64,000 nucleotides of DNA from Pseudomonas taetrolens (lineage in GTDB: Bacteria > Pseudomonadota > Gammaproteobacteria > Pseudomonadales > Pseudomonadaceae). A program made the position numbers and the translations under genes. This document shows positions 1 to 64,000 of the stretch, piece by piece (within the stretch, counting starts at the first letter, position 1; each line of letters begins with the position of its first letter). The DNA lies in NCBI RefSeq assembly GCF_900475285.1, contig NZ_LS483370.1, positions 1,750,001-1,814,000 on the forward strand, in the 5' to 3' direction. The notes under the pieces were generated by a model. It saw nothing but the letters and a program-made list of their open reading frames with translations. It was not told where the DNA came from and did not search any database.

Positions 1-2547
1 GAACTGAGCATCGACCGGGAGCTGGTCACCGGGTTGCGGCAGTTGGCGCAACAGCACAACGTCACGCTGTTCATGTTGCTGCTGGCCAGTTTCCAGACCC
101 TGCTGCATCGCTACAGCGGCCAGTCGGCGATCCCTGTCGGCGTGCCGAATGCCGGACGCGGACGGATCGAAACCGAAGGCCTGATCGGCTTCTTCATCAA
201 CACCCAGGTGCTGCGTGCCGACATCGATGGCCAGCAGTCTTTCGCCAGCCTGCTGCAACAGGTCAAGGCCACCGCGCTGTGGGCACAAGCGCATCAGGAT
301 CTGCCCTTCGAGCAACTGGTCGAGGCCCTGCACCCCGAGCGCAGCCTGAGCCATAGTCCGTTATTTCAGGTGCTGTTCAACCACCAGCGGGCGATAGGTG
401 AAAGCGTTGAACGCAGCTTGCCGGGCCTGCGTGTCGAGCGTATGGACTGGCAGCCATCCACGGCCCAGTTCGACCTGGCGCTGGATACCGAAGAGCAGGG
501 CGAGCACCTGCATGCCAGCCTGACCTACGCCAGCGAGGTGTATGACGCCGCCACGATTCAGCGTCTGGCGGGGCATTGGCTGAGCCTGCTGCGCGCCGTG
601 GTGCGTGAGCCGCAACAGCGGATTGCCGGGTTGCCGTTGCTGGAGGCCGATGAGCAACAGGCGCTGATCCGCCAGTGGAACCCGCAGATCCCGCCGCTGG
701 CTGAAGCGTCGCCGCTTAATCTGCATCAGTTGTTTGAAGCGCAGGCCGCCCTGCAACCGCAGGCCATCGCCCTGAGTTGTGCCGAGGAGACGCTGAGTTA
801 CGCAGCGCTCAATGCCCGGACCAACCGCTTGGCCTACAAGCTGCGCGAGTTGGGGGTGGGCCCGGAAGTACGGGTCGGGATTGCCACTGAGCGGTCGATT
901 GCGCTGGTGGTCGGGGTGCTGGCGATTCTCAAGGCCGGGGGGGCCTATGTGCCGCTGGACCCGCAGTCACCGACCGAGCGCCTGAGCTACCTGATCGAAG
1001 ACAGTGGCATTCACCTGTTGCTGACCCAGGCGCACCTGCTGGAAGCCCTGCCGCCACGGGTCGGGGTGCAGACGCTGTGCCTTGAGCATCTGGCGCTGGA
1101 CGGCTTCAGCGAGCAGAACCCGGAGAACCTCACCCGGCCCGAAAACCTGGCCTATGTGATTTATACCTCGGGTTCGACCGGGCGGCCCAAGGGCGCCCTG
1201 TTGAGTCTGGGTAACGTCACCCGTTTGCTCAGCGCCACGGCGCAAGACTTTGGCTTCGGCCCGGCAGACGTCTGGACCCTGTTCCACTCCTTTGCCTTCG
1301 ACTTTTCGGTGTGGGAGCTGTTCGGTGCGCTGTGCACGGGCGGGCGCCTGGTTATCGTGCCGTATTACACCAGCCGTGAGCCGCAGGCGTTCCATCAATT
1401 GTTGTGCGATGAGCAGGTCACGGTGCTCAACCAGACCCCCACTGCGTTCCGCCAACTGCTGCCGGTTGTCTGCAACAGCCCGCAACCGCTGGCGCTGCGC
1501 TGGGTGATCTTCGGTGGCGAGGCGCTGGAGGTGTCGAGCCTGCGCCCGTGGTACGAACGCTTTGGCGAACACCCAACGACCCTGGTCAACATGTACGGCA
1601 TCACTGAGACCACGGTTCACGTGACGTACCGTGCGCTGAGCCCGGCGGACCTCGACGCCGCGGCCCAAAGCCCCATGGGGCGGCCGATCAGCGACCTCAA
1701 GTGGTACTTGCTCGACAGCCAGTTGCAAGCGGTTGCGCCGGGCTGTGCGGGCGAGCTGTACATCGCCGGGGCCGGCCTGGCTCGCGGTTATCACGCTCGC
1801 CCCGGACTCAGTGCCGAGCGCTTTGTGCCCAACCCGTTTGCGCCCGGGGAGCGGCTGTACCGCAGCGGCGATCTGGCCCGTCAGCGGGCGGACGGCATGA
1901 TCGATTACCTGGGGCGTATCGACCAGCAAGTGAAAATCCGCGGCTTGCGCATCGAACTGGGGGAAATCGAGGCCTGCCTCAAGCAGCAGGCCGGTGTCGC
2001 CGAAGCGGTCTTGAACGTGCACCACAGCGCCAACGGTCCGCAGTTGTGCGCCTATCTGGTGCCGGACGAGGCGCCGCTGGACCCGCTGGCCTGGCGCGAA
2101 CACTTGCGCGCCGCGCTCAAGGCCGACCTGCCGGATTACATGGTGCCGAGCCAGTGGTTGCTGCTCGATGCCTTGCCGCTGACCGGTAACGGCAAGCTCG
2201 ACCGCAAGGCCTTGCCGTCACCCGACGCCGATACCTGGCAGCGCCCTTACAGCGCGCCGGTGGGCGAGCTGGAAACCCGACTTGCCGAGATCTGGGCCAG
2301 CGTGCTGGATATCGAGCGGGTAGGGCGTCACGACAACTTCTTTGAATTGGGCGGGCATTCGCTGCTCGCGGCCCAGGCCAGTGCCCGGGTCGAACTGCAA
2401 CTGGGCATCGACCTGGCGCTGCGTGCGCTGTTCGAAGCTGCCGACCTTCAAGCCTATGCCGCATTGGCACAGGCACAAACGCCTGCGGATAACGATGTTC
2501 GTCTGAGCGCGCTCGAATCGCTGCTCGACGAGATGGAGATCAACTGA
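1..2547 (+). CDS. NRPS, 3' part: C (end)-A(Thr)-T module; 5' end outside window
   Basis: The reading frame is open from base 1, so this is the end of a larger synthetase that loads and condenses an amino acid on a carrier protein. Visible in order: the C-terminal half of a condensation domain (to about base 690), a full adenylation domain (about 715-2220, with YTSGSTGRPKG and YRSGDL core motifs) and a carrier domain with the phosphopantetheine serine in GGHSLL near base 2359. The specificity positions read by eye against GrsA are D-F-W-N-I-G-M-V-H-K, the well-known threonine code. The stop codon overlaps the next NRPS start (TGATG), so the two are translationally coupled. The ATG-like starts inside the window are not the real start. 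Family assignment is certain; the threonine prediction is strong. Confidence 0.95.
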   Translation, partial: ELSIDRELVTGLRQLAQQHNVTLFMLLLASFQTLLHRYSGQSAIPVGVPNAGRGRIETEGLIGFFINTQVLRADIDGQQSFASLLQQVKATALWAQAHQDLPFEQLVEALHPERSLSHSPLFQVLFNHQRAIGESVERSLPGLRVERMDWQPSTAQFDLALDTEEQGEHLHASLTYASEVYDAATIQRLAGHWLSLLRAVVREPQQRIAGLPLLEADEQQALIRQWNPQIPPLAEASPLNLHQLFEAQAALQPQAIALSCAEETLSYAALNARTNRLAYKLRELGVGPEVRVGIATERSIALVVGVLAILKAGGAYVPLDPQSPTERLSYLIEDSGIHLLLTQAHLLEALPPRVGVQTLCLEHLALDGFSEQNPENLTRPENLAYVIYTSGSTGRPKGALLSLGNVTRLLSATAQDFGFGPADVWTLFHSFAFDFSVWELFGALCTGGRLVIVPYYTSREPQAFHQLLCDEQVTVLNQTPTAFRQLLPVVCNSPQPLALRWVIFGGEALEVSSLRPWYERFGEHPTTLVNMYGITETTVHVTYRALSPADLDAAAQSPMGRPISDLKWYLLDSQLQAVAPGCAGELYIAGAGLARGYHARPGLSAERFVPNPFAPGERLYRSGDLARQRADGMIDYLGRIDQQVKIRGLRIELGEIEACLKQQAGVAEAVLNVHHSANGPQLCAYLVPDEAPLDPLAWREHLRAALKADLPDYMVPSQWLLLDALPLTGNGKLDRKALPSPDADTWQRPYSAPVGELETRLAEIWASVLDIERVGRHDNFFELGGHSLLAAQASARVELQLGIDLALRALFEAADLQAYAALAQAQTPADNDVRLSALESLLDEMEIN

Positions 2548-5500
2548 TGGAAAACTCGACCGCCTGGCGTATTGCCAACCGCTTCGCCAGCCTGGCGCCT
2601 GACCAACGCCGCGAGTTCCTGCAAAAAATGCAGGAACAGGGCGTCAGCTTTGGCCAGCTGCCGATCCCGGCCACCGCTCCGGCGGATGAGTCGTGCGAGC
2701 TGTCTTATGCGCAGCAGCGCCAATGGTTTTTGTGGCAACTCGACCCCGAAGGCGCGGCGTATCACATCCCTGCGGCCTTGCGTTTGCACGGCCCACTGCA
2801 GGTCGAGGCCTTGCAGCGCAGCTTCGATGCCCTGCTTGAACGCCATCACAGCCTGCGCAGCGTGTTCATTGAAACCGATGGCCAGATTCGCCAACAACGG
2901 TGCGCGGGCGAAGGTTCGCCCGCCGTGCAACTGACTCGCCATGATCTGCGCGACCGGCCTGAGGCCGAGCGCCTGAGTGTGGCTATGCAGCTGCTGGAAC
3001 AGGACATCGCCCGGCCGTTCGATTTGCAGCACGGTCCGTTGCTGCGGGTGAATCTGATCCAGCTGGACGAAGGCGACCACGTGTTGCTGCTGACCTTGCA
3101 TCACATCGTCGCCGACGGCTGGTCGATGGGGGTGCTGGTCGACGAGTTCTCGCAGCTGTACGCGGCCCACGCCCAAGGCACGGCCATTGAGCTGCCTGCG
3201 TTGCCGATTCAGTACACCGACTACGCATTGTGGCAACGGCGCTGGATGCAGGCCGGCGAGCAGGAACGCCAGCTGGACTGGTGGCGCGAGCAATTGGGCG
3301 GTGAACAGCCGGTGCTGGAATTGCCCGGTGACCGCGCGCGTCCGGCCCAGGCTTCGCAACGCGGAGCGCGCCTGGATTTTGCCCTGGACCCGCTGCTGGC
3401 CCAGGGATTGATGGCCCTGGCCCGGGAGCGCGGGGTGACCCCGTTCATGTTGCTGCTGGCCAGTTTTCAGGTTTTGCTGCACCGCTACAGCGGGCAAAAG
3501 GATCTGCGGATCGGTGTGCCGGTGGCCAACCGTAGCCGCGCCGAAACCCGAGGCCTGATCGGCTTTTTCGTCAATACCCAGGTGCTGCGTGCCGAACTGC
3601 ACGGGCACCTGTCGTTTGCGCAGCTGCTGACGCAAACCCGCGACTGCTCGCTGGATGCCCAGGGCTATCAGGACTTGCCCTTCGAGCAGGTGGTGCAGGC
3701 GTTGCAAGGTGAGCGCAGCCTCAGCCACAGCCCGTTGTTCCAGGTGATGTTCAATCACCAGCAAAGCCGCCCCGGAGCGTTGAGCGGGATGCTCGCCGGG
3801 CTCACCGTCGAAAGCCTGGAATTACCGGGGCGCACCACCCAGTTCGACCTGCAACTGGATACCCACGAGGAAGGTCAGCAGTTGATGGCCAGCCTGACCT
3901 ACGCCACCGATCTGTTTGATGCCGAGCGTATCGACACCCTGGCGCAGCATTGGCGTAACCTGCTGGCGGGCATCGTTGCCAACCCCGAGTGTGCGATCGG
4001 CGAACTGCCGATGCTGGCAGCGGCGCACGTCGAATCGACCTTGCACGGGCTGAATGCCACGCAGCACACCTATCCCGGCCCAGAGTGCGTACACCTGCAT
4101 ATTGAAGCGCAGGCCCTGGCCACCCCGCAGGCCTGTGCGCTGGTGTTTGGTGCGCAACAGCTGAGCTACCGCGAACTGAATCAACGGGCCAATCGCTTGG
4201 CGCAGCACTTGCGCGCCAGAGGCGTGGGCCCGGAAGTACGGGTTGGCGTGGCGTGCGAGCGCTCGCTGGAACTGGTGATCGGCTTGCTGGCGATTCTCAA
4301 GGCCGGCGGCGCCTACGTACCACTGGACCCGCAGTACCCGGCGGAGCGCCTGGCTTACTTGTTTGAAGACAGCTGTATCAGCCTGTTGCTGACCCAGGCC
4401 TCTGTGCAGGAGCGACTGCCGCTGCCCGTGGGGTTGCCGGTGTTGTGCCTTGAGCCAGGGCCGGCGTGGCTGGACGACCAAGGTGATGAGAACCTGATCA
4501 ACCTGGCCTGCCCGCAGAACCTGGCGTATGTGATCTACACCTCCGGCTCCACCGGCAAGCCCAAGGGCGCGGGCAATAGCCACGGCGCGCTGTACAACCG
4601 CCTGGCCTGGATGCAGCAGGCGTACGGCTTGAAGGCGGCGGATCGGGTGCTGCAAAAGACGCCGTTCAGCTTTGACGTGTCGGTGTGGGAGTTTTTCTGG
4701 CCGCTGATGCACGGTGCCACGTTGGTGGTGGCCGCGCCCGACGTCCATCGTGACCCGCAGCAACTGGCGGCATTGATTGTCGAGCAGGCGATCACCACCC
4801 TGCATTTTGTGCCGTCGATGCTGCAAGCGTTTATCGGTGCAGACGAAGCCTCGCAGTGCACGAGCCTGCGCCGTGTGGTCTGCAGCGGCGAAGCGCTGCC
4901 GATGCAATTGCAGCGCGAGACCCTGCGCTGCCTGCCGCAGACGGCGCTGTACAACTTGTATGGCCCGACCGAAGCCGCGATCGACGTCACCCATTGGACC
5001 TGTGTCGAAGAAGGCCGCGACAGCGTGCCGATCGGGCACCCGATTGCCAACCTGCGCACTTACATCCTGAGCCCCGAACTGCAAGCCTTGCCCACGGGCG
5101 CCATGGGTGAACTGTACTTGGCGGGCAGCGGTCTGGCCCGGGGTTATCACGCCCGACCGGGCCTCACCGCAGACCGTTTTGTGGTTGATCCTTTTGGCAG
5201 CGGCGAACGCTTGTACCGCACCGGCGACCTGGCCCGTTACCGCACTGACGGGGCCATTGAATACTGCGGACGGATCGACCATCAGGTGAAGCTGCGCGGC
5301 CTGCGTATCGAGCTGGGTGAAATCGAAGCGTGCCTGCACGGTCATCCGCAGGTGCAGGAAACGGTGGTGGTGGCGCTGGACAATCAGTTGGTGGCGTATC
5401 TGGTGCCTGCCGAGCCGCAGTGGCGTGAGCAACCCGAGGCCCAGGCAGCATTGCGCGAAACCTTGAAGGCGCATGTGCTGCGCAGCCTGCCGGACTACAT

Positions 5501-8500
5501 GCTGCCCACGCACTGGGTGCTGATCGAGTGCATGCCCCTGAGCCCCAATGGCAAACTGGAGCGCAGGCTGTTGCCGGCGCCACAGGTGAGCATCAGCCAG
5601 CGTGTCTTCGAGGCTCCGCGCACTGACAACGAGCGGCAATTGGCGGCCATCTGGCAAGACGTGCTGGGCCTGGAACAGGTCGGGCGCCAGGACAACTTCT
5701 TCGAGCTGGGCGGCGATTCGATCATTTCTATCCAGGTAGTCAGCCGGGCCCGCCGCGCTGGTCTGCGCTTGCAACCCCGCGACCTGTTTCAACAACCGAC
5801 CCTGCACGCGCTGGCGGCAGTGGTCAGCCAGCAAACGGTGGCGCCCATTGCCCAGGGACCGAGTGTCGGCCTCCAGGCCCTGACGCCGGTGCAGCGCTGG
5901 TTCTTCGACAATCAGAGCGTGCAGCCCGGGCACTGGAACCAGTCGGTTCTGCTTGAGGTGCGCGAACCCCTGGAGCTGCTGCGTCTGCAAACGGCTGTCC
6001 AGCAGGTATTGGCCCGGCATGACGCGTTGCGCTTGCAGTTCCGGCAGCAGGCCGGGCAATGGACCGCGCGCTATGCGACGCTGGACAGCGTGGCGGCCAC
6101 CGACTTGCTGTGGACCGCTCAAGTGCAAAGCGCCGAGGCGCTGCAAGGTTTGTGCGATGAGGCCCAGCGCAGTCTGTCGCTGCATGACGGCCCGTTGCTG
6201 CGGGTGGTGCTGATCGATCATGAAGACGGCGGCCAGCGTTTGTTACTGGTGATTCACCACTTGGTGGTGGACGGCGTGTCGTGGCGGGTGCTGCTCGAAG
6301 ACTTGCAAGCGGCTTACGCCGGGCAGGCGTTGCCGGAAAAAACCAGCGCGCTGCAAGACTGGGCCACCCGACTCGATACCTACGCCAAAAGCCCGGAGCT
6401 GGCGGCACAGCTGGCGTGGTGGCAGGCCCGATTGCACGGCGTCAGCGGCGAGTTGCCATTGGCTAAGGCCAATGGCAGTCAGGCGCTGCGTCATCGGCAG
6501 GTGGTCAGCCTGGGGTTGGGCCGCGAGCAGACCCGGCAATTGCTCCAGCAAGCCCCGGCGGCCTATCGCACCCAGATCAACGACCTGCTGTTGACGGCTC
6601 TGGCCCGCGCCTTGTGCGACTGGACCGGGGAAGCCGACGCACTGATCCAGCTCGAAGGCCACGGCCGCGAAGAGCTGTTCGACGGCATCGACCTGACCCG
6701 CACCGTGGGCTGGTTCACCAGCCTGTTCCCGGTCAAATTGACCCCGGCGGCCGATATCGCCGGCTCGATCAAGGCCATCAAGCAACAGCTGCGCGAGGTG
6801 CCGGGCAAAGGCCTGGGATTTGGCCTGTTGCGTTATCAGGGGGATGCCGCTGCCCAGGCCAGCCTTGCGGCGCTGGCGCCAGCGCGGGTGACCTTCAATT
6901 ACCTGGGTCAGTTCGATCAGAGCTTCAGCGAAGATGCGCTGTTTGTCCCGGCCCGTGAGGCCAGTGGCGCGACGCAAAGCCTAGATTCGCCGCTGGCCAA
7001 CTGGCTTTCGGTGGACGGCCAGGTGTATGGCGGTGAGCTGAAGCTGGACCTGAGCTTTAGCCAGGAGTGTTTTGACACGCAGGCCATTCAAGCGTTGGCC
7101 GATGGATTTGCCGCGCAGTTGCAGGCACTGGTCGAACATTGTCTGGCGCCGGACAACAGCGGCGTGACCCCAGCCGATTTTGCCTTGGCCAGCCTGACCC
7201 AGGCCCAGCTCGATCAATTGCCAGTGGCGCCACGCCAGATTGAAGACCTGTACCCGCTGTCGCCGATGCAGAGCGGCCTGTTATTCCACAGCCTGTACGA
7301 ACCCCAGGCCGGGGCTTACGTCAATCAGCTCAGCGTTGAAGTCACGGGGCTGGATGCGGCACGCCTTGCCCGGGCGTGGCAAGCGACGCTGGATGCACAC
7401 CCGATTTTACGCAGCGGCTTCCATTGGCCCGAAGGCGCTGCGGCGCCGGTGCAACTGGTGCAGCGCGCATTGGCGTTGCCGTTGACCGTGCTCGACTGGC
7501 GTGGCCGTGCCGAGCACTCGGCAGAGCTGCAATTGCTGGCGCGCAGCGAACGCTTGCAGTTCGACCCGGCCCAGCCGCCTTTGCTGCGCCTGGCACTGGT
7601 GCGCCTGGATGAGCAGCGTCAGCAACTGATCTACACCCACCACCATCTGCTGCTGGATGGCTGGAGCAATGCCTTGCTGTTGGGGGAAGTCCTGCAACGC
7701 TACGCCGGGGTTGAAGTGGCGCCTCAACAGGGGCGCTTTGCCGACTACATCGGCTGGCTGCAGGCTCAGGATGCGATGGCTGATGAGGCGTTCTGGCGCG
7801 AGCAACTGGCGACACTGGAAAACCCGACCTTGCTGGCCCAGACCCTGGCTCCGCATGCCGCCGATGAGATTGCGGACAGCGCGCATGCCGACCACCGCCA
7901 GGTGTTCGATGCGCGCAGCAGCGCGGCCTTCGCCGCTTTTACCCGGCAACATGCGGTCACCCTCAACACCCTGGTTCAGGGCGCATGGGCGCTGTTGTTG
8001 CAGCGCTACAGCGGCCAGCAGACGGTCGCGTTCGGTGCCACGGTCTCCGGGCGGCCGGTCGACTTGCCGGGGGCGGAGCAGCAACTCGGCCTGTTTATCA
8101 ATACCTTGCCGGTGATCACCCGGCCGCAAGCCGCCGAAAGCGTGGTGCAGTGGCTGGGCCGTTTGCAGGCGCACAACCTGGAATTGCGCGAGCATGAATT
8201 CACCGCCCTGAGTGATGTGCAGCGTTGGGCCGGGCGTACGGGCGAGCCGCTGTTCGACAGTCTGCTGGTGTTTGAAAACTTCCCGATTGCCCAGGCCTTG
8301 CAGCAGGGCGCACCGGACGGTTTGAGCTTTTCGGTGCCGGACAACCATGAGCGCACCAATTACCCGCTGACCCTGGCAGCCGTCAGTGAAGGACAGTTGA
8401 GCCTGACGTGGAGTTTCTTGCTCAGCCATTTCAGCCCGGTCGCCATTGCCCGCATGAGTGAACATCTGGCGTGCCTGCTGCACGCCATGGTGGCCACGCC

Positions 8501-11500
8501 GCAGGCCAGTCTGGGTGAGTTGCAGCTGCTGAGCGCTGGCGAACAGACCCGGCTCTTGCAGGACTGGAATCCGCCGCCAGGCCCCACGACGCAACACTGC
8601 GTGCATCAGTTGATCGAGGCACAGGCGGCCATTCGCCCCGAGGCCACAGCCCTGATTTTTGCCGACACCACGTTCAGTTACGCCGACCTCAACCAGCGCG
8701 CCAACCGTCTGGCCCATCGCCTGCGCGAACTGGGGGTTGGCCCGGAGGTCCGTGTCGGGATCGCGGTGGAGCGCTCGCCGCAGATGATCATTGGCCTGCT
8801 GGCGATTCTTAAAGCCGGCGGCGCCTACGTGCCGCTGGACCCGGCCTATCCGGCCGAGCGCTTGGGCTATCTGATGCAGGACAGCGGCATTGCGCTGCTG
8901 CTCAGCCAATCGTGGTTGCGCGCCGCACTGCCGCAGATTGAAGGTCTGCCGGTGCTGGAACTGGACCGCGAGGCCGTGGGCCATCTGCCGGACGACAACC
9001 CGCGCAACCTGACCGATGCGCACAACCTCGCCTACCTGATTTACACCTCGGGATCCACCGGCCGCCCCAAGGGCGTGAGCGTGGCTCACGGCCCGCTGGC
9101 CATGCATTGCCTGTCGATTGGCGCGTTGTACGGCATGACCCCGGACGACCGCGAGCTTCAGTTCGCCTCCATCAGTTTTGACGGTGCCCACGAACGCTGG
9201 CTGACCCCGCTGGTGTTCGGCTCGGCACTGATGCCCCGCGATGACGAGGTCTGGAGTGCCCAGCGCACCTGCGAGGAGATCGAGCGACACGGCATCACCA
9301 TTGCCTGTTTCACGCCGAGTTACTTGCTGCAAATGGCCGATTACATGGGCGAAGCCGGGCGCAAATTGCCCATTCGTTCCTACACCGTGGGCGGCGAAGG
9401 CATGCCCAAGCACGCCTTTGATGAAGTGCAGCGGGTGCTGCAGCCGCCGCGCATCATCAACGGCTACGGGCCGACCGAAACGGTGATTACCCCGCTGATC
9501 TGGTGCGCGTACCCGGGCAGTCAATTCGAATCGGCGTTTTTGCCCATCGGGCGTCCGGTCGGTGAACGCAGCGCCTATGTGCTGGATGGCAGCCTGCAAC
9601 CGCTGCCGGTGGGGGGGGCCGGGGAGCTGTACCTGGGCGGTGAAGGGGTTGCCCGCGGTTATCACCAGCGCCCGGCCCTGACCGCCGAGCGCTTTGTGCC
9701 CGATCCCTTTGTATCGGGGGCACGCCTGTACCGCAGTGGCGACCTGGCGCGGTTGCGTGAGGACGGCGTGGTCGAGTATCTGGGGCGTATCGACCAGCAG
9801 GTGAAGATTCGCGGTTTCCGCATCGAACTGGGGGAAATCGAAGCCTGCTTGCTGGAACACCAAGGGGTGCGCGAAGCCTTTGTCGTCGACCGTGAGGGGC
9901 CGGTCAGCCGGCAACTGGTGGGCTACGTGGTGGCCCGCGACCCAATGGCCGATGAAGCCGGGTTGCGCGAAGCTTTGCTGGCGCATTTGCGCAGCCGCTT
10001 GCCCGCCCATATGTTACCGGCGCACCTGATGTGCCTGGCGGCTCTGCCGCTGACCCCCAATGGCAAACTCGATCGCCAGGCCTTGCCTGCACCCGAGGCC
10101 AGTCGTCAGGCCGCGCAGCGGGTGGCGCCGACGACACCGGCCGAGGCCTTGCTGGCCGAGGTCTGGCAAGACGTGCTGGGGCTGGATGCAATTGGCGTGA
10201 CCGAGAACTTTTTCGACCTGGGTGGCGACTCGATTATTTCGCTGCTGGCGGTGAGCCGTGCCGGACAACGCGGGCTGGCGTTTACCCCTAAGCAATTGTT
10301 CGAGGCGCAAACCATTCGCGGGCTGGCGGCGGTGGCCAGCACCATCGGGCGGCAGTCATTGCCGGGGCTCCAAACCCTGGCCTTTGCTCAAGTGCCGGGC
10401 GCGGTGAAGGTGGATCGCCGCGTGCTGGACGACCTGTACCCACTGTCGCCGATGCAGCAGGGCATGTTGTTCCACTGTGTTGAATCCCCGGAGCTGAACC
10501 TCTACGTCAACCAGCTCAGCGTAGCGGTGGAAGGCTTGCAGGTGGAGCGTTTCCGGGCGGCATGGCAGGTCTTGCTCGAACGTCACGAAGTGCTGCGCGC
10601 AGCCTTTATGTGGCGCGACGGTCTGGCCGACCCGCTGCAGGCGGTCTACCGCCAGGCCAGCTTGCCGATCGTCGAGCTGGACTGGCGCGAACACGCGGCA
10701 CCCGAGGCCGCCTTGCAGGCCCTGGCGGCGCAGGATCAGGCCCGGGGCTTTGACTTGAGCTGCCCGCCGTTGATGCGTTTTACCCTGGTGCGCCTGGGCG
10801 AGCGTCAGTTCCAGATGATCTGGACTTACCATCACTTATTGCTGGACGGCTGGAGTGCTTCACGCCTGCTTGGGGAAATGCTGCGCCTGTACGCTGATCA
10901 GGCGTTGCCCGCATTGACCGGGCGCTATGCCGACTACATCAGCTGGCTGGCGCAACAGGACGTCAGCGTGGCCGAAGACTTCTGGCGCGAGCGTCTGAGC
11001 CCACTGCAAACCCCGACCATTCTGGCCAATGCAGCCAATAGCGAAGGCCATGGTCATGGTGTGCTGTACAGCTACCTCGACCGTGAGGCGAGCGAGCGTT
11101 TGCAGCAGTTTGCCAACCGCCAGCGCGTGACCCTCAACACTCTGGTGCAAGCGGCCTGGCTGTTGCTGTTGCAGCGTCACACCGGGCAGCGCTGCGTGGC
11201 CTTCGGCGCCACGGTGGCGGGGCGTCCGACCGAACTGGCCGGGGCCCAGGACATGCTCGGACTGTTTATCAATACCTTGCCGGTGATTCAGACCCTCGAC
11301 CCGCAGCAGCCGCTGGGTGACTGGTTGCGCCAATTGCAGGATTACAACCTGGCCATTCGCGACTTTGAACACACACCGCTGGCGGACATTCAGCGCTGGG
11401 CCGGGCAGGGCGGGCAAGGGCTGTTCGACAGCATCATCGTGTTTGAAAACCACCCGGTGGACCGTGCGTTGCGCGGCGAGCAGGATGGCGAGCTGAAGTT

Positions 11501-14315
11501 TGCCGAGGTCGGCAGCGGCGGTGTGACCAACTTCCCGATGGACCTGATGGTCAGCGCCACCGACCAGGGACTTGAAGTGGAGTACCTGTATTTGCGCGAA
11601 CGTTTTAGCGAGGTTGAAGCGCAACGCGTTCGCGCCGGGCTTGAAGGTTTGTTGGCGCAATTACCGAACGATGCAGGGTGCCTGATCGGCGACATCGGCC
11701 TGCCGCAGGCGCGACTGGAGTTGCCACGCGCCGACGCGCCAGTGACGGATCTGGTGCAGGGCTTCAGTGCCCAGGTGGCACATCAACCGCTGGCCGTGGC
11801 CCTGATCTGTGAGGGGCGAGCGCTGAGCTATGCGCAGCTGGAGGCTCAGGCCGATATGTTGGCGGCGCACTTACAGGCCCATGGCATTGGCCCGGAAGCC
11901 CTGGTGGCGGTGGCGTTGCCGCGTTCGGAACAGACCATTGTGGCGTTTTTGGCGGTGCTCAAGACCGGTGCCGCGTACTTGCCGCTGGACCTCGATTACC
12001 CGGCGCAACGCCTGGATTTCATGCTGGCCGACTCTGCAGCCAGCCTGTTGTTGTGCAACAGCGATGTGGATCAGCGGGTGGCCTTTAATGTGCAGACACC
12101 GCGTTTGTGGCTGGATCAACTGAGCGAAATAGACACCGCGCCGCGTGCGGTCCAATCGCTGCCCGGACACCTGGCGTATCTGATCTACACCTCGGGTTCC
12201 ACCGGTCAGCCCAAGGGTGTGGCCGTGGCGCGCGAGCCGATTGCTCGGCACTGCCAGGGCATTATCGGTCTGTATGAGCTAAGCCCGCAGAGCCGCGAAC
12301 TGCACTTTATGTCGTTCGCCTTCGATGGCGCCCAAGAGCGCTGGCTCAGTGTGCTGCTGGCCGGTGGCAGCCTGGTGATTCGCGAGGATTCGCTGTGGAC
12401 CCCGGAGCAGACGTTGCAGGTGCTGCACCAACAGCGGGTGACGGTGGCGTGCTTCCCGCCGGCGTACTTGCAGCAATTGGCGCAAGTGGCGCTGGTGCAG
12501 GGCAATCCGCCTGCTGTTCACACCTATTGCTTTGGCGGCGACGCCGTGCCGGATGCCAGTTTTGAACTGGCCAAACGGGCGTTGCAACCGCAGCGTCTGG
12601 TCAACGGTTACGGCCCGACCGAAACCGTGGTCACGCCGCTGCTGTGGCGCGCCGACGTCTCAGCGTGTTGCGATGCGGCTTACGCGCCGATTGGCCGTAG
12701 CGTGGCCGGGCGTGGAGTGTACGTGCTGGATGCGGACATGAACCCGTTGCCGGTGGGTGTCAGCGGTGAGTTGTATCTGGGCGGGGAATGTCTGGCCCGG
12801 GGTTACCATCGCCAGCCGGGGTTGAGCGCCGAACGTTTCGTCCCGGACCCGTTCCAGGGCGACGGTGGGCGGATGTACCGCACCGGTGATCTGGTGCGCC
12901 AGCGCGAGTGCGGGCTGATCGACTATCTGGGCCGCCTCGACCAGCAAGTGAAAATTCGCGGTTTCCGTATCGAGCTGGGGGAAATCGAAGCCCGTCTGCG
13001 TCAGTGCAGCGGGGTGCAGGATGCGGCGGTCACTGTGATCGACGGGGTGAGCGGTAAACAGTTGGCGGGTTATGTGGTGGCAACCGCCAGCGCCACCCTG
13101 GAGCGTGATCTCAAACAGCAATTACACGCGCAACTGCCGGATTACATGGTGCCTGCGCACATCGTGGCGCTGGCGCGTTTCCCGCTGTCGGCCAACGGCA
13201 AGCTGGACCGTCGCGCTTTGCCTGAGCCGCAACTGCGCCAGGGCACTTATCGCGCCCCGCGCAATGCGCTGGAACAGGCCTTGGCAGGGATCTGGCAAGA
13301 CGTGCTGGGGCTGGAGCGGGTCGGTATTGACGATAACTTCTTCGAGCTGGGCGGTGACTCGTTGCAGGTGCTCAAAGTCATCTCGCGGGTGCGCCATCAG
13401 CCTGAGCTGGGCTTGAACCTCAAACTGCGCGACCTGATGCAAAAACCTTGCATCGGCGAACTCAGCGGTTATGAACCCGCTGTTCAAACCGGGGCGCCAG
13501 ACCCGTTGCTGGCACTCAATAGCCGGGTCAGCTCGGTGCCGCCGTTGTTCTGCCTGCATGCCGGTTTTGGCACGGTGTTCGATTACGAGCCACTGGCCCG
13601 TAAATTGGACGGGCGTCGCAGCGTTTATGGTGTGCAGTGCCGCATGTTGCTCGACCCGCACTGGCAGGACGGCTCGTTGCAGGACATGGCGCGGGCGTAT
13701 GCCGAGCGCATTCGTCAGCAACAGGCGCACGGGCCGTATCACTTGCTGGGTTGGTCGCTGGGCGGCGCATTGACGTTGCTGGTGGCACAGGCGCTGGAAG
13801 CGCAAGGCCAGCAGGTGGCGTTCGCCGGACTGGTGGACAGTTATGTCGCCGGTACGGCTGAGGCCACTGACGGGCGTGAAGACTTGCAAGACTTTTTACG
13901 CTTTGTACTGGGCATGCCCGACGCCGAGGCGCAGACGTTGACGCAGGATCCGACGCTGAACGCGGAGCAGGTGATTGAGGCGGCCATGGCCGAGTCTCGG
14001 GACAACCAGGCTGAGCACGGCCTGCTGGGGTCGGCGGAGTTGAGCCAGATCTTTGCGGTGGGCGCGCGCCTCAAGCAGTTGGCCCTGGAGCAGCGTGCGT
14101 TGCCTCGCACCCACGTGGCTGCTCACCATTGGTGGGTGCCCGGCCGCGAGGACGAGCGCCGGGTGCATGCGGCGCAAACCGGTGCCGGGGCCAGTCACAC
14201 CTTAGTGGAGCGCGGTCACTACGAGTTGTTGAATCACGCGGCATTGCTGGCACAGCTCGATGAATTATTGGCGCAGGCATCTGTATGCCTGCTCGCCAGC
14301 GACTCCCTGAATTGA
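2547..14315 (+). CDS. Terminal NRPS, three modules: C-A(Ser)-T-E / C-A-T / C-A-T-TE
   Basis: This 3,922-residue synthetase completes and releases the peptide. Domains by residue: C about 48-480 (HHIVADG near 185), A about 512-1020, T serine about 1058, E about 1108-1535 (HHLVVDG, EGHGRE), C from about 1562 (HHLLLDG), A about 2015-2515, T serine about 2562, C from about 2625, A about 3065-3560, T serine about 3605, and a thioesterase about 3662-3912 with nucleophile motif GWSLGG at 3737. Specificity codes read by hand: DVWHVSLIDK (serine; the E domain makes it D-Ser), DGECTGGITK and DGECCGGVTK. The last two have an acidic Glu at the 239 position, as in (hydroxy)ornithine-type pockets of pyoverdine synthetases. 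Predicted product end: Thr-D-Ser-X-X, with X an ornithine derivative, released by the TE. This suggests a hydroxamate siderophore; whether it is a pyoverdine cannot be decided here. Confidence 0.95.
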   Translation: MENSTAWRIANRFASLAPDQRREFLQKMQEQGVSFGQLPIPATAPADESCELSYAQQRQWFLWQLDPEGAAYHIPAALRLHGPLQVEALQRSFDALLERHHSLRSVFIETDGQIRQQRCAGEGSPAVQLTRHDLRDRPEAERLSVAMQLLEQDIARPFDLQHGPLLRVNLIQLDEGDHVLLLTLHHIVADGWSMGVLVDEFSQLYAAHAQGTAIELPALPIQYTDYALWQRRWMQAGEQERQLDWWREQLGGEQPVLELPGDRARPAQASQRGARLDFALDPLLAQGLMALARERGVTPFMLLLASFQVLLHRYSGQKDLRIGVPVANRSRAETRGLIGFFVNTQVLRAELHGHLSFAQLLTQTRDCSLDAQGYQDLPFEQVVQALQGERSLSHSPLFQVMFNHQQSRPGALSGMLAGLTVESLELPGRTTQFDLQLDTHEEGQQLMASLTYATDLFDAERIDTLAQHWRNLLAGIVANPECAIGELPMLAAAHVESTLHGLNATQHTYPGPECVHLHIEAQALATPQACALVFGAQQLSYRELNQRANRLAQHLRARGVGPEVRVGVACERSLELVIGLLAILKAGGAYVPLDPQYPAERLAYLFEDSCISLLLTQASVQERLPLPVGLPVLCLEPGPAWLDDQGDENLINLACPQNLAYVIYTSGSTGKPKGAGNSHGALYNRLAWMQQAYGLKAADRVLQKTPFSFDVSVWEFFWPLMHGATLVVAAPDVHRDPQQLAALIVEQAITTLHFVPSMLQAFIGADEASQCTSLRRVVCSGEALPMQLQRETLRCLPQTALYNLYGPTEAAIDVTHWTCVEEGRDSVPIGHPIANLRTYILSPELQALPTGAMGELYLAGSGLARGYHARPGLTADRFVVDPFGSGERLYRTGDLARYRTDGAIEYCGRIDHQVKLRGLRIELGEIEACLHGHPQVQETVVVALDNQLVAYLVPAEPQWREQPEAQAALRETLKAHVLRSLPDYMLPTHWVLIECMPLSPNGKLERRLLPAPQVSISQRVFEAPRTDNERQLAAIWQDVLGLEQVGRQDNFFELGGDSIISIQVVSRARRAGLRLQPRDLFQQPTLHALAAVVSQQTVAPIAQGPSVGLQALTPVQRWFFDNQSVQPGHWNQSVLLEVREPLELLRLQTAVQQVLARHDALRLQFRQQAGQWTARYATLDSVAATDLLWTAQVQSAEALQGLCDEAQRSLSLHDGPLLRVVLIDHEDGGQRLLLVIHHLVVDGVSWRVLLEDLQAAYAGQALPEKTSALQDWATRLDTYAKSPELAAQLAWWQARLHGVSGELPLAKANGSQALRHRQVVSLGLGREQTRQLLQQAPAAYRTQINDLLLTALARALCDWTGEADALIQLEGHGREELFDGIDLTRTVGWFTSLFPVKLTPAADIAGSIKAIKQQLREVPGKGLGFGLLRYQGDAAAQASLAALAPARVTFNYLGQFDQSFSEDALFVPAREASGATQSLDSPLANWLSVDGQVYGGELKLDLSFSQECFDTQAIQALADGFAAQLQALVEHCLAPDNSGVTPADFALASLTQAQLDQLPVAPRQIEDLYPLSPMQSGLLFHSLYEPQAGAYVNQLSVEVTGLDAARLARAWQATLDAHPILRSGFHWPEGAAAPVQLVQRALALPLTVLDWRGRAEHSAELQLLARSERLQFDPAQPPLLRLALVRLDEQRQQLIYTHHHLLLDGWSNALLLGEVLQRYAGVEVAPQQGRFADYIGWLQAQDAMADEAFWREQLATLENPTLLAQTLAPHAADEIADSAHADHRQVFDARSSAAFAAFTRQHAVTLNTLVQGAWALLLQRYSGQQTVAFGATVSGRPVDLPGAEQQLGLFINTLPVITRPQAAESVVQWLGRLQAHNLELREHEFTALSDVQRWAGRTGEPLFDSLLVFENFPIAQALQQGAPDGLSFSVPDNHERTNYPLTLAAVSEGQLSLTWSFLLSHFSPVAIARMSEHLACLLHAMVATPQASLGELQLLSAGEQTRLLQDWNPPPGPTTQHCVHQLIEAQAAIRPEATALIFADTTFSYADLNQRANRLAHRLRELGVGPEVRVGIAVERSPQMIIGLLAILKAGGAYVPLDPAYPAERLGYLMQDSGIALLLSQSWLRAALPQIEGLPVLELDREAVGHLPDDNPRNLTDAHNLAYLIYTSGSTGRPKGVSVAHGPLAMHCLSIGALYGMTPDDRELQFASISFDGAHERWLTPLVFGSALMPRDDEVWSAQRTCEEIERHGITIACFTPSYLLQMADYMGEAGRKLPIRSYTVGGEGMPKHAFDEVQRVLQPPRIINGYGPTETVITPLIWCAYPGSQFESAFLPIGRPVGERSAYVLDGSLQPLPVGGAGELYLGGEGVARGYHQRPALTAERFVPDPFVSGARLYRSGDLARLREDGVVEYLGRIDQQVKIRGFRIELGEIEACLLEHQGVREAFVVDREGPVSRQLVGYVVARDPMADEAGLREALLAHLRSRLPAHMLPAHLMCLAALPLTPNGKLDRQALPAPEASRQAAQRVAPTTPAEALLAEVWQDVLGLDAIGVTENFFDLGGDSIISLLAVSRAGQRGLAFTPKQLFEAQTIRGLAAVASTIGRQSLPGLQTLAFAQVPGAVKVDRRVLDDLYPLSPMQQGMLFHCVESPELNLYVNQLSVAVEGLQVERFRAAWQVLLERHEVLRAAFMWRDGLADPLQAVYRQASLPIVELDWREHAAPEAALQALAAQDQARGFDLSCPPLMRFTLVRLGERQFQMIWTYHHLLLDGWSASRLLGEMLRLYADQALPALTGRYADYISWLAQQDVSVAEDFWRERLSPLQTPTILANAANSEGHGHGVLYSYLDREASERLQQFANRQRVTLNTLVQAAWLLLLQRHTGQRCVAFGATVAGRPTELAGAQDMLGLFINTLPVIQTLDPQQPLGDWLRQLQDYNLAIRDFEHTPLADIQRWAGQGGQGLFDSIIVFENHPVDRALRGEQDGELKFAEVGSGGVTNFPMDLMVSATDQGLEVEYLYLRERFSEVEAQRVRAGLEGLLAQLPNDAGCLIGDIGLPQARLELPRADAPVTDLVQGFSAQVAHQPLAVALICEGRALSYAQLEAQADMLAAHLQAHGIGPEALVAVALPRSEQTIVAFLAVLKTGAAYLPLDLDYPAQRLDFMLADSAASLLLCNSDVDQRVAFNVQTPRLWLDQLSEIDTAPRAVQSLPGHLAYLIYTSGSTGQPKGVAVAREPIARHCQGIIGLYELSPQSRELHFMSFAFDGAQERWLSVLLAGGSLVIREDSLWTPEQTLQVLHQQRVTVACFPPAYLQQLAQVALVQGNPPAVHTYCFGGDAVPDASFELAKRALQPQRLVNGYGPTETVVTPLLWRADVSACCDAAYAPIGRSVAGRGVYVLDADMNPLPVGVSGELYLGGECLARGYHRQPGLSAERFVPDPFQGDGGRMYRTGDLVRQRECGLIDYLGRLDQQVKIRGFRIELGEIEARLRQCSGVQDAAVTVIDGVSGKQLAGYVVATASATLERDLKQQLHAQLPDYMVPAHIVALARFPLSANGKLDRRALPEPQLRQGTYRAPRNALEQALAGIWQDVLGLERVGIDDNFFELGGDSLQVLKVISRVRHQPELGLNLKLRDLMQKPCIGELSGYEPAVQTGAPDPLLALNSRVSSVPPLFCLHAGFGTVFDYEPLARKLDGRRSVYGVQCRMLLDPHWQDGSLQDMARAYAERIRQQQAHGPYHLLGWSLGGALTLLVAQALEAQGQQVAFAGLVDSYVAGTAEATDGREDLQDFLRFVLGMPDAEAQTLTQDPTLNAEQVIEAAMAESRDNQAEHGLLGSAELSQIFAVGARLKQLALEQRALPRTHVAAHHWWVPGREDERRVHAAQTGAGASHTLVERGHYELLNHAALLAQLDELLAQASVCLLASDSLN

Positions 14316-14325
14316 AGGAATTGAA

Positions 14326-15288
14326 ATGTCAGTGTTACCCGAACTGGAAGCGTTTTTGGAATTGGCTGAATTGAGCCGCATGACCGGCAAGAGCCAGCCG
14401 ATGCACGAGATGACACCGGCCCAGGCCCGCGCTGAATTTGACCAAAGCTCACAGGTGTTTGATGTGCCTGTAGCCGATGTGGACAGCTACGACCTGCGGA
14501 TTCCGGCGCGCGATGGTTTCAGCCTGCGGGCGCGGGTGTATCGCCGGCCGGGGCTGGAGGCGGGCCTGTTGCCTGTGGTGGTGTATTTCCACGGCGGCGG
14601 CTACGTGATTGGCAGCCTCGACAGCCATGACGCGCTGTGCCGCCGGTTGGCCTCGGCGGGGCATTTTGCGCTGCTGGCGGTGGATTACCGGCTGGCGCCG
14701 GAGTGGCTGTTCCCCACCGCGGTACATGATGCGTGCGACGCGGCCAACTGGCTGCTGCGCGGCGGCACCGAGCACGGTCTGGATCCGACGCGGGTGGCGT
14801 TTGCCGGTGACAGCGCGGGCGGTACCTTGAGCACGGTACTGTCGATACTGGCAGTCACCGATCCGCAGGAACTGGCCATTATCCCGCGGGCTCAAGTGTT
14901 GCTTTATCCGGTCACAGACGGCAGTCGCAAGCGCGATTCCCATGTGCGATTTGCTGAGGGCTATTTGCTCGAAACCGCGAGCATGGACTGGTTCTACCAG
15001 CATTACGCCCGCAACGCCGGCGATCTGAGCGATTGGCGCCTTTCGCCGTTGCTGGCGGCCGATGTCAGCGGGCTGGCGCCGGCACTGGTGTACCTGGCCG
15101 GCTACGACCCGCTGTATGACGAAGGGTTGGCGTATGCCCAGAGGCTCAAGCAGGCAGGCAATGAGGTCGTGCTGCTGCAAGAGCCGGGCATGACCCACGA
15201 TTTCATGCGCATGAGCGGGCTGCTGGAAGAAATCCCTGGTATTCATGCGCGGGTGGCTGCGTGGCTGGATCAGCAGTTGGCGAGCTGA
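14326..15288 (+). CDS. HSL-family alpha/beta hydrolase (esterase) coupled to the NRPS
   Basis: Predicted cytoplasmic carboxylesterase of the hormone-sensitive lipase family, 320 residues, the normal length. Visible motifs are the oxyanion-hole HGGGYVIGS (about residues 90-98), the nucleophile elbow GDSAGG (about 164-169), and near the C-terminus the acid in YDPLYDEG and the His in MTHDFMRM. There is no signal peptide. It starts 10 bases after the NRPS stop with a good ribosome site (GAAGGAA), so it is almost certainly co-transcribed with the synthetase. That placement suggests tailoring, release or hydrolysis of the peptide, but HSL esterases are broad in substrate and the role is inferred from position only. 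Confidence 0.85.
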   Translation: MSVLPELEAFLELAELSRMTGKSQPMHEMTPAQARAEFDQSSQVFDVPVADVDSYDLRIPARDGFSLRARVYRRPGLEAGLLPVVVYFHGGGYVIGSLDSHDALCRRLASAGHFALLAVDYRLAPEWLFPTAVHDACDAANWLLRGGTEHGLDPTRVAFAGDSAGGTLSTVLSILAVTDPQELAIIPRAQVLLYPVTDGSRKRDSHVRFAEGYLLETASMDWFYQHYARNAGDLSDWRLSPLLAADVSGLAPALVYLAGYDPLYDEGLAYAQRLKQAGNEVVLLQEPGMTHDFMRMSGLLEEIPGIHARVAAWLDQQLAS

Positions 15289-15299
15289 TCCCGGCCGTC

Positions 15300-16265
15300 C
15301 TATAGCGCTGTGTGCCGGGTGGCGGCGGGCAACTGCACCGGGGTCAGCACGGGTCGTCCGGCATAAAAGGCCTCGAGGTTGTCGAGCACCAGTTGCACGG
15401 TGTCCTGTGCGGCCTGGGGCGATTGACCTGCGACGTGCGGCGTGAGCACCACATTGCTTAGCACCTTGAGGGCGTCAGGCACTTGAGGCTCGTCATCGAA
15501 CACGTCCAGTCCGGCCCCGGCGATGCGGCCGTTGGCCAGCGCTTCAACCAGGGCCTGGGTGTCAACCACGCTGGCGCGAGCAATGTTGATCAGGTAGCCC
15601 TGCGGGCCCAGGGCATCAATCACGCTGCGGTCGATCAAGTGCCGGGTGTCGCCTCCGCCCGGCGTGGCCACGATCAGAAAATCCACCGTGCTGGCCAGCT
15701 CAAGCGCGCTGGCGCAGTAGGTGTACGGCGTACCGGGACGGGGCTGGCGATTGTGGTAGCTGATGTTCATGTCAAAACCCTGGGCGGCTCGCCTGGCGAT
15801 GGCCAGGCCTACGGCACCGAGGCCGAGGATACCCATGCGCTTGCCTTCCAGGGTTGGCAGCATGGGTTTGTTCCACTCACTGCGCCGCACACTGGCGTCC
15901 AGTTGGGGAATGCTGCGCACCAGTGACAGCAGCAGCGCCATCGCGTGATCGGCGACCGTCGGGGCGTTGGCACCGGCACCGTTGGTCACGGTAATCACTC
16001 GATTGCTTGCCGCCTGCAAATCCACTTGCTCATAACCGGCGCCGATCACGCAGATGATCTGGAGTGCGGGCAGGGCGTCAATTTCATCCGCTCTCAGGCC
16101 CAATGGCCCACGCGTCAATACGGCCTGGATGCGGCCGCCATGTTCGGCAATCGCTTCGGCGCGGCTGGCCGGTGTCGGCGCACGAATCAGTTCAAAACCC
16201 GCTTGCTCCAGCAGCGGCAAGTAATCGTTTACCGCTTCAACCAGCACCAGCACTACATGGGGCAT
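15300..16265 (-). CDS. D-2-hydroxyacid dehydrogenase (GhrB/glyoxylate-hydroxypyruvate reductase type)
   Basis: NAD(P)-dependent reductase of 2-oxo acids, 321 residues. The Rossmann motif GLGAVG lies at about 150-155, the substrate-binding region holds an Arg (NIARASVVD), the catalytic Glu is in DVFDDEPQVP, and the catalytic His is in TPHVAGQSP. I chose the start at 16265 (MPHVVLV) because GGAGACAC precedes it at good spacing; a longer frame reaches 16310 but has no ribosome site. It converges on the NRPS esterase with only 11 bases between them and is not part of that operon. The substrate within the family (glyoxylate, hydroxypyruvate or another) cannot be told from sequence. Confidence 0.85.
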   Translation of the reverse strand: MPHVVLVLVEAVNDYLPLLEQAGFELIRAPTPASRAEAIAEHGGRIQAVLTRGPLGLRADEIDALPALQIICVIGAGYEQVDLQAASNRVITVTNGAGANAPTVADHAMALLLSLVRSIPQLDASVRRSEWNKPMLPTLEGKRMGILGLGAVGLAIARRAAQGFDMNISYHNRQPRPGTPYTYCASALELASTVDFLIVATPGGGDTRHLIDRSVIDALGPQGYLINIARASVVDTQALVEALANGRIAGAGLDVFDDEPQVPDALKVLSNVVLTPHVAGQSPQAAQDTVQLVLDNLEAFYAGRPVLTPVQLPAATRHTAL

Positions 16266-16478
16266 CTGTGTCTCCAGCCTTGGAATGTCGAGAGGGCACG
16301 AGGTTAGCACCTCTGGTACAAGGGTTTACGTGGGGCGGGTCGAGGAAAAGTGTGTTTTTTCGGGTTTTTCGGCTGCGCGGCAGGGGATCTGGGCTCACCG
16401 GGCCGTCCTGTGCTGGAGCCGGGCCGGGTCAGCCTGTTACCATTCGCCCTTTGTTTTATCTCCACTTCGAGACCGCCC

Positions 16479-17960
16479 ATGACCACCGTTCGCACGCGCA
16501 TCGCGCCATCGCCCACCGGCGACCCCCACGTCGGCACCGCTTACATCGCTTTGTTCAACTACTGCTTTGCCAAGCAGCATGGCGGCGAGTTCATCCTGCG
16601 GATCGAAGACACCGACCAGTTGCGTTCGACCCGCGAGTCCGAAGAGCAGATCTACGACGCCCTGCGCTGGTTGGGTATTACCTGGAGCGAAGGCCCTGAC
16701 GTTGGCGGCCCGCATGGCCCTTATCGTCAAAGCGAACGCAGCGAGATCTACAAGAAGTACACCCAGCAACTGGTCGACATGGGCCATGCGTTCCCGTGCT
16801 TCTGTACCGCTGAAGAGCTGGACCAGATGCGCGCCGAGCAAATGGCCAAGGGTGAAACCCCGCGCTACGACGGCCGTGCATTGCTGCTGTCGAAAGAAGA
16901 AGTTGCGAGCCGCCTGGCCGCTGGCGAGCCCCACGTGATCCGCATGAAAGTGCCGACCGAAGGTGTGTGCGTGGTGCCGGACCTGCTGCGTGGCGAGGTC
17001 GAGATCCCGTGGGATCGCATGGACATGCAAGTTCTGATGAAGACCGACGGCCTGCCGACGTACTTCCTGGCCAACGTGGTCGACGACCACTTGATGGGCA
17101 TCACCCACGTCCTGCGCGGTGAAGAATGGCTGCCTTCGGCGCCGAAGCTGATCCTGCTGTACGAATACTTCGGTTGGGAAAAACCCCAGCTGTGCTACAT
17201 GCCGCTGCTGCGTAACCCGGACAAAAGCAAGCTGTCCAAGCGCAAGAACCCGACATCGGTGACGTTCTACGAGCGCATGGGCTTCATGCCTGAAGCGATG
17301 CTCAACTACCTGGGCCGCATGGGCTGGTCGATGCCGGACGAGCGCGAGAAGTTCTCGTTGCAGGAAATGGTCGACAACTTTGACCTGTCCCGTGTTTCGC
17401 TGGGTGGGCCGATCTTTGACGTCGAGAAGCTGTCCTGGCTTAACGGTCAGTGGCTGCGTGACCTGCCGCTGGAAGAGTTCGCCAGTCGCGTTCAGCAATG
17501 GGCGCTGAACCCTGAATACATGATGAAGATCGCGCCGCTGGTCCAGGGCCGGGTTGAAACCTTCAGCCAGATCGCGCCACTGGCCGGGTTCTTCTTCGCA
17601 GGTGGCCTGCAACTGGATGCCAAGCTGTTCGAACACAAGAAGCTGTCCAATGATCAAGTGCGCCAACTGATGCAACTGATCCTGTGGAAGCTCGAGAGCC
17701 TGCGCCAGTGGGAAAAAGAGCCGATTACCGCCTGCATTCAGTCGGTAGTTGAGTACCTTGAATTGAAACTGCGCGATGCCATGCCGCTGATGTTCGCTTC
17801 GATCACGGGCCAGGCCAGCTCGGTCTCGGTTCTGGACGCCATGGAGATCCTGGGGCCGGACCTGACCCGTTTCCGTCTGCGCCAGGCACTGGATCTGCTG
17901 GGCGGCGTGTCCAAGAAAGAAAATAAAGAGTGGGAAAAGCTGTTCAGCGCGATGAATTGA
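16479..17960 (+). CDS. gltX: Glutamate--tRNA ligase
   Basis: Charges tRNA-Glu with glutamate; 493 residues, the usual length. The class I signature is seen as [13 protein letters not shown] (HIGH-like, residues 9-21) and KLSKRKNP (KMSKS-like). The start [11 protein letters not shown] at 16479 matches the family; the frame stays open upstream but that part is not conserved-looking. It lies just upstream of two tRNA-Glu genes, whose product it charges. Confidence 0.97.
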
Positions 17961-17977
17961 TCCGCGTTTAATAATCC

Positions 17978-18017
17978 GTAGCCGCTGGCGAAGGCTGGGT
18001 TTGGGGCGCAGCCTTCG
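17978..18017. repeat. REP-like palindrome after gltX
   Basis: GTAGCCGCTGGCGAAGGCTG is followed by CGCAGCCTTCG in inverted orientation, the typical core of Pseudomonas REP elements. A related degenerate copy (GCAGCCTCG ... CAGCTGCTACGG) lies at about 18086-18120. Together they fill most of the gap between gltX and the tRNA promoter. Confidence 0.55.
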
Positions 18018-18180
18018 TAAAGGCTGAGTGCAAGGTTTGACTGAAAAATCGCGCATTCAGGTTTTACGGTGGCTTTGCAATCGAACGCAGCCTCGTTCCT
18101 TCGGCAGCTGCTACGGCACTGCGGTTGAGACTTGGGCCCGTATTTACGGGGGCAGGGGGGTAAGTGGTTGTTCTCACGGC

Positions 18181-18250
18181 AAATTTTTTTAAAAAACTTT
18201 TAAAATAAGTTTGACAGCCTCCCGAACCGGTCTTAATATGCGCCCCGTCC
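18181..18250 (+). promoter_or_regulatory. Strong stable-RNA promoter with UP element and GC discriminator
   Basis: A near-pure A/T stretch (18181-18209) precedes a perfect -35 TTGACA (18211-18216), a 17-base spacer and -10 TAATAT (18234-18239), then a GC-rich discriminator GCGCCCCG. This is the classical layout of a growth-rate and stringently controlled tRNA promoter; it drives the tRNA array beginning at 18279. Confidence 0.85.
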
Positions 18251-18278
18251 ACACAGCAACACGCAACACTGACTGTTT

Positions 18279-18354
<76 letters not shown>

Positions 18355-18363
18355 AATTTACAG

Positions 18364-18391
18364 TTCAAGGTCTGGCCACACCGGCCTTGAA
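18364..18391 (+). other. Spacer hairpin 1 between tRNA-Ala and tRNA-Glu
   Basis: TTCAAGGTC pairs with GGCCTTGAA (one G-T pair), a 9-base-pair stem 10 bases after the CCA end. It has no T-run, so it is more likely a processing signal than a terminator. A covarying copy is found in the second spacer. Confidence 0.6.
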
Positions 18392-18433
18392 TCGATCAGC
18401 GCTCAGCACTGGTCAGTTGTATAGAAGGGTTAC

Positions 18434-18509
18434 GTCCCCTTCGTCTAGTGGCCTAGGACACCGCCCTTTCACGGCGGTAACAGGGGTTCGAGTCCCCTAG
18501 GGGACGCCA
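18434..18509 (+). tRNA. tRNA-Glu (TTC), copy 1
   Basis: 76 bases with encoded CCA. The anticodon stem CCGCC/GGCGG encloses CTTTCAC, anticodon TTC. The acceptor stem GTCCCCT/AGGGGAC is perfect. Confidence 0.95.
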
Positions 18510-18559
18510 GTTTTACAGAAGCAGCACTTCGGTGATGCTCCGCCGCCAGGCGATAAATC

Positions 18560-18635
<76 letters not shown>

Positions 18636-18643
18636 ATTTACAG

Positions 18644-18671
18644 TTCAACGTCGGGCCACACTGACGTTGAA
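18644..18671 (+). other. Spacer hairpin 2, covarying copy of spacer hairpin 1
   Basis: TTCAACGTC pairs perfectly with GACGTTGAA. Compared with the first copy, both arms have changed so that pairing is kept. The surrounding bases (ATTTACAG before, TCGATCAG after) are the same in both spacers. Confidence 0.6.
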
Positions 18672-18712
18672 TCGATCAGGCCAAACGCCTGATCACTGTT
18701 AGAAGGGTTTGT

Positions 18713-18788
18713 GTCCCCTTCGTCTAGTGGCCTAGGACACCGCCCTTTCACGGCGGTAACAGGGGTTCGAGTCCCCTAGGGGACGCCA
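18713..18788 (+). tRNA. tRNA-Glu (TTC), copy 2
   Basis: Identical in sequence to tRNA-Glu copy 1; last gene of the array, followed within 30 bases by a terminator. Confidence 0.95.
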
Positions 18789-18813
18789 CGATTACCCGCT
18801 CTGCGGGATTTTT

Positions 18814-18846
18814 AAGGGTCATTCAATTATTGAATGGCCCTTTTGT
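18814..18846 (+). terminator. Rho-independent terminator of the tRNA array
   Basis: A 10-base-pair stem GGGTCATTCA/TGAATGGCCC (one G-T pair) is followed by TTTTGTTTGT. It lies between the last tRNA-Glu and the thioesterase gene. Confidence 0.85.
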
Positions 18847-18961
18847 TTGTCTGGCGTTTGCCCGATCCTGACCTTTTGCGCCCGTCTCAGTCCACCTCAT
18901 GCCTTTGCGCAGGCGGGGTGCGTTACACTGCGCCCTTTATGTGCGCACACGGAGACAAGGC

Positions 18962-19396
18962 ATGAGTTGGGATTTGGCGACACCGTTCATCATTGATCTG
19001 CAAGTGCAGGCCGAAGACATCGACGGGTTTGGCCATGCCAATAACGCCGCCTATGTCGTCTGGCTGGAACGTTGCGCCTGGCGTCATTCGCAACGACTGG
19101 GGCTCGACCTTGCCGAGTACCGCAGGCTTGACCGGGCAATGGCCGTGGGCCGGCACGAGATTGATTACCTCGCCAGCGCCTATGAAGGCGACGAGTTGCA
19201 ACTGGCGACCTGGATTGTCGATTGTGACCAGCGCCTGCGCATGACGCGGCGCTTCCAGCTGATACGTCCGAGTGACGGCAAGACCTTGCTGCGCGCTCAA
19301 ACCACGTTTGTCTGTATCGAGCTGTCCAGCGGCAAGGCCAAGCGCTTGCCTGCGGAGTTTCTCGAAGGTTATAGCCCGGTGGTCGTGACGAGCTGA
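18962..19396 (+). CDS. Acyl-CoA thioesterase, 4HBT hotdog family (YbgC/FadM-like)
   Basis: A 144-residue single hotdog-fold protein predicted to hydrolyse acyl-CoA thioesters in the cytoplasm. The N-terminal segment DIDGFGHANNAAYVVWLE (about 17-34) is the family signature, with the D...GH.NN.Y core around the active site. I chose the start at 18962 because GGAGACAAGG precedes it; the frame opens earlier at 18899 without a ribosome site. It stands alone between the tRNA array and dusC. The substrate is not readable. Confidence 0.85.
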   Translation: MSWDLATPFIIDLQVQAEDIDGFGHANNAAYVVWLERCAWRHSQRLGLDLAEYRRLDRAMAVGRHEIDYLASAYEGDELQLATWIVDCDQRLRMTRRFQLIRPSDGKTLLRAQTTFVCIELSSGKAKRLPAEFLEGYSPVVVTS

Positions 19397-19440
19397 ACGA
19401 AGCCCCGTAAACTGCCGCACGTTTTTTATGAGAGTCACCC

Positions 19441-20400
19441 ATGCAAATTGCTTTGGCGCCGATGGAGGGGTTGGTCGACAACATCCTGCGTGATGTTTTG
19501 ACCCGTACCGGCGGTATTGATTGGTGCGTGACCGAATTTATTCGGGTCACCGAGCGGCTGCTGCCCGAAGCCTACTTCCACAAGCTTGCTCCCGAACTCC
19601 AGCACGGCGCCAAAACCCGTGCCGGTGTGCCCTTGCGCGTGCAATTGCTGGGGTCGGATCCGGCCTGCCTGGCGGACAACGCGGCCTTGGCCTGCCAGCT
19701 GGGCTCGGAGGTGATTGACCTGAACTTTGGTTGCCCGGCCAAAACCGTGAACAAGTCCCGTGGCGGTGCGGTGCTGCTCAAGGAGCCCGAGCTGTTGCAC
19801 GCCATCCTGCTGCAAGTACGGCGTACGGTGCCTGCGCATATCCCGGTGACGGCCAAGATGCGTCTGGGGTTTGACACGCCTGACAGTGCCAATGAATGCG
19901 CCATTGCCCTTGCCGAAGGCGGCGCCAGCCAGATCGTGGTGCATGCGCGGACCAAGATGGACGGTTACAAGCCTCCGGCGCACTGGGAGTACATCGCCCA
20001 GGTGCAAGAGGCGGTCAAGGTGCCGGTGTTTGCCAACGGTGACATCTGGTCGGTGGAAGACTGGCGCCGTTGTCGCGAAATCAGTGGCGCGCAAGACATC
20101 ATGCTGGGTCGCGGGCTGGTGTCACGTCCGGATCTGGCCCGGCAAATCGCTGCGGCGCAGGCGGGCGAAGAGGTGGTGGAAATGACCTGGGCGGACTTGC
20201 AGCCCATGATCCGTGACTTTTGGGCCCAGGCAGAGGCTCAGTTGACTCCGCGTTCGGCTCCGGGGCGTCTCAAGCAGTGGCTGGCCATGCTGACACGCAA
20301 TTACCCTGAGGCGGCAGTGCTGTTCAACGCCATGCGTCGCGAGACCGACTGTGAGAAGGTCCGTCATCTGGTTAACAGCTCAGATTTTCAAGCGGTTTGA
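19441..20400 (+). CDS. dusC: tRNA-dihydrouridine(16) synthase DusC
   Basis: FMN-dependent enzyme that reduces a uridine in the D-loop of tRNAs; 319 residues. Visible: the TIM-barrel start LAPMEGLVD, the active-site stretch [17 protein letters not shown] with the catalytic Cys (about residue 98), and FMN-phosphate motifs NGDIWS and MLGRGL. The N-terminus and the [11 protein letters not shown] tail fit DusC better than DusA or DusB. Closely follows the thioesterase gene (44 bases), possibly in one transcript. Confidence 0.9.
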
Positions 20401-20428
20401 GCAGGGCGAATTTTTTTCAAAAAAGCCC

Positions 20429-20456
20429 CTTGAAATGACATTGCCGATCCTTATTT
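20429..20456 (+). promoter_or_regulatory. Sigma32-type heat-shock promoter for ibpA
   Basis: CTTGAAA (20429-20435), a 13-base spacer and CCTTATTT (20449-20456). The -35 is a perfect match to the sigma32 consensus; the -10 is a weaker match to CCCCATNT. Placed about 65 bases before the small heat-shock gene. Confidence 0.7.
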
Positions 20457-20459
20457 AGC

Positions 20460-20525
20460 GAGTACGCGATGCCGAAACCGGGTCGCGGAGACAAAATCTC
20501 GCTGAAATCAGGAGGCTAAATGATG
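20460..20525 (+). promoter_or_regulatory. ROSE-type RNA thermometer in the ibpA leader
   Basis: The leader ends in UCGCU (20499-20503), a six-base loop GAAATC, then AGGAGG (Shine-Dalgarno, 20510-20515). UCGCU fits the ROSE consensus U(U/C)GCU: U-A, C-G, bulged G, C-G, U-A pair with AGGA and mask the ribosome site. An upstream hairpin GCGA...TCGC (20466-20486) precedes it. ROSE elements are known to control ibpA translation in Pseudomonas and melt on heat shock. Confidence 0.75.
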
Positions 20526-20975
20526 AGCAACGCATTTTCCATGGCGCCACTGTTCCGTAATTCTGTCGGTTTTGACCGTTTTAGTGATTTGTTTGAAACA
20601 GCATTGCGCAATGAGTCGAGTGGTGGCTATCCACCTTACAACGTTGAAAAACGCGGTGAAGATCAATACCGCATCGTTGTAGCGGCAGCAGGCTTCCAGC
20701 AAGAAGACCTGGATCTGCAAGTCGAGAAAGGTGTGCTGACGGTGAGCGGCAGCAAGCGTGAAACTGCTAACGACGAAGGCCTGACCTATCTGCATCAGGG
20801 CATTGCCCAGCGGGCCTTTAAGTTGTCCTTCCGTCTTGATGACCACATCGAGATCAAAGGCGCAGGCTTGAGCAATGGCTTGCTGAGCATCGACCTGCAG
20901 CGGGTCGTACCGGAAGAGGCAAAAGCCAAACGCATCCCTATCAACGGGGAGCAACAGCCTGCACTGCAGCACTGA
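20523..20975 (+). CDS. ibpA: Small heat-shock protein Hsp20, IbpA type
   Basis: ATP-independent holdase that binds unfolding proteins; 150 residues. The alpha-crystallin core runs about residues 37-130, with the N-terminal FDRFSDLFE segment typical of IbpA and the C-terminal I-x-I motif in KRIPIN. Two adjacent ATGs exist (20520 and 20523); the second has better spacing to AGGAGG. Its sigma32-like promoter and ROSE-like leader imply double heat control. Confidence 0.93.
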   Translation: MSNAFSMAPLFRNSVGFDRFSDLFETALRNESSGGYPPYNVEKRGEDQYRIVVAAAGFQQEDLDLQVEKGVLTVSGSKRETANDEGLTYLHQGIAQRAFKLSFRLDDHIEIKGAGLSNGLLSIDLQRVVPEEAKAKRIPINGEQQPALQH

Positions 20976-20989
20976 TCCGGACCGCGTGG

Positions 20990-21017
20990 AACCCCGTCGT
21001 CAAGGCGGGGTTCTTTT
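20990..21017 (+). terminator. Rho-independent terminator after ibpA
   Basis: AACCCCG and CGGGGTT form a 7-base-pair stem around TCGTCAAGG-type loop bases, followed by CTTTT. It ends the heat-shock transcript before the convergent pbpG. Confidence 0.85.
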
Positions 21018-21139
21018 GAAGGTCAGGGAGCGTGCAGGCATGTGTCTTGACGGGCAGTACGCAGGCATTTGCTTTTGACCCTCTCCCCGGAGCAAGTGCC
21101 TGCATTTTCCTTCATGCCCTCGACCCTGCCACCGGGCGA

Positions 21140-22078
21140 TTACTGGGCGGCCTGTCTGGCAGTGCCCTGGCGGTTCTGCAGGTTTTTGTCGGCTTTGTAG
21201 CGCAACGCGACTTCCGGCACGCTGCCGCTTTTACCGGTTTCGATCCATTTGCGAATGCGCCCGGCATCGGCAAAGTGCGTGTATTTGCCGAAAGCATCGA
21301 GGATCACCAGCGACACCGGACGATTCCCCATCTCGGTCACCAGCACCAGGCAATGTCCGGCCTGGTTGGTGAAGCCGGTTTTGGTCAGATGGATATTCCA
21401 CTTTTCCTTGTTCACCAGATGGTCGGTATTGCGAAAGCCCAGGGTGTAGTTGGGCTTGCGGAATGCGACGGTCTTTTCCTTGGTGGTACTGAGCTGGCTG
21501 AGCACCGGGTAATGGCGTGCGGCGGCCAGCAGTTTGCTCAAGTCCCGGGCCGTCGAGACGTTGTGGGTCGACAGGCCGGTCGGCTCGACATAATGGGTGC
21601 TCATCATGCCCAGGCGTTTGGCCTTGGCGTTCATCGCGGCAATAAAGGCCACGTAGCCGCCCGGATAATGGTGGGCAAGGCTGGCTGCGGCGCGGTTCTC
21701 CGATGACATCAGGGTGATCAGCATCATCTCCCGACGGGACAGCTCACTATTGAGCTTGACGCGGGAAAACACGCCTTTCATCTCCGGGGTGTCGCTGATA
21801 TTGACCGAGATGAATTCATCCATCGGCAACTTGGCGTCCAGAACCACCATGGCCGTCATCAGCTTGGTCACCGAGGCGATCGGGACAATCACGTCCGGGT
21901 TGCTGGCATAAATGATCTTGTTGGTTTTCAGGTCGATCAACATCGCGCTACCGGAGGCGATGTGCAGTTGTGAGGTATCCCGTGGGGCAGAAATGCTTTC
22001 AGCCGCTGCGGCGATTGAAGAGGCGCCAGTGCCTGTCAGAACGAGAAACAGGCTCAAAATGGATAGATGAATTTTCAC
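21140..22078 (-). CDS. pbpG: D-alanyl-D-alanine endopeptidase (penicillin-binding protein 7 type)
   Basis: Periplasmic peptidoglycan hydrolase of the S11 family, 312 residues. All three catalytic boxes are visible: SVTK (S-x-x-K), SSEN (S-x-N) and KTG in TKTGFT. A hydrophobic signal peptide ending near SIAAAAES precedes the mature part. I chose the GTG at 22078 (VKIHLSIL), which places the signal peptide correctly; the frame is open to 22135 but the extra residues do not look like a leader, and no strong ribosome site is seen for either. Confidence 0.88.
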
Positions 22079-22233
22079 GCAGATTGACTCAAGGAGGGGT
22101 GGGATGTGCTGTGTCGCAACGGTTGTTTTACACATTGCGTTACATTTAGAGAGTATGGATCAATAACGTTCAAAATGCCTGACATTGCAGGGGCTTGGAG
22201 CGTGTTTTTCATGTGAATAATTGTTCGCGGATT

Positions 22234-22296
22234 TTCCTGCCTGCGGCTGCGGCAGGAAGCGCTTGAAGGGCCGGCAATTGTGTAAAATGCCGGCTC
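22234..22296. other. Two hairpins in the pbpG / methyltransferase divergent gap
   Basis: TTCCTGCC/GGCAGGAA (22234-22258) and GCCGGCA.../...TGCCGGC (about 22271-22296) lie between the divergent starts at 22078 and 22319. The second is only about 20 bases before the methyltransferase start and could influence its translation. I see no recognisable operator. Confidence 0.4.
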
Positions 22297-22318
22297 TTGA
22301 AAATGACCGGCCCGCCCG

Positions 22319-23260
22319 ATGACCCCTGAAGCCTTAAGCATCCTGCAACTTCACTTATTGACTGCGCTGCAGACTGCGCCCGACGAAACCCGGCGCTTGT
22401 TTCATGGCCGTGGACGTTGCTGGCCGGGCCTTGAGCAACTGACAGTCGATTGGCTGCAAGGCGTGGTACTGGTCTCGCTGTTCAAGGCACCGGATGCAGA
22501 GCAACTGGCCGCGCTGAAAGCGTTGCTGCTGGAGGTTGCTCAATCACCCGCGTGGCAAGCCAGTGGTGCCCACACGCTGGTGCTGCAGCATCGTTATACG
22601 CTGCAGAGCGATACCGAGTGGCTGGTGGGTGAGGCAATCGATGAATGGACCCTGACCGAAGGCGGTTTACGCTACCGTGTGGACCTGGGTCGCAAGCAGA
22701 ACAACGGTCTGTTTCTGGATATGCGCTACGGTCGCGACTGGGTGCGGGCCAACGCCGAAGGCAAGCGAGTCTTGAATCTGTTTGCCTATACGTGCGGGTT
22801 CTCGGTGGCCGCGATTGAAGGGGGCGCCGAACATGTGGTCAATCTCGACATGTCCCGTGCGGCCTTGAGCCGTGGTCGCGATAATCATCGGCTGAACGGG
22901 CATGACATGACCCGGGTGACATTCCTGGGGCATGAGTTGTTCAAATCCTGGGGCAAGGTCAAAAGTACCGGGCCTTACGATCTGGTGATTATCGATCCGC
23001 CGTCCTTTCAGAAAGGCAGTTTCTTGCTGACCAAGGATTATCAGCGAGTGGTGCGGCGCTTGCCGGAGTTGCTGAGCGAGAACGGCACAGTACTGGCGTG
23101 CATGAACGACCCGTCACTGGGTTCGGACTTTTTGATCGACGGTGTGACCCGTGATGCGCCTGGCCTGCGATTTGAGCAGCGGCTTGAAAATCCGCCGGAG
23201 TTTCCTGACGCCGATGCGGAGTGCGGTTTGAAGGCGCTGGTGTTCAGGCAGGGCATCTGA
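22319..23260 (+). CDS. Class I SAM-dependent methyltransferase, RlmI/RlmK-like
   Basis: Predicted RNA methyltransferase, 313 residues. After an N-terminal region resembling the substrate domain of RlmI-type enzymes, it has the strand motif DMRYGRDWV, the SAM loop NLFAYTCGFSVAA (about 150-162), the acidic NLDMS and the catalytic motif IDPPSFQKGS (about 225). DPPSF-type motifs are typical of 23S rRNA m5C methyltransferases in this family, but the target base cannot be assigned. Divergent from pbpG. Confidence 0.82.
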   Translation: MTPEALSILQLHLLTALQTAPDETRRLFHGRGRCWPGLEQLTVDWLQGVVLVSLFKAPDAEQLAALKALLLEVAQSPAWQASGAHTLVLQHRYTLQSDTEWLVGEAIDEWTLTEGGLRYRVDLGRKQNNGLFLDMRYGRDWVRANAEGKRVLNLFAYTCGFSVAAIEGGAEHVVNLDMSRAALSRGRDNHRLNGHDMTRVTFLGHELFKSWGKVKSTGPYDLVIIDPPSFQKGSFLLTKDYQRVVRRLPELLSENGTVLACMNDPSLGSDFLIDGVTRDAPGLRFEQRLENPPEFPDADAECGLKALVFRQGI

Positions 23261-23265
23261 CAGGC

Positions 23266-23296
23266 AAAAAAAAAGCCCGCGGGGGAGGGTGCGGGC
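23266..23296 (-). terminator. Rho-independent terminator on the minus strand
   Basis: A GCCCGC/GCGGGC stem is preceded on the plus strand by a run of nine A, so it is a U-tailed terminator for leftward transcription, that is for the dps transcript. It lies immediately after the methyltransferase stop and may also act as a block between the convergent genes. Confidence 0.75.
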
Positions 23297-23434
23297 GAAG
23301 GGTTCATTAAATGAGCATCCCGACTCTATAACCTGCAGCCGGCGAGTTCAGTGAAATAAAATTCATCTCGACCGTAGTCGCTGCCTCAGGCTGCGATGGG
23401 TTGCGAAGCGACCCTGAACGCTTGAAGTCCCTTC

Positions 23435-23470
23435 GGACCTTATCGCAGCCTTCGGCGGCGGCTACAAAAG
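23435..23470. repeat. REP-like element
   Basis: TATCGCAGCCTTCGGCGGCG followed by GCTACAAAAGCG matches the usual Pseudomonas REP core (CGCAGCC...GGCGGCTAC). With flanking fragments it occupies the 290-base gap between the methyltransferase and dps, which holds no gene. Confidence 0.6.
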
Positions 23471-23547
23471 CGCCCCGGTTCCGATGTGGCGCAGCTGGAC
23501 GCGACCTCGTTGTACTCGATCGCTGCTACAGATTGTGGTTACGGGAA

Positions 23548-24063
23548 TCAGGTGCGCGACGATTCAAACAGGAACCACACGCGGCGTTCGGCTTCGTCGA
23601 TCCAGTTTTCCAGCAGGCTGGTGGTGGCAACGTCTCCCAGTTCCGAGCACATGTCGTGGGTTTCGCGCATGTAGGCTGCGAGCTGGATGTTGTCTTCCCG
23701 CAGTTCAGCCAGCATGTCTGCCGGGGTGACGAAGTCGGCGTCGTTATCCAGCAGTCGCTGGAGCTTCTTGATATGGCCAATGGAGCGGATCGTGGTGCGC
23801 CCCAGCTTGCGCACGCGCTCGGCGATGGCGTCGACGGTGGCATAAATCTGGTCCGCCTGCTCGTCCAGCAGCAGGTGGAAGTCGCGGAAGTGCGGGCCGG
23901 ACATGTGCCAGTGGAAATTCTTGGTCTTCAGGTAGATGGCAAAGGTGTCCGCCAGCAGCGCGTTCAGTTCGGCGGCGATATTGATGCACGCTTCTTCACT
24001 TAGCGCTGAAGGGGTCCGCAGATCGGCCTTTCTGCTTTCCTTGGCGGATTTCAGGTCTTTCAT
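23548..24063 (-). CDS. dps: Dps-family DNA-binding ferritin-like protein
   Basis: Dodecameric protein that oxidises and stores iron and protects DNA under stress; 171 residues. The ferroxidase signature KNFHWHMSGPHFRDFHLLL with the following DEQADQIYATVD (about residues 47-80) holds the His, Asp and Glu ligands shared between subunits. The N-terminus is long and lysine/arginine-rich (MKDLKSAKESRKADLR), fitting DNA binding. GAGGAACC precedes the start. Confidence 0.93.
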   Translation of the reverse strand: MKDLKSAKESRKADLRTPSALSEEACINIAAELNALLADTFAIYLKTKNFHWHMSGPHFRDFHLLLDEQADQIYATVDAIAERVRKLGRTTIRSIGHIKKLQRLLDNDADFVTPADMLAELREDNIQLAAYMRETHDMCSELGDVATTSLLENWIDEAERRVWFLFESSRT

Positions 24064-24256
24064 GATGGTTCCTCATGCAGTCAGTTGAAGGGGACACACC
24101 GTGTCATTGCGGCTGACTTAAGACCAGGAACAGGCTTTCGTCAAACCCGCGGCCCGGAGCTAAATCCTTGCCGGAGGGACAAAGAGCAAGATCATTCAAG
24201 ACTTGCGCGGGTGTTGTTGCGACCCTTTGCCGCTGCTTACTGCCGGGATGTTTTTG

Positions 24257-24952
24257 ATGCCTACTTCACTTCCTCGCGTCGCCTTCATTCGCGGCACGAT
24301 CGCTTGTCTTCCACTGACGCTGGCATGTGCGCCCTGGGGGTTGCTGGCAGGCTCGACCGCCATTGATGCGCAGTTGACCCCGATGCAGGCCCAGGGGTTG
24401 TCAATGTTCGTGTTTGCCGGAGCCGCCCAACTGGTGGCCATTGGCATGATCAAGGGCGGGGCCAGTGTGCTGTCGATTTTGCTCACGACCCTGCTGCTCA
24501 CGTCGCAGCACCTGCTGTACGCCATGCACTTGCGTCCGGTGCTGTCGCCGCTGGCACCCAAGTGGCGATGCGGACTGGGTTTCTTGCTCACCGATGAATT
24601 CTTTGCGCTGGTCAGCCCGTTTGACCGGCAGACATTCAACCGCTGGTATGCGCTGGGTGTCGGGCTGTGCATGTACGTAGGCTGGAACCTGTTCACTTGC
24701 CTCGGCGTGGTGCTGGGCAAAAGCATTCCCGGGCTCGATCAACTGGGGCTGGAATTCTCGATTGCCGCGACCTTCATCGCCCTGATCACCCCCGTGGTGC
24801 GCTCCGTGCCCACGGTCGTGTGCGTCGCAGTTTCACTGTTGAGCGTGGTGCTGTTCAGTTACTGGCAATGGGAGTCGGCCATTGTGCTGGCCGGGCTGGC
24901 GGGCATGACCGCCGGGTATCTGTGCAAGCGACTGGGAGGGCTCTTGGCATGA
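24257..24952 (+). CDS. azlC: Branched-chain amino acid exporter large subunit AzlC
   Basis: Inner-membrane permease subunit of the AzlCD (LIV-E type) exporter; about 231 residues with several hydrophobic segments and the family stretch FAGAAQLVAIGMIKGGA near residue 55. Two ATGs (24248 and 24257) are possible; both have weak ribosome sites. The stop overlaps the azlD start by ATGA, so the two subunits are translationally coupled. Confidence 0.9.
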   Translation: MPTSLPRVAFIRGTIACLPLTLACAPWGLLAGSTAIDAQLTPMQAQGLSMFVFAGAAQLVAIGMIKGGASVLSILLTTLLLTSQHLLYAMHLRPVLSPLAPKWRCGLGFLLTDEFFALVSPFDRQTFNRWYALGVGLCMYVGWNLFTCLGVVLGKSIPGLDQLGLEFSIAATFIALITPVVRSVPTVVCVAVSLLSVVLFSYWQWESAIVLAGLAGMTAGYLCKRLGGLLA

Positions 24953-25260
24953 TGTGGGTGATTATCGGGGGGATGACGCTGATTCTGTTTTTCAATCGCT
25001 ACCTGTTTTTGGAGCCGCGATTACCGATTCGCTTGAATCGCGGGGTTCGGGAGTTCCTGGGGTTTGCCGTGCCGGGCATGCTCACTGCGATTTGCGGGCC
25101 GATCATTTTCGTCAAGGATCATGCGCTGGACTTGAGTCCGACCAATCCGTATCTGCTGGCCGGCCTGTGTGCGATAGGGTTGATGCTCTGGAGCCGTAAC
25201 GTGTTGCTCAGTGTTGCGTCCAGTGTTGCGCTGTTTTATCTGTTTCGCGGCTGGCTTTGA
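24949..25260 (+). CDS. azlD: Branched-chain amino acid exporter small subunit AzlD
   Basis: 103 residues with about four transmembrane helices, the small partner of AzlC. The start MMWVIIGGMTLILFFNRY and the motif RNVLLSVASSVALFYLFR fit the family. It overlaps azlC by four bases. Its last 53 bases also overlap the convergent small gene at 25208-25402. Confidence 0.9.
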   Translation: MMWVIIGGMTLILFFNRYLFLEPRLPIRLNRGVREFLGFAVPGMLTAICGPIIFVKDHALDLSPTNPYLLAGLCAIGLMLWSRNVLLSVASSVALFYLFRGWL

Positions 25261-25402
25261 CCTGTGCGGCGGCCCGTGACGTAAAGGGGCCGCTGACGGC
25301 AACACCTTCGCTGACCACATACCAGCAGGCGAGAAGTCCGTCGGCGCGAAGCGGAGCGGGTACTGCGCTACCTACGACAGACATCACCTGAAGCTTTGAC
25401 AT
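25208..25402 (-). CDS. Small conserved-type protein, unknown function
   Basis: A 64-residue protein beginning MSKLQVMSVVGS, with a perfect AGGAGG five bases before the start codon at 25402, which makes it a likely real gene. The middle reads WYVVSEGVAVSGPFTSRAAA, resembling short Pseudomonas proteins of unknown role. No signal peptide or membrane segment. Its 3' end overlaps azlD on the opposite strand. I do not recognise a function. Confidence 0.6.
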   Translation of the reverse strand: MSKLQVMSVVGSAVPAPLRADGLLACWYVVSEGVAVSGPFTSRAAAQVKASRETDKTAQHWTQH

Positions 25403-25512
25403 AGACACCTCCTGTAAACAATGGCATCACTTTACGGTGTGGGCCGTCGCACAAAAAATCATTGCGCGTGATAGTCGCCATCGATAGCGGTGAAGGTGTT
25501 TGGAGCGGTGGT

Positions 25513-25707
25513 TTAATCGACCACCTGGTCGAGCATGTGCATGACGTCCTGATCGCTCATCAAGCCCTTGGCCACCAGATGCTGGGCCAGTAACGAAACC
25601 AGCTTGGCGCTGCGATGGGCTTCAAGCTGCTTGAGCTCGGTCAAGGTGTTGTACACCTTGCTCGACGTGCACAGGCCAGCGGTGCGATGGGGGTTTTGTG
25701 TGGGCAT
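25513..25707 (-). CDS. Small helical protein, unknown function
   Basis: 64 residues, mostly predicted helix, with no signal peptide. I chose the ATG at 25707 because AAGGA lies eight bases upstream; a second ATG at 25716 would be too close to it. The C-terminus (AQHLVAKGLMSDQDVMHMLDQVVD) looks like a helical pair. The function is unknown; it may share a promoter region with the AroE paralogue that diverges from it. Confidence 0.55.
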   Translation of the reverse strand: MPTQNPHRTAGLCTSSKVYNTLTELKQLEAHRSAKLVSLLAQHLVAKGLMSDQDVMHMLDQVVD

Positions 25708-25716
25708 TGCAGTCAT

Positions 25717-26063
25717 CCTTGTTGTTATGTGCCGATATTCCCTGTTTCTATCAGACCTGCCATCCGCTGTACAAGCCTGCCTGCATGGCCTCGGCGACGA
25801 TCAGCAGTGCCGCCGACATCCCGGGAGTAGCGCAAGGCGTGTTCACGGGCTCCTTTGGCAAGCGGGCCGGCCTGAACTGCAGCCTCTGCTGCGCGGTGAG
25901 TCAGTGCAGGGGGGGCAATTTAAACAGAGTGTCACCTAGGCCTGGATTTTGTGTAAGGTCTGATTCCGCTGACGCGTTTCAGCACGCGCGCGGGTAACAA
26001 TATCGACAAGAAACCATGACGGCGTGCGCCGTTTATCCAACAGCCTTTTGCAAGGAGATGAGC
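25717..26063. other. Intergenic region without a recognisable gene
   Basis: About 350 bases between a small minus-strand gene and the plus-strand shikimate dehydrogenase paralogue. I see no convincing protein, RNA gene, operator or terminator; overlapping short frames here do not have ribosome sites. Confidence 0.5.
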
Positions 26064-26882
26064 ATGCAAATGAATCCGGACAAAGATACCCAGCTGTGCA
26101 TGTCATTGTCGGCCCGACCGGGGAACTTCGGACTGCGTTTTCATAATCATCTGTACGAACAGCTGGGCCTGAACTTTTACTACAAGGCCTTCAGCAGCCA
26201 GGATCTTGCGGGTGCGGTCGCAGGGATCCGCGCCCTGGGCATTCGTGGTTGCGGGGTGTCGATGCCCTTCAAGGAAGCCTGCATTGCACTGGTTGACGAG
26301 CTGGATGCGTCTGCTCAGGCCATCCAGTCGATCAATACGATTGTGAACACCGATGGCTACCTCAAGGCGTACAACACGGACTACATCGCCATTGCGCAGT
26401 TGCTCGACAGCCATGATGTGCCCCGGGACACGACGTTTGCGCTGCGGGGCAGCGGTGGCATGGCCAAGGCGGTGGCTTCGGCGTTGCGTGATGGCGGTTA
26501 TGACAACGGGGTGATTGTGGCGCGCAATGAAGCCACGGGTGCTGCCCTGGCCAAGAGCTGCGGCTATGAATGGCAACCAGCGCTGGGTGCGCACAGGCCG
26601 CAGATGCTGATCAATGTGACCCCGGTGGGCATGACAGGCGGGGCGGAGGCCGATTTACTGGCGTTCGAGGCTGATGCGGTTGATCGTGCCGAGATTATCT
26701 TCGATGTCGTGGCGATCCCGTCAGAAACCCCCTTGATTGTGCGTGGTCGCGATCAGGGCAAAAAGGTCATCACCGGCCTTGAGGTCATTGCGATCCAGGC
26801 CCTGGAGCAGTTTGTGCTCTACACCGGCGTTCGGCCGACGCAGGCACAGTTCCAGGCGGCAGTGGCGTTTGCCCGGGGGTAA
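26064..26882 (+). CDS. Shikimate dehydrogenase-like protein (AroE paralogue)
   Basis: NAD(P)-dependent oxidoreductase of the shikimate/quinate dehydrogenase family, 272 residues. The catalytic Lys is in VSMPFKEA (about residue 69) and the substrate Asp in AYNTDY (about 108); the Rossmann part begins near RGSGGMAKAV (about 130). The N-terminus departs from housekeeping AroE (it begins with CMSLSARPGNFGLRFHN), so this is more likely a paralogue. I chose ATG 26064, six bases after AAGGAG. Quinate, shikimate or an amino-substituted analogue are all possible substrates. Confidence 0.8.
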   Translation: MQMNPDKDTQLCMSLSARPGNFGLRFHNHLYEQLGLNFYYKAFSSQDLAGAVAGIRALGIRGCGVSMPFKEACIALVDELDASAQAIQSINTIVNTDGYLKAYNTDYIAIAQLLDSHDVPRDTTFALRGSGGMAKAVASALRDGGYDNGVIVARNEATGAALAKSCGYEWQPALGAHRPQMLINVTPVGMTGGAEADLLAFEADAVDRAEIIFDVVAIPSETPLIVRGRDQGKKVITGLEVIAIQALEQFVLYTGVRPTQAQFQAAVAFARG

Positions 26883-26921
26883 GGCGGCGCCGGGCGAGCA
26901 GGGTCTCGCCCGGCTACGGGG

Positions 26922-27593
26922 TTATTCGAGTTCGGCGAGGCGGGCTTCGAGCGCTGCGATCCGGGCTTCAAGGGCCTCGAAGCGCTCCAGGGTGTCTGCT
27001 GACCCCGGGCTGCGTTCGGCAGGCTGCTGGCGAGCGGCGAGGATGGCCTCGATGTCGGCCGGGTCGCCCAAGGCATGCATGTAGCGGTCTTCGCGCTGGC
27101 CGCTCTGGCGCGGCAGCAACAGCGCCAGATCCCGGGCGATCAAGCGTTCGAGCTGATGCTGAACCTGAGCGCTGTCTTCAAAGTCGTGCATGCGTGCGCT
27201 GCGGGTCAACAGCTCGTTCAGCGTTTGCGGTCCTCGCAAAAACAGCAGCCCCATCAACACCACTTGGGCGGGCACCAGCTCCAGCGCTTTGTCGACCTTA
27301 TGCTCCCAGCGGTCGGCACGGCTACCCATGACCAGACGGGTAAAGCCACGCCCCTCAAGGGCTCGCAGGCTTTGACCGACCTGACCCTGGTTGAGGTTCA
27401 TCACGGGCTCGCGGCTGGTTTTCTGGTTGCAGGCCAGTACCAGTGCATTCAGGGTCAGCGGGTAAGTGTCAGGATGAGTGGCCTGTTTTTCAATCAGGGA
27501 GCCGAGGACTCGCAGCTCGACCGTGTTCAAACGGGGCTCGCTGCCAGACTCGGTGGGTGTGGTTTCTGGAAACTGACTCACGGGGACATCCAT
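26922..27593 (-). CDS. yceH: YceH-family protein (DUF480)
   Basis: 223-residue cytoplasmic protein made of paired winged-helix domains ([16 protein letters not shown] near residue 25; [16 protein letters not shown] near 120), ending in a coiled-coil-like stretch rich in [16 protein letters not shown] chose the start MDVPVSQF at 27593 because GGAGAAG lies just before it. Family members have no firmly established function; the fold suggests nucleic-acid binding. Confidence 0.85.
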
Positions 27594-27727
27594 TTTCTTC
27601 TCCATCTTCAGCAACTGTTGTCAGCGGCCATTGTGGAGTTTTTTCGCAAGCAGGGCGACTTTTGTGAGATCAGCTCATTGGTGATTCGATCTCCCGCCAG
27701 TTCCGGCGGGAGATCAAGGCGCGCGCC

Positions 27728-29044
27728 TTAGCGGTTGACCAGTTTTGCGGGCAGGGCAATGACCAGCAAGCAGCTCAGAAGCAGACAGCCGGCAAAGAAC
27801 CACAGGGCACCGGCGCCGCTGCCGGTAAGGTCAATGGCAATACCCATCAAGGAGTTGCTGACCAGTCCGGCAATATTGGCCAGCGAGCAGGCCAGTGCGA
27901 ACCCGGTTGCTGCGGCGCGACCTTTGAGAAAGGTCGCAGGCAAGCTGAAAAACACGGGGACTGCGCCGATGATGGCGGCTGAAGCAATGGCGAACAGCAC
28001 GACGGTGGCGAATACGTTGTGGATGAAGAACGGTGTACACGCCATCGCGGCTGCACCAATCAAAAAGGGCACGATAATGTGCCAGCGTCGCTCACGACGC
28101 CGATCCGAGCTGGCACCGATCATTAACATGCCGATGACGGCTGCAGCGCTGGGCAGGGCAGTGAGAATACCAATGTGGAAATTGTCAGCCACGCCGGCGT
28201 TGCGGATAAAGGTCGGCATCCAAAAAGCCATGGCATAAGCGCTCAGCAAAATCGAAAAGTCGATTCCGCCGAGTATCCAGACTTTGAGATTGAAGAATCC
28301 GTCGCGAAAGCTGTGCTTGCTGTTCTTGCCTTCTGTGTCATCCAGGCGCAGCTCGCGTTCAAGCAGCGCTTTTTCTTCAGTGTTGAGCCATTTGGCAGTG
28401 TGATGATTATTGGGTAATGCCCAAAAAGTCAGGATGCCCAGTGCCACGCTGGGGATGGCTTCGATGATGAACAGCCATTGCCAGCCGCTAAGGCCAGCCA
28501 TATTGTCGAATGCGCCCATGACCCAGCCGGACAAGGGGCCGCCGATCACGCTGGAAAGCGGCATGCCGATCATGAACAGGGCAATGATGCGTCCGCGCCG
28601 GTAGGTGGGAAACCATGTGGTGAGGTAGAACAGAACGCCGGGCAGGAAACCCGCCTCGGCCGCGCCGAGCAGGAAGCGTATGACGTAGAACTGGGTCGGG
28701 GTGGTTACCAGCATGGTGCACGCCGATAGCAGGCCCCACGTGATCATGATTCGGGCGATCCAGATTTTTGCGCCGACCTTTTCCAGTGCCAGATTGCTGG
28801 GGACTTCAAACAAGATATAACCGACGAAAAACAGGCCGGCACCCAGCCCGAATGCCGTTTCGCTGAATTGCAGCTCCCCGAGCATTTGCAATTTGGCGAA
28901 GCCAATGTTGATCCTGTCCAGGTAGGACGCGAGATAACAGAAGCACAGGAACGGGATCAGCTTCCAGGTGATTTTTCGATAGAGCGCCTGAACAGGGTCA
29001 GCGGTTGCAGTTGCAACGGGTGTACCAGCATTTGCAGAGGGCAT
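27728..29044 (-). CDS. nicT: Nicotinate MFS transporter (anion:cation symporter family)
   Basis: 438-residue, 12-helix major facilitator. The N-terminal stretch CYLASYLDRINIGFAK is the hallmark of the ACS family of organic acid uptake systems, followed by FFVGYILFEVPSN. It lies downstream of nicF in the same direction and occupies the position of nicT in the P. putida nic cluster, so nicotinate or 6-hydroxynicotinate uptake is likely. The nicF-nicT gap of 262 bases could hold a separate promoter; I see no clear operator in it. No nicP-like porin gene follows. Confidence 0.82.
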   Translation of the reverse strand: MPSANAGTPVATATADPVQALYRKITWKLIPFLCFCYLASYLDRINIGFAKLQMLGELQFSETAFGLGAGLFFVGYILFEVPSNLALEKVGAKIWIARIMITWGLLSACTMLVTTPTQFYVIRFLLGAAEAGFLPGVLFYLTTWFPTYRRGRIIALFMIGMPLSSVIGGPLSGWVMGAFDNMAGLSGWQWLFIIEAIPSVALGILTFWALPNNHHTAKWLNTEEKALLERELRLDDTEGKNSKHSFRDGFFNLKVWILGGIDFSILLSAYAMAFWMPTFIRNAGVADNFHIGILTALPSAAAVIGMLMIGASSDRRRERRWHIIVPFLIGAAAMACTPFFIHNVFATVVLFAIASAAIIGAVPVFFSLPATFLKGRAAATGFALACSLANIAGLVSNSLMGIAIDLTGSGAGALWFFAGCLLLSCLLVIALPAKLVNR

Positions 29045-29306
29045 GTGTGTCTCCTGGCGGTGACTTTATGGTTGTTATGTAGCCGCGATCAGTGCTTTGG
29101 CAGGCTCTTGCAGCGGCTTCCAAAGGCAGTGTCAGAAGACTGGGCGCGCCTGGTTCAGGTCGTCGCCCAGTAATTGTCGACCAGTGCTCTGCGGCCTGGT
29201 TCTTGAGCGGAAATCCCTGTCCGCCAGTTTTTTATGCAGCGTGAGCGTGCAGCATTGTCAGGTTTGCCCTTCATTGCAGTGTGCTGTTCAGGGCGTTGAA
29301 ATTGCA

Positions 29307-29942
29307 TCATTGGCTGAAGTGGTTCATGGCCTCCTGTTTACTCACGACGTCGCCATATTTGCTGTCGATATCGAACAGATTGGCTTCGTGCGGTGCGCTG
29401 TGGCGATCGCCTACACACTCTCGCACCACGATGGTACGGAAACCGTGCTGCACGGCGTCCACCGCCGTTGCGCGGATACAGCCGCTGGTGGAGCAGCCGG
29501 CCAGCACCACGGTGTCGATGCCTTGGGCGCGCAGCAGTGAGGCCAGGCTGGTGCCGAAAAACGAGCTGGCATATTGCTTGCTGATCACGACCTCATCAGC
29601 GTTGGGCTGCAAGGGTTCGCAGAAGTCTGCCAGAGGATTGCCTTCAACCATGTCCCGCATGACCGGTGCCTTTTTTATCCAGATACCGCCGTCGGCAAAG
29701 TGTCCCGGGTGATAGCGGATGTTGGTATGCACAACCAGGATGTTCGCCTGGCGGGCACAGGCCAGCAATTCAACGCTCTGGGCCACGGCACTGACCACGC
29801 CGGGAGCGAACAGGGGAGCTCCTTCCTGGGTGTAGCCTTTCATGAAGTCAATCATGAGCAGTGCAGGCTTGTTGCCAAAGCCGATTCGTTGCCCCCAGAC
29901 GCCTGCATAGTTGGCGTCGGCACTTTGTTCCTGATTCATCAT
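29307..29942 (-). CDS. nicF: Maleamate amidohydrolase
   Basis: Cytoplasmic isochorismatase-fold hydrolase, 211 residues, which converts maleamate to maleate and ammonia in nicotinate breakdown. The triad is visible: Asp in LLMIDFMKGY (about 32), Lys in VISKQYASSFF (about 123) and Cys in TSGCIRAT (about 156). Starts ATGATG after AGGAGCGA. Seven bases separate it from nicE upstream. Confidence 0.9.
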   Translation of the reverse strand: MMNQEQSADANYAGVWGQRIGFGNKPALLMIDFMKGYTQEGAPLFAPGVVSAVAQSVELLACARQANILVVHTNIRYHPGHFADGGIWIKKAPVMRDMVEGNPLADFCEPLQPNADEVVISKQYASSFFGTSLASLLRAQGIDTVVLAGCSTSGCIRATAVDAVQHGFRTIVVRECVGDRHSAPHEANLFDIDSKYGDVVSKQEAMNHFSQ

Positions 29943-29948
29943 TCGCTC

Positions 29949-30704
29949 CTATTTATAAGCGCCTGAAAGCAATGCGCCTGCACCCGGGACGATAGGTTCA
30001 AGGTCGAGGGCCTTGAGCATTGCGTAGGTGGTGGCGATGGCGGCGGTCAGCACCGGCTTTCCGGTTTGGGCTTCAACCTGAGGCACGACTTGCAGCGACT
30101 GCATTTGTACGCAGGCAGACAGCACGATCACGTCCACGCCTTCAAGATTCATGCCGTTGACAATGCCTGGCAGGTTGGCCGGATCATGCAGGGCGACTTG
30201 CAGATTGTCGGGGATTTCCAGGGCGCGCCAATCCACCACTTCAAACCCTTCTGCGCGAATGTAATCGACCACCAGCTCTGTCAGCGGCTTCATATAGGGC
30301 GCCACGATGGCGATTTTTTTTGCCCCCATGACCTTGAGGCCATCGATGAGTGCGCCGGCACTGGTAATGACCGGAGCGTTGGCATCGTTTTCGGCGGTGG
30401 CCCGGGTCAGGCGTTTCTCGGACTGGCGGTGATAGCCCAGGCCCATGGCCATGATGGCGACGAGGCAGGCATAGCCCAGCACATCGACCCTGGCATCGGA
30501 CAGTTCAACAGCGCAGCGGTCAGACTCACCATCCATTGCAGCGAGCTCTTCCTTGCGTACTTGTTTCATGCGCATGCGGCTGGAGTGAAAGGTGAAGCGC
30601 TCGGGGCGGATCAACTGGCGCGCGGTGAGCATCGCCGGGATCTCGGTTTCCATGGTGGTGTTGGAACTCGGCACAATCTGGCCGATGCGATAAGGCTTGA
30701 TCAC
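29949..30704 (-). CDS. nicE: Maleate cis-trans isomerase
   Basis: Isomerises maleate to fumarate, the last step before the TCA cycle; 251 residues of the Asp/Glu racemase-like family. Two conserved Cys regions that carry catalysis are present: LGYACLVAIMAMG (about 80) and VIVLSACVQMQS (about 198). The start is GTG at 30704, with an excellent AAGGAG. Lies between nicD and nicF. Confidence 0.9.
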   Translation of the reverse strand: MIKPYRIGQIVPSSNTTMETEIPAMLTARQLIRPERFTFHSSRMRMKQVRKEELAAMDGESDRCAVELSDARVDVLGYACLVAIMAMGLGYHRQSEKRLTRATAENDANAPVITSAGALIDGLKVMGAKKIAIVAPYMKPLTELVVDYIRAEGFEVVDWRALEIPDNLQVALHDPANLPGIVNGMNLEGVDVIVLSACVQMQSLQVVPQVEAQTGKPVLTAAIATTYAMLKALDLEPIVPGAGALLSGAYK

Positions 30705-30718
30705 GGGGGTTCTCCTTT

Positions 30719-32739
<2,021 letters not shown>

Positions 32740-32746
32740 TTATTTG

Positions 32747-32932
32747 TAGTGTATACGCTATTGTTTTTGTCGATGTACATACCTTCCTGAAAATAAAATT
32801 AATCCACAGTCGAGGTTTTTTTCAGGTTGCACCCGGTATTTGCTGGTTTTTTTTCGATGTGTTACGTTTCTTCTCATTTTTATAAAATCTATAAAAATAT
32901 TGGAGGCTTACCAATAACTAGCGTATACGCTT
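32747..32932. promoter_or_regulatory. Paired palindromic operators between nicC and nicX
   Basis: TAGTGTATACGCTA (32747-32760) and TAGCGTATACGCTT (32919-32932) share the palindrome TAGYGTATACGCT. The second contains the perfect dyad AGCGTATACGCT. One copy is about 65 bases upstream of nicC and the other about 90 upstream of nicX, in a 338-base AT-rich gap with no gene. NicR (MarR family, encoded after nicX) is the obvious candidate regulator, since in P. putida NicR controls these two units; the match of site to protein is inferred. Confidence 0.7.
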
Positions 32933-33020
32933 TAAATTAGAATCATGAAACGCCGCTGTCCTTCTGGATCGAAAGGCGGGCGTGTCATTCACTCAGCACA
33001 TCAATTGAGAGGAACAGAAA

Positions 33021-34073
33021 ATGCCGGTGAGCGACTGCGAGTTGACTCAGATGTTTGAGCACGTGTTGAAATTGTCGAAAGTCGACGCGACCCAAAGCGT
33101 TGCCGTGTTGAAAAGTCATTACTCGGACCCGCGTACCGTGCGGGCGGCCATGGATGCGGCACAGCGGCTCGGGGCCAAGGTGTATGCCGTCGAGTTGCCG
33201 TCGTTCAATCACCCGATGGCGATGGGCAATGACATGACGGCTTACTGTGGGGATACCGCGCTGACGGGCAATATTGCGGCGCAGCGGGCGCTGGAAGCGG
33301 CAGATCTGGTGGTCGATACCATGATGTTGTTGCACTCCCCGGAACAGGAACAGATTCTCAAGACCGGTACCCGTATCTTGTTGGCTGTCGAACCACCGGA
33401 AGTGCTGGCGCGGATGCTGCCAACGCTGGCGGACAAAGAGCGCGTGATGGCCGCTGAAAAACTCCTCAAACAAGCGCGCTCCATTCATGTCAGATCAAAG
33501 GCGGGCAGTGATTTCAGGGCTGCGCTGGGGCAGTATCCCGCAGTGACCGAATATGGTTTTGCCGATGAACCGGGGCGCTGGGATCACTGGCCCAGCGGTT
33601 TTCTGTTCAGCTGGCCGAATGAAGAAACCGCGCAAGGAGTGCTGGTGATCGATGTGGGGGACATCGTGCTGCCGTTCAAAAATTATTCGCGAGAGCAGAT
33701 CACCCTGGAAATCGACAAGGGCTTCATCACATCGATTCACGGCGGTTTCGAGGCCGAATACCTGCGCGATTACCTGAAGTATTTCAATGACCCCGAGGTC
33801 TACGGTATCTCTCACATCGGTTGGGGGTTGCAGCCGCGTGCACAGTGGACCGCGATGGGCTTGCATGACAAAAACGACGGCATGTGCATGGATGCGCGGG
33901 CGTTTTACGGCAACTTCCTATTTTCGACCGGGCCCAATACCGAGGTGGGAGGGACACGTAAAACGCCATGCCATCTGGATATCCCGTTGCGCCACTGCGA
34001 TATCTACCTCGATGACCAGGCGGTGGTGGCCGCAGGCGTAGTCGTGGCCCCGCAAGGTTCTATTGCTTCGTGA
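33021..34073 (+). CDS. nicX: 2,5-dihydroxypyridine 5,6-dioxygenase
   Basis: Fe(II) extradiol-type ring-opening dioxygenase that turns 2,5-dihydroxypyridine into N-formylmaleamate; 350 residues. The metal ligands reported for NicX (His265, His318, Asp320) are present here at exactly the same positions, in ISHIGWG and PCHLDIPL. Divergent from nicC, followed by nicR. Preceded by GAGAGGAA and a palindromic operator. Confidence 0.95.
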   Translation: MPVSDCELTQMFEHVLKLSKVDATQSVAVLKSHYSDPRTVRAAMDAAQRLGAKVYAVELPSFNHPMAMGNDMTAYCGDTALTGNIAAQRALEAADLVVDTMMLLHSPEQEQILKTGTRILLAVEPPEVLARMLPTLADKERVMAAEKLLKQARSIHVRSKAGSDFRAALGQYPAVTEYGFADEPGRWDHWPSGFLFSWPNEETAQGVLVIDVGDIVLPFKNYSREQITLEIDKGFITSIHGGFEAEYLRDYLKYFNDPEVYGISHIGWGLQPRAQWTAMGLHDKNDGMCMDARAFYGNFLFSTGPNTEVGGTRKTPCHLDIPLRHCDIYLDDQAVVAAGVVVAPQGSIAS

Positions 34074-34232
34074 GACACCGCGCAGCCCGGGTGCCTTGTT
34101 TTACTCGGCCCCGGCTGCGAACGCAGACCTTTTGCGTACGAGGTTTACCTTGATGGCATTCTGGCAGTTAAGGTAGTTGCCGTTTACACCTGGAATTGCC
34201 CTTTTAACCCTTTTTGATCGATAGAGGCTGCA

Positions 34233-34697
34233 GTGTCGGATACGACAGACCAAACCCCGGACAGTACCGTTGCATATGACTTTTCCGAGCAGGTGGGCCA
34301 TTTGTTGCGCAAGGCTTACCAGCGCAATATGGCCATTTTTCAGCAGAACATCGGGGACTCGCAATTGACTGCCGTCCAGTTCATCACCCTGTGCGCGGTG
34401 CATGATCACGGTCCCAGTTCCTTGAGTGAATTGATCAAGGCCACGGCCGTTGATCAGGCAACGATTCGCGGCATTGTTGAGCGCTTGCAAGGACGTGGCC
34501 TGATTACGCTGGAACCCGCCGCCCATGACCGGCGCAAGGTCATCGTAAGCCTGACTGAAGCCGGTCAGCAGTTGGTGCGTGATACCCAGCCCAGCGCCGC
34601 CCGGGTGAGTGAGCTGACGTTAGGCAAGCTCAATCCTGCCGAGCGCGTGGCGATACTTTATTTGCTGCGCAAAATGGTGGATGAAAGCAGCGACTGA
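34233..34697 (+). CDS. nicR: MarR-family repressor of the nic genes
   Basis: 154-residue winged-helix regulator. The recognition helix region is SSLSELIKATAVDQATIRGIVERLQ (by parts, about 68-92), followed by the wing with the D-R-R-K motif (AAHDRRKVIVSLT). In P. putida the equivalent gene represses nicX and nicCDEF and responds to 6-hydroxynicotinate. The start is GTG at 34233 after GAGGCT. Lies in the expected place between nicX and nicA. Confidence 0.88.
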   Translation: MSDTTDQTPDSTVAYDFSEQVGHLLRKAYQRNMAIFQQNIGDSQLTAVQFITLCAVHDHGPSSLSELIKATAVDQATIRGIVERLQGRGLITLEPAAHDRRKVIVSLTEAGQQLVRDTQPSAARVSELTLGKLNPAERVAILYLLRKMVDESSD

Positions 34698-34738
34698 GTT
34701 TTCTTGCAGGCCTTGGCATTATTCTTGCTCCTTTTTGG

Positions 34739-34901
34739 TTAAGTAGTCACTTCATCAAAAAAAGGGTGCCAGAGGTAACGCCGAGCGCTGGATAGATTTT
34801 TGTCCTTTAACGCCTGCACCTTTTACGTGCACTGCGCTTGCGTGCCCACGCTTGACCTGCGCGGCGACTTGTTTTGCCCTTTTCATGAAGTGATTACTTA
34901 A
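34739..34901. promoter_or_regulatory. Inverted pair of 17-base operators upstream of nicA
   Basis: TTAAGTAGTCACTTCAT (34739-34755) and ATGAAGTGATTACTTAA (34885-34901) are inverted copies differing by one base pair. Each is itself a dyad AAGT-N4-ACTT. They sit 130 bases apart in the 254-base gap between nicR and nicA, a spacing that would allow looping. A TetR-family protein (the nicS product here) is the likely ligand; the gap holds no gene. Confidence 0.7.
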
Positions 34902-34951
34902 TAAGATCCGCTTTAAAACAGTGCGGACGATGCCACCTGGGGAAGCGGGAC

Positions 34952-35440
34952 ATGAGTGATCAAACGCTGGCACCGACTACGACGGTAACACTGCAGGTGA
35001 ACGGGCAGGGCATAGAGGTCACTGCAATGGCTGATACGCCGTTGCTGTTGATTCTGCGTAACGATTTACAGCTTAACGGCCCCAAATACGGGTGCGGCCT
35101 GGGTGAATGCGGTGCGTGTACCGTGATCATTGACGGAGTGGCTGCCCGATCTTGTGTGTTTCCGCTGGCCGGGGCTGAGGGGCGTGAAATCACCACCCTC
35201 GAAGGCCTTGGTACGCGGGCTGCCCCGCACCTTGTGCAGCAGGCGTTCATTGATGAGCAGGCGGCGCAATGCGGCTACTGCATGAACGGAATGATCATGA
35301 CTGCCAAGGCTTTGCTCGACCGTAACCCGCACCCCAGCGAGGCGCAGGTACGAAACGAGTTGTCTGCCAACCTTTGCCGCTGTGGCACCCATGTCGAAAT
35401 TATTCGTGCGGTCATGCTTGCCGCTTGCCGAAAGCCTTGA
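34952..35440 (+). CDS. nicA: Nicotinate dehydrogenase small FeS subunit
   Basis: Two-[2Fe-2S] subunit of the nicotinate hydroxylase, 162 residues. The plant-ferredoxin-type cluster ligands are in CGLGECGAC (about 48-56) with a further Cys, and the second cluster ligands are CGYC (about 109) and CRCG (about 145). Passes electrons from the molybdenum centre of NicB to its cytochrome domains. Immediately upstream of nicB. Confidence 0.95.
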   Translation: MSDQTLAPTTTVTLQVNGQGIEVTAMADTPLLLILRNDLQLNGPKYGCGLGECGACTVIIDGVAARSCVFPLAGAEGREITTLEGLGTRAAPHLVQQAFIDEQAAQCGYCMNGMIMTAKALLDRNPHPSEAQVRNELSANLCRCGTHVEIIRAVMLAACRKP

Positions 35441-35454
35441 ACGGATTGATGACT

Positions 35455-38400
35455 ATGTCCCTTACCACGCTCACCCGTGATCAGTTGCTGGCCAAGTCCG
35501 GCGTTTTGTTGGTGGTTGATGAGATTCAGCCACCCCCCGGGCTGGTGCCCAAAGGCGGGGTCCCGGTGTTCAAACCCAAGGAATTGGGGCTGTTTATTGC
35601 TGTGAACGATGATGGTCTGGTGTATGCATTTAACGGTCATGTGGATCTCGGGACCGGTATCAGAACCTCGTTAGCGCAAATCGTTGCGGAAGAACTGGAT
35701 TTGACCCTGGATCAGGTTTGCATGGTGCTGGGGGACACCGCCAGTGCGCCTAACCAGGGCGCCACCATTGCCAGTGCGACCATTCAGATCACGGCGATTC
35801 CTTTGCGCAATGCGGCGGCCGAAGCGCGGCGTTTCCTCCTGGCAAGGGCTGGTGCGCAGTTCGGTGTCGAGGTTCACACCCTGGTGATAGAGGATGGGGT
35901 GGTCAAGAGTGACGATGGCCGCCAGTTGACATTCGCTCAACTGGTCGAGGGTGAACACTTCGAGATCGGTATCGCCGGCGATGCTCCGCTCAAACGACCG
36001 GAAGATTACCAGCGGGTAGGCAAGGACTCGGCCCGGGTCGATATTCCTGGCAAAGCCACCGGCGAACTGACCTATGTGCACGATATGCGCGTACCGGGCA
36101 TGTTGCATGGCCGTGTCATTCGCCCGCCTTACGCTGGACTTGATAGCGGTGATTTTGTTGGCAATAGCCTGCTGCAGGTGGATGAGTCCTCGATTGCTCA
36201 CATCCCGGGCATCGTCAAGGTCGTGGTGATCCGCGACTTTGTGGGCGTGGTTGCGATGCGTGAAGAGCAGGCAGTAAAAGCCGCTCAAGCGCTGAAAGTC
36301 ACTTGGAAGGACTGGAATTTCAAGCTGCCGGACATGAACGATGTCGAGCAGGCAATCCGTGCCAACCCGCGGGTCCAGAGGGTCGTGCTGGACAAGGGGA
36401 ATGTGGAACAGGCGCTGGAGCAGGCCAGCGAGCAGATGAACCGTACTTATCTGTGGCCCTATCAAATCCATGGCTCCATTGGTCCGTCCTGTGGCCTGGC
36501 GGATTATCAGGGCGACCACATACGTGTGTGGTCCGGTACGCAAAACCCGCATTTATTGCGCGCTGACCTGGCTTGGTTGCTGGAGTATCCCGAAGAGCGC
36601 ATTGAAGTGATCCGCATGGAGGCTGCGGGTTGCTATGGGCGCAATTGTGCCGATGACGTGTGCGCGGATGCACTGTTGCTGTCCCGTGCCGTGGGGGTTG
36701 CGGTAAGGGTGCAGCTGACCCGTGAGCAGGAGCATGTCTGGGAGCCCAAAGGCTCGGCACAATTGATGGAAGTGAGCGGCGGGCTCAATGCCGATGGCGC
36801 GGTGGCGGGCTATGACTTTCAGACCAGCTATCCGTCCAATGGCGCGCCGACCCTGGCCCTGTTGCTGACAGGGCGGGTGGAGCCGGTGGCGGCAATGTTC
36901 GAGATGGGAGATCGCACCTCGATCCCGCCGTACGATTTCGAACACATGCGCGTAACCATCAATGACATGGCGCCCATCGTTCGGGCTTCATGGATGCGGG
37001 GTGTCTCTGCACTGCCCAATACCTTTGCGCATGAGTCGTATATTGATGAATTGGCTTTTGCCGCGAAAGTCGATCCGGTCGAGTATCGCTTGCGTTATCT
37101 GAATGACGAGCGCGCTTCGGAGTTGGTGCGGGCCACTGCGGCCCGTGCGCAATGGGTGGCGCGCACCGAGCCCATGCAGATACCTGAGCAGGATAATGTG
37201 CTGCGTGGCCGTGGTTTCGCCTATGCCCGTTATATCCACAGCAAGTTTCCGGGCTTCGGTGCCGCATGGGCGGCATGGGTGGCGGATGTTGCGGTTGATA
37301 AACTCAGTGGCGAGGTGTCGGTGACACGCGTCGTGATCGGGCATGACGCGGGGATGATGATCAATCCGGCAGGCGTGAAGCATCAGATCCATGGCAATGT
37401 GATCCAGGCTACCAGCCGTGTGCTCAAGGAGCGGGTGACGTTCGAAGAGTCGACGGTGGCCAGCAAGGAGTGGGGTGCTTATCCCATCCTGACGTTCAAG
37501 CAGGTGCCGAAAATCGACGTGCTGATGATGCCGCGTCAGCACGAGCCACCCATGGGGGCCGGCGAGTCGGCGGGTGTGCCGAGTGCGGCAGCCATTGCCA
37601 ACGCAATCTACGATGCCACCGGCATCCGCTTCAGGGAGTTGCCGATTACTCCGGAGCGGGTACTGGCTGCACTCAAACAATCGCCAAACGAAGCGGGTGT
37701 GACTCCCGAGCCTGACGAGGCGCCGAAGCCCAGGCGCTCGAAGTGGTTGTTTGGGTCACTGTTGGCCGGGTTCGGCGCGTTGGCGGGCATTGCTGTCACG
37801 GCGTTGCCCTGGCGCGCAGAGATTGCCCCTATCACGCCTCCTTTGGCGGGCACCTGGTCTGCGGCGACGCTCGAACGTGGTCGATTATTGGCGGCGGTGG
37901 GCGATTGCGCCGTCTGCCATACCGCCCCGGGCGGCGTGACCAACGCGGGGGGGTTGGCGATGCAGACCCCTTTTGGCAAGTTGTACAGCACCAACATCAC
38001 GCCTGACCCGGAAACCGGCATCGGCAAGTGGTCCTACACGGCGTTCGAGCGCGCCATGCGCGAGGGCATAAGCCGCGACGGTAAGCATTTGTACCCGGCA
38101 TTCCCTTACACCGCCTTCAGGAACATTGATGATGCCGACATGCAGGCGTTGTATGCCTACCTGATGTCTCAGGCGCCGGTCTCCCAGCCGGCCCAAAACA
38201 ACGAGATGCAGTTCCCTTTCAATAAGCGACCGTTGATGGCCGGCTGGAATGCACTGTTCCTGCGTCAAGGTGAAATCAAGCCGCAACCGCAACGCAGTCC
38301 GCAATGGAATCGAGGTTCGTATCTGGTCAATGGCCTGGGGCACTGCGCGGCGTGCCACTCGCCGCGGAATCTGATGGGGGCGGAAAAGGGAGGTCAGTCA

Positions 38401-39030
38401 TTTTTGGCCGGCGGCATGGTCGATGGCTGGGAGGCGCCGGCACTCAACGGTTTGTCCAAAGCCCCGACACCCTGGACTGAAGACCAATTGTTTACCTACC
38501 TCAGTACGGGCTACTCCGACGCTCATGGCGTGGCGGCGGGGCCTATGGGGCCGGTGGTCAGCGAGCTGGCAAAGCTGCCCGAATCTGACCGGCGTGCAAT
38601 GGCGGTGTATCTCGCCTCACTCAAGGGCGAGGCTGCGGCCGAGTCCGCCGCAACCCTGCAGGCCAGCGAGCAGGCGAGTGCATCCACGGTTTCATTGGGC
38701 AATGGCCGGCGTGTTTTCGAGGGCGCTTGTCAGGGCTGTCACGCCGATGGCCTGGGCCCAGAACTGTTCGGCGTGAGTCCATCGCTGGCGAGCAATAGCA
38801 ATGTCCACAGTGCACTGCCCGACAACTTGATAAAAGTCATTTTGCAGGGCATTACGACCCCGGCGACGGCAGACCTGGGCTACATGCCCGGATTCAAGGA
38901 CAGCTTGTCGGATCGGCAAATCAGCGAATTGGCGGCTTATTTACGCAACCGCTTTGCCCCGGCGGAACCTGCCTGGCAGGGCTTGCAGCAACGGGTTGTG
39001 CACTTGCGCGCCAACCCTGGAACTCATTGA
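35455..39030 (+). CDS. nicB: Nicotinate dehydrogenase large subunit: molybdopterin domain plus three cytochrome c motifs
   Basis: Hydroxylates nicotinate to 6-hydroxynicotinate; about 1,191 residues. Residues about 1-745 form an aldehyde-oxidase/IorB-like molybdopterin-cytosine-dinucleotide domain (GHVDLGTGIRTSL; late motif PPMGAGESAGVPSA with the catalytic Glu). A hydrophobic segment (about 762-785) precedes three haem c sites: CAVCH, CAACH and CQGCH. The haems suggest electrons go to the respiratory chain rather than NAD. I chose ATG 35455, 14 bases after the nicA stop; 35449 is too close to its ribosome site. It overlaps the convergent nicS by seven bases. Confidence 0.95.
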   Translation: MSLTTLTRDQLLAKSGVLLVVDEIQPPPGLVPKGGVPVFKPKELGLFIAVNDDGLVYAFNGHVDLGTGIRTSLAQIVAEELDLTLDQVCMVLGDTASAPNQGATIASATIQITAIPLRNAAAEARRFLLARAGAQFGVEVHTLVIEDGVVKSDDGRQLTFAQLVEGEHFEIGIAGDAPLKRPEDYQRVGKDSARVDIPGKATGELTYVHDMRVPGMLHGRVIRPPYAGLDSGDFVGNSLLQVDESSIAHIPGIVKVVVIRDFVGVVAMREEQAVKAAQALKVTWKDWNFKLPDMNDVEQAIRANPRVQRVVLDKGNVEQALEQASEQMNRTYLWPYQIHGSIGPSCGLADYQGDHIRVWSGTQNPHLLRADLAWLLEYPEERIEVIRMEAAGCYGRNCADDVCADALLLSRAVGVAVRVQLTREQEHVWEPKGSAQLMEVSGGLNADGAVAGYDFQTSYPSNGAPTLALLLTGRVEPVAAMFEMGDRTSIPPYDFEHMRVTINDMAPIVRASWMRGVSALPNTFAHESYIDELAFAAKVDPVEYRLRYLNDERASELVRATAARAQWVARTEPMQIPEQDNVLRGRGFAYARYIHSKFPGFGAAWAAWVADVAVDKLSGEVSVTRVVIGHDAGMMINPAGVKHQIHGNVIQATSRVLKERVTFEESTVASKEWGAYPILTFKQVPKIDVLMMPRQHEPPMGAGESAGVPSAAAIANAIYDATGIRFRELPITPERVLAALKQSPNEAGVTPEPDEAPKPRRSKWLFGSLLAGFGALAGIAVTALPWRAEIAPITPPLAGTWSAATLERGRLLAAVGDCAVCHTAPGGVTNAGGLAMQTPFGKLYSTNITPDPETGIGKWSYTAFERAMREGISRDGKHLYPAFPYTAFRNIDDADMQALYAYLMSQAPVSQPAQNNEMQFPFNKRPLMAGWNALFLRQGEIKPQPQRSPQWNRGSYLVNGLGHCAACHSPRNLMGAEKGGQSFLAGGMVDGWEAPALNGLSKAPTPWTEDQLFTYLSTGYSDAHGVAAGPMGPVVSELAKLPESDRRAMAVYLASLKGEAAAESAATLQASEQASASTVSLGNGRRVFEGACQGCHADGLGPELFGVSPSLASNSNVHSALPDNLIKVILQGITTPATADLGYMPGFKDSLSDRQISELAAYLRNRFAPAEPAWQGLQQRVVHLRANPGTH

Positions 39031-39719
39031 TGCTCGGTGGTGGCCGGCAGCGTCATGACTCCGCGAACCACCTGATCGCTGATAAAGGTCAGCCAGTCTT
39101 GTCGCTGGTCAGGATGGGCAAGGTCCTGGCCGAGAAATGAGGTGAGGGTGTGCAGGTTCGAGTTATAGAAGTAGCACAGCGAAGCGATCATCAAGTAAAC
39201 GTGATTGGTGTCGACGTCCTGGCGAAAAATACCCTGTTGCTGGCCGGCCTCGATGATCGGTCGGATCACGCCTACGGTGGTCGTGGACAGGCGTCCAAGC
39301 TCGCGGGATTGCTGGGCATGCTTGCCTTTGTGCAGGTTCTCGATCGTCAGGATGGCCACGAACTCAGGGTGGTGCACGTAGTAGTTCCAGAAAAAGGCTA
39401 CCTGTTCGCGCAAGGCCTCGATTGGTTTGGACAGATCGGGGCGCAGGGTGCTTTCGGCTTGGTTGAAGGCATCGTAAATGTGCTCAAGCACATGGACGAA
39501 CAGGTTCTCCTTGCTGGAGAAGTAGTAATAGATCATCCGGTCGTTGGATTCGGCTTCTTTGGATATTTGCTCGATCCGTCCGCCGGCATAACCGTTGCGG
39601 GCGAATACCGCCACTGCCGCTTTGAGAATGCGAGCTTTGGTTTGATCGGCTTGATGAGCTCTGATCCCGGTTTTCTTGTTCAAGCGTATGTCCTTCATGC
39701 TGACCTGACCCAGGGCCAT
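39024..39719 (-). CDS. nicS: TetR-family regulator of nicotinate uptake/hydroxylation
   Basis: 231-residue TetR repressor. The N-terminal HTH is seen as ARILKAAVAVFARNGYAGG...IEQISKEAESNDRMIYYYFSSKENLF (in parts, about 27-75), followed by a ligand-binding helical domain. In P. putida a TetR protein at the nic locus represses nicAB and the transport genes; the position next to nicB supports the same role. An internal ATG at 39698 is an alternative start. Converges on nicB with a seven-base overlap. Confidence 0.8.
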   Translation of the reverse strand: MALGQVSMKDIRLNKKTGIRAHQADQTKARILKAAVAVFARNGYAGGRIEQISKEAESNDRMIYYYFSSKENLFVHVLEHIYDAFNQAESTLRPDLSKPIEALREQVAFFWNYYVHHPEFVAILTIENLHKGKHAQQSRELGRLSTTTVGVIRPIIEAGQQQGIFRQDVDTNHVYLMIASLCYFYNSNLHTLTSFLGQDLAHPDQRQDWLTFISDQVVRGVMTLPATTEHQ

Positions 39720-39793
39720 GCCTTATCCGGCGCCACTGCGCCTGTGCAGGCGATGGTACGACAATTGACTGATTAAAGTGCGGAGCTGGCGTT

Positions 39794-40978
39794 ATGTCTG
39801 ATTTGTTTTGCTTGCTGGATGCAATGGACAGCGCTGACAAGGCTGGCACCCATGCCGTACTGGCGACGGTGATCAAGGTGGAAGGTTCTGCGTATCGGCG
39901 CCCGGGCGCCCGGATGTTGATACCGAGTGGCGGCCAGGCGGTGGGGACGGTCAGCGGTGGCTGCCTGGAACAGGAGTTGGTCAGGAAAGCCTGGTGGCTG
40001 ACGGAGTCGGGCCAGGCGGTCATTCGTAGTTACAGTACCGCGGCGCGGGACGATGACGAATCTGAGGATGGCGGTGCCGGACTGGCATTTGGTTTGGGCT
40101 GTAATGGCACGGTGCATGTGCTTCTTGAGCGGCGTGAGGCCGGGCAACCCACACTGCTGGACGCTCTATTGCAGCGTGTGCGTGCCACCGGCCGACCTGC
40201 CGCGCTGGCGACCGTGCTGTCGGCAGGCGCGAGCCCGGGTCTGAAGATAGGTGCCCGAGTGGGGGTGGCGGACGGCATTCAAACGAGCGAGGGGGTTCAT
40301 GACGAGGCCTTCCAGAGATGGGTTCAAGCGGATCTGCTCAGGACACTTGAGCGCAGGACGTCTTCACGGATGGTTTATGAGCTGGGTGCCGTGGCCGTCG
40401 AGGTATTTCTTGAATACATAGCCCCACAACGTCGACTGGTGATTTTTGGGGCCGGCAATGATGCTCAGCCATTGGTGCGTTTTGCCAAGGCGCTGAACTG
40501 GCATGTTCAGGTGTTTGACGGTCGTGTGCATTTTGCCCGGCCTGAGCGTTTTCCCGAGGCGGACCATGTCGCGAGGATGTCTATTGAGCAGCCTGTCGAT
40601 TTGTCGCCGGTGGTTGATGGGGCAGCGGTGGTGGTCATGACTCACAGTTATCGTCAGGACCGTTACTGGCTCAAAAACGTCCTGGAGTGCGCGCCACTCT
40701 ATATCGGGCAGTTAGGGCCGAAAGAGCGCAGTGAGCGGCTTTTTGATGAACTGGACATCTGTCCGGCGACTGGCGGGCCAAGGTCGCGCGTTCACTATCC
40801 CATGGGCCTGGATCTGGGAGGCGATACCCCTGAAGTGGTCGCTTTGGCCATTGTCAGTGAAATCGCGGCCTGTTTTAACCAGCGTCAGGGCGGGATGCTG
40901 AAGGGCCGTAACAGCACCATTCATGACGTGACGCCAGGATGCCGCACGGTCGTGTGCGAACCGGATGTCTGCCGATGA
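39794..40978 (+). CDS. XdhC/CoxI-family molybdenum cofactor maturation protein
   Basis: 394 residues: XdhC_CoxI N-terminal part (GSAYRRPGARMLIPSGG... and GTVSGGCLEQELV, about 30-65) and a C-terminal Rossmann-like part beginning near RLVIFGAGNDAQPL (about 215). Such proteins bind and deliver the molybdenum cofactor, and help sulfuration, for xanthine-dehydrogenase-type enzymes. Divergent from nicS, 74 bases away, close to the only molybdoenzyme genes in the window (nicAB), so NicB is its likely client. That link is inferred. Confidence 0.85.
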   Translation: MSDLFCLLDAMDSADKAGTHAVLATVIKVEGSAYRRPGARMLIPSGGQAVGTVSGGCLEQELVRKAWWLTESGQAVIRSYSTAARDDDESEDGGAGLAFGLGCNGTVHVLLERREAGQPTLLDALLQRVRATGRPAALATVLSAGASPGLKIGARVGVADGIQTSEGVHDEAFQRWVQADLLRTLERRTSSRMVYELGAVAVEVFLEYIAPQRRLVIFGAGNDAQPLVRFAKALNWHVQVFDGRVHFARPERFPEADHVARMSIEQPVDLSPVVDGAAVVVMTHSYRQDRYWLKNVLECAPLYIGQLGPKERSERLFDELDICPATGGPRSRVHYPMGLDLGGDTPEVVALAIVSEIAACFNQRQGGMLKGRNSTIHDVTPGCRTVVCEPDVCR

Positions 40979-41080
40979 AGATTAACCCCAGATCGATGCC
41001 TTCTTGATACGCCTGAAAATCCCGGGCAGGTCTATAATCGCCGCACATTTATTTCCCGCCCACAGACTGTCGAGACTTTC

Positions 41081-41590
41081 ATGACTATCTCTCTGTACGC
41101 TGCTTCCATTCCCGTGTTCAAACAAATGCTCAACGCCATGAGCGGTGTCCTGACCAAGGCTGAAGCGCATGCTACGGCCAAGAACATCGACCCGAGTGTG
41201 TTCCTGCAGGCGCGTCTGGCGCCGGACATGTTCCCGCTGGTGCGTCAGGTGCAAATCGCGGTTGATTTTGCCAAGGGCGTTTCGGGCCGTCTGGCTGAAA
41301 TCGAATTGCCGAAGTACGACGAAAGCGAAACCACATTTGCTGACCTGCAAGCGCTGATCAGCAAGGTGCTGGCCTTTGTTGACACCATCAAGCCCGAGCA
41401 GGTCGATGGCAAGGAAGGGATTGAAATCGTGACCCGTCCAGGGACGCCCAAAGAAAAACGCTTCAGTGGCCAGTCTTACCTGCTGACCTACGGTCTGCCG
41501 CAGTTCTTCTTCCACGTCACGACCACTTACGCGATCCTGCGCCACAATGGCGTTGAAGTCGGCAAGCGCGATTACATGGGTGCGTTCTGA
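41081..41590 (+). CDS. DUF1993 family protein
   Basis: 169-residue cytoplasmic protein of the DinB-like helical-bundle superfamily group DUF1993. The start MTISLYAASIPVFKQMLNAM and the stretch LPQFFFHVTTTYAILRHNGVEVGKRDYMG are typical. No catalytic function has been established for the family. Stands alone between the XdhC gene and sstT. Confidence 0.85.
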   Translation: MTISLYAASIPVFKQMLNAMSGVLTKAEAHATAKNIDPSVFLQARLAPDMFPLVRQVQIAVDFAKGVSGRLAEIELPKYDESETTFADLQALISKVLAFVDTIKPEQVDGKEGIEIVTRPGTPKEKRFSGQSYLLTYGLPQFFFHVTTTYAILRHNGVEVGKRDYMGAF

Positions 41591-41602
41591 CTGAGTGAGC
41601 AT

Positions 41603-41657
41603 GGGCGCTGAGTAGCGCCCTGCCAGCGGTTCAGGAGTCGCCCTTGCGGGCGCTCCT
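41603..41657. terminator. Two hairpins between DUF1993 gene and sstT
   Basis: GGGCGCT/AGCGCCC (41603-41620) and AGGAG..CGCCC/GGGCG..CTCCT (about 41633-41657) lie between the convergent stops at 41590 and 41672. They lack long T-runs but are the only candidates for transcript ends here. Confidence 0.5.
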
Positions 41658-41671
41658 GGATACGCCCTGAT

Positions 41672-42895
41672 TCAGGCGGTCTGGTCTTCTTTGGCCAGGC
41701 AGGCCGCAGCGGTAAACAACACGTCGGTGGAGGAGTTGAGTGCGGTTTCGGCAGAATCCTGCAGGATGCCGATGATGAAGCCCACTGCCACCACTTGCAT
41801 GGCAATTTCGCTCGGGATGCCGAACAGGCTGCACGCCAGCGGAATCAGCAGCAACGACCCTCCCGCCACCCCGGAAGCACCGCAGGCACACACCGCTGCC
41901 ACCACGCTCAGCAGGAATGCAGTGGGCAGATCGACCTGAATCCCCAAGGTGTGCACCGCGGCCAGTGTCAGCACGGTAATGGTGATCGCCGCACCGGCCA
42001 TGTTGATCGTGGCGCCCAGCGGAATCGATACCGAGTAAGTATCTTCATGCAGGCCCAGGCGCTCGCTCAACGCCATGTTCACGGGGATGTTGGCCGCCGA
42101 ACTGCGGGTGAAAAATGCCGTGATGCCACTTTCGCGCAGGCACAGGAACACCAGCGGATACGGATTGCGCCGCAGTTTCCAGAAAACGATCAGGGGATTG
42201 ACCACCAGTGCTACGAACAGCATGCAGCCAATCAGCACTGCGAGCAGGTGCAGGTAGCCCAGCAGCGCGCTGAAGCCGGCGGTGGCGAGTGTAGAGGCTA
42301 CCAGGCCGAAAATGCCCAGCGGGGCAAAGCGGATCACCACGCGGACGATCACGGTCACGCCGTTCGACAGGTCGTTAAGCACCGTGCGGGTGGTGTCGCC
42401 GGCATGGCGAATGGCGATGCCCATGCCGATGGCCCACGCCAGAATGCCGATAAAGTTGGCATTCATCAGGGCGCTGACCGGGTTGTCGACCACGCTCAGC
42501 AGCAGGCTTTGCAGGACTTCGCTGATGCCGCCGGGGGCTGACACCGGAATGTCCTGCGTGACCAGTACCAGAGAGGACGGAAATGCCATGCTGGCAACCA
42601 CGGCCACAGCCGCTGCCGCAAAGGTGCCGAACAGGTAGAGCACCAGGATCGGGCGGATGTGGGTTTCTTGTCCGTGCTTGTGGTTGGCGATGGAGGCCAT
42701 GACCAGGACAAACACCAGAATCGGGGCCACGGCCTTCAAGGCGCTGACGAACAGTTTGCCAATGAAGGCCACGGAAAGTGCCCCGGCAGGCGCGAGCCAG
42801 GCCAGCAGAATCCCGGCAATCAGTCCGATGACAATCTGGGTCACCAGGCTGGTGTGTTTTAGCCTGTAAAACAGGGAAGGGGGAGTGTCGGTCAT
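41672..42895 (-). CDS. sstT: Serine/threonine:sodium symporter
   Basis: Inner-membrane DAACS-family transporter of 407 residues that imports serine and threonine with Na+. Visible: the serine-rich hairpin [14 protein letters not shown] (about 288-301), the unwound helix [10 protein letters not shown], and the C-terminal [20 protein letters not shown] chose [14 protein letters not shown] at 42895; the frame is open to 42955 but upstream residues are not conserved-looking. Confidence 0.92.
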
Positions 42896-43261
42896 AAAGG
42901 CGTCTCTAGTTGTTTTGGGTGGCGCATACGAAAACGTGTGGCCGGTCAGCAACAAGTGGGCAGGCTGATCGACGAGAACCAGTAAGCATAAACGTTTTGT
43001 TTAAGGTAGATGCAGCGGCCGAGTTTAGTCGTGCGTGCCGGGCACGTCTGTCTGACCAAGCTCATGGCGGGCGGCGGACTTTATCATAGAGATGCAGGAT
43101 GATTCCCGGGTAAGGGGCAATCTGCCACACCCGTTGTGTATCCACAGCCCGGTAACCGATCCCTGCTGGGTACTCATTCTGTTACTATTTGCCATCCTCA
43201 TATTTCTTCAAGTCAGTGGGCCTTTTGGTCGTCACTGGCGTCGCTGTTTCTGGAGTTATTC
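42896..43261. other. Intergenic region between sstT and MFS gene
   Basis: About 365 bases between divergent starts. I see no gene, RNA or clear operator in it; it presumably holds the promoters of both genes. The frame of the MFS gene is open upstream into this region but carries no convincing start. Confidence 0.4.
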
Positions 43262-44431
43262 ATGCTGTTGCCCATCCTGCTGCTGTCTGCGGCCGGTTTT
43301 ACCGTGCTTACGACCGAGTTCATTATTGTCGGGCTGCTGCCTGCGATTGCCCGGGACCTTGACGTGAGCGTGCCTCAGGCCGGGTTGCTGGTCACGCTGT
43401 TCGCCTTCACGGTGGCAGCCTTGGGGCCGTTCTTGACTGCCTACTTTGCGCGGTTCGAGCGCAAGCGCCTGTTTATTGTCATTTTGTTGATGTTCGCCTT
43501 TGCCAATACTGTGGCCGCGCTGGCGCCCAACATCTGGGTGATGGGTTTTGCGCGTTTGTTGCCAGCGTTGGGTTTGCCGGTGTTCTGGGCGCTGGCCAGT
43601 GAAACGGCAGTGGGTATCGCAGGACCTGAATACGCCGGCCGGGCGATTGCCAAGATAGGCTTTGGCATCGTCTGTGCGACGGTGTTCGGTATCCCTGTCG
43701 GTACGCTGATCTCGGATGCGTGGGGCTGGCGCAGTGCGTTCGGTATTCTGGCGGTGGTGGCGCTGGCCAAGGCCGCGCTGTTGTGGGTGTATCTGCCGGC
43801 GATCCGGGTGGTCAATGAGCAGTCCAGCCTGAGTTCACAATTTGTCATGCTGCGCAGCCCGCTGGTCATTGGCCATATCCTGCTCTCGGTGCTGGTGTTT
43901 AGCGGCATGTTTACCGCCTACACCTATCTGGCCGACATACTCGAGCGGTTGGCTGGATTCGATGGCACGGTGGTCGGTTGGTGCCTCATGGGCTTTGGCG
44001 CGGTGGGGTTGGTTGGCAATTCGTTGGGCGGACGCATGGTCGATCGCCATCCGCTGATTGCCTCGATCGTGTTCTGTGCCTTTATGATCGGCGGCCTGCT
44101 GGCGCTGGTACCGAGCATCCATTCCACTTTGGGTCTGGCGGCGGCGATGGGGGTTTGGGGCGTGACCCAGGCGGCCATGTTCCTGATCAGCCATGTGCGG
44201 TTGATGAAAGTCGCGGCCCATGCGCCTGCGTTCGGTGCCTCGTTGAACATTGCCGGCGGCAATCTGGGCATTGGCCTGGGGGCAATGATCGGTGGACGAG
44301 TGATCGACAACTACGGCCTGGGCAGTCTCGGGCTGGCGGCGGCCGGGTTGATCCTGCTGTCGATCGTGCTCGCACTGTGGTTGATGAAGTGCAAGCCCGT
44401 GTCGCCCGTGATCAACTGCCCGGACCGGTAA
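43262..44431 (+). CDS. MFS exporter, DHA1-type (AraJ/YdhP/PbuE-like)
   Basis: 389-residue, 12-helix drug/proton-antiporter-type transporter. The N-terminus TTEFIIVGLLPAIARDLDVS and the helix 5 region GIVCATVFGIPVGTLI are typical of efflux proteins for purines, sugars or arabinose polymers. I chose ATG 43262 after GGAG; an upstream TTG frame start adds non-membrane residues. The last 20 bases overlap the convergent nhaR gene. The substrate is unknown. Confidence 0.85.
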   Translation: MLLPILLLSAAGFTVLTTEFIIVGLLPAIARDLDVSVPQAGLLVTLFAFTVAALGPFLTAYFARFERKRLFIVILLMFAFANTVAALAPNIWVMGFARLLPALGLPVFWALASETAVGIAGPEYAGRAIAKIGFGIVCATVFGIPVGTLISDAWGWRSAFGILAVVALAKAALLWVYLPAIRVVNEQSSLSSQFVMLRSPLVIGHILLSVLVFSGMFTAYTYLADILERLAGFDGTVVGWCLMGFGAVGLVGNSLGGRMVDRHPLIASIVFCAFMIGGLLALVPSIHSTLGLAAAMGVWGVTQAAMFLISHVRLMKVAAHAPAFGASLNIAGGNLGIGLGAMIGGRVIDNYGLGSLGLAAAGLILLSIVLALWLMKCKPVSPVINCPDR

Positions 44432-45317
44432 ACAACTCGCGCCGGGCACTCTCGGTGATGGCCACGATGCCGGGGTGACGGATCTTGCGCTCAACGGTAA
44501 TGGCGTAAAAGGATTCGGTGACTGCTTCAGTGTGTCCGATCAGCTCTACGTCGAACTGGCGCATCACTTCCTGGGCAATCACGCTGGGTGCGATAAAAAC
44601 CCCGATTCCGGATTGGCCAAAAGCCTGCATCAGGGCGCTGTCATCGAACTCGCCAACAATTCGCGGCTGTATTTGCTGCTCGGCCAGCCAGCGTAGCAGG
44701 CGACTGCGAAGCACGGTTTCGGGGCCGGGGATCAGCAGCGGGGCACCTTGCAGGCACTGCGGGAAGTTCTCGGCATAGTCTTTGGCCAGGCTGCGGGCGG
44801 CAAAAAAACTGATGCCGCACTCGCCGAGCTTCTGGCTGAAACCCTTGATGTCCAGGTGAGAGGGCATCGGGCTGTCGGAAATCACCAGGTCAAGGCGCTG
44901 GATGGCCAGGTCTGCCAGCAACCGGTCCAGCTTGTCTTCGCGGCAGGTGATGCGGATCGGTTCATCAAGCTCCATGGTCGGGGCGATCAGGCGATAGACA
45001 ATCGATTTGGGCACCACGTCGGCAACCCCGACCTTGAACAGCACCTGCTGTTCTTTGGGGGACATGCGCAGCATGCTCTCCAGTTCGCTGCCGACCTGGA
45101 AAATCTGTTCGGCATAGGGCAAGACCTGGCGCCCGGTTTCGGTCAGTTCCAGTTGCCGGCCGACGCGACGAAACAACGGCAGGCCATAGGTTTGTTCCAG
45201 CAGGCTGATTTGCCCGCTGATGGTCTGTGGCGTGAGATTCAATTGCTCGCAGGCGCGGACAATGCTGCCTGTTTTGGCCACGACCCAGAAGTAGTGGAGT
45301 TGGCGGTAATTAAGCAT
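44412..45317 (-). CDS. nhaR: LysR-family activator NhaR
   Basis: 301-residue LysR-type regulator. The HTH is MLNYRQLHYFWVVAKTGSI and following, with TPQTISGQISLLEQ as recognition region, and the co-factor domain includes SDSPMPSHLDIKGF, a stretch characteristic of NhaR. In enterobacteria it activates sodium/proton antiporter genes; no nhaA is adjacent here, so its target is elsewhere. Divergent from a small lipoprotein gene. Confidence 0.87.
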   Translation of the reverse strand: MLNYRQLHYFWVVAKTGSIVRACEQLNLTPQTISGQISLLEQTYGLPLFRRVGRQLELTETGRQVLPYAEQIFQVGSELESMLRMSPKEQQVLFKVGVADVVPKSIVYRLIAPTMELDEPIRITCREDKLDRLLADLAIQRLDLVISDSPMPSHLDIKGFSQKLGECGISFFAARSLAKDYAENFPQCLQGAPLLIPGPETVLRSRLLRWLAEQQIQPRIVGEFDDSALMQAFGQSGIGVFIAPSVIAQEVMRQFDVELIGHTEAVTESFYAITVERKIRHPGIVAITESARRELFTGPGS

Positions 45318-45453
45318 TGGGCGCTTTCCACTTCGTAAAAACCGAAGTATAACCCTTGAAAATACGAATTTTACTGAAGTGTTGGAGTCTTTAGAATCCC
45401 GCGCTATTCACGGGTCATGTTGTTGACTGCTGATTTTATAGAAGGAAATCACG

Positions 45454-45696
45454 ATGAAGATTAAGCACGCAGGTGTTGCTGTACTGTTGGCGACGGCTCT
45501 TTTCGTCATCAGTGGCTGTGATCAGGCTGAAAAGGCTGCACAACAGATGCTGGATAAAACCGCCGAGTCGGCCAAGCAGGCGATTGATGACACCCACAAG
45601 GCGGCCGAACAGGCGCTGCACGATGCCACAGGCCGGCCAGTCGAAAAGGAACAGCCTGAGCAAGAGCGTCAAGAGTCGTCGTCACACACCATTTAA
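45454..45696 (+). CDS. Small lipoprotein, unknown function
   Basis: 80 residues with a signal peptide and lipobox VISGC (Cys about 22), then a charged, helical, alanine-rich tail (EKAAQQMLDKTAESAKQA) that looks like a short coiled coil. It is likely anchored in the outer membrane, as the residue after Cys is Asp-containing (CDQ), which could instead retain it in the inner membrane. Thirty bases before terC. The function is unknown. Confidence 0.75.
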   Translation: MKIKHAGVAVLLATALFVISGCDQAEKAAQQMLDKTAESAKQAIDDTHKAAEQALHDATGRPVEKEQPEQERQESSSHTI

Positions 45697-45726
45697 TTTG
45701 TCTTACCGCAGAGTCTGAGTACACCT

Positions 45727-46482
45727 ATGGAATATCTTTTAGAGCTGGCGGTCAGTCCCGCCGCTTGGGTCGCGTTGGCCACCTTGATCGTGATGGAAGT
45801 CGTACTGGGTATCGACAACCTGATCTTCATCTCTATTTTGACCAATAAATTGCCGGCGCAATTCCGCACCAAGGCGCGGCGCATCGGCATCGGCATGGCG
45901 CTCATCTTGCGTCTGGGTCTGCTCAGCACCATCGCCTACATCGTACAGTTGACCACGCCGGTGTTTGAGGTGTTGGGGCAGGCGTTCTCGTGGAAGGACA
46001 TGATCCTGATCGCCGGTGGCCTGTTCCTGGTGTGGAAGGCTACCAGTGAAATGCACCACAGCATGCAGCCGGTGGTGGAGGATGAGTCTACCATCAAGAC
46101 GTCTACGGTGACGTTGGGCTTTGCCGCGGCCATCGGGCAGATTCTGATGCTGGACATGGTGTTTTCCATCGACAGCATCATTACCGCGGTCGGCATGACC
46201 GAGCATTTGCCGATCATGGTGGTGGCCGTTGTGGTAGCGGTGTTGGTGATGCTGCTGGCCTCCGAGCCTCTGGCCAAGTTCATCAATGAGAACCCGACCG
46301 TCGTCATGCTGGCCCTGGCTTTCCTGATCATGATCGGCATGACCCTGATCGCTGAAGGTTTCGGCTTCCATGTGCCTAAAGGCTATGTGTATGCGGCGAT
46401 GGCGTTCTCGGCCACGGTTGAGACACTGAACATCGTGGCACGAAAGATTCGCGAAAAACGCCAGGCTGCTCTGGTGAAGTAA
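45727..46482 (+). CDS. TerC-family membrane protein
   Basis: 251-residue integral membrane protein with about seven helices. The conserved acidic motifs are present in [12 protein letters not shown] (about 25) and [13 protein letters not shown] (about 143). Family members are linked to tellurium resistance and to manganese export at the membrane; Mn2+ handling is a reasonable reading, not shown here. Followed by a clear terminator. Confidence 0.88.
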
Positions 46483-46500
46483 TCTCGAGTCGAACACCAA

Positions 46501-46536
46501 AAGCCGCCCTCCTGCATAAGGAAGGCGGCTTTTTAC
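46501..46536. terminator. Bidirectional terminator after terC
   Basis: AAGCCGCC/GGCGGCTT, with further pairing CTCC/GGAA-type bases inside, is followed by TTTT on the plus strand and by a matching A-run on the left. It separates terC from the convergent small membrane gene. Confidence 0.85.
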
Positions 46537-46712
46537 ATTGGGGTGTTTGCCGCGCCAACTGCCGATTTGGCAGGGGGGCTTTTTGGAGCAGGTTCTACGT
46601 GAGATTCAGGGTGATGGTGGCGACGGCTGATGCGCATCACGCCCCACAGCATGGCGGCGGCAACGGCCAGCCAGCCGGTAAACAGCAGAAAAACAGTCAA
46701 TGCCGGGCTCAT
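46533..46712 (-). CDS. Small single-pass membrane protein
   Basis: 59 residues with one N-terminal membrane helix (VFLLFTGWLAVAAAMLWGV) and a His/Pro-rich cytoplasmic tail (RRHHHPE). The ATG at 46712 has GGGAGG at the right distance, so it is probably expressed. The function is unknown. Confidence 0.6.
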   Translation of the reverse strand: MSPALTVFLLFTGWLAVAAAMLWGVMRISRRHHHPESHVEPAPKSPPAKSAVGAANTPM

Positions 46713-46929
46713 CAGTGCCTCCCTTGCCCACAACGGGCACAACACATGTCTAAGCAGTGGACAGTCTAGCCTGAGCAGCGTTGCAGTCTATTGACCAAAG
46801 GTCGCGTGGGACTAACTGATTTGCTCTATCTGAACAGTCCTGCTGTGGGGTAAGGGTATACCTCTTTCAGTTCGCGTCCTATGATCAGCAGCCATGTCGG
46901 GCCGTCCGGGTTCATTCAAGCGAGGGAAC

Positions 46930-47607
46930 ATGCAGGGAGTGATTGGTTTGAGATCCGTGCGGCAGTGGCTGGTGGCCGCCTGTGCTGTGGCGGTGATGGG
47001 TTGTGCCAGTGTCGAGCCACCGAAAATTCGAGGTTTGCCGGAAAGGGTCGAACTCAATGGGGTGCCTTTTTTTCGGGGGAATGCCCACCAAAGTGGCCCG
47101 CATGTCTTGGCCAGCATGCTCGGCGAGCAACGGATCAGGATGACCCCGGGACTGCTGCTCAAGCCCTTGAAGCTGCCAGAGGCGGAGGCTTCATTACAAG
47201 GCAATATGGAACGACTGGCCGCCGAGTACGGGCTGATGGTGTATCCGCTGGACACATCCATGCAGGCGTTGCTGACTCAAGTGGCGGCGGGGTACCCTGT
47301 GATGCTGCGATTCAGCGAAGGCAGAATCTGGTCCGAACCGCGCTACGCCATGCTGGTGGGCTACAACCGCGCGAAGCAGACGGTGTTGTTGCGGGCCGGC
47401 ATGGACCGTCGCCGACTGATGGGCTTCAAGGCATTTGAAGCGGCCTGGGCAGATGCCGGCAATTGGGCGGTGCTGATCATGTCGCCGGATCAGTTGCCGG
47501 CCGACGTCGATAAGGCTCGCTGGCTGACAGCCGCCAGCGAATTGTCCCGTGCAGGCCAGGAGCAGGCTGCGGCCCGGGCTATTCGGACCCTGGAGGCACG
47601 CCCCTGA
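46930..47607 (+). CDS. C39-peptidase-like lipoprotein lacking the catalytic residues
   Basis: 225-residue lipoprotein (lipobox AVMGC, Cys about 25) followed by a papain-like C39-type domain. In active relatives the segment after the substrate strand reads QCGPAALA and a later segment reads HYAVVVG. Here they read QSGPHVLA and RYAMLVG, so the nucleophile Cys is Ser and the His is Arg. It is therefore probably a non-enzymatic binding protein. The start at 46930 has GAGGGAAC; an upstream ATG at 46894 is possible. Alpha-helical tail after about residue 190. Confidence 0.75.
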   Translation: MQGVIGLRSVRQWLVAACAVAVMGCASVEPPKIRGLPERVELNGVPFFRGNAHQSGPHVLASMLGEQRIRMTPGLLLKPLKLPEAEASLQGNMERLAAEYGLMVYPLDTSMQALLTQVAAGYPVMLRFSEGRIWSEPRYAMLVGYNRAKQTVLLRAGMDRRRLMGFKAFEAAWADAGNWAVLIMSPDQLPADVDKARWLTAASELSRAGQEQAAARAIRTLEARP

Positions 47608-47656
47608 CGGTCGCCGTGATTGAAGCGGTGACCGCGAGGGTGCGCAGGCGCTTAGC

Positions 47657-48940
47657 TTAAAAGCCGAACTTGTCGCGCAGGCTGTAGTACCACGCACCTA
47701 GCGCAGTCAGCGGCGTACGCAACAGTTGTCCGCCGGGGAACGGGTAATGCGGCAGGTCAGCAAAGGCATCGAAACGTTCCGCCTGACCCCGCAAGGCCTC
47801 GGCCAGCACCTTGCCTGCCAGATGGGTGTACGTCACGCCATGGCCACTGCAGCCTTGCGAGTAATAGATGTTGTCACCGATGCGCCCGACCTGAGGCAGG
47901 CGTGACAATGTCAGCAGGAAGTTGCCCGTCCATGCGTAGTCAATTTTCACGTCCTTGAGTTGCGGGAATGCCTTGAGCATTTTCGGGCGAATAATCGCCT
48001 CGATATTGGCCGGGTCCCGCGCGCCGTACACCACCCCGCCGCCAAAGATCAGGCGCTTGTCACCGGACAGGCGATAGTAATCGAGCAGGTAGTTACAGTC
48101 TTCGACGCAATAGTCCTGTGGCAGCAGGGTGCTGGCCAGTTCTTCGCCCAGCGGTTCGGTGGTGATCACCTGTGTGCCGCACGGCATGGATTTGGAGGCC
48201 AGCTCAGGGACCAGATTGCCCAGATACGCATTGCCCGCCACGATGATGAACTTGGCCCGGACCTTGCCCTGCGGCGTGTGCACCACCGGGTTGGCGCCGC
48301 GCTCAATGCGAATGGCCGGTGACTGCTCGTAAATCGTGCCACCCAGGGATTCAACCGCCGCCGCCTCGCCCAGCGCCAGATTGAGCGGGTGAATATGCCC
48401 GCCACTCATGTCCAGCAGCCCGCCCTGATAGTGATCACAGGCGACGACCTCACGAATCCGGCGCTGATCCAGCAGCTCCAGGTGAGTATTGCCATAACGC
48501 TCCCAGAGCTTCTTCTGCGCTTCCAGGTGCCCCATCTGCTTGCTGGTGATGGCTGCAAACACACCGCCGTCTTTCAGGTCGCACTGGATCTGATACTTGG
48601 CGACGCGATCGCGAATGATCTTCCCGCCCTCAAAAGCCATCTGCCCCAACAACTGCGCTTGCCTGGCCCCCACCGTTCGCTCGATCACATCTATGTCGCG
48701 GCTATAGCTGTTAACGATCTGCCCGCCATTACGACCCGACGCGCCAAACCCCACTTTGGCCGCTTCCAGTACCGTCACCTTGAAACCGCTCTCCAGCAAA
48801 AACAGCGCGCTCGACAGCCCGGTATAACCGGCACCGATCACACAAACGTCTGTCTCGACATCATTTTGCAGGGCAGGGCGCTCAGGAACCGGATTGGCCG
48901 AAGCTGCATAGTAGGACTGGGGGTAGGGAGTGTTCGACAT
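47657..48940 (-). CDS. FAD-dependent amine oxidase (gamma-glutamylputrescine oxidase type)
   Basis: 427-residue DAO-family flavoenzyme. The FAD motif GAGYTGLSSALFL is at about 36-48, the GR-motif is GFGASGRNGGQ, and a C-terminal SQGCSGHGVTYTHLAGK binds the flavin and substrate. Strong overall likeness to PuuB, which oxidises gamma-glutamylputrescine in putrescine breakdown. No other puu genes are next to it. Ends 50 bases from the convergent lipoprotein gene. Confidence 0.85.
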   Translation of the reverse strand: MSNTPYPQSYYAASANPVPERPALQNDVETDVCVIGAGYTGLSSALFLLESGFKVTVLEAAKVGFGASGRNGGQIVNSYSRDIDVIERTVGARQAQLLGQMAFEGGKIIRDRVAKYQIQCDLKDGGVFAAITSKQMGHLEAQKKLWERYGNTHLELLDQRRIREVVACDHYQGGLLDMSGGHIHPLNLALGEAAAVESLGGTIYEQSPAIRIERGANPVVHTPQGKVRAKFIIVAGNAYLGNLVPELASKSMPCGTQVITTEPLGEELASTLLPQDYCVEDCNYLLDYYRLSGDKRLIFGGGVVYGARDPANIEAIIRPKMLKAFPQLKDVKIDYAWTGNFLLTLSRLPQVGRIGDNIYYSQGCSGHGVTYTHLAGKVLAEALRGQAERFDAFADLPHYPFPGGQLLRTPLTALGAWYYSLRDKFGF

Positions 48941-49083
48941 TCTGCAGCCTCTGTTTTATATTTTTTACGAGTGCCGCCGATGCTACCTGAGTTGAAATCC
49001 CCCCGCCAGCCACCCCGGACGACGCTTTTTTGCCTATCAAATAAAAAATTCGACTATTCATAGGGTTAGCTGCAAAAAAGGTG

Positions 49084-49111
49084 TTGACACCCCTCCGCAA
49101 ATCTATAGAAT
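49084..49111 (+). promoter_or_regulatory. Promoter of tRNA-Val
   Basis: TTGACA (49084-49089), a 16-base spacer and TAGAAT (49106-49111), followed by a GC-rich discriminator GCGACCCC, 14 bases before the tRNA. Fits a stringently controlled stable-RNA promoter. Confidence 0.75.
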
Positions 49112-49124
49112 GCGACCCCACAGC

Positions 49125-49201
49125 AGGCACGTAGCTCAGTTGGTTAGAGCACCACCTTGACATGGTGGGGGTCGTTGGTTCGAGTCCAATCGCGCCTACC
49201 A
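49125..49201 (+). tRNA. tRNA-Val (GAC)
   Basis: 77 bases with encoded CCA. The anticodon stem CCACC/GGTGG encloses TTGACAT, anticodon GAC. The acceptor arm AGGCACG against CGCGCCT has one A-C mismatch at the fifth pair; the rest is normal. Confidence 0.93.
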
Positions 49202-49231
49202 AACAAAATCCGCTCTGCTGGGCGGTCTAGA

Positions 49232-49262
49232 AGGGCTCACCGAAAGGTGGGCCCTTTTTTGT
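49232..49262 (+). terminator. Terminator after tRNA-Val (repeat copy 1)
   Basis: GGGCTCACC-GAAA-GGTGGGCCC, a 9-base-pair stem with a tetraloop, then TTTTTT. A degraded copy with the same downstream TTTTGTTGTCT lies at 51489. Confidence 0.9.
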
Positions 49263-49379
49263 TGTCTTGGATTTCATGCAGAACGTTCACAAAATATCGG
49301 GTTCGTTCACACAGGGCAATGTGAATGCCGTTGAAAGGTGTTTTGAGTATGGCGAGGCGGCTGAATTAAGGTGGGATGG

Positions 49380-49429
49380 TGTGAGTAAGCACGTCCGATG
49401 TAATGCGGTAAGCTGGATTCTTACTCACA
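49380..49429. promoter_or_regulatory. Perfect 10-base inverted repeat before an unknown gene
   Basis: TGTGAGTAAG (49380-49389) and CTTACTCACA (49420-49429) are exact inverted copies 30 bases apart, ending at the ribosome site of the gene at 49442. It could be an operator pair or an RNA stem that presents or hides the ribosome site. Confidence 0.6.
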
Positions 49430-49441
49430 AGGATGTATCGC

Positions 49442-49861
49442 ATGAAGCCTCCCTCAGATCTTAAGATTCTCGACGTAATCTACAAGCTGTACTACGACGA
49501 GTTTCAGAGCTTCACACAGGAGCCCGACGTTCAAAACGGTCGGGTGGGTAAAATTCATGTGCCCATCGACTGTAAGATGATTGCTAGGGAGTTGGGCGTG
49601 GATAGTGACATCGTTTTTGGAAGGCTCTACTACCACTTGGAGGAGAGGTACGGCTATAAAAGAGAAGGTGGTAGCAGGGTCGCATTCTTCTCGTTGGGTG
49701 TAGGGGTTGACAGGCACTGCGTAAACTTCCCGCTTCTTGCATCTGTGCTTGCGGGGTTGCAAGAGGAAAACAGCAAATTCCAATGGGCGACCGTCTTGTC
49801 CGCAATAGCCCTCCTGATCTCAATCGTAGTGCCGTTAGTTGACATGTTGCTGAGCAAGTAG
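49442..49861 (+). CDS. Unknown protein with C-terminal membrane anchor
   Basis: 139 residues. Soluble N-terminal part with a winged-helix-like region (DCKMIARELGVDSDIVFGRLYYHLEE by parts, about 43-68) and a C-terminal membrane helix (TVLSAIALLISIVVPLVDML). The HTH-like part plus tail anchor could mean a membrane-tied regulator or an accessory defence or stress protein; I do not recognise the family. I chose ATG 49442, eight bases after AAGGA. Codon use is AT-richer than in the neighbouring core genes, which suggests transfer. Confidence 0.6.
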   Translation: MKPPSDLKILDVIYKLYYDEFQSFTQEPDVQNGRVGKIHVPIDCKMIARELGVDSDIVFGRLYYHLEERYGYKREGGSRVAFFSLGVGVDRHCVNFPLLASVLAGLQEENSKFQWATVLSAIALLISIVVPLVDMLLSK

Positions 49862-50044
49862 TGAGTGCGTGGCGGTGCGATCTGTCTGGAGTTGGTTTCA
49901 GTAGGGAGAATTAGCATTCTCAGCTTTTGCACTTGTAGTTTCGGCGTGCCTGAACTGAAAGAGTTGGATGGGTAGCCGGTACTCCTGCAGACCCTACTTT
50001 GGGTGGCCTTGTGGCGTTTTATAAATCACGGAGCATCATGCTGA

Positions 50045-50314
50045 ATGGAAATTGTCGTCGTAGTAATTGCAGTCGTCATTGGGCTGTTCGTGTTCAGCAT
50101 GAGCAGGGGCAAAAAGGCAGTACGTGCTTATGTCTACTTGGCTTCACGAAGTGATGGCGCAAGCGAGGTAGAGGCGAACCTAATTGCATCACGGATTGAT
50201 ACTCATAGAGCTGGTCAGCTAAACGACGCAATGCTTATGTTCAATCGTCAGTGCTACAACGGTAAGCAGTTGGCAATGATTTCGGATGCAAGGCTTGATG
50301 GGTTCAACGGGTAG
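50045..50314 (+). CDS. Small membrane-anchored protein, unknown
   Basis: 89 residues: an N-terminal membrane helix (IVVVVIAVVIGLFVFSM) and a short soluble domain. The ribosome site is poor (GGAG 12 bases upstream), so expression is uncertain. Codon use is AT-rich, as in the rest of the 49.3-51.4 kb segment. No family recognised. Confidence 0.45.
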   Translation: MEIVVVVIAVVIGLFVFSMSRGKKAVRAYVYLASRSDGASEVEANLIASRIDTHRAGQLNDAMLMFNRQCYNGKQLAMISDARLDGFNG

Positions 50315-50466
50315 ATTGAAGGAGCTGTGCGAGGTGCTGTGCACAGAATTGCACCGCTTGATGTAGTGTGGCCTCTAGCGTCTTGCACTCGGCTGAGTGT
50401 GTAGCGTGATGCTTGGTCAATCATAACTGCCAGCAGCATGAGAAACTCACTCATAAGGGATTCAGC

Positions 50467-50838
50467 ATGAAGGCATGGATTGGGGCTATTGCACTGGTTG
50501 GGCTGTTGGCAAGCGGCAGTGCTGTGGCCTTGGACGGAAATGGGCTGCTTAGTGCTTGTTAAACGACAATTAGGTATTCCGACGGTGCCAAGGATGTATC
50601 TCCTTTCGATGTGGGTCAGTGCACTGGCATCGTTGAGGGTGTAGAGGGAGCAGTAATCATATTGAATGATTCGGTAAAGCCAGGCATGAAAACCTGCTAC
50701 CCAGCCAATGGAACTACAAATATCCAGAAAGCAAGGATCGTTGTGAAGTACATGCTGGAACACCCAGACCAACTACATCTTCCTGCGGCAGCCCTAACTT
50801 TAATCGCCTATGCGGGTGCATTTCCCTGCAAGAAGTAA
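50467..50838 (+). pseudogene. Rap1a/Tai-like secreted protein with an in-frame TAA
   Basis: Starting at 50467 after AAGGGATT, the frame encodes a signal peptide (MKAWIGAIALVGLLASGSAVA) and continues DGNGLLSAC, then TAA at 50560-50562, and runs on in the same frame to 50838 with a coherent Rap1a/Tai-like sequence (QCTGIVEGVEG, TCYPANG, YMLEHPDQLHLPAA, FPCKK). A CAA glutamine codon turned TAA is the simplest cause. Family members include immunity proteins against type VI amidase effectors; the conserved Cys residues are all kept. Probably a recent pseudogene. Confidence 0.75.
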
Positions 50839-50901
50839 CGAATTCACGGAGTCCATTCTCGTAGTTATGTGGATGATGGTTGAGGGGCAGAGATATGCTG
50901 A

Positions 50902-51453
50902 GTGAATCGCCCCGGTTTTGCGGACTGGGAATATGCTTTCATTGCTGGAACCGGGTCCCCGTTTTACGGGATCGACGTCAGGTTTTTTGCTGCTGCTACG
51001 GGACAGATCCACTCGCAGGGCGGGTTGGCTGTCACGATCGATAGCAGCTTGCAACAATGCCTGGACTGGAAACCGGACGTTGCTGTCGTTATTGGAGCAA
51101 TGGTCTGGGAAAGTGCAGAAGCCCCGGATATTCGAGATTTTCTGCATGCTTGCCGTTCACGTGGAGCGACACTTGCCGGTATCTGCGGGGGAACGTTGGC
51201 GCTTGCGAGGGCCGGTCTTCTCGACACGATTCCTCATACCTCGAACAGCGCTGACTTCTTACAAGAGAATGCCGCAGGTTATGCAGGGCACGCGTTTTAT
51301 CGAAACAGTTCTGTAGCGGTGGTTGCAGACCGCATCATAACTGCTCCAGGCCCTGCACCCGTTAGCTTCACCTGCGCAGTATTCGAAGCTGCCGGGCTGT
51401 CGTCAGAGATCATTTCTCAGTTCAGGTCAATGTTGGCAGCGGAACATGTGTAA
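50902..51453 (+). CDS. DJ-1/PfpI family protein, 5'-truncated
   Basis: 183-residue class I glutamine-amidotransferase-like protein with the nucleophile Cys in LAGICGGTLALARAG (about 98) and the conserved Glu in FADWEYAFIA. The usual first beta strand of about 10 residues before GFADWE is missing: the frame has a TGA directly before the GTG at 50902 and no ribosome site at correct spacing. The gene is therefore probably truncated at its 5' end, though the rest is intact. It lies at the right end of the AT-rich mini-island. Confidence 0.7.
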   Translation: MNRPGFADWEYAFIAGTGSPFYGIDVRFFAAATGQIHSQGGLAVTIDSSLQQCLDWKPDVAVVIGAMVWESAEAPDIRDFLHACRSRGATLAGICGGTLALARAGLLDTIPHTSNSADFLQENAAGYAGHAFYRNSSVAVVADRIITAPGPAPVSFTCAVFEAAGLSSEIISQFRSMLAAEHV

Positions 51454-51488
51454 CTGCTTGCTCCCGTAAAAATAGCCGATCAGGTGAT

Positions 51489-51522
51489 GCTCACCGCAAG
51501 GTGGGCCATTTTTGTTGTCTGG
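51489..51522 (+). repeat. Degraded copy of the tRNA-Val terminator (repeat copy 2)
   Basis: GCTCACCGCAAGGTGGGCC followed by ATTTTTGTTGTCTGG is almost identical to the segment after tRNA-Val at 49235-49270. The stem is partly kept (7 pairs, one G-T). The two copies frame 2.2 kb of AT-richer DNA. Confidence 0.7.
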
Positions 51523-51677
51523 CCAAACTCTCCGGTGACATTGATCCGTAGCCAGGCTTGGCACTGCACAAATCGTTGGCACGTTGTGATGGCCGCTTGC
51601 CGGGGTTAAAGGCCTCGGCGCTCCTCTCGTCGTAATCTCTGACAGAAATATTGACCAGAATCTTCCTACGCCGTTAA

Positions 51678-51693
51678 CTGTATATTCATACAG
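51678..51693 (+). promoter_or_regulatory. LexA (SOS) box for umuDC
   Basis: CTGTATATTCATACAG matches the gamma-proteobacterial LexA consensus CTGT-N8-ACAG exactly. It lies 20 bases before the umuD start, so LexA binding would block transcription until DNA damage. Confidence 0.95.
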
Positions 51694-51712
51694 TTTAATG
51701 AAGGCGTGCGTC

Positions 51713-52141
51713 ATGAGCTTCACACTTTTGGGTCCTCTTGCTGAAGGCGGGATAGGCTTGCCGCTGTGCTCGTTCAAGATTCCGGCCGGTTTCCCGTCTC
51801 CCGCTGCGGATCACATTGAGCAGGTCATTTCCCTGGACCAGGTGTTTAACGTGCGTGCGCCGCATGTCTATCTCGCGTCAATTGACGGCGACAGCATGCA
51901 AGGGATCGGGATTTTTTCAGGTGATCTGGCGGTCATTGATCGCTCTATTGAGCCCGCTCACGGTCATGTTGTGGTGGCGCTGTTGAACAATGATCCGATC
52001 TGCAAGCGTCTGTGCATGCGCGGGAAGGATGTGATCCTCAAGTCTGAAAACGCCCAATACCCGGACAGGCACATCATGGAAGGCGACGATCTGTCGATCT
52101 GGGGTGTGGTGACTTACAGCGTGCGCAGCCATGGTCATTAA
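51713..52141 (+). CDS. umuD: UmuD, SOS mutagenesis auto-cleaving subunit
   Basis: 142-residue S24-family protein. The catalytic Ser is in DGDSMQGIGIF (about 63) and the Lys in CKRLCMRGKD (about 99); the expected cleavage region is near PAGFPSPA (about 24-31). RecA filaments trigger self-cleavage to UmuD', which joins UmuC in error-prone DNA polymerase V. I chose ATG 51713 after GAAGG; ATG 51698 would lie almost inside the LexA box spacing. Overlaps umuC by 11 bases. Confidence 0.93.
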   Translation: MSFTLLGPLAEGGIGLPLCSFKIPAGFPSPAADHIEQVISLDQVFNVRAPHVYLASIDGDSMQGIGIFSGDLAVIDRSIEPAHGHVVVALLNNDPICKRLCMRGKDVILKSENAQYPDRHIMEGDDLSIWGVVTYSVRSHGH

Positions 52142-53411
52142 GCCCAAGCCGGTTTTCGCACTGATTGACTGCAACTGCTTCTATGCCAGCTGCGAGCGTG
52201 TCTTCCGGCCTGACCTGGCCAAAGTCCCGATCGTGGTGCTGAGTAACAACGACGGCTGTGTGATCGCGCGCAGTTATGACGCCAAGCAGCATATCAAAAT
52301 GGGCGAACCCTATTTTCAGATCAAGCATCGTCTAGAGGGGTTGGGGATCGTTGCGTTTTCATCGAACTATGCGCTGTATGGGGACATGAGCGAGCGCGTC
52401 ATGAGCCTGATTGAGTCAATGGTGCCGGCGGTTGAGGTTTACAGCATCGATGAGGCGTTTGCTGACCTGACCGGGATTGCGGATGTCGGTGCAATGGGCC
52501 GGCAGTTACGCGCCAACATTATCAAGTACACCGGCATTCCTGTAGGGGTCGGTATCGGCCACACCAAGACGCTGGCCAAACTCGCCAATTACACTGCCAA
52601 GCGTCTCCAGACTCATACGGGAGGGGTGGTGAATCTCTGCGGCGACCATGAGCGCGACTGGGTGTTGCGCAATACGGCGGTGTCCGAGGTGTGGGGGGTA
52701 GGGCGGCGAATGGTGGTTCACTTTGAAAACATGGGCATCCGCACCGCCATGGACCTGGCCAAAACGGATCCGTGGACACTGCGCAAGAAGTTCAGCGTGG
52801 TCGTGGAGAAAACGGCACGAGAATTATCAGGGACGCCATGCCTGGAGCTGGACGAACCTGATCCGCCGAAGCAGGAGATCTGCTGCAGCCGCATGTTTGG
52901 CAAGCGACTGACCGAGCTGGCGCCGATCAAAGAGGCGGTGGCCACCTACATGATGCGTGCCTCTGAAAAACTCCGGGCGCAGAAGTCCTACTGCAAGAAG
53001 ATAAGGGTCAGCATCCGTACCGGCATGTTCAATCCGGACGAAGCCAAATACGCCAAAGGGGTGGTGGTGACGTTGCCGTATCCGACTGATGACGTGCGGC
53101 TGCTGACCAAGGCTGCGGTCGATGCGCTGGACCATGTCTTTCAGCAGGGGTTCAGGTACAGCAAGGCGGAGGTCCTGCTCCTGGACCTCAGGCAGCCAGG
53201 CGAATTTTCGGATGATCTGTTTGCCGTTAACCAGCCCGCTGAAGCCTCAAGGGTGATGGCGGTGCTGGACGAGATCAATGGCCGCTGGGGAAGGGGGACG
53301 CTGCGCGCCGCCAGCGTTCCAGGCAAACCGGACTGGGGCATGCGCCGGGAAATGATGAGTCAGGGCTATACCACGCGCCTGGATCAACTGTGGCGGGTTG
53401 CTTGTAATTAA
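52131..53411 (+). CDS. umuC: UmuC, catalytic subunit of DNA polymerase V
   Basis: Y-family translesion polymerase, 426 residues. Catalytic acids are in FALIDCNCFYASCERVF (Asp about 9) and YSIDEAFADLTG (Asp-Glu about 107-108). The helix-hairpin-helix region follows near VSEVWGVGRRM, and the little-finger domain covers about 240-360. Co-transcribed with umuD under the LexA box. Confidence 0.95.
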   Translation: MVIKPKPVFALIDCNCFYASCERVFRPDLAKVPIVVLSNNDGCVIARSYDAKQHIKMGEPYFQIKHRLEGLGIVAFSSNYALYGDMSERVMSLIESMVPAVEVYSIDEAFADLTGIADVGAMGRQLRANIIKYTGIPVGVGIGHTKTLAKLANYTAKRLQTHTGGVVNLCGDHERDWVLRNTAVSEVWGVGRRMVVHFENMGIRTAMDLAKTDPWTLRKKFSVVVEKTARELSGTPCLELDEPDPPKQEICCSRMFGKRLTELAPIKEAVATYMMRASEKLRAQKSYCKKIRVSIRTGMFNPDEAKYAKGVVVTLPYPTDDVRLLTKAAVDALDHVFQQGFRYSKAEVLLLDLRQPGEFSDDLFAVNQPAEASRVMAVLDEINGRWGRGTLRAASVPGKPDWGMRREMMSQGYTTRLDQLWRVACN

Positions 53412-53507
53412 GAAAAAGGTGTAATGGCCCTGCGCCCTCGGCAGACGCCATAGATTGCTGCCAGCCATCAATCTCTACGACCAGGCTGTATCCGCTGCAT
53501 TGTGGCG

Positions 53508-53536
53508 TGGCGCCCGACCATGGTCGGGCGCCATTT
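53508..53536. terminator. Perfect 26-base palindrome, bidirectional terminator
   Basis: TGGCGCCCGACCA followed directly by its reverse complement TGGTCGGGCGCCA, then TTT. It lies between the convergent umuC and monooxygenase genes, four bases from the latter's stop. Confidence 0.8.
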
Positions 53537-53539
53537 GAC

Positions 53540-55363
53540 TCAGCCAGTGTGGTGACTCTCGGCAAGGCCGTAGACGGAAGTGTCGATGTCTTCGAAGCGC
53601 GCCTTTAACTGCAGCGCCAGATACAGCGAATAATGCCGTGACTGATGCAGGTTGCCACCGTGGAACCAGAGGTTTTCCTGCTGCGTTGGCTTCCACATGT
53701 TCCGCAGTTCGCCCTCGTAGGGGCCTGGATCATTCGTGGTTCCGGAACCTAAGCCCCAACAGCGGCCGACCTTGTCAGCTACTTCCTGGGAAATCAGCTT
53801 CGCTGCCCAACCATTCATTGAGCCATAGCCCGTGGCATAGACGATCAAGTCTGCCGGGAGCCGGCTGCCATCGTTGAGTACGACGGCATCTGCTTCGATG
53901 CGCTCGACACCCAGGCCAGGCGCGCTTTTGAGTTTGATCGTGCCATTCGCGATCAGTTCTGAGGCACCGACGTCGATGTAGTAACCAGAGCCACGACGCA
54001 CGTATTTCATGAAAAGGCCAGAGTCGTCGTCACCGAAGTCGAGCATGAAGCCGGCTTTGGACAGGCGCTCGTAGAAGTCCTTGTCACGCTCCTTGATCAT
54101 GTCAAAGACTGGTTGGTGAAAGCTGGGCATCACCTTGTAGGGGATCGAGGCGAACAGCATGTCAGCCTTGTCCGTGGTCAAACCCGTCTCGAGGGCGTCT
54201 TCTGAGTAGAGCCCGCCGAAGACGAGATCCATTAAGCTGTCGGAGCGCACGATGTGGGTGCTCGAGCGTTGCACCATGGTCACCTCGGCGCCGTTCTCCA
54301 CCAAATCAGCGCAGATATCGTGAGCCGAATTGTTCGCTCCGATTACCACCGCGCGCTTGCCACTCCATGCATCTCCGCCGGGATGACGACTGGAATGATG
54401 CTGTTGGCCATTGAAAACCTCGGCCCCCGGGTAAGTAGGGATATTGGGCACGCCGGACATACCGGTGGCGAGGATCAATTGCGTAGGTTGTAAGGTGATG
54501 CGCTCGCCATCGCGCTGTACTTCAACTCTCCAGGTGCCACTGTGATTGTCAAAGCTGGCGCTCACGCATTCTGTGCGCGGCCAGTAATTGAGTTCCATGA
54601 TTTTGGTGTACATTTCCAGCCAGTCGCCAATCTGGTCTTTTGGTGTAAAGACTGGCCAGTGATCGGGGAAGGGCAGGTAAGGCATATGGTCATACCAGAC
54701 GGGGTCGTGCAGACACAGCGACTTGTAGCGGCCCCGCCACTGATCGCCAGGACGCTCAGCCTTGTCGACGATCAGGGTTGGAACGCCCATTCGCTTGAGC
54801 CGCGCGGCGAGCCCCAGCCCCCCTTGACCGCCGCCCACGATCAGGCAATAGGGTTGGGTGGTAATACCCAGCGAAGCCTCTTCATCGCGTCGGCGCTCCA
54901 GCCAGTTGCGCTTGTCAGCGTGGGCGTGACCATGACTCGCACCCATTGGGCGACGGCGGCCGCTGGGTTCTTCAAACCCTTTGAGTTCGCGCATGCTCGT
55001 CAGCAGCGTCCAGCACAGGCCTTCCTTGAGACGCACGTAACCTTTAGCCCGCGCCGCTTCGGTTTCCAGACTGATCCAGCCTTCGAGCACACCGTTATTC
55101 AGCGTTGCTTCACCTTCTACTTTCCACTTTTCAGGGCGAGTCTGGTCGAGGCGTGTTTCCAGCATCTCCCGGATGGCAGGCTTGTTTTCCAGGGTCACTA
55201 AGTTCCAGCTGAAAAGCAGCAGGTCACGCCAGTAACACTCTTCGGCAAATAGTTCGAGTGCACCATCCAGATCACGTTGGACGAGACGTTCGTTGAGGTT
55301 TTCGACCCAAGCCGCGAGCTGATCAGTTGGCGCTTGCAGAGGTGGTTTGATAGCGATGTTCAT
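53540..55363 (-). CDS. Flavin monooxygenase with N-terminal NTF2-like domain
   Basis: 607 residues. Residues about 1-165 look like an NTF2/SnoaL-type domain (NERLVQRDLDGALELFAEE; WKVEGEATLNNGVLEGW by parts). After about 190 comes a class B flavoprotein monooxygenase with an FAD motif GGGQGGLGLA, the FMO-like fingerprint FNGQQHHSSRHPGG, an NADPH motif VIGANNSAHDI and the ATGYGS motif. Likely inserts oxygen (Baeyer-Villiger or N/S-oxygenation); the substrate is unknown. I chose ATG 55363 after GGAGAAG; the frame is open to 55714 but has no start there. It has its own sigma54 promoter and a divergent sigma54 activator. Confidence 0.85.
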   Translation of the reverse strand: MNIAIKPPLQAPTDQLAAWVENLNERLVQRDLDGALELFAEECYWRDLLLFSWNLVTLENKPAIREMLETRLDQTRPEKWKVEGEATLNNGVLEGWISLETEAARAKGYVRLKEGLCWTLLTSMRELKGFEEPSGRRRPMGASHGHAHADKRNWLERRRDEEASLGITTQPYCLIVGGGQGGLGLAARLKRMGVPTLIVDKAERPGDQWRGRYKSLCLHDPVWYDHMPYLPFPDHWPVFTPKDQIGDWLEMYTKIMELNYWPRTECVSASFDNHSGTWRVEVQRDGERITLQPTQLILATGMSGVPNIPTYPGAEVFNGQQHHSSRHPGGDAWSGKRAVVIGANNSAHDICADLVENGAEVTMVQRSSTHIVRSDSLMDLVFGGLYSEDALETGLTTDKADMLFASIPYKVMPSFHQPVFDMIKERDKDFYERLSKAGFMLDFGDDDSGLFMKYVRRGSGYYIDVGASELIANGTIKLKSAPGLGVERIEADAVVLNDGSRLPADLIVYATGYGSMNGWAAKLISQEVADKVGRCWGLGSGTTNDPGPYEGELRNMWKPTQQENLWFHGGNLHQSRHYSLYLALQLKARFEDIDTSVYGLAESHHTG

Positions 55364-55408
55364 GGGGCTTCTCCCGTTCTTGTTGTTTTTGTAACAACTT
55401 ACCCTTGA

Positions 55409-55424
55409 GCAAGGTGCGGGCCAT
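55409..55424 (-). promoter_or_regulatory. Sigma54 (-24/-12) promoter of the monooxygenase gene
   Basis: Read on the minus strand: TGGCCCGCACCTTGCT, that is TGGCnCG-N4-TTGCT with the GG and GC dinucleotides exactly 10 bases apart, one mismatch from consensus. The transcript would begin near 55397, 35 bases before the start codon. Confidence 0.85.
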
Positions 55425-55495
55425 CTTTGCGAAAGCCCCGTTGCAGAGCCGTAGCTGCGGTATTGCTGCGGTACTGCCGAGGCTTTGAGCCGAAA

Positions 55496-55537
55496 CTCTG
55501 TCACGAATCTGAGAAGGGGGAATGACAGAGTGTCACG
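55496..55537. promoter_or_regulatory. Upstream activator palindrome for the sigma54 activator
   Basis: CTCTGTCA (55496-55503) and TGACAGAG (55523-55530) form an exact inverted repeat, with TGTCACG repeated at 55499 and 55531. It lies about 75-115 bases upstream of the -24 element, where enhancer-binding proteins usually sit, and also just before the activator gene, so self-regulation is possible. Confidence 0.65.
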
Positions 55538-55619
55538 CGGTGTTGAGAGCGCTCGTTGCAGTCTTTTCATATAAGCTGCGAACAGACCCGTGTCCTGATC
55601 GTAGCGGAGAACAAGAACA

Positions 55620-57515
55620 ATGAAGCCGGCCTTGATCAACGCCCATGCACAGCAAGTGCTGCAAGCCGTGCAGGGCACTATTGGCAACCACAACCCTATA
55701 GCGGACCTGGCCATTACCCGATCCTGGCGTCGGTGCCTCGATCAGTATCAGCTCGATCCGGCCAGCCGCCGTTCGCCTAACGTGGTTGAACAACCACGCT
55801 TGCAGGATCACCGTGCGCCACTGGAACACATGATTACTGTGGCGCATTGGCAAATGAGCAGTTTGCACCAACAGCTCGGGCGTGACGGCCACGTGGTGCT
55901 CCTCACCGATGCGCGCGGTGTTGCGATCGACAGTGTGTTCAATGAATCCGAGCGAGCCGAGTTCCAGCGTTCCGGGCTGTGGCTTGGCTCGGTATGGAGC
56001 GAAGATTACGAGGGAACCAATGGTGTCGGTACCTGCCTGGTCGAACGGCAGCATGTAACCATCCGTCGTGATGAGCATTTCCGGGGCAAACACGTTGGCT
56101 TGACCTGTTCTGCGAGCCCGGTATTTGATGCGGGCGGAGAGTTGCTTGCCGTGCTGAACCTCTCTTCTGTGCGGGAGGAGCAAAGTCTTCAGCAGCACTT
56201 CAAAGCTATGGCGTTGACTCAACTATCAGCCAATTTGATCGAGAGCTGTTTTTTCTTGGGGCATGATCCGCAACGATATTTGCTGCGCTTCCACCCTGAG
56301 GCAGGCTTCGTTGGACTACTGGGTGAAGGCCTGCTCAGTTTTGACGAGAGTGCCCGTATTTGCTCAGTCAACCATGCTGCGCTGGAGCTGTTGGGGCTCA
56401 GCCGTGGCGACGTGGTCGGGCAAGCGTTGACGACGTTTTTGGAAACGCCTATTGACCATGTGCTGAGTCAAGGCAGCGAACATCCGAGTGTCTGTTGGCC
56501 AATACGGCTGGTTGACGGACGTTTGCTCTATGGGCAGCTGCGAGAGCCTATACGCCGGACGCCTCTAGCCACGCCTGCCTCTTCCGAAATCAACGATGTG
56601 CGTGTGTGCCTGGAAGACCCGCGTTTGCAACGAGGCTTTGCGCGCGCGCTGCGTGTGTTGGAGCGTGACGTACCAGTGTTTTTACAAGGGGAGACCGGTA
56701 CCGGTAAAGAAGCTTTTGCAGCGGCACTGCATCGCGCCAGCACACGCGCGAGCCAGCCCTTTGTCGCGATCAATTGCGCGGCCATTCCAGAAACGCTGAT
56801 CGAAAGCGAGCTGTTTGGTTATCGCGGAGGCAGTTTCACCGGCGCACGCAAGGACGGGATGATAGGTAAGCTGGAGCAGGCCCATGGCGGCATTCTGTTC
56901 CTCGATGAAATCGCCGATATGCCACTGGCTTTACAGACTCGCCTGCTGCGTGTGCTGGAGGAGCGGCAGGTCGTACCGCTCGGCGGCGCGACGGCGACTC
57001 CGCTCGACGTACGTCTCATCAGTGCCAGTAACCAGGATCTTCACACCTGTGTAGCCGAAGGGCGCTTTCGCGAGGATCTTTTCTATCGAGTTGCTGGTTT
57101 TGCCGTACAACTCCCGCCGCTTCGCGAACGATCAGACAAGGGCCGTCTGATCGACCTTCTGCTGCGTGAAGAGGCTAAAGATGAAAGGGTCCGGCTGGAG
57201 GCGGGTGTTAGAGATCGCTTGTTGACGCATCCTTGGCCGGGAAATGTCCGGCAGCTGCGTACGTGTCTGCGCACACTGGTAGCGTTGGCGTTGGAAGGGC
57301 GTGTCACGCTAGACGACTTGGCAGAGTTGCTGCCGACAACACCCGAGGCAGTCGCGCTGACCGAAAACCCGCTTGGCGTATCCGAACGGCAAACGCTGCT
57401 TTCATTGATTGAGGCAGAACACTGGCATATCGCCCATGTTGCCGAGCGCCTCGGGATCAGCCGCAACACGCTGTATCGCAAACTGCGCCATCACGGCATT
57501 TCCCGACCTGGCTGA
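55620..57515 (+). CDS. Sigma54-dependent activator, AcoR-like (GAF-AAA+-Fis)
   Basis: 631 residues. The N-terminal sensory region (about 60-200) has GAF features (GVAIDSVFNESE; GVGTCLVERQHVTIRRDEHF by parts) and a following PAS-like stretch. The AAA+ domain has Walker A GETGTGKEAF (about 361), a GSFTGA version of the GAFTGA loop and Walker B GGILFLDEIAD. The C-terminal Fis HTH is HVAERLGISRNTLYRKLRHHG. It binds DNA and activates sigma54 polymerase; the -24/-12 promoter of the divergent monooxygenase is its clear target. The inducer is probably the monooxygenase substrate (inference). Confidence 0.92.
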   Translation: MKPALINAHAQQVLQAVQGTIGNHNPIADLAITRSWRRCLDQYQLDPASRRSPNVVEQPRLQDHRAPLEHMITVAHWQMSSLHQQLGRDGHVVLLTDARGVAIDSVFNESERAEFQRSGLWLGSVWSEDYEGTNGVGTCLVERQHVTIRRDEHFRGKHVGLTCSASPVFDAGGELLAVLNLSSVREEQSLQQHFKAMALTQLSANLIESCFFLGHDPQRYLLRFHPEAGFVGLLGEGLLSFDESARICSVNHAALELLGLSRGDVVGQALTTFLETPIDHVLSQGSEHPSVCWPIRLVDGRLLYGQLREPIRRTPLATPASSEINDVRVCLEDPRLQRGFARALRVLERDVPVFLQGETGTGKEAFAAALHRASTRASQPFVAINCAAIPETLIESELFGYRGGSFTGARKDGMIGKLEQAHGGILFLDEIADMPLALQTRLLRVLEERQVVPLGGATATPLDVRLISASNQDLHTCVAEGRFREDLFYRVAGFAVQLPPLRERSDKGRLIDLLLREEAKDERVRLEAGVRDRLLTHPWPGNVRQLRTCLRTLVALALEGRVTLDDLAELLPTTPEAVALTENPLGVSERQTLLSLIEAEHWHIAHVAERLGISRNTLYRKLRHHGISRPG

Positions 57516-57714
57516 ATACAGAAAGACGTTGTCGTCCCCAGTCACTCAGCCCGCTTGTTTCCCATATGAGCAATGGCTGAGTGTCTAGAAAGTCCGGGAC
57601 GATCCGAAATGCCCTTTGTTCTGTAATCGATGATGCTCCTGTTAAAGCGCTCGGCGCTAATGGACATCCAGGGCTAACCTAGCGGTTGCCTGGATCAAAT
57701 AATAGGAAGCCTTA

Positions 57715-58548
57715 ATGCAGAATCTTGATAAAGCCATGGCGTTTCAAGCACTTCATTTGCGCAAACAGCCACTTATCCTGCCAAATCCGTGGGATGCCGG
57801 CAGCGCAAGAGTTCTGACCGCCATGGGGTTTGAGGCATTAGCTACGACGAGTGCAGGTCTGGCGTTTAGTCTGGGCCGTCGAGATGCGGAAGGCGCCCTG
57901 TCGCGGAGGGAGATACTCGCCAATGCTCAAAGCATCGTTGAGGCAACCCATTTACCAGTCAGCGCAGACCTGGAAAACGGATTTGGAGATTCACCTGAAG
58001 AGGTGTCCAGAACTATTTGCATGGCTGCTGAAATTGGGCTTGTTGGCGGTTCAATCGAAGATGCCACTGGAGACCGACAATCGCCAGTTTACGAGTTCGA
58101 GCATGCGCTGGAACGCGTTATCGCTGGGGTTGAGGCTGCGCGCAGCTTGTCGGTCCCTTTTGTATTTGTGGCTCGTGCTGAAAATTTCAGTGCTGGGATA
58201 AATGATCTGGACGATACAATCCGCCGGCTCATCGCATTTGAAAGTGCTGGAGCAGACATTTTATTCGCTCCCGGGCTACCCAACTTGAATGCTATCCAGC
58301 TTGTTTGTGAAGCGTTACAAAAACCACTCAACGTGGTAGTCGGATTGGCAGACTCTACATTTTCTGTGGGTGAGCTTGCAGGGGTTGGTGTTCGAAGGAT
58401 CAGTCTGGGTAGTTCATTTGCCAGGGCTGCAATGGGTGAGTTTATCCGTGCAGCGCATGAGGTAAAAACCATGGGCACTTTCAGTTTTGCCAACAATGCC
58501 CTTAGCTTCCAAGAGGCTAACGCATTCATGGAGCCATTTGAAATGTGA
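57715..58548 (+). CDS. Isocitrate lyase/PEP mutase family enzyme
   Basis: 277-residue TIM-barrel enzyme. Conserved stretches are NPWDAGSARVLTAMGFEALATTS (by parts, about 22-44), the Mg-binding SADLENGFGD (about 83) and GSIEDATGDR (about 107). It lacks the KKCGH-type loop of true isocitrate lyase, so it belongs with oxaloacetate decarboxylase, carboxyPEP-mutase and related C-C or C-P lyases. The ribosome site is AGGAAG. AT-richer than core genes. It might act on a 2-hydroxy or 2-oxo acid from the nearby cluster, but this is not shown. Confidence 0.8.
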   Translation: MQNLDKAMAFQALHLRKQPLILPNPWDAGSARVLTAMGFEALATTSAGLAFSLGRRDAEGALSRREILANAQSIVEATHLPVSADLENGFGDSPEEVSRTICMAAEIGLVGGSIEDATGDRQSPVYEFEHALERVIAGVEAARSLSVPFVFVARAENFSAGINDLDDTIRRLIAFESAGADILFAPGLPNLNAIQLVCEALQKPLNVVVGLADSTFSVGELAGVGVRRISLGSSFARAAMGEFIRAAHEVKTMGTFSFANNALSFQEANAFMEPFEM

Positions 58549-58789
58549 GCCAACACCACACTGTTTTTCGGTGCTCAGGACTGTGGTTTACCACTTCAGT
58601 CCAAGCAGTGCCGATGAGCAGGCGCGTAACTTACTTTGCTCTTGGAATGGCAATCTGGAATGCGATGATTTTGCAGGCAAAGGTGTGGGACGAATTATCG
58701 ATTAGCAACCGCGATCCCCCAGAAGACGCCGAGGGTTATCGACGCTGAATAGCGATTATGAGATGTGGCTGGAAATCGACAGCTAACGA

Positions 58790-59518
58790 TTACTGGATTT
58801 GGCGTTCTCGCTGCTCTAAATACTCATCAAGTTGTGAGGCAAGGTATTCTCGTGCTTTTGTGGTGTGGACATCAGAAAGCTCGCCAGCCCTTTTCGAGTC
58901 ACCATCCGCAATCGCCTTGGCGATTGCCTCATGCTCGTCCCAGATTGACTGACGCTGAGAAGCAGAAGATTGCAGCACTGTTCCCATCGCCCGACGCAGG
59001 TGCACCCAATAGACTTGGGCACTCTCGGCAATTAGCGGATTTCCCGAAGCTGCGTAAATGTCGTGATGGAAGGCGACATCAGCGTCAACCATTGCTTTGA
59101 GATCTTTCCCTTGGGCAGCGAGCCGGCCATTTTCAATGATCATGGGATCCATCTGGTGACGTCTTTCAGCTGCCATTTTTGCCGCTAAATTATCCAGCGC
59201 TCCCCTTATCAGATAAAGGTTGCTGATAGAGGTAACGGTCAATGGTGTCACCAATACCCCTTTACCTGGGGCGTCTTGAACCAACCCGTCCTTTTTTAAC
59301 AGACGAATGGCTTGGAGGACGGGGGATCGAGAAACATGCATTTGTTCCGCAATCTCTTCTTGAGTGAATCGAACACCGGGGGCCATGGTCCCGTCACTAA
59401 TCGCGTCTAGAAGAGCTTTGTAGACTTCATCAACGTAGTCGGGGCGCGCTTGAATTCTCTGCAGCTTCGTTGTCATGACGTTCAGGGGTGCCTTCGTTGG
59501 TTTGATTGCGATGGTCAT
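58790..59518 (-). CDS. GntR-family regulator with FCD domain
   Basis: 242-residue FadR-subfamily repressor. Winged helix at about 25-90 (APGVRFTQEEIAEQMHVSRSPVLQAIR by parts) and an FCD ligand domain whose metal ligands are visible as Asp and His in VDADVAFHHDI, His in WDEHEAI and His in LSDVHTTKA. Divergent from the reductoisomerase gene. The CTGTATACAG palindromes in front of that gene and of the Rieske gene have the form bound by FCD regulators such as VanR, so it very likely controls both. I chose ATG 59518; the frame is open to 59728 without a good start. Confidence 0.9.
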   Translation of the reverse strand: MTIAIKPTKAPLNVMTTKLQRIQARPDYVDEVYKALLDAISDGTMAPGVRFTQEEIAEQMHVSRSPVLQAIRLLKKDGLVQDAPGKGVLVTPLTVTSISNLYLIRGALDNLAAKMAAERRHQMDPMIIENGRLAAQGKDLKAMVDADVAFHHDIYAASGNPLIAESAQVYWVHLRRAMGTVLQSSASQRQSIWDEHEAIAKAIADGDSKRAGELSDVHTTKAREYLASQLDEYLEQRERQIQ

Positions 59519-59590
59519 TGTCCATGTTCTCCAAAATGATTCCAACGGGGTGGCTTGACAATCTTGGTGTCCGAGCCAAGAATGAATTAT

Positions 59591-59600
59591 CTGTATACAG
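59591..59600. promoter_or_regulatory. GntR operator 1 (CTGTATACAG)
   Basis: A perfect 10-base dyad between the divergent GntR and reductoisomerase starts, 42 bases before the latter. It is followed by a weaker half-repeat GTATGTAGAGTATAG. The same 10 bases occur before the Rieske gene. Confidence 0.8.
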
Positions 59601-59641
59601 AACACGGTATGTAGAGTATAGAATTCATAAGGGGAATACCA

Positions 59642-60658
59642 ATGAAAGTGTTCTACGACAAAGATACTGATCTGGCCTTGCTGGAAAGCCGACGGGTAGC
59701 TGTCATCGGCTATGGCTCGCAGGGGCATGCTCAGGCGCTGAACTTACGCGACAGTGGAATCGACGTCGTTGTCGGGTTAAGAGCAGGTGGAGCTTCCTGG
59801 ACAAAGGCCGCAGCATCTGGTCTGCCTGTCATGGAAATAGGTGAGGCGGTAAGTGGTGCGGATCTGGTTGTCATGCTGATTCCAGACGAATCGATTGCAG
59901 AGGTTTATACCAATGATGTGGAGCCAGCCATCCGCAAGGGCGCGGCACTGGTCTTCGCCCATGGCTTCAACGTTCACTATGGTCAGGTCACGCCTCGCAG
60001 TGATCTCGATGTGTTCATGGTTGCCCCTAAAGCACCCGGTCATACCGTACGCTCGACCTTCGCGGCAGGTGGTGGAGTGCCAGCATTGATCGCCATTTCC
60101 CAGAATGTCTCTGATCTCGCAAAGGAACTGGCATTGTCGTATGCCTCGGCCATCGGTTGCGGAAAAGCAGGCATTATTGAGACGGATTTTCGAGAAGAGA
60201 CAGAGACCGATCTTTTTGGTGAGCAAGTCGTATTGTGTGGAGGTGCTGTAGAGCTGATCAAGGGAGGTTTTGAGGTATTGGTGGAGGCTGGTTACTCGCC
60301 TGAGCTTGCCTATTTCGAATGTCTGCATGAGCTAAAACTGATTGTTGATCTGCTCTATGAAGGCGGTATTTCTAACATGAACTACAGCATTTCCAATAAT
60401 GCTGAGTTTGGCGAATATGTCTCCGGACCGAAGATTGTTACCGCTGAAACCAAGCAGGCCATGCGTGAGGTTCTCGCCTTCATCCAGGACGGCTCGTACG
60501 CCAAGCAATTCATTCTCGAAAGCAAGGCAGGAAATTCGCTACTCACCGCGCGCAGAAACCAACTAAAACGCCACCCAATCGAAACTGTTGGTGAGCAGTT
60601 GCGGGCAATGATGCCGTGGATTAAGGCATCCGCTTTAGTGGACAAAGTACATAACTAA
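59642..60658 (+). CDS. ilvC: Ketol-acid reductoisomerase, accessory copy (class I)
   Basis: 338-residue NADPH enzyme of isoleucine/valine synthesis, with the normal class I length. Motifs: [14 protein letters not shown] (dinucleotide fold, about 22), the GLRAGGASW specificity loop, [11 protein letters not shown], the Mg-binding [10 protein letters not shown] and [16 protein letters not shown], all catalytic acids kept. It differs widely from the usual Pseudomonas IlvC in the N-domain (for example [17 protein letters not shown]), and it sits without ilvB or ilvN in a catabolic-looking cluster. It is therefore probably a second copy with a special task. Directly preceded by the GntR operator. 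Confidence 0.92.
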
Positions 60659-60722
60659 CTGATTGATGAGGAAATAAGTAACCCCGAGAGCAAAGCTGAT
60701 AGCATTATCGCACCCATAATAT

Positions 60723-60732
60723 CTGTATACAG
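60723..60732. promoter_or_regulatory. GntR operator 2 (CTGTATACAG)
   Basis: The same perfect dyad as operator 1, in the 122-base gap between the reductoisomerase and Rieske genes, 58 bases before the Rieske start. It implies that the Rieske gene has its own regulated promoter. Confidence 0.8.
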
Positions 60733-60780
60733 AGCTCCGTAGTCTGAGCTCTAACGCAAAATAAGAACGGAGACATGGTC

Positions 60781-62325
60781 ATGACCGAGAAATTAGAGCA
60801 GCACGAAGCCAAACAAACGAGCGGTGCCGGTACACCCATTGCCAAGAAACTGATCGCCTATGGTGGGTACCACACCAACAACGTTCCGGGTCATGATCCT
60901 GAATTGACTGAAACTGGCCCTGGTACTCCGATGGGAGAGTATCTGCGCCGCTTCTGGCATCCGGTATGTATGGCGCTAGAGCTGACAGATACCCCTCGCT
61001 TCCTGAAAATCATGGGTGAAGAGTTAGTTGCGTTCCGGGATGGCAGTGGCCAGATCGGTCTTTTGCATGCCCATTGCTGCCATCGCGGGGCGTCATTGGA
61101 ATATGGCGCTATCCAAGAGCGCGGTATTAAGTGTTGCTACCACGGAATGGTGTTTGACGTCGACGGAGCCTGCTTGCACGTGCCTTTCCCCGCAGGTGAG
61201 GAGAAAGAGGCCGAAAAATATGCCTGCTCAATTCGACAAGGTGCGTACAAAGCGTTCGAGCGGCATGGCCTGGTCTTCGCGTACATGGGGCCTCCAGATG
61301 AGGAGCCACCGTTCCCTGAGTGGGAGGAAAACTTCACTGTCGCCGAGGGTGATGAGTTGGTTCCGTATAGCAACTTCCAGCATTGCAACTGGATGCAGGT
61401 TCAGGATAACGCTGCAGACAATTTCCACCCCACCGCCTTACACTCGGCCAAAAACGTGGTGAACAAGAACTTCCAGGGCACAACTTTTGATGAGGTCGGC
61501 GCAGCCTCTATGGAAGTCGCGCCGGACATGCAATTCATTTCTGTGCACCAAGGGCGAAGCCTTGCCTGTGCCGGCGCACGTCGAGTAAACGACGACAAGA
61601 TGTTCCTGCGCATCCAGCATCAGGTACTGCCCAATCTGAGTTTGCACGCGTACACCTCCGAAGATGGTTCGGCGAAAAAACTCTTCAGTCGCTTCCACAT
61701 TGTCCGGTGGACTGTTCCAGTCGACGACGAGAACAGCAAAATGATGGGCTGGCGTGTAATGGGGCCGGGTATCGATACGCGTGGCATTGGTGACAAGAGC
61801 ATGGTTGGCTACGAGACCATCGACTTCCTAGAAGGCCAAGTTGCCATGCGCAGACCAGAGCGTTTCGGTAAGTACAAGCTGGAAGATATTCCCCCAATTC
61901 CTGCGAACCATCGTGAGCGTGAGATCTATAAGGACGCCCAATACGCGCCTGGTGATTATGAGGCAATCATCTCCCAGCGACCTATCGCTGTGCACAAACT
62001 TGAAAATCCCACCAAGTTCGATGCGGGTGTTTATGCGTTCCGCAAAATGCTACGTGACGCTATTCGCGGAACCAATCCAGCAGCAAGTGCGCATGGTTTC
62101 GCAGAATGGTTGCGCTCAATGAACGGGGCACCCAATAGCTATTGCACAGGCAACGTTTTTGAAATGCCAATCGCTGGCACCGTAGAACAGGAGGTTGCCA
62201 ACCGTCGTCGACTGGCCAAAGAAACGGTGGTAATTCTTACCGAGGCGGATCAATTGAGGGGGCAAGACCGGGCCACATTCGTCACAGAACGACTAGAGCA
62301 ACTTGAGCAAAGCTTTAAAAAATAA
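60781..62325 (+). CDS. Rieske non-haem iron oxygenase, large subunit
   Basis: 514-residue ring-hydroxylating or O-demethylating oxygenase. The Rieske cluster ligands are in HCCHRGASLEYG (C-x-H) and KCCYHGMVFD (C-x2-H), about residues 99-125. The mononuclear iron site is in NAADNFHPTALHS (D-x2-H-x4-H, about 217-229). It is long for the family and resembles the phthalate 4,5-dioxygenase / demethylase (LigX-like) branch, which works with a PDR-type reductase and no small subunit. Such a reductase follows. The substrate is not readable. I chose ATG 60781, eight bases from GGAG; ATG 60775 is also possible. Confidence 0.92.
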   Translation: MTEKLEQHEAKQTSGAGTPIAKKLIAYGGYHTNNVPGHDPELTETGPGTPMGEYLRRFWHPVCMALELTDTPRFLKIMGEELVAFRDGSGQIGLLHAHCCHRGASLEYGAIQERGIKCCYHGMVFDVDGACLHVPFPAGEEKEAEKYACSIRQGAYKAFERHGLVFAYMGPPDEEPPFPEWEENFTVAEGDELVPYSNFQHCNWMQVQDNAADNFHPTALHSAKNVVNKNFQGTTFDEVGAASMEVAPDMQFISVHQGRSLACAGARRVNDDKMFLRIQHQVLPNLSLHAYTSEDGSAKKLFSRFHIVRWTVPVDDENSKMMGWRVMGPGIDTRGIGDKSMVGYETIDFLEGQVAMRRPERFGKYKLEDIPPIPANHREREIYKDAQYAPGDYEAIISQRPIAVHKLENPTKFDAGVYAFRKMLRDAIRGTNPAASAHGFAEWLRSMNGAPNSYCTGNVFEMPIAGTVEQEVANRRRLAKETVVILTEADQLRGQDRATFVTERLEQLEQSFKK

Positions 62326-62341
62326 CAAAAAGGCCCACATC

Positions 62342-62374
62342 AACTTCCGAGATGGGCTTTATCTCGGAAGTTTT
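62342..62374 (+). terminator. Strong intercistronic hairpin between Rieske oxygenase and reductase genes
   Basis: AACTTCCGAGAT-GGGCTTT-ATCTCGGAAGTT is a perfect 12-base-pair stem, followed by TT. The loop GGGCTTT can also pair with AAAGGCCC-like bases just upstream (62326-62336), so two structures exclude each other. Could be an attenuator or a stability element that lowers reductase output relative to oxygenase. Confidence 0.7.
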
Positions 62375-62396
62375 AAGCGCAATGCCGAGGTGAGGT

Positions 62397-63383
62397 ATGA
62401 ACGCAATAGTTGATAGCACTGCCGCAACGCATCTAGAACTGGTGGTCAAACAAATCAGGATGGAAGCGAACGGAGTAAACTCTTACGAGTTCGTCTCTGC
62501 GGACGGTTCCAATTTACCTCCATTCACTGCTGGCGCGCACATTGATGTTCACGTCGGTGGTGGCGTTATTCGTCAGTACTCGCTGTGCAACTCTCCTTCA
62601 GAGCGACATCGCTACATGATCGCCGTGTTGAAGGATCCAAATGGTCGCGGCGGATCTGCGGCTGTTCATGAAACCATCAAGGTTGGTGACCGGGTTCGTG
62701 TCAGCGTGCCCAGGAATAATTTCGAGTTGCATCCAGGATCAACCAAAGTCGTGCTGCTGGCTGGCGGCATTGGGGTGACGCCGATGAAGTCGATGGCGCA
62801 TCAACTGGAAGCACAAAACATTGAATACCAGATGTACTACTGCGCTAAAGGGCCTGAATACGCAGCGTTTCAAGCTGAGCTCGAGGGGTTGGCGAAATCT
62901 GGCAGCGTCAGTTTTCATTTCGATGGTGGCGATCCTGGCAATAAGCTGGACATCTCTTCGATCCTGAAAAATCCTAAGGGTGAATGCGATCTTTACTACT
63001 GTGGGCCTGGGGGCTTCATGCAGGCGTGTAAAGAAGCTTCAGAGCATTGGCCGAGCGGATCGGTGCACTTCGAGCATTTCAAGGCGCCGGTCAAGAAGGA
63101 AACTGAGGAGTGCCCGATTGTCGGGGGGTTCATTGCCGAGATCGCTAGCACCGGTGAGAAACTGGAAGTAGGGCCCAGCGAAAGCCTGGCAGAGGCTCTG
63201 AACAATGCCGGCTATTCCGTGGAAACGTCTTGCCAGTCGGGCTTGTGCGGGACATGCAAGGTGCGCTATCTGAAAGGAGTAGTCGATCATCAGGATTTCA
63301 TTCTTGATGACAGCGAGAGACCTGATTTTCTGACGTGCTGTGTATCTCGTGCCGCAGGCGGAACTCTGCTGCTGGATCTCTGA
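62397..63383 (+). CDS. Phthalate-dioxygenase-reductase-type (PDR/VanB) electron transfer protein
   Basis: 328-residue reductase that passes electrons from NADH to the Rieske oxygenase. FMN domain with RQYSLCNSP (about 62), nucleotide motif GGIGVTPMKSM (about 122), and a C-terminal plant-type [2Fe-2S] ferredoxin with ligands in CQSGLCGTCK and the later TCC (about 281-319). Ribosome site GAGGTGAGG. Clear functional partner of the oxygenase 72 bases upstream. Confidence 0.93.
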   Translation: MNAIVDSTAATHLELVVKQIRMEANGVNSYEFVSADGSNLPPFTAGAHIDVHVGGGVIRQYSLCNSPSERHRYMIAVLKDPNGRGGSAAVHETIKVGDRVRVSVPRNNFELHPGSTKVVLLAGGIGVTPMKSMAHQLEAQNIEYQMYYCAKGPEYAAFQAELEGLAKSGSVSFHFDGGDPGNKLDISSILKNPKGECDLYYCGPGGFMQACKEASEHWPSGSVHFEHFKAPVKKETEECPIVGGFIAEIASTGEKLEVGPSESLAEALNNAGYSVETSCQSGLCGTCKVRYLKGVVDHQDFILDDSERPDFLTCCVSRAAGGTLLLDL

Positions 63384-63557
63384 ATGATAATGGGGGCGGC
63401 AAGTGTTTGGCCAAACTCGCACATGATTACATTTAGTAAGAGTTAGAAAATGGTGCAGACAGGGGGTGCATGTTTGGCGTCGAATTCAACGCCATCGCCC
63501 TGGACTTGTAACGCTAGATACGCATCGAGATGCCATTCATGATTTAGGGGTACGGCC

Positions 63558-63818
63558 ATGAATGTGATCAAACTGGAAAGTTTTTTGGCCACGGTTGATT
63601 GCGGCACCGTCAGCGCTGCGGCGTTGAAGCTGAACATAGGCCAGCCTGCAGTGAGCAAGCATCTGAACTCACTCGAAGTTGACTTCGGTGTTGCGCTCTT
63701 CGATCGGTCATCCCGGAAAACGACGCTCAGCCCTGAGGGCATGAAAGTTTTGCATGTTGCGCGGTTGGTAGTTCATGCTATGAAGGCTCTGAGGGAGGAA
63801 CTTTCGGAGTGTGATTAA
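63558..63818 (+). pseudogene. LysR-type regulator fragment (DNA-binding domain only)
   Basis: 86 residues with an intact LysR winged helix (VIKLESFLATVDCGTVSAAA..., IGQPAVSKHLNSLEVDFG) and the start of the linker helix. It ends at TAA where a full protein has about 200 more residues of effector domain. It follows the reductase in the same direction. It is either a remnant or a free-standing DNA-binding domain; a remnant is more likely. Confidence 0.75.
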
Positions 63819-63845
63819 TGACGTAGCAGGTTGCATATAAACGTT

Positions 63846-63882
63846 AGCCCCGGCACGTGATTTTTGCCTGGGCTTTTTTTTG
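63846..63882 (+). terminator. Rho-independent terminator near the right edge
   Basis: AGCCC-c-GGCA pairs with TGCC-t-GGGCT, followed by eight or more T. It ends transcription after the LysR fragment. The remaining 118 bases to the window edge show no gene. Confidence 0.85.
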
Positions 63883-64000
63883 TCTGGATAATGTCATAAG
63901 TACTTACAGGCAGCCCGTAGTTGTGGCTACTTCATATGACGAATTTCACCAAGTAAGGTTGGTAGTTATAGCGGTCAACTAATTTCCTCACAATGATCAT

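Follow-up and report, generated by a model that had tools for sequence, protein, structure and literature searches.

A second ketol-acid reductoisomerase gene shares a palindrome and a GntR-type neighbor with a Rieske oxygenase in Pseudomonas taetrolens and may serve branched-acid catabolism

Gene content of the locus

We analyzed a 64,000-nucleotide stretch of Pseudomonas taetrolens contig NZ_LS483370.1 (positions 1,750,001 to 1,814,000), hereafter referred to as the window. Domain searches and open reading frames placed the genes for a GntR-FCD regulator, a ketol-acid reductoisomerase (KARI), a Rieske oxygenase (RO) and a reductase where a preliminary description had located them, with the regulator gene on the minus strand and divergent from the plus-strand KARI gene. 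The features of the locus are as follows:

58790..59518, minus strand: GntR-family regulator, FCD subfamily (GntR 4.1e-16, FCD 2.2e-20); relatives adjoin RO
59555..59583, plus strand: promoter-like hexamers TTGACA-17-AAGAAT, a consensus match only, just upstream of operator 1
59591..59600, plus strand: proposed operator 1, CTGTATACAG, exact copy preceding KARI
59642..60658, plus strand: second ketol-acid reductoisomerase, class I KARI paralogue (KARI_N 3.1e-71, KARI_C 3.4e-59)
60723..60732, plus strand: proposed operator 2, CTGTATACAG, exact copy preceding the Rieske oxygenase
60775..62325, plus strand: Rieske non-heme iron oxygenase (Rieske 5.2e-16)
62342..62372, plus strand: 11-bp inverted repeat (identified by eye) in the gap between the oxygenase and reductase genes
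62397..63383, plus strand: ferredoxin reductase (FAD/NAD/2Fe-2S), presumed RO partner (Fer2 4.2e-12, NAD_binding_1 1.4e-07)

The start of the regulator gene at 59518 was taken from aligned relatives; the longest open reading frame extends to 59728, but a start at that position overlaps KARI and is unlikely. The evidence for the promoter-like hexamers is weak, because the region holds 6 matches of this type, compared to a mean of 4.2 in shuffled sequence. The segment 62326-62396, which includes the inverted repeat, folds with −23.9 kcal/mol (z −3.09), 2 of 200 shuffles being equally good. Just past the window lie genes for a LysR regulator, an MFS carrier and a NovR/TqaM-like protein of the class II aldolase fold, all of which, being beyond its end, had escaped the preliminary description. 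Together, these three make up a second half of the gene set.

Distribution of the gene set

A neighborhood search recovered 63 loci with a relative of the RO and revealed that the gene order is conserved elsewhere, so that this refuting condition of the preliminary description does not hold. KARI is linked to the RO in 13 of these loci, from Pseudomonas, Cupriavidus, Alcaligenes, Methylibium and Caballeronia, and is placed before the RO in 12 of the 13. It was not found in the remaining 50 loci, some of which are cut by contig ends, and in two RO loci a decayed copy remains at the site; therefore, the oxygenase can persist without KARI. One step of the analysis took 23 of the 50 loci without a linked KARI. 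Among 249 Pseudomonas genomes (RO matches with E of 1e-150 or better, KARI matches of 1e-60 or better), a second KARI is present in 3 of the 4 RO-bearing genomes and in none of the 245 RO-less ones, the fourth RO-bearing genome, that of P. agarici, holding a relic. The distances of RO and linked KARI correlate (0.55), but co-inheritance of the two is not shown by distances, because those of RO and housekeeping KARI correlate too (0.42).

The other candidate members of the set did not recur. A relative of the FMO was found in 1 of the 63 loci (L049), as was a relative (38%) of the sigma-54 activator (L046), and neither was retained. No match above 90 bits to the ICL/PEP-mutase gene, which had been put forward as a further step of the pathway, was found in any of the 63 loci, and this part of the preliminary description was abandoned.

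A palindrome tied to the GntR gene

The palindrome reported ahead of both KARI and RO, CTGTATACAG, is indeed identical at the two positions, both copies (59591-59600 and 60723-60732) being exact. When up to one mismatch is tolerated, the window holds 3 matches versus 0.59 expected, a number reached in 1 of 100 shuffles. An extended motif, consisting of the CTGTATACAG pattern plus flanks seen in relatives, matches the 4.84-Mb genome twice, both times at this locus and with one mismatch, and its reversed control has no match in the whole genome (the extended-motif search took in 23 of 37 genomes). Across the 63 RO loci, the palindrome is present in all 51 with a nearby GntR gene and in none of the 12 without one, these being raw counts in which kinship is ignored. 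The core site, with up to one mismatch, precedes KARI in 11 of the 13 linked loci and is exact in 8. Furthermore, the regulator carries both the GntR and the FCD domain, as GntR-FCD repressors require. By motif, the earlier proposal that KARI and RO/reductase form a GntR regulon is supported, with the palindrome as a candidate operator; the set occurs in several genera, and a housekeeping ilvC lies elsewhere in the genome. Control of the housekeeping ilvC by the GntR protein was rejected, given that no exact core site occurs in 36 stretches around housekeeping copies.

The linked KARI is a paralogue of the housekeeping enzyme

KARI at 59642-60658 is scored over the cut-off by ilvC models and has the KARI_N and KARI_C domains and the length, about 338 residues, of a class I KARI (IlvC). 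It is a second copy, as the preliminary description had assumed: another ilvC, at C1:4002734-4003747, follows genes for the large and small subunits of acetolactate synthase (recognized by eye) in an ordinary ilvIHC operon, whereas no acetolactate synthase genes were seen beside the linked KARI at the locus. In the second of 2 KARI trees, a branch (94/88, not starred) has all 13 linked KARIs on the same side, and they look like one paralogue group apart from the housekeeping copies. The first tree required two changes of label, and therefore two origins are possible. The KARI of L023, split over two frames in a draft, and the partial copies of L093, L094, L107 and L118 were left out of the trees; the distant L095 is included in the first tree but not in the second or in the residue counts.

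In P. aeruginosa numbering, the positions H107, K130, D190, E194, E226, E230 and S251, which we take to be those of metal binding and catalysis, are kept in 13/13 linked KARIs. By contrast, at positions 48, 156 and 331 the linked KARIs share no residue with 34 housekeeping copies, K/R at position 48 being lost in all 13, and F256 is found in all 13 where 33 of the 34 housekeeping copies have Y. R47 is kept throughout, and S52 in 12 of 13, with Thr in one. In comparable KARIs, according to PMC5940873, it is the loop's Arg and Ser that contact the 2′-phosphate. The idea that losing K48 switched the enzyme to NADH is thus unsupported, since R47 and, with the one exception, S52 are kept.

These residues bear on the first of the two readings offered in the preliminary description, according to which an acid of the pathway inhibits the housekeeping IlvC and the GntR switch induces an extra KARI to supply valine, leucine and isoleucine. 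The inhibitor would be a substrate or intermediate of the RO pathway, namely, a 2-oxo, 2-hydroxy or metal-chelating acid. Retention of the active-site residues is expected if branched-chain amino acids are still made; likewise consistent with such a spare enzyme are the divergence from housekeeping copies at the positions listed above, a gene set in which no further ilv gene was seen and the dispensability of KARI, decayed in two loci. However, nothing has changed at the presumed active-site positions to account for resistance, there is no known inhibitor, and the partner genes indicate branched acids on which KARI chemistry itself could act. We regard a spare KARI as possible but rather unlikely.

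The dN/dS of the linked KARI versus its nearest relative is 0.033, demonstrating, at the level of sequence, purifying selection. This value is at odds with the notion that KARI is a chance arrival in the regulon without a function in the pathway. Absence from 50 of the 63 loci and decay in two would fit a passenger, but KARI has its own palindrome in most linked loci, nearly always stands before the RO, and occurs as a second copy, within the genus, exclusively in RO-bearing genomes. We consider a chance association very improbable.

The oxygenase, its reductase and the neighboring genes

The closest characterized relative of the RO that we found is the tert-butyl alcohol hydroxylase of Methylibium PM1, with 38% identity over 503 columns (L119:11908-13371), and the reductase is 51% identical to the reductase adjoining that hydroxylase. 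Among plasmid records, the PM1 hydroxylase is the best RO match after three Caballeronia orthologues; the plasmid search with KARI yielded ordinary ilvC-like matches, the best at 64% among 15 of 118 records listed. The RO tree has few, long branches, its join to the PM1 enzyme is not starred (92/91), and 38% identity in so divergent a family would not fix the substrate of the RO. Among its solved relatives, the best is a putative phthalate 4,5-dioxygenase, and its 120 best listed relatives, 74-88% identical, bear generic names where named at all. No 2-hydroxyisobutyryl-CoA mutase genes were seen near our RO. Relatives of the B12 mutase are distant only (34-46%) and occur in 10 of 37 genomes, the P. 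taetrolens genome not among them; as an alternative in KARI-less hosts the mutase was rejected, since its occurrence follows no pattern (3/14 KARI-bearing versus 7/23 KARI-less genomes).

The NovR/TqaM-like partner is present in 43 of 46 long loci (at least 19 kb; 46 of the 63), and the CHAH and NHG His motifs are found in 43/43 of these proteins. CloR and NovR have a three-His site (PMC13111500). Scoring 196 bits with NovR and 155 bits with TqaM, the partner combines a class II aldolase relationship with metal-binding His motifs and is a putative Fe(II) oxygenase of the NovR/CloR type. Its identification as a pyruvic oxime dioxygenase was rejected, with 62-75 bits over the three chains of that enzyme versus 196 for NovR, and a role in heterotrophic nitrification was dropped along with it.

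Carriers of organic-acid families belong to the gene set, the MFS carrier being HpaX-like. In Alcaligenes sp. SORT26, the gene directly behind the NovR/TqaM-like one encodes a TRAP binding protein with relatives among those that bind keto acids. KARI-family enzymes also reduce ketopantoate, and the linked KARI might have been recruited only for the reductase half of its reaction, on a 2-oxo acid of the pathway. The keto-acid type of the SORT26 protein and the loss of K/R at position 48 favor such a use; nevertheless, the metal-site residues, presumably those that isomerization needs, are kept in every linked copy, though a mere reductase need not keep them, and we consider this explanation unlikely. 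Within the family, BurG is described as reducing hydroxypyruvate (PMC9359912).

A possible catabolic module

Collectively, the explanation we favor, tentatively and at somewhat below an even chance, is an inducible gene set for the catabolism of a small branched acid, in which KARI acts on a branched hydroxy-oxo acid. Of the preliminary description, the GntR regulon is supported; the second reading, KARI acting on a branched catabolic intermediate, is favored by the PM1-like RO and reductase, the NovR/TqaM-like partner and the organic-acid carriers; and a step for the ICL/PEP-mutase gene is not supported. The locus would be a horizontally moving, locally regulated module, with the GntR protein repressing KARI and oxygenase/reductase until its FCD domain is occupied by an acid of the pathway. 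As substrate we propose a small branched organic anion, a 2-oxo or 2-hydroxy acid, on which the NovR/TqaM-like protein may act as an Fe(II) oxygenase. The Rieske pair may hydroxylate a branched or tertiary-alcohol carbon, and the product, a branched acid of the 2-hydroxy-3-oxo or 2-oxo-3-hydroxy type, would then undergo the 1,2-alkyl shift and reduction that KARI usually catalyzes. In hosts without the extra KARI, the housekeeping IlvC might carry out this step, or the step might not be needed. The similarity to the PM1 pair, the NovR/TqaM-like partner and the SORT26 TRAP protein speak for a branched substrate, whereas the HpaX-like carrier and NovR, both linked to aromatic acids, and the phthalate-dioxygenase-like solved relative speak against it.

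As a more specific and improbable variant, KARI could be a B12-free debranching enzyme, its 1,2-alkyl shift converting the quaternary-carbon skeleton of a tertiary-alcohol acid, once hydroxylated by the Rieske pair, to a linear dihydroxy acid open to ordinary catabolism. In Methylibium, this part is that of the cobalamin-dependent 2-hydroxyisobutyryl-CoA mutase near the tert-butyl alcohol hydroxylase pair. If this held, a biosynthetic enzyme family would have been put to catabolic use, and quaternary carbons could be degraded by a new route.

KARI is generally regarded as an enzyme of biosynthesis and as an inhibitor target. The recurrence of a second KARI across genera, beside an oxygenase set and the same kind of switch, suggests that the breakdown of a branched acid may draw on an enzyme otherwise known chiefly as biosynthetic. 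With two promoters, one regulator and six or seven genes, the system is compact enough to decide between a catabolic KARI and an induced by-pass of KARI inhibition, and it offers a hypothesis on the substrate of a Rieske group among whose best listed relatives only generic names occur.

Comparison with known systems

In the open PMC library, we found no paper combining KARI/ilvC, Rieske and GntR, or Rieske, class II aldolase and GntR; KARI, Rieske and oxygenase together returned plant proteomics only, which is not to the point. Our KARI resembles class I IlvC (1np3; 491.6 bits) in length, domains and active-site residues but differs in lying outside any ilv operon and downstream of a palindrome whose presence goes with that of a local GntR gene, in grouping apart from the housekeeping copies and in its change at position 48 (13/13). 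BurG, the NAD+-dependent KARI-family cyclopropanol synthase, is the one well-described departure from biosynthetic KARI met in this analysis and, according to PMC9359912, is also a specialized paralogue beside housekeeping copies; the hydroxylase preceding it in the pathway is there called a putative 2-oxoglutarate-dependent dioxygenase, not a Rieske enzyme. A BurG-type function was rejected, as our KARI scores 161 bits with the chains of the BurG PDB entries versus 491.6 with ordinary KARI. Unlike NovR/CloR and TqaM, the class II aldolase-fold partner has genes for a carrier, regulators and a Rieske oxygenase as its neighbors. Finally, the tert-butyl alcohol hydroxylase pair Mpe_B0555/B0554 of Methylibium petroleiphilum PM1, which we take to be MdpJ/MdpK, is the most similar to our RO and reductase among the relatives examined; it lies near B12-dependent mutase genes, whereas ours is accompanied by GntR, LysR, the aldolase-fold protein and, sometimes, KARI.

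Organization of the locus within and beyond the window

The preliminary description had placed four genes and two palindromes at the end of the window, and all of these were confirmed. The window corresponds to G000:C1:1750001-1814000 of a genome assembled as one contig of 4.84 Mb, and the gene set continues beyond base 64000, as seen in L066, the RO locus in which coordinate x equals window position 56000 + x - 1.

58790-59518 (-): FCD-subfamily regulator (GntR); longest frame extends to 59728, overlapping KARI, alignment of relatives begins at 59518
59591-59600 and 60723-60732: proposed operators 1 and 2, palindrome TGTATACA
59642-60658 (+): second ketol-acid reductoisomerase (KARI)
60775-62325 (+): Rieske oxygenase (RO)
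62397-63383 (+): presumed reductase partner
L066 8840-10174 (-), past the window end: MFS carrier related to HpaX
L066 about 10269-11120 (-), past the window end: class II aldolase/adducin protein, PRK06208 family (aldolase-like)
L066 11225-12124, divergent from the aldolase-like gene, past the window end: LysR gene, GcvA-like

Since GntR relatives align from 59518, the divergent GntR-KARI region spans 123 bp and contains proposed operator 1. The 71-nt spacer between the RO and reductase genes has a predicted folding energy of -23.9 kcal/mol (z -3.09) and holds an 11-bp inverted repeat (62342-62372, by eye), which may be an attenuator setting the reductase level. A short LysR-like frame of ~86 codons at 63558-63818, with the DNA-binding part only, is apparently a truncated LysR gene (by eye).

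Elsewhere in the window, a flavin monooxygenase-like gene with a divergent sigma-54 activator gene lies at 53540-57515, a relative of the monooxygenase (62%) being found near the RO locus of Hydrogenophaga sp. IBVHS2 (L049:14644-16434). By eye, 29307-39719 resembles a nicotinate degradation (nic) cluster including carrier and regulator genes, and 1-14315 holds large non-ribosomal peptide synthetase genes of the pyoverdine type.

The KARI-RO arrangement recurs in five genera

A single scan of genome contigs with RO yielded 63 loci. The window is of Pseudomonas origin: the five nearest RO relatives (93-98%) belong to Pseudomonas (among them L003, L004, L054 and L059) or to genomes of the host genus, one of which (G073) is identical to the P. 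agarici locus L004 over 4548 bases. The neighbourhood singled out in the preliminary description recurs elsewhere: tblastn with the window genes placed KARI next to RO in 13/63 loci, from Pseudomonas (5), Cupriavidus (3), Alcaligenes (3), Methylibium (1) and Caballeronia calidae (1), and sequence comparison demonstrates a KARI/RO module. The linked KARI lies immediately 5' of RO in 12 of the 13 and 3' of the reductase in C. calidae; that of L023 is split across two frames in the draft genome. The aldolase-like gene is present in 43 of the 46 loci that reach 19 kb or more, at 69-98% identity and with both the CHAH and the NHG motif in every one of the 43 proteins; 38 of the 46 carry a LysR gene and 28 an MFS gene (40% or more). 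In P. typographi (L052:2395-7901), the aldolase-like/MFS gene pair adjoins the RO set in two copies.

The palindrome accompanies the GntR gene

Exact TGTATACA sites precede both KARI and RO in the window, as previously claimed. At most 300 bp 5' of RO, the palindrome is exact in 42/63 loci and present in 48/63 when one mismatch is allowed; the rates in the remaining DNA of the loci are 0.005 and 0.043 per 300 bp, respectively. It also lies 5' of KARI in 11 of the 13 linked loci (8 exact), including the three Alcaligenes loci, which have no site 5' of RO. A site (one mismatch, 5' of RO or KARI) was found in 51/51 loci whose RO has a GntR relative no more than 6.5 kb away and in 0/12 loci lacking one (p 4e-13, a value that exaggerates independence because the loci are kin); the link between palindrome and regulator is likewise demonstrated in sequence. 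Polynucleobacter-type loci occur in both states: in L026, L032, L034-L037, L039 and L058, neither GntR gene nor palindrome was found in the locus DNA examined, and RO is kept at 75% identity.

A common form of the site is CTCTGTATACAGAGTTC (from 13 hand-chosen sequences). The extended pattern matches the own genome twice, at the promoters of KARI and RO. In 22 other genomes, most of the matches listed fall within the RO locus and some outside, judged by eye from contig and position; with the reversed control, 4 matches were obtained in total. The exact core site was absent from all housekeeping KARI stretches searched (0/36).

The linked KARI is a distinct paralogue

That the window KARI is a second copy holds: the own housekeeping KARI lies elsewhere, 3' of ilvI- and ilvH-like genes (by eye). 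All 13 genomes with a linked KARI have one further copy, in pieces in G006. Among 23 genomes sampled from the 50 loci without a linked KARI, 22 have a single KARI; the remaining one, Massilia psychrophila, has a complete KARI and, a little way 5' of RO, a short C-terminal remnant that contains a stop. Among 249 genomes of the host genus, 4 carry RO (E at most 1e-150). A second KARI (E at most 1e-60) was detected in 3 genomes, all of them RO carriers; the remaining carrier is P. agarici, which retains a short N-terminal KARI relic flanked by two intact palindromes. KARI was not detected in 1 of the 249 genomes, one 87% complete.

Two trees set the linked copies against housekeeping IlvC, a phylogeny envisaged in the preliminary description. 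In the first tree (35 housekeeping and 13 linked proteins, the latter being the window's and 12 others, without L023), the linked/housekeeping label must change twice; a single change is all that the starred branches require, and 22% of bootstrap trees show a single change. In the second tree, built without the distant row from Rhodospirillaceae, a branch (94/88, not starred) has all 13 linked proteins on the same side, so a single origin is likely from these sequences. The first tree does not show the linked KARIs as copies of the ilvC of their respective hosts: the housekeeping copies of Pseudomonas, Alcaligenes and Cupriavidus fall into starred groups that include no linked protein. The tree includes 12 of the non-linked KARIs from linked-KARI genomes, and these cluster with single copies of other genomes.

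Across 34 housekeeping KARIs, 181 columns are invariant, and 140 of these are identical in all 13 linked proteins, among them H107, K130, D190, E194, E226, E230 and S251 (numbering and roles presumably as in P. aeruginosa KARI); the comparison demonstrates a paralogue with its active-site residues kept. At positions 48, 156 and 331, the linked and housekeeping sets have no residue in common. Position 48 belongs to the cofactor loop; all 34 housekeeping KARIs have K or R there and none of the 13 linked KARIs does. Position 256 is F in 13/13 linked versus Y in 33/34 housekeeping proteins. An extra KARI induced to sustain amino-acid supply would fit the conserved active site equally well; we consider this rival somewhat less likely than the pathway proposed below. 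The window KARI and that of L059 give dN/dS 0.033 at dS 0.50; for other linked pairs dS is above 1.2 or undefined. The GC content of the window KARI (52%; window 59%) is a weak hint of transfer, since the own housekeeping KARI is low as well (55%).

Relatives of the enzymes and a proposed pathway

Among solved structures, RO is closest to a putative phthalate 4,5-dioxygenase and to two Rieske chains (116-124 bits). Among plasmid records, its best match after three Caballeronia orthologues is a Rieske protein of plasmid RPME01 of Methylibium petroleiphilum PM1 (38% over 503 columns), whose adjoining PDR/VanB reductase is 51% identical to the window reductase. A tree of 16 Rieske proteins places the PM1 enzyme with the RO group (92/91, long branches). 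We take the PM1 tert-butyl alcohol hydroxylase to be MdpJ, a Rieske enzyme reportedly acting as a tertiary alcohol desaturase and accepting secondary alcohols too, going by titles of cited papers. In one published table, Mpe_B0555 is the tert-butyl alcohol hydroxylase, Mpe_B0554 is an iron-sulfur oxidoreductase, and genes for 2-hydroxyisobutyryl-CoA mutase are numbered in the same range (PMC4517660). In plasmid, pair and neighbours, the PM1 match fits the pair given there.

The aldolase-like protein is closest among solved structures to NovR (196 bits), fuculose-phosphate aldolase (189) and TqaM (155), and scores about 61-75 bits against three pyruvic oxime dioxygenase chains. The aldolase-like gene of Alcaligenes sp. 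SORT26 (L024) is followed, in the same orientation, by a gene for a TRAP binding protein; the top solved relatives of this binding protein include 2hzk (416 bits; entry name SmoM), presumably an alpha-keto acid binder, and the fourth is 7ug8 (307 bits), a chain named ketoacid-binding protein. NovR and CloR are described as iron oxygenases with a three-His site that carry out two oxidative decarboxylations, the first on a 2-oxo acid and the second on a 2-hydroxy acid (PMC13111500).

We rate the locus, from its sequence, as a probable Rieske catabolic module with an unexpected dedicated KARI. An organic acid would induce through GntR; a branched 2-oxo or 2-hydroxy acid would be taken up and oxidised by the aldolase-fold protein, the Rieske pair would hydroxylate, and KARI would act on a branched hydroxy-oxo acid. 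As KARI is missing in many hosts, its step would be optional or covered by housekeeping IlvC. The open-access literature searched yielded no publication that pairs a KARI with a Rieske regulon of this type. An example of a KARI paralogue with a special role is BurG (PMC9359912), which is distant from the window KARI.
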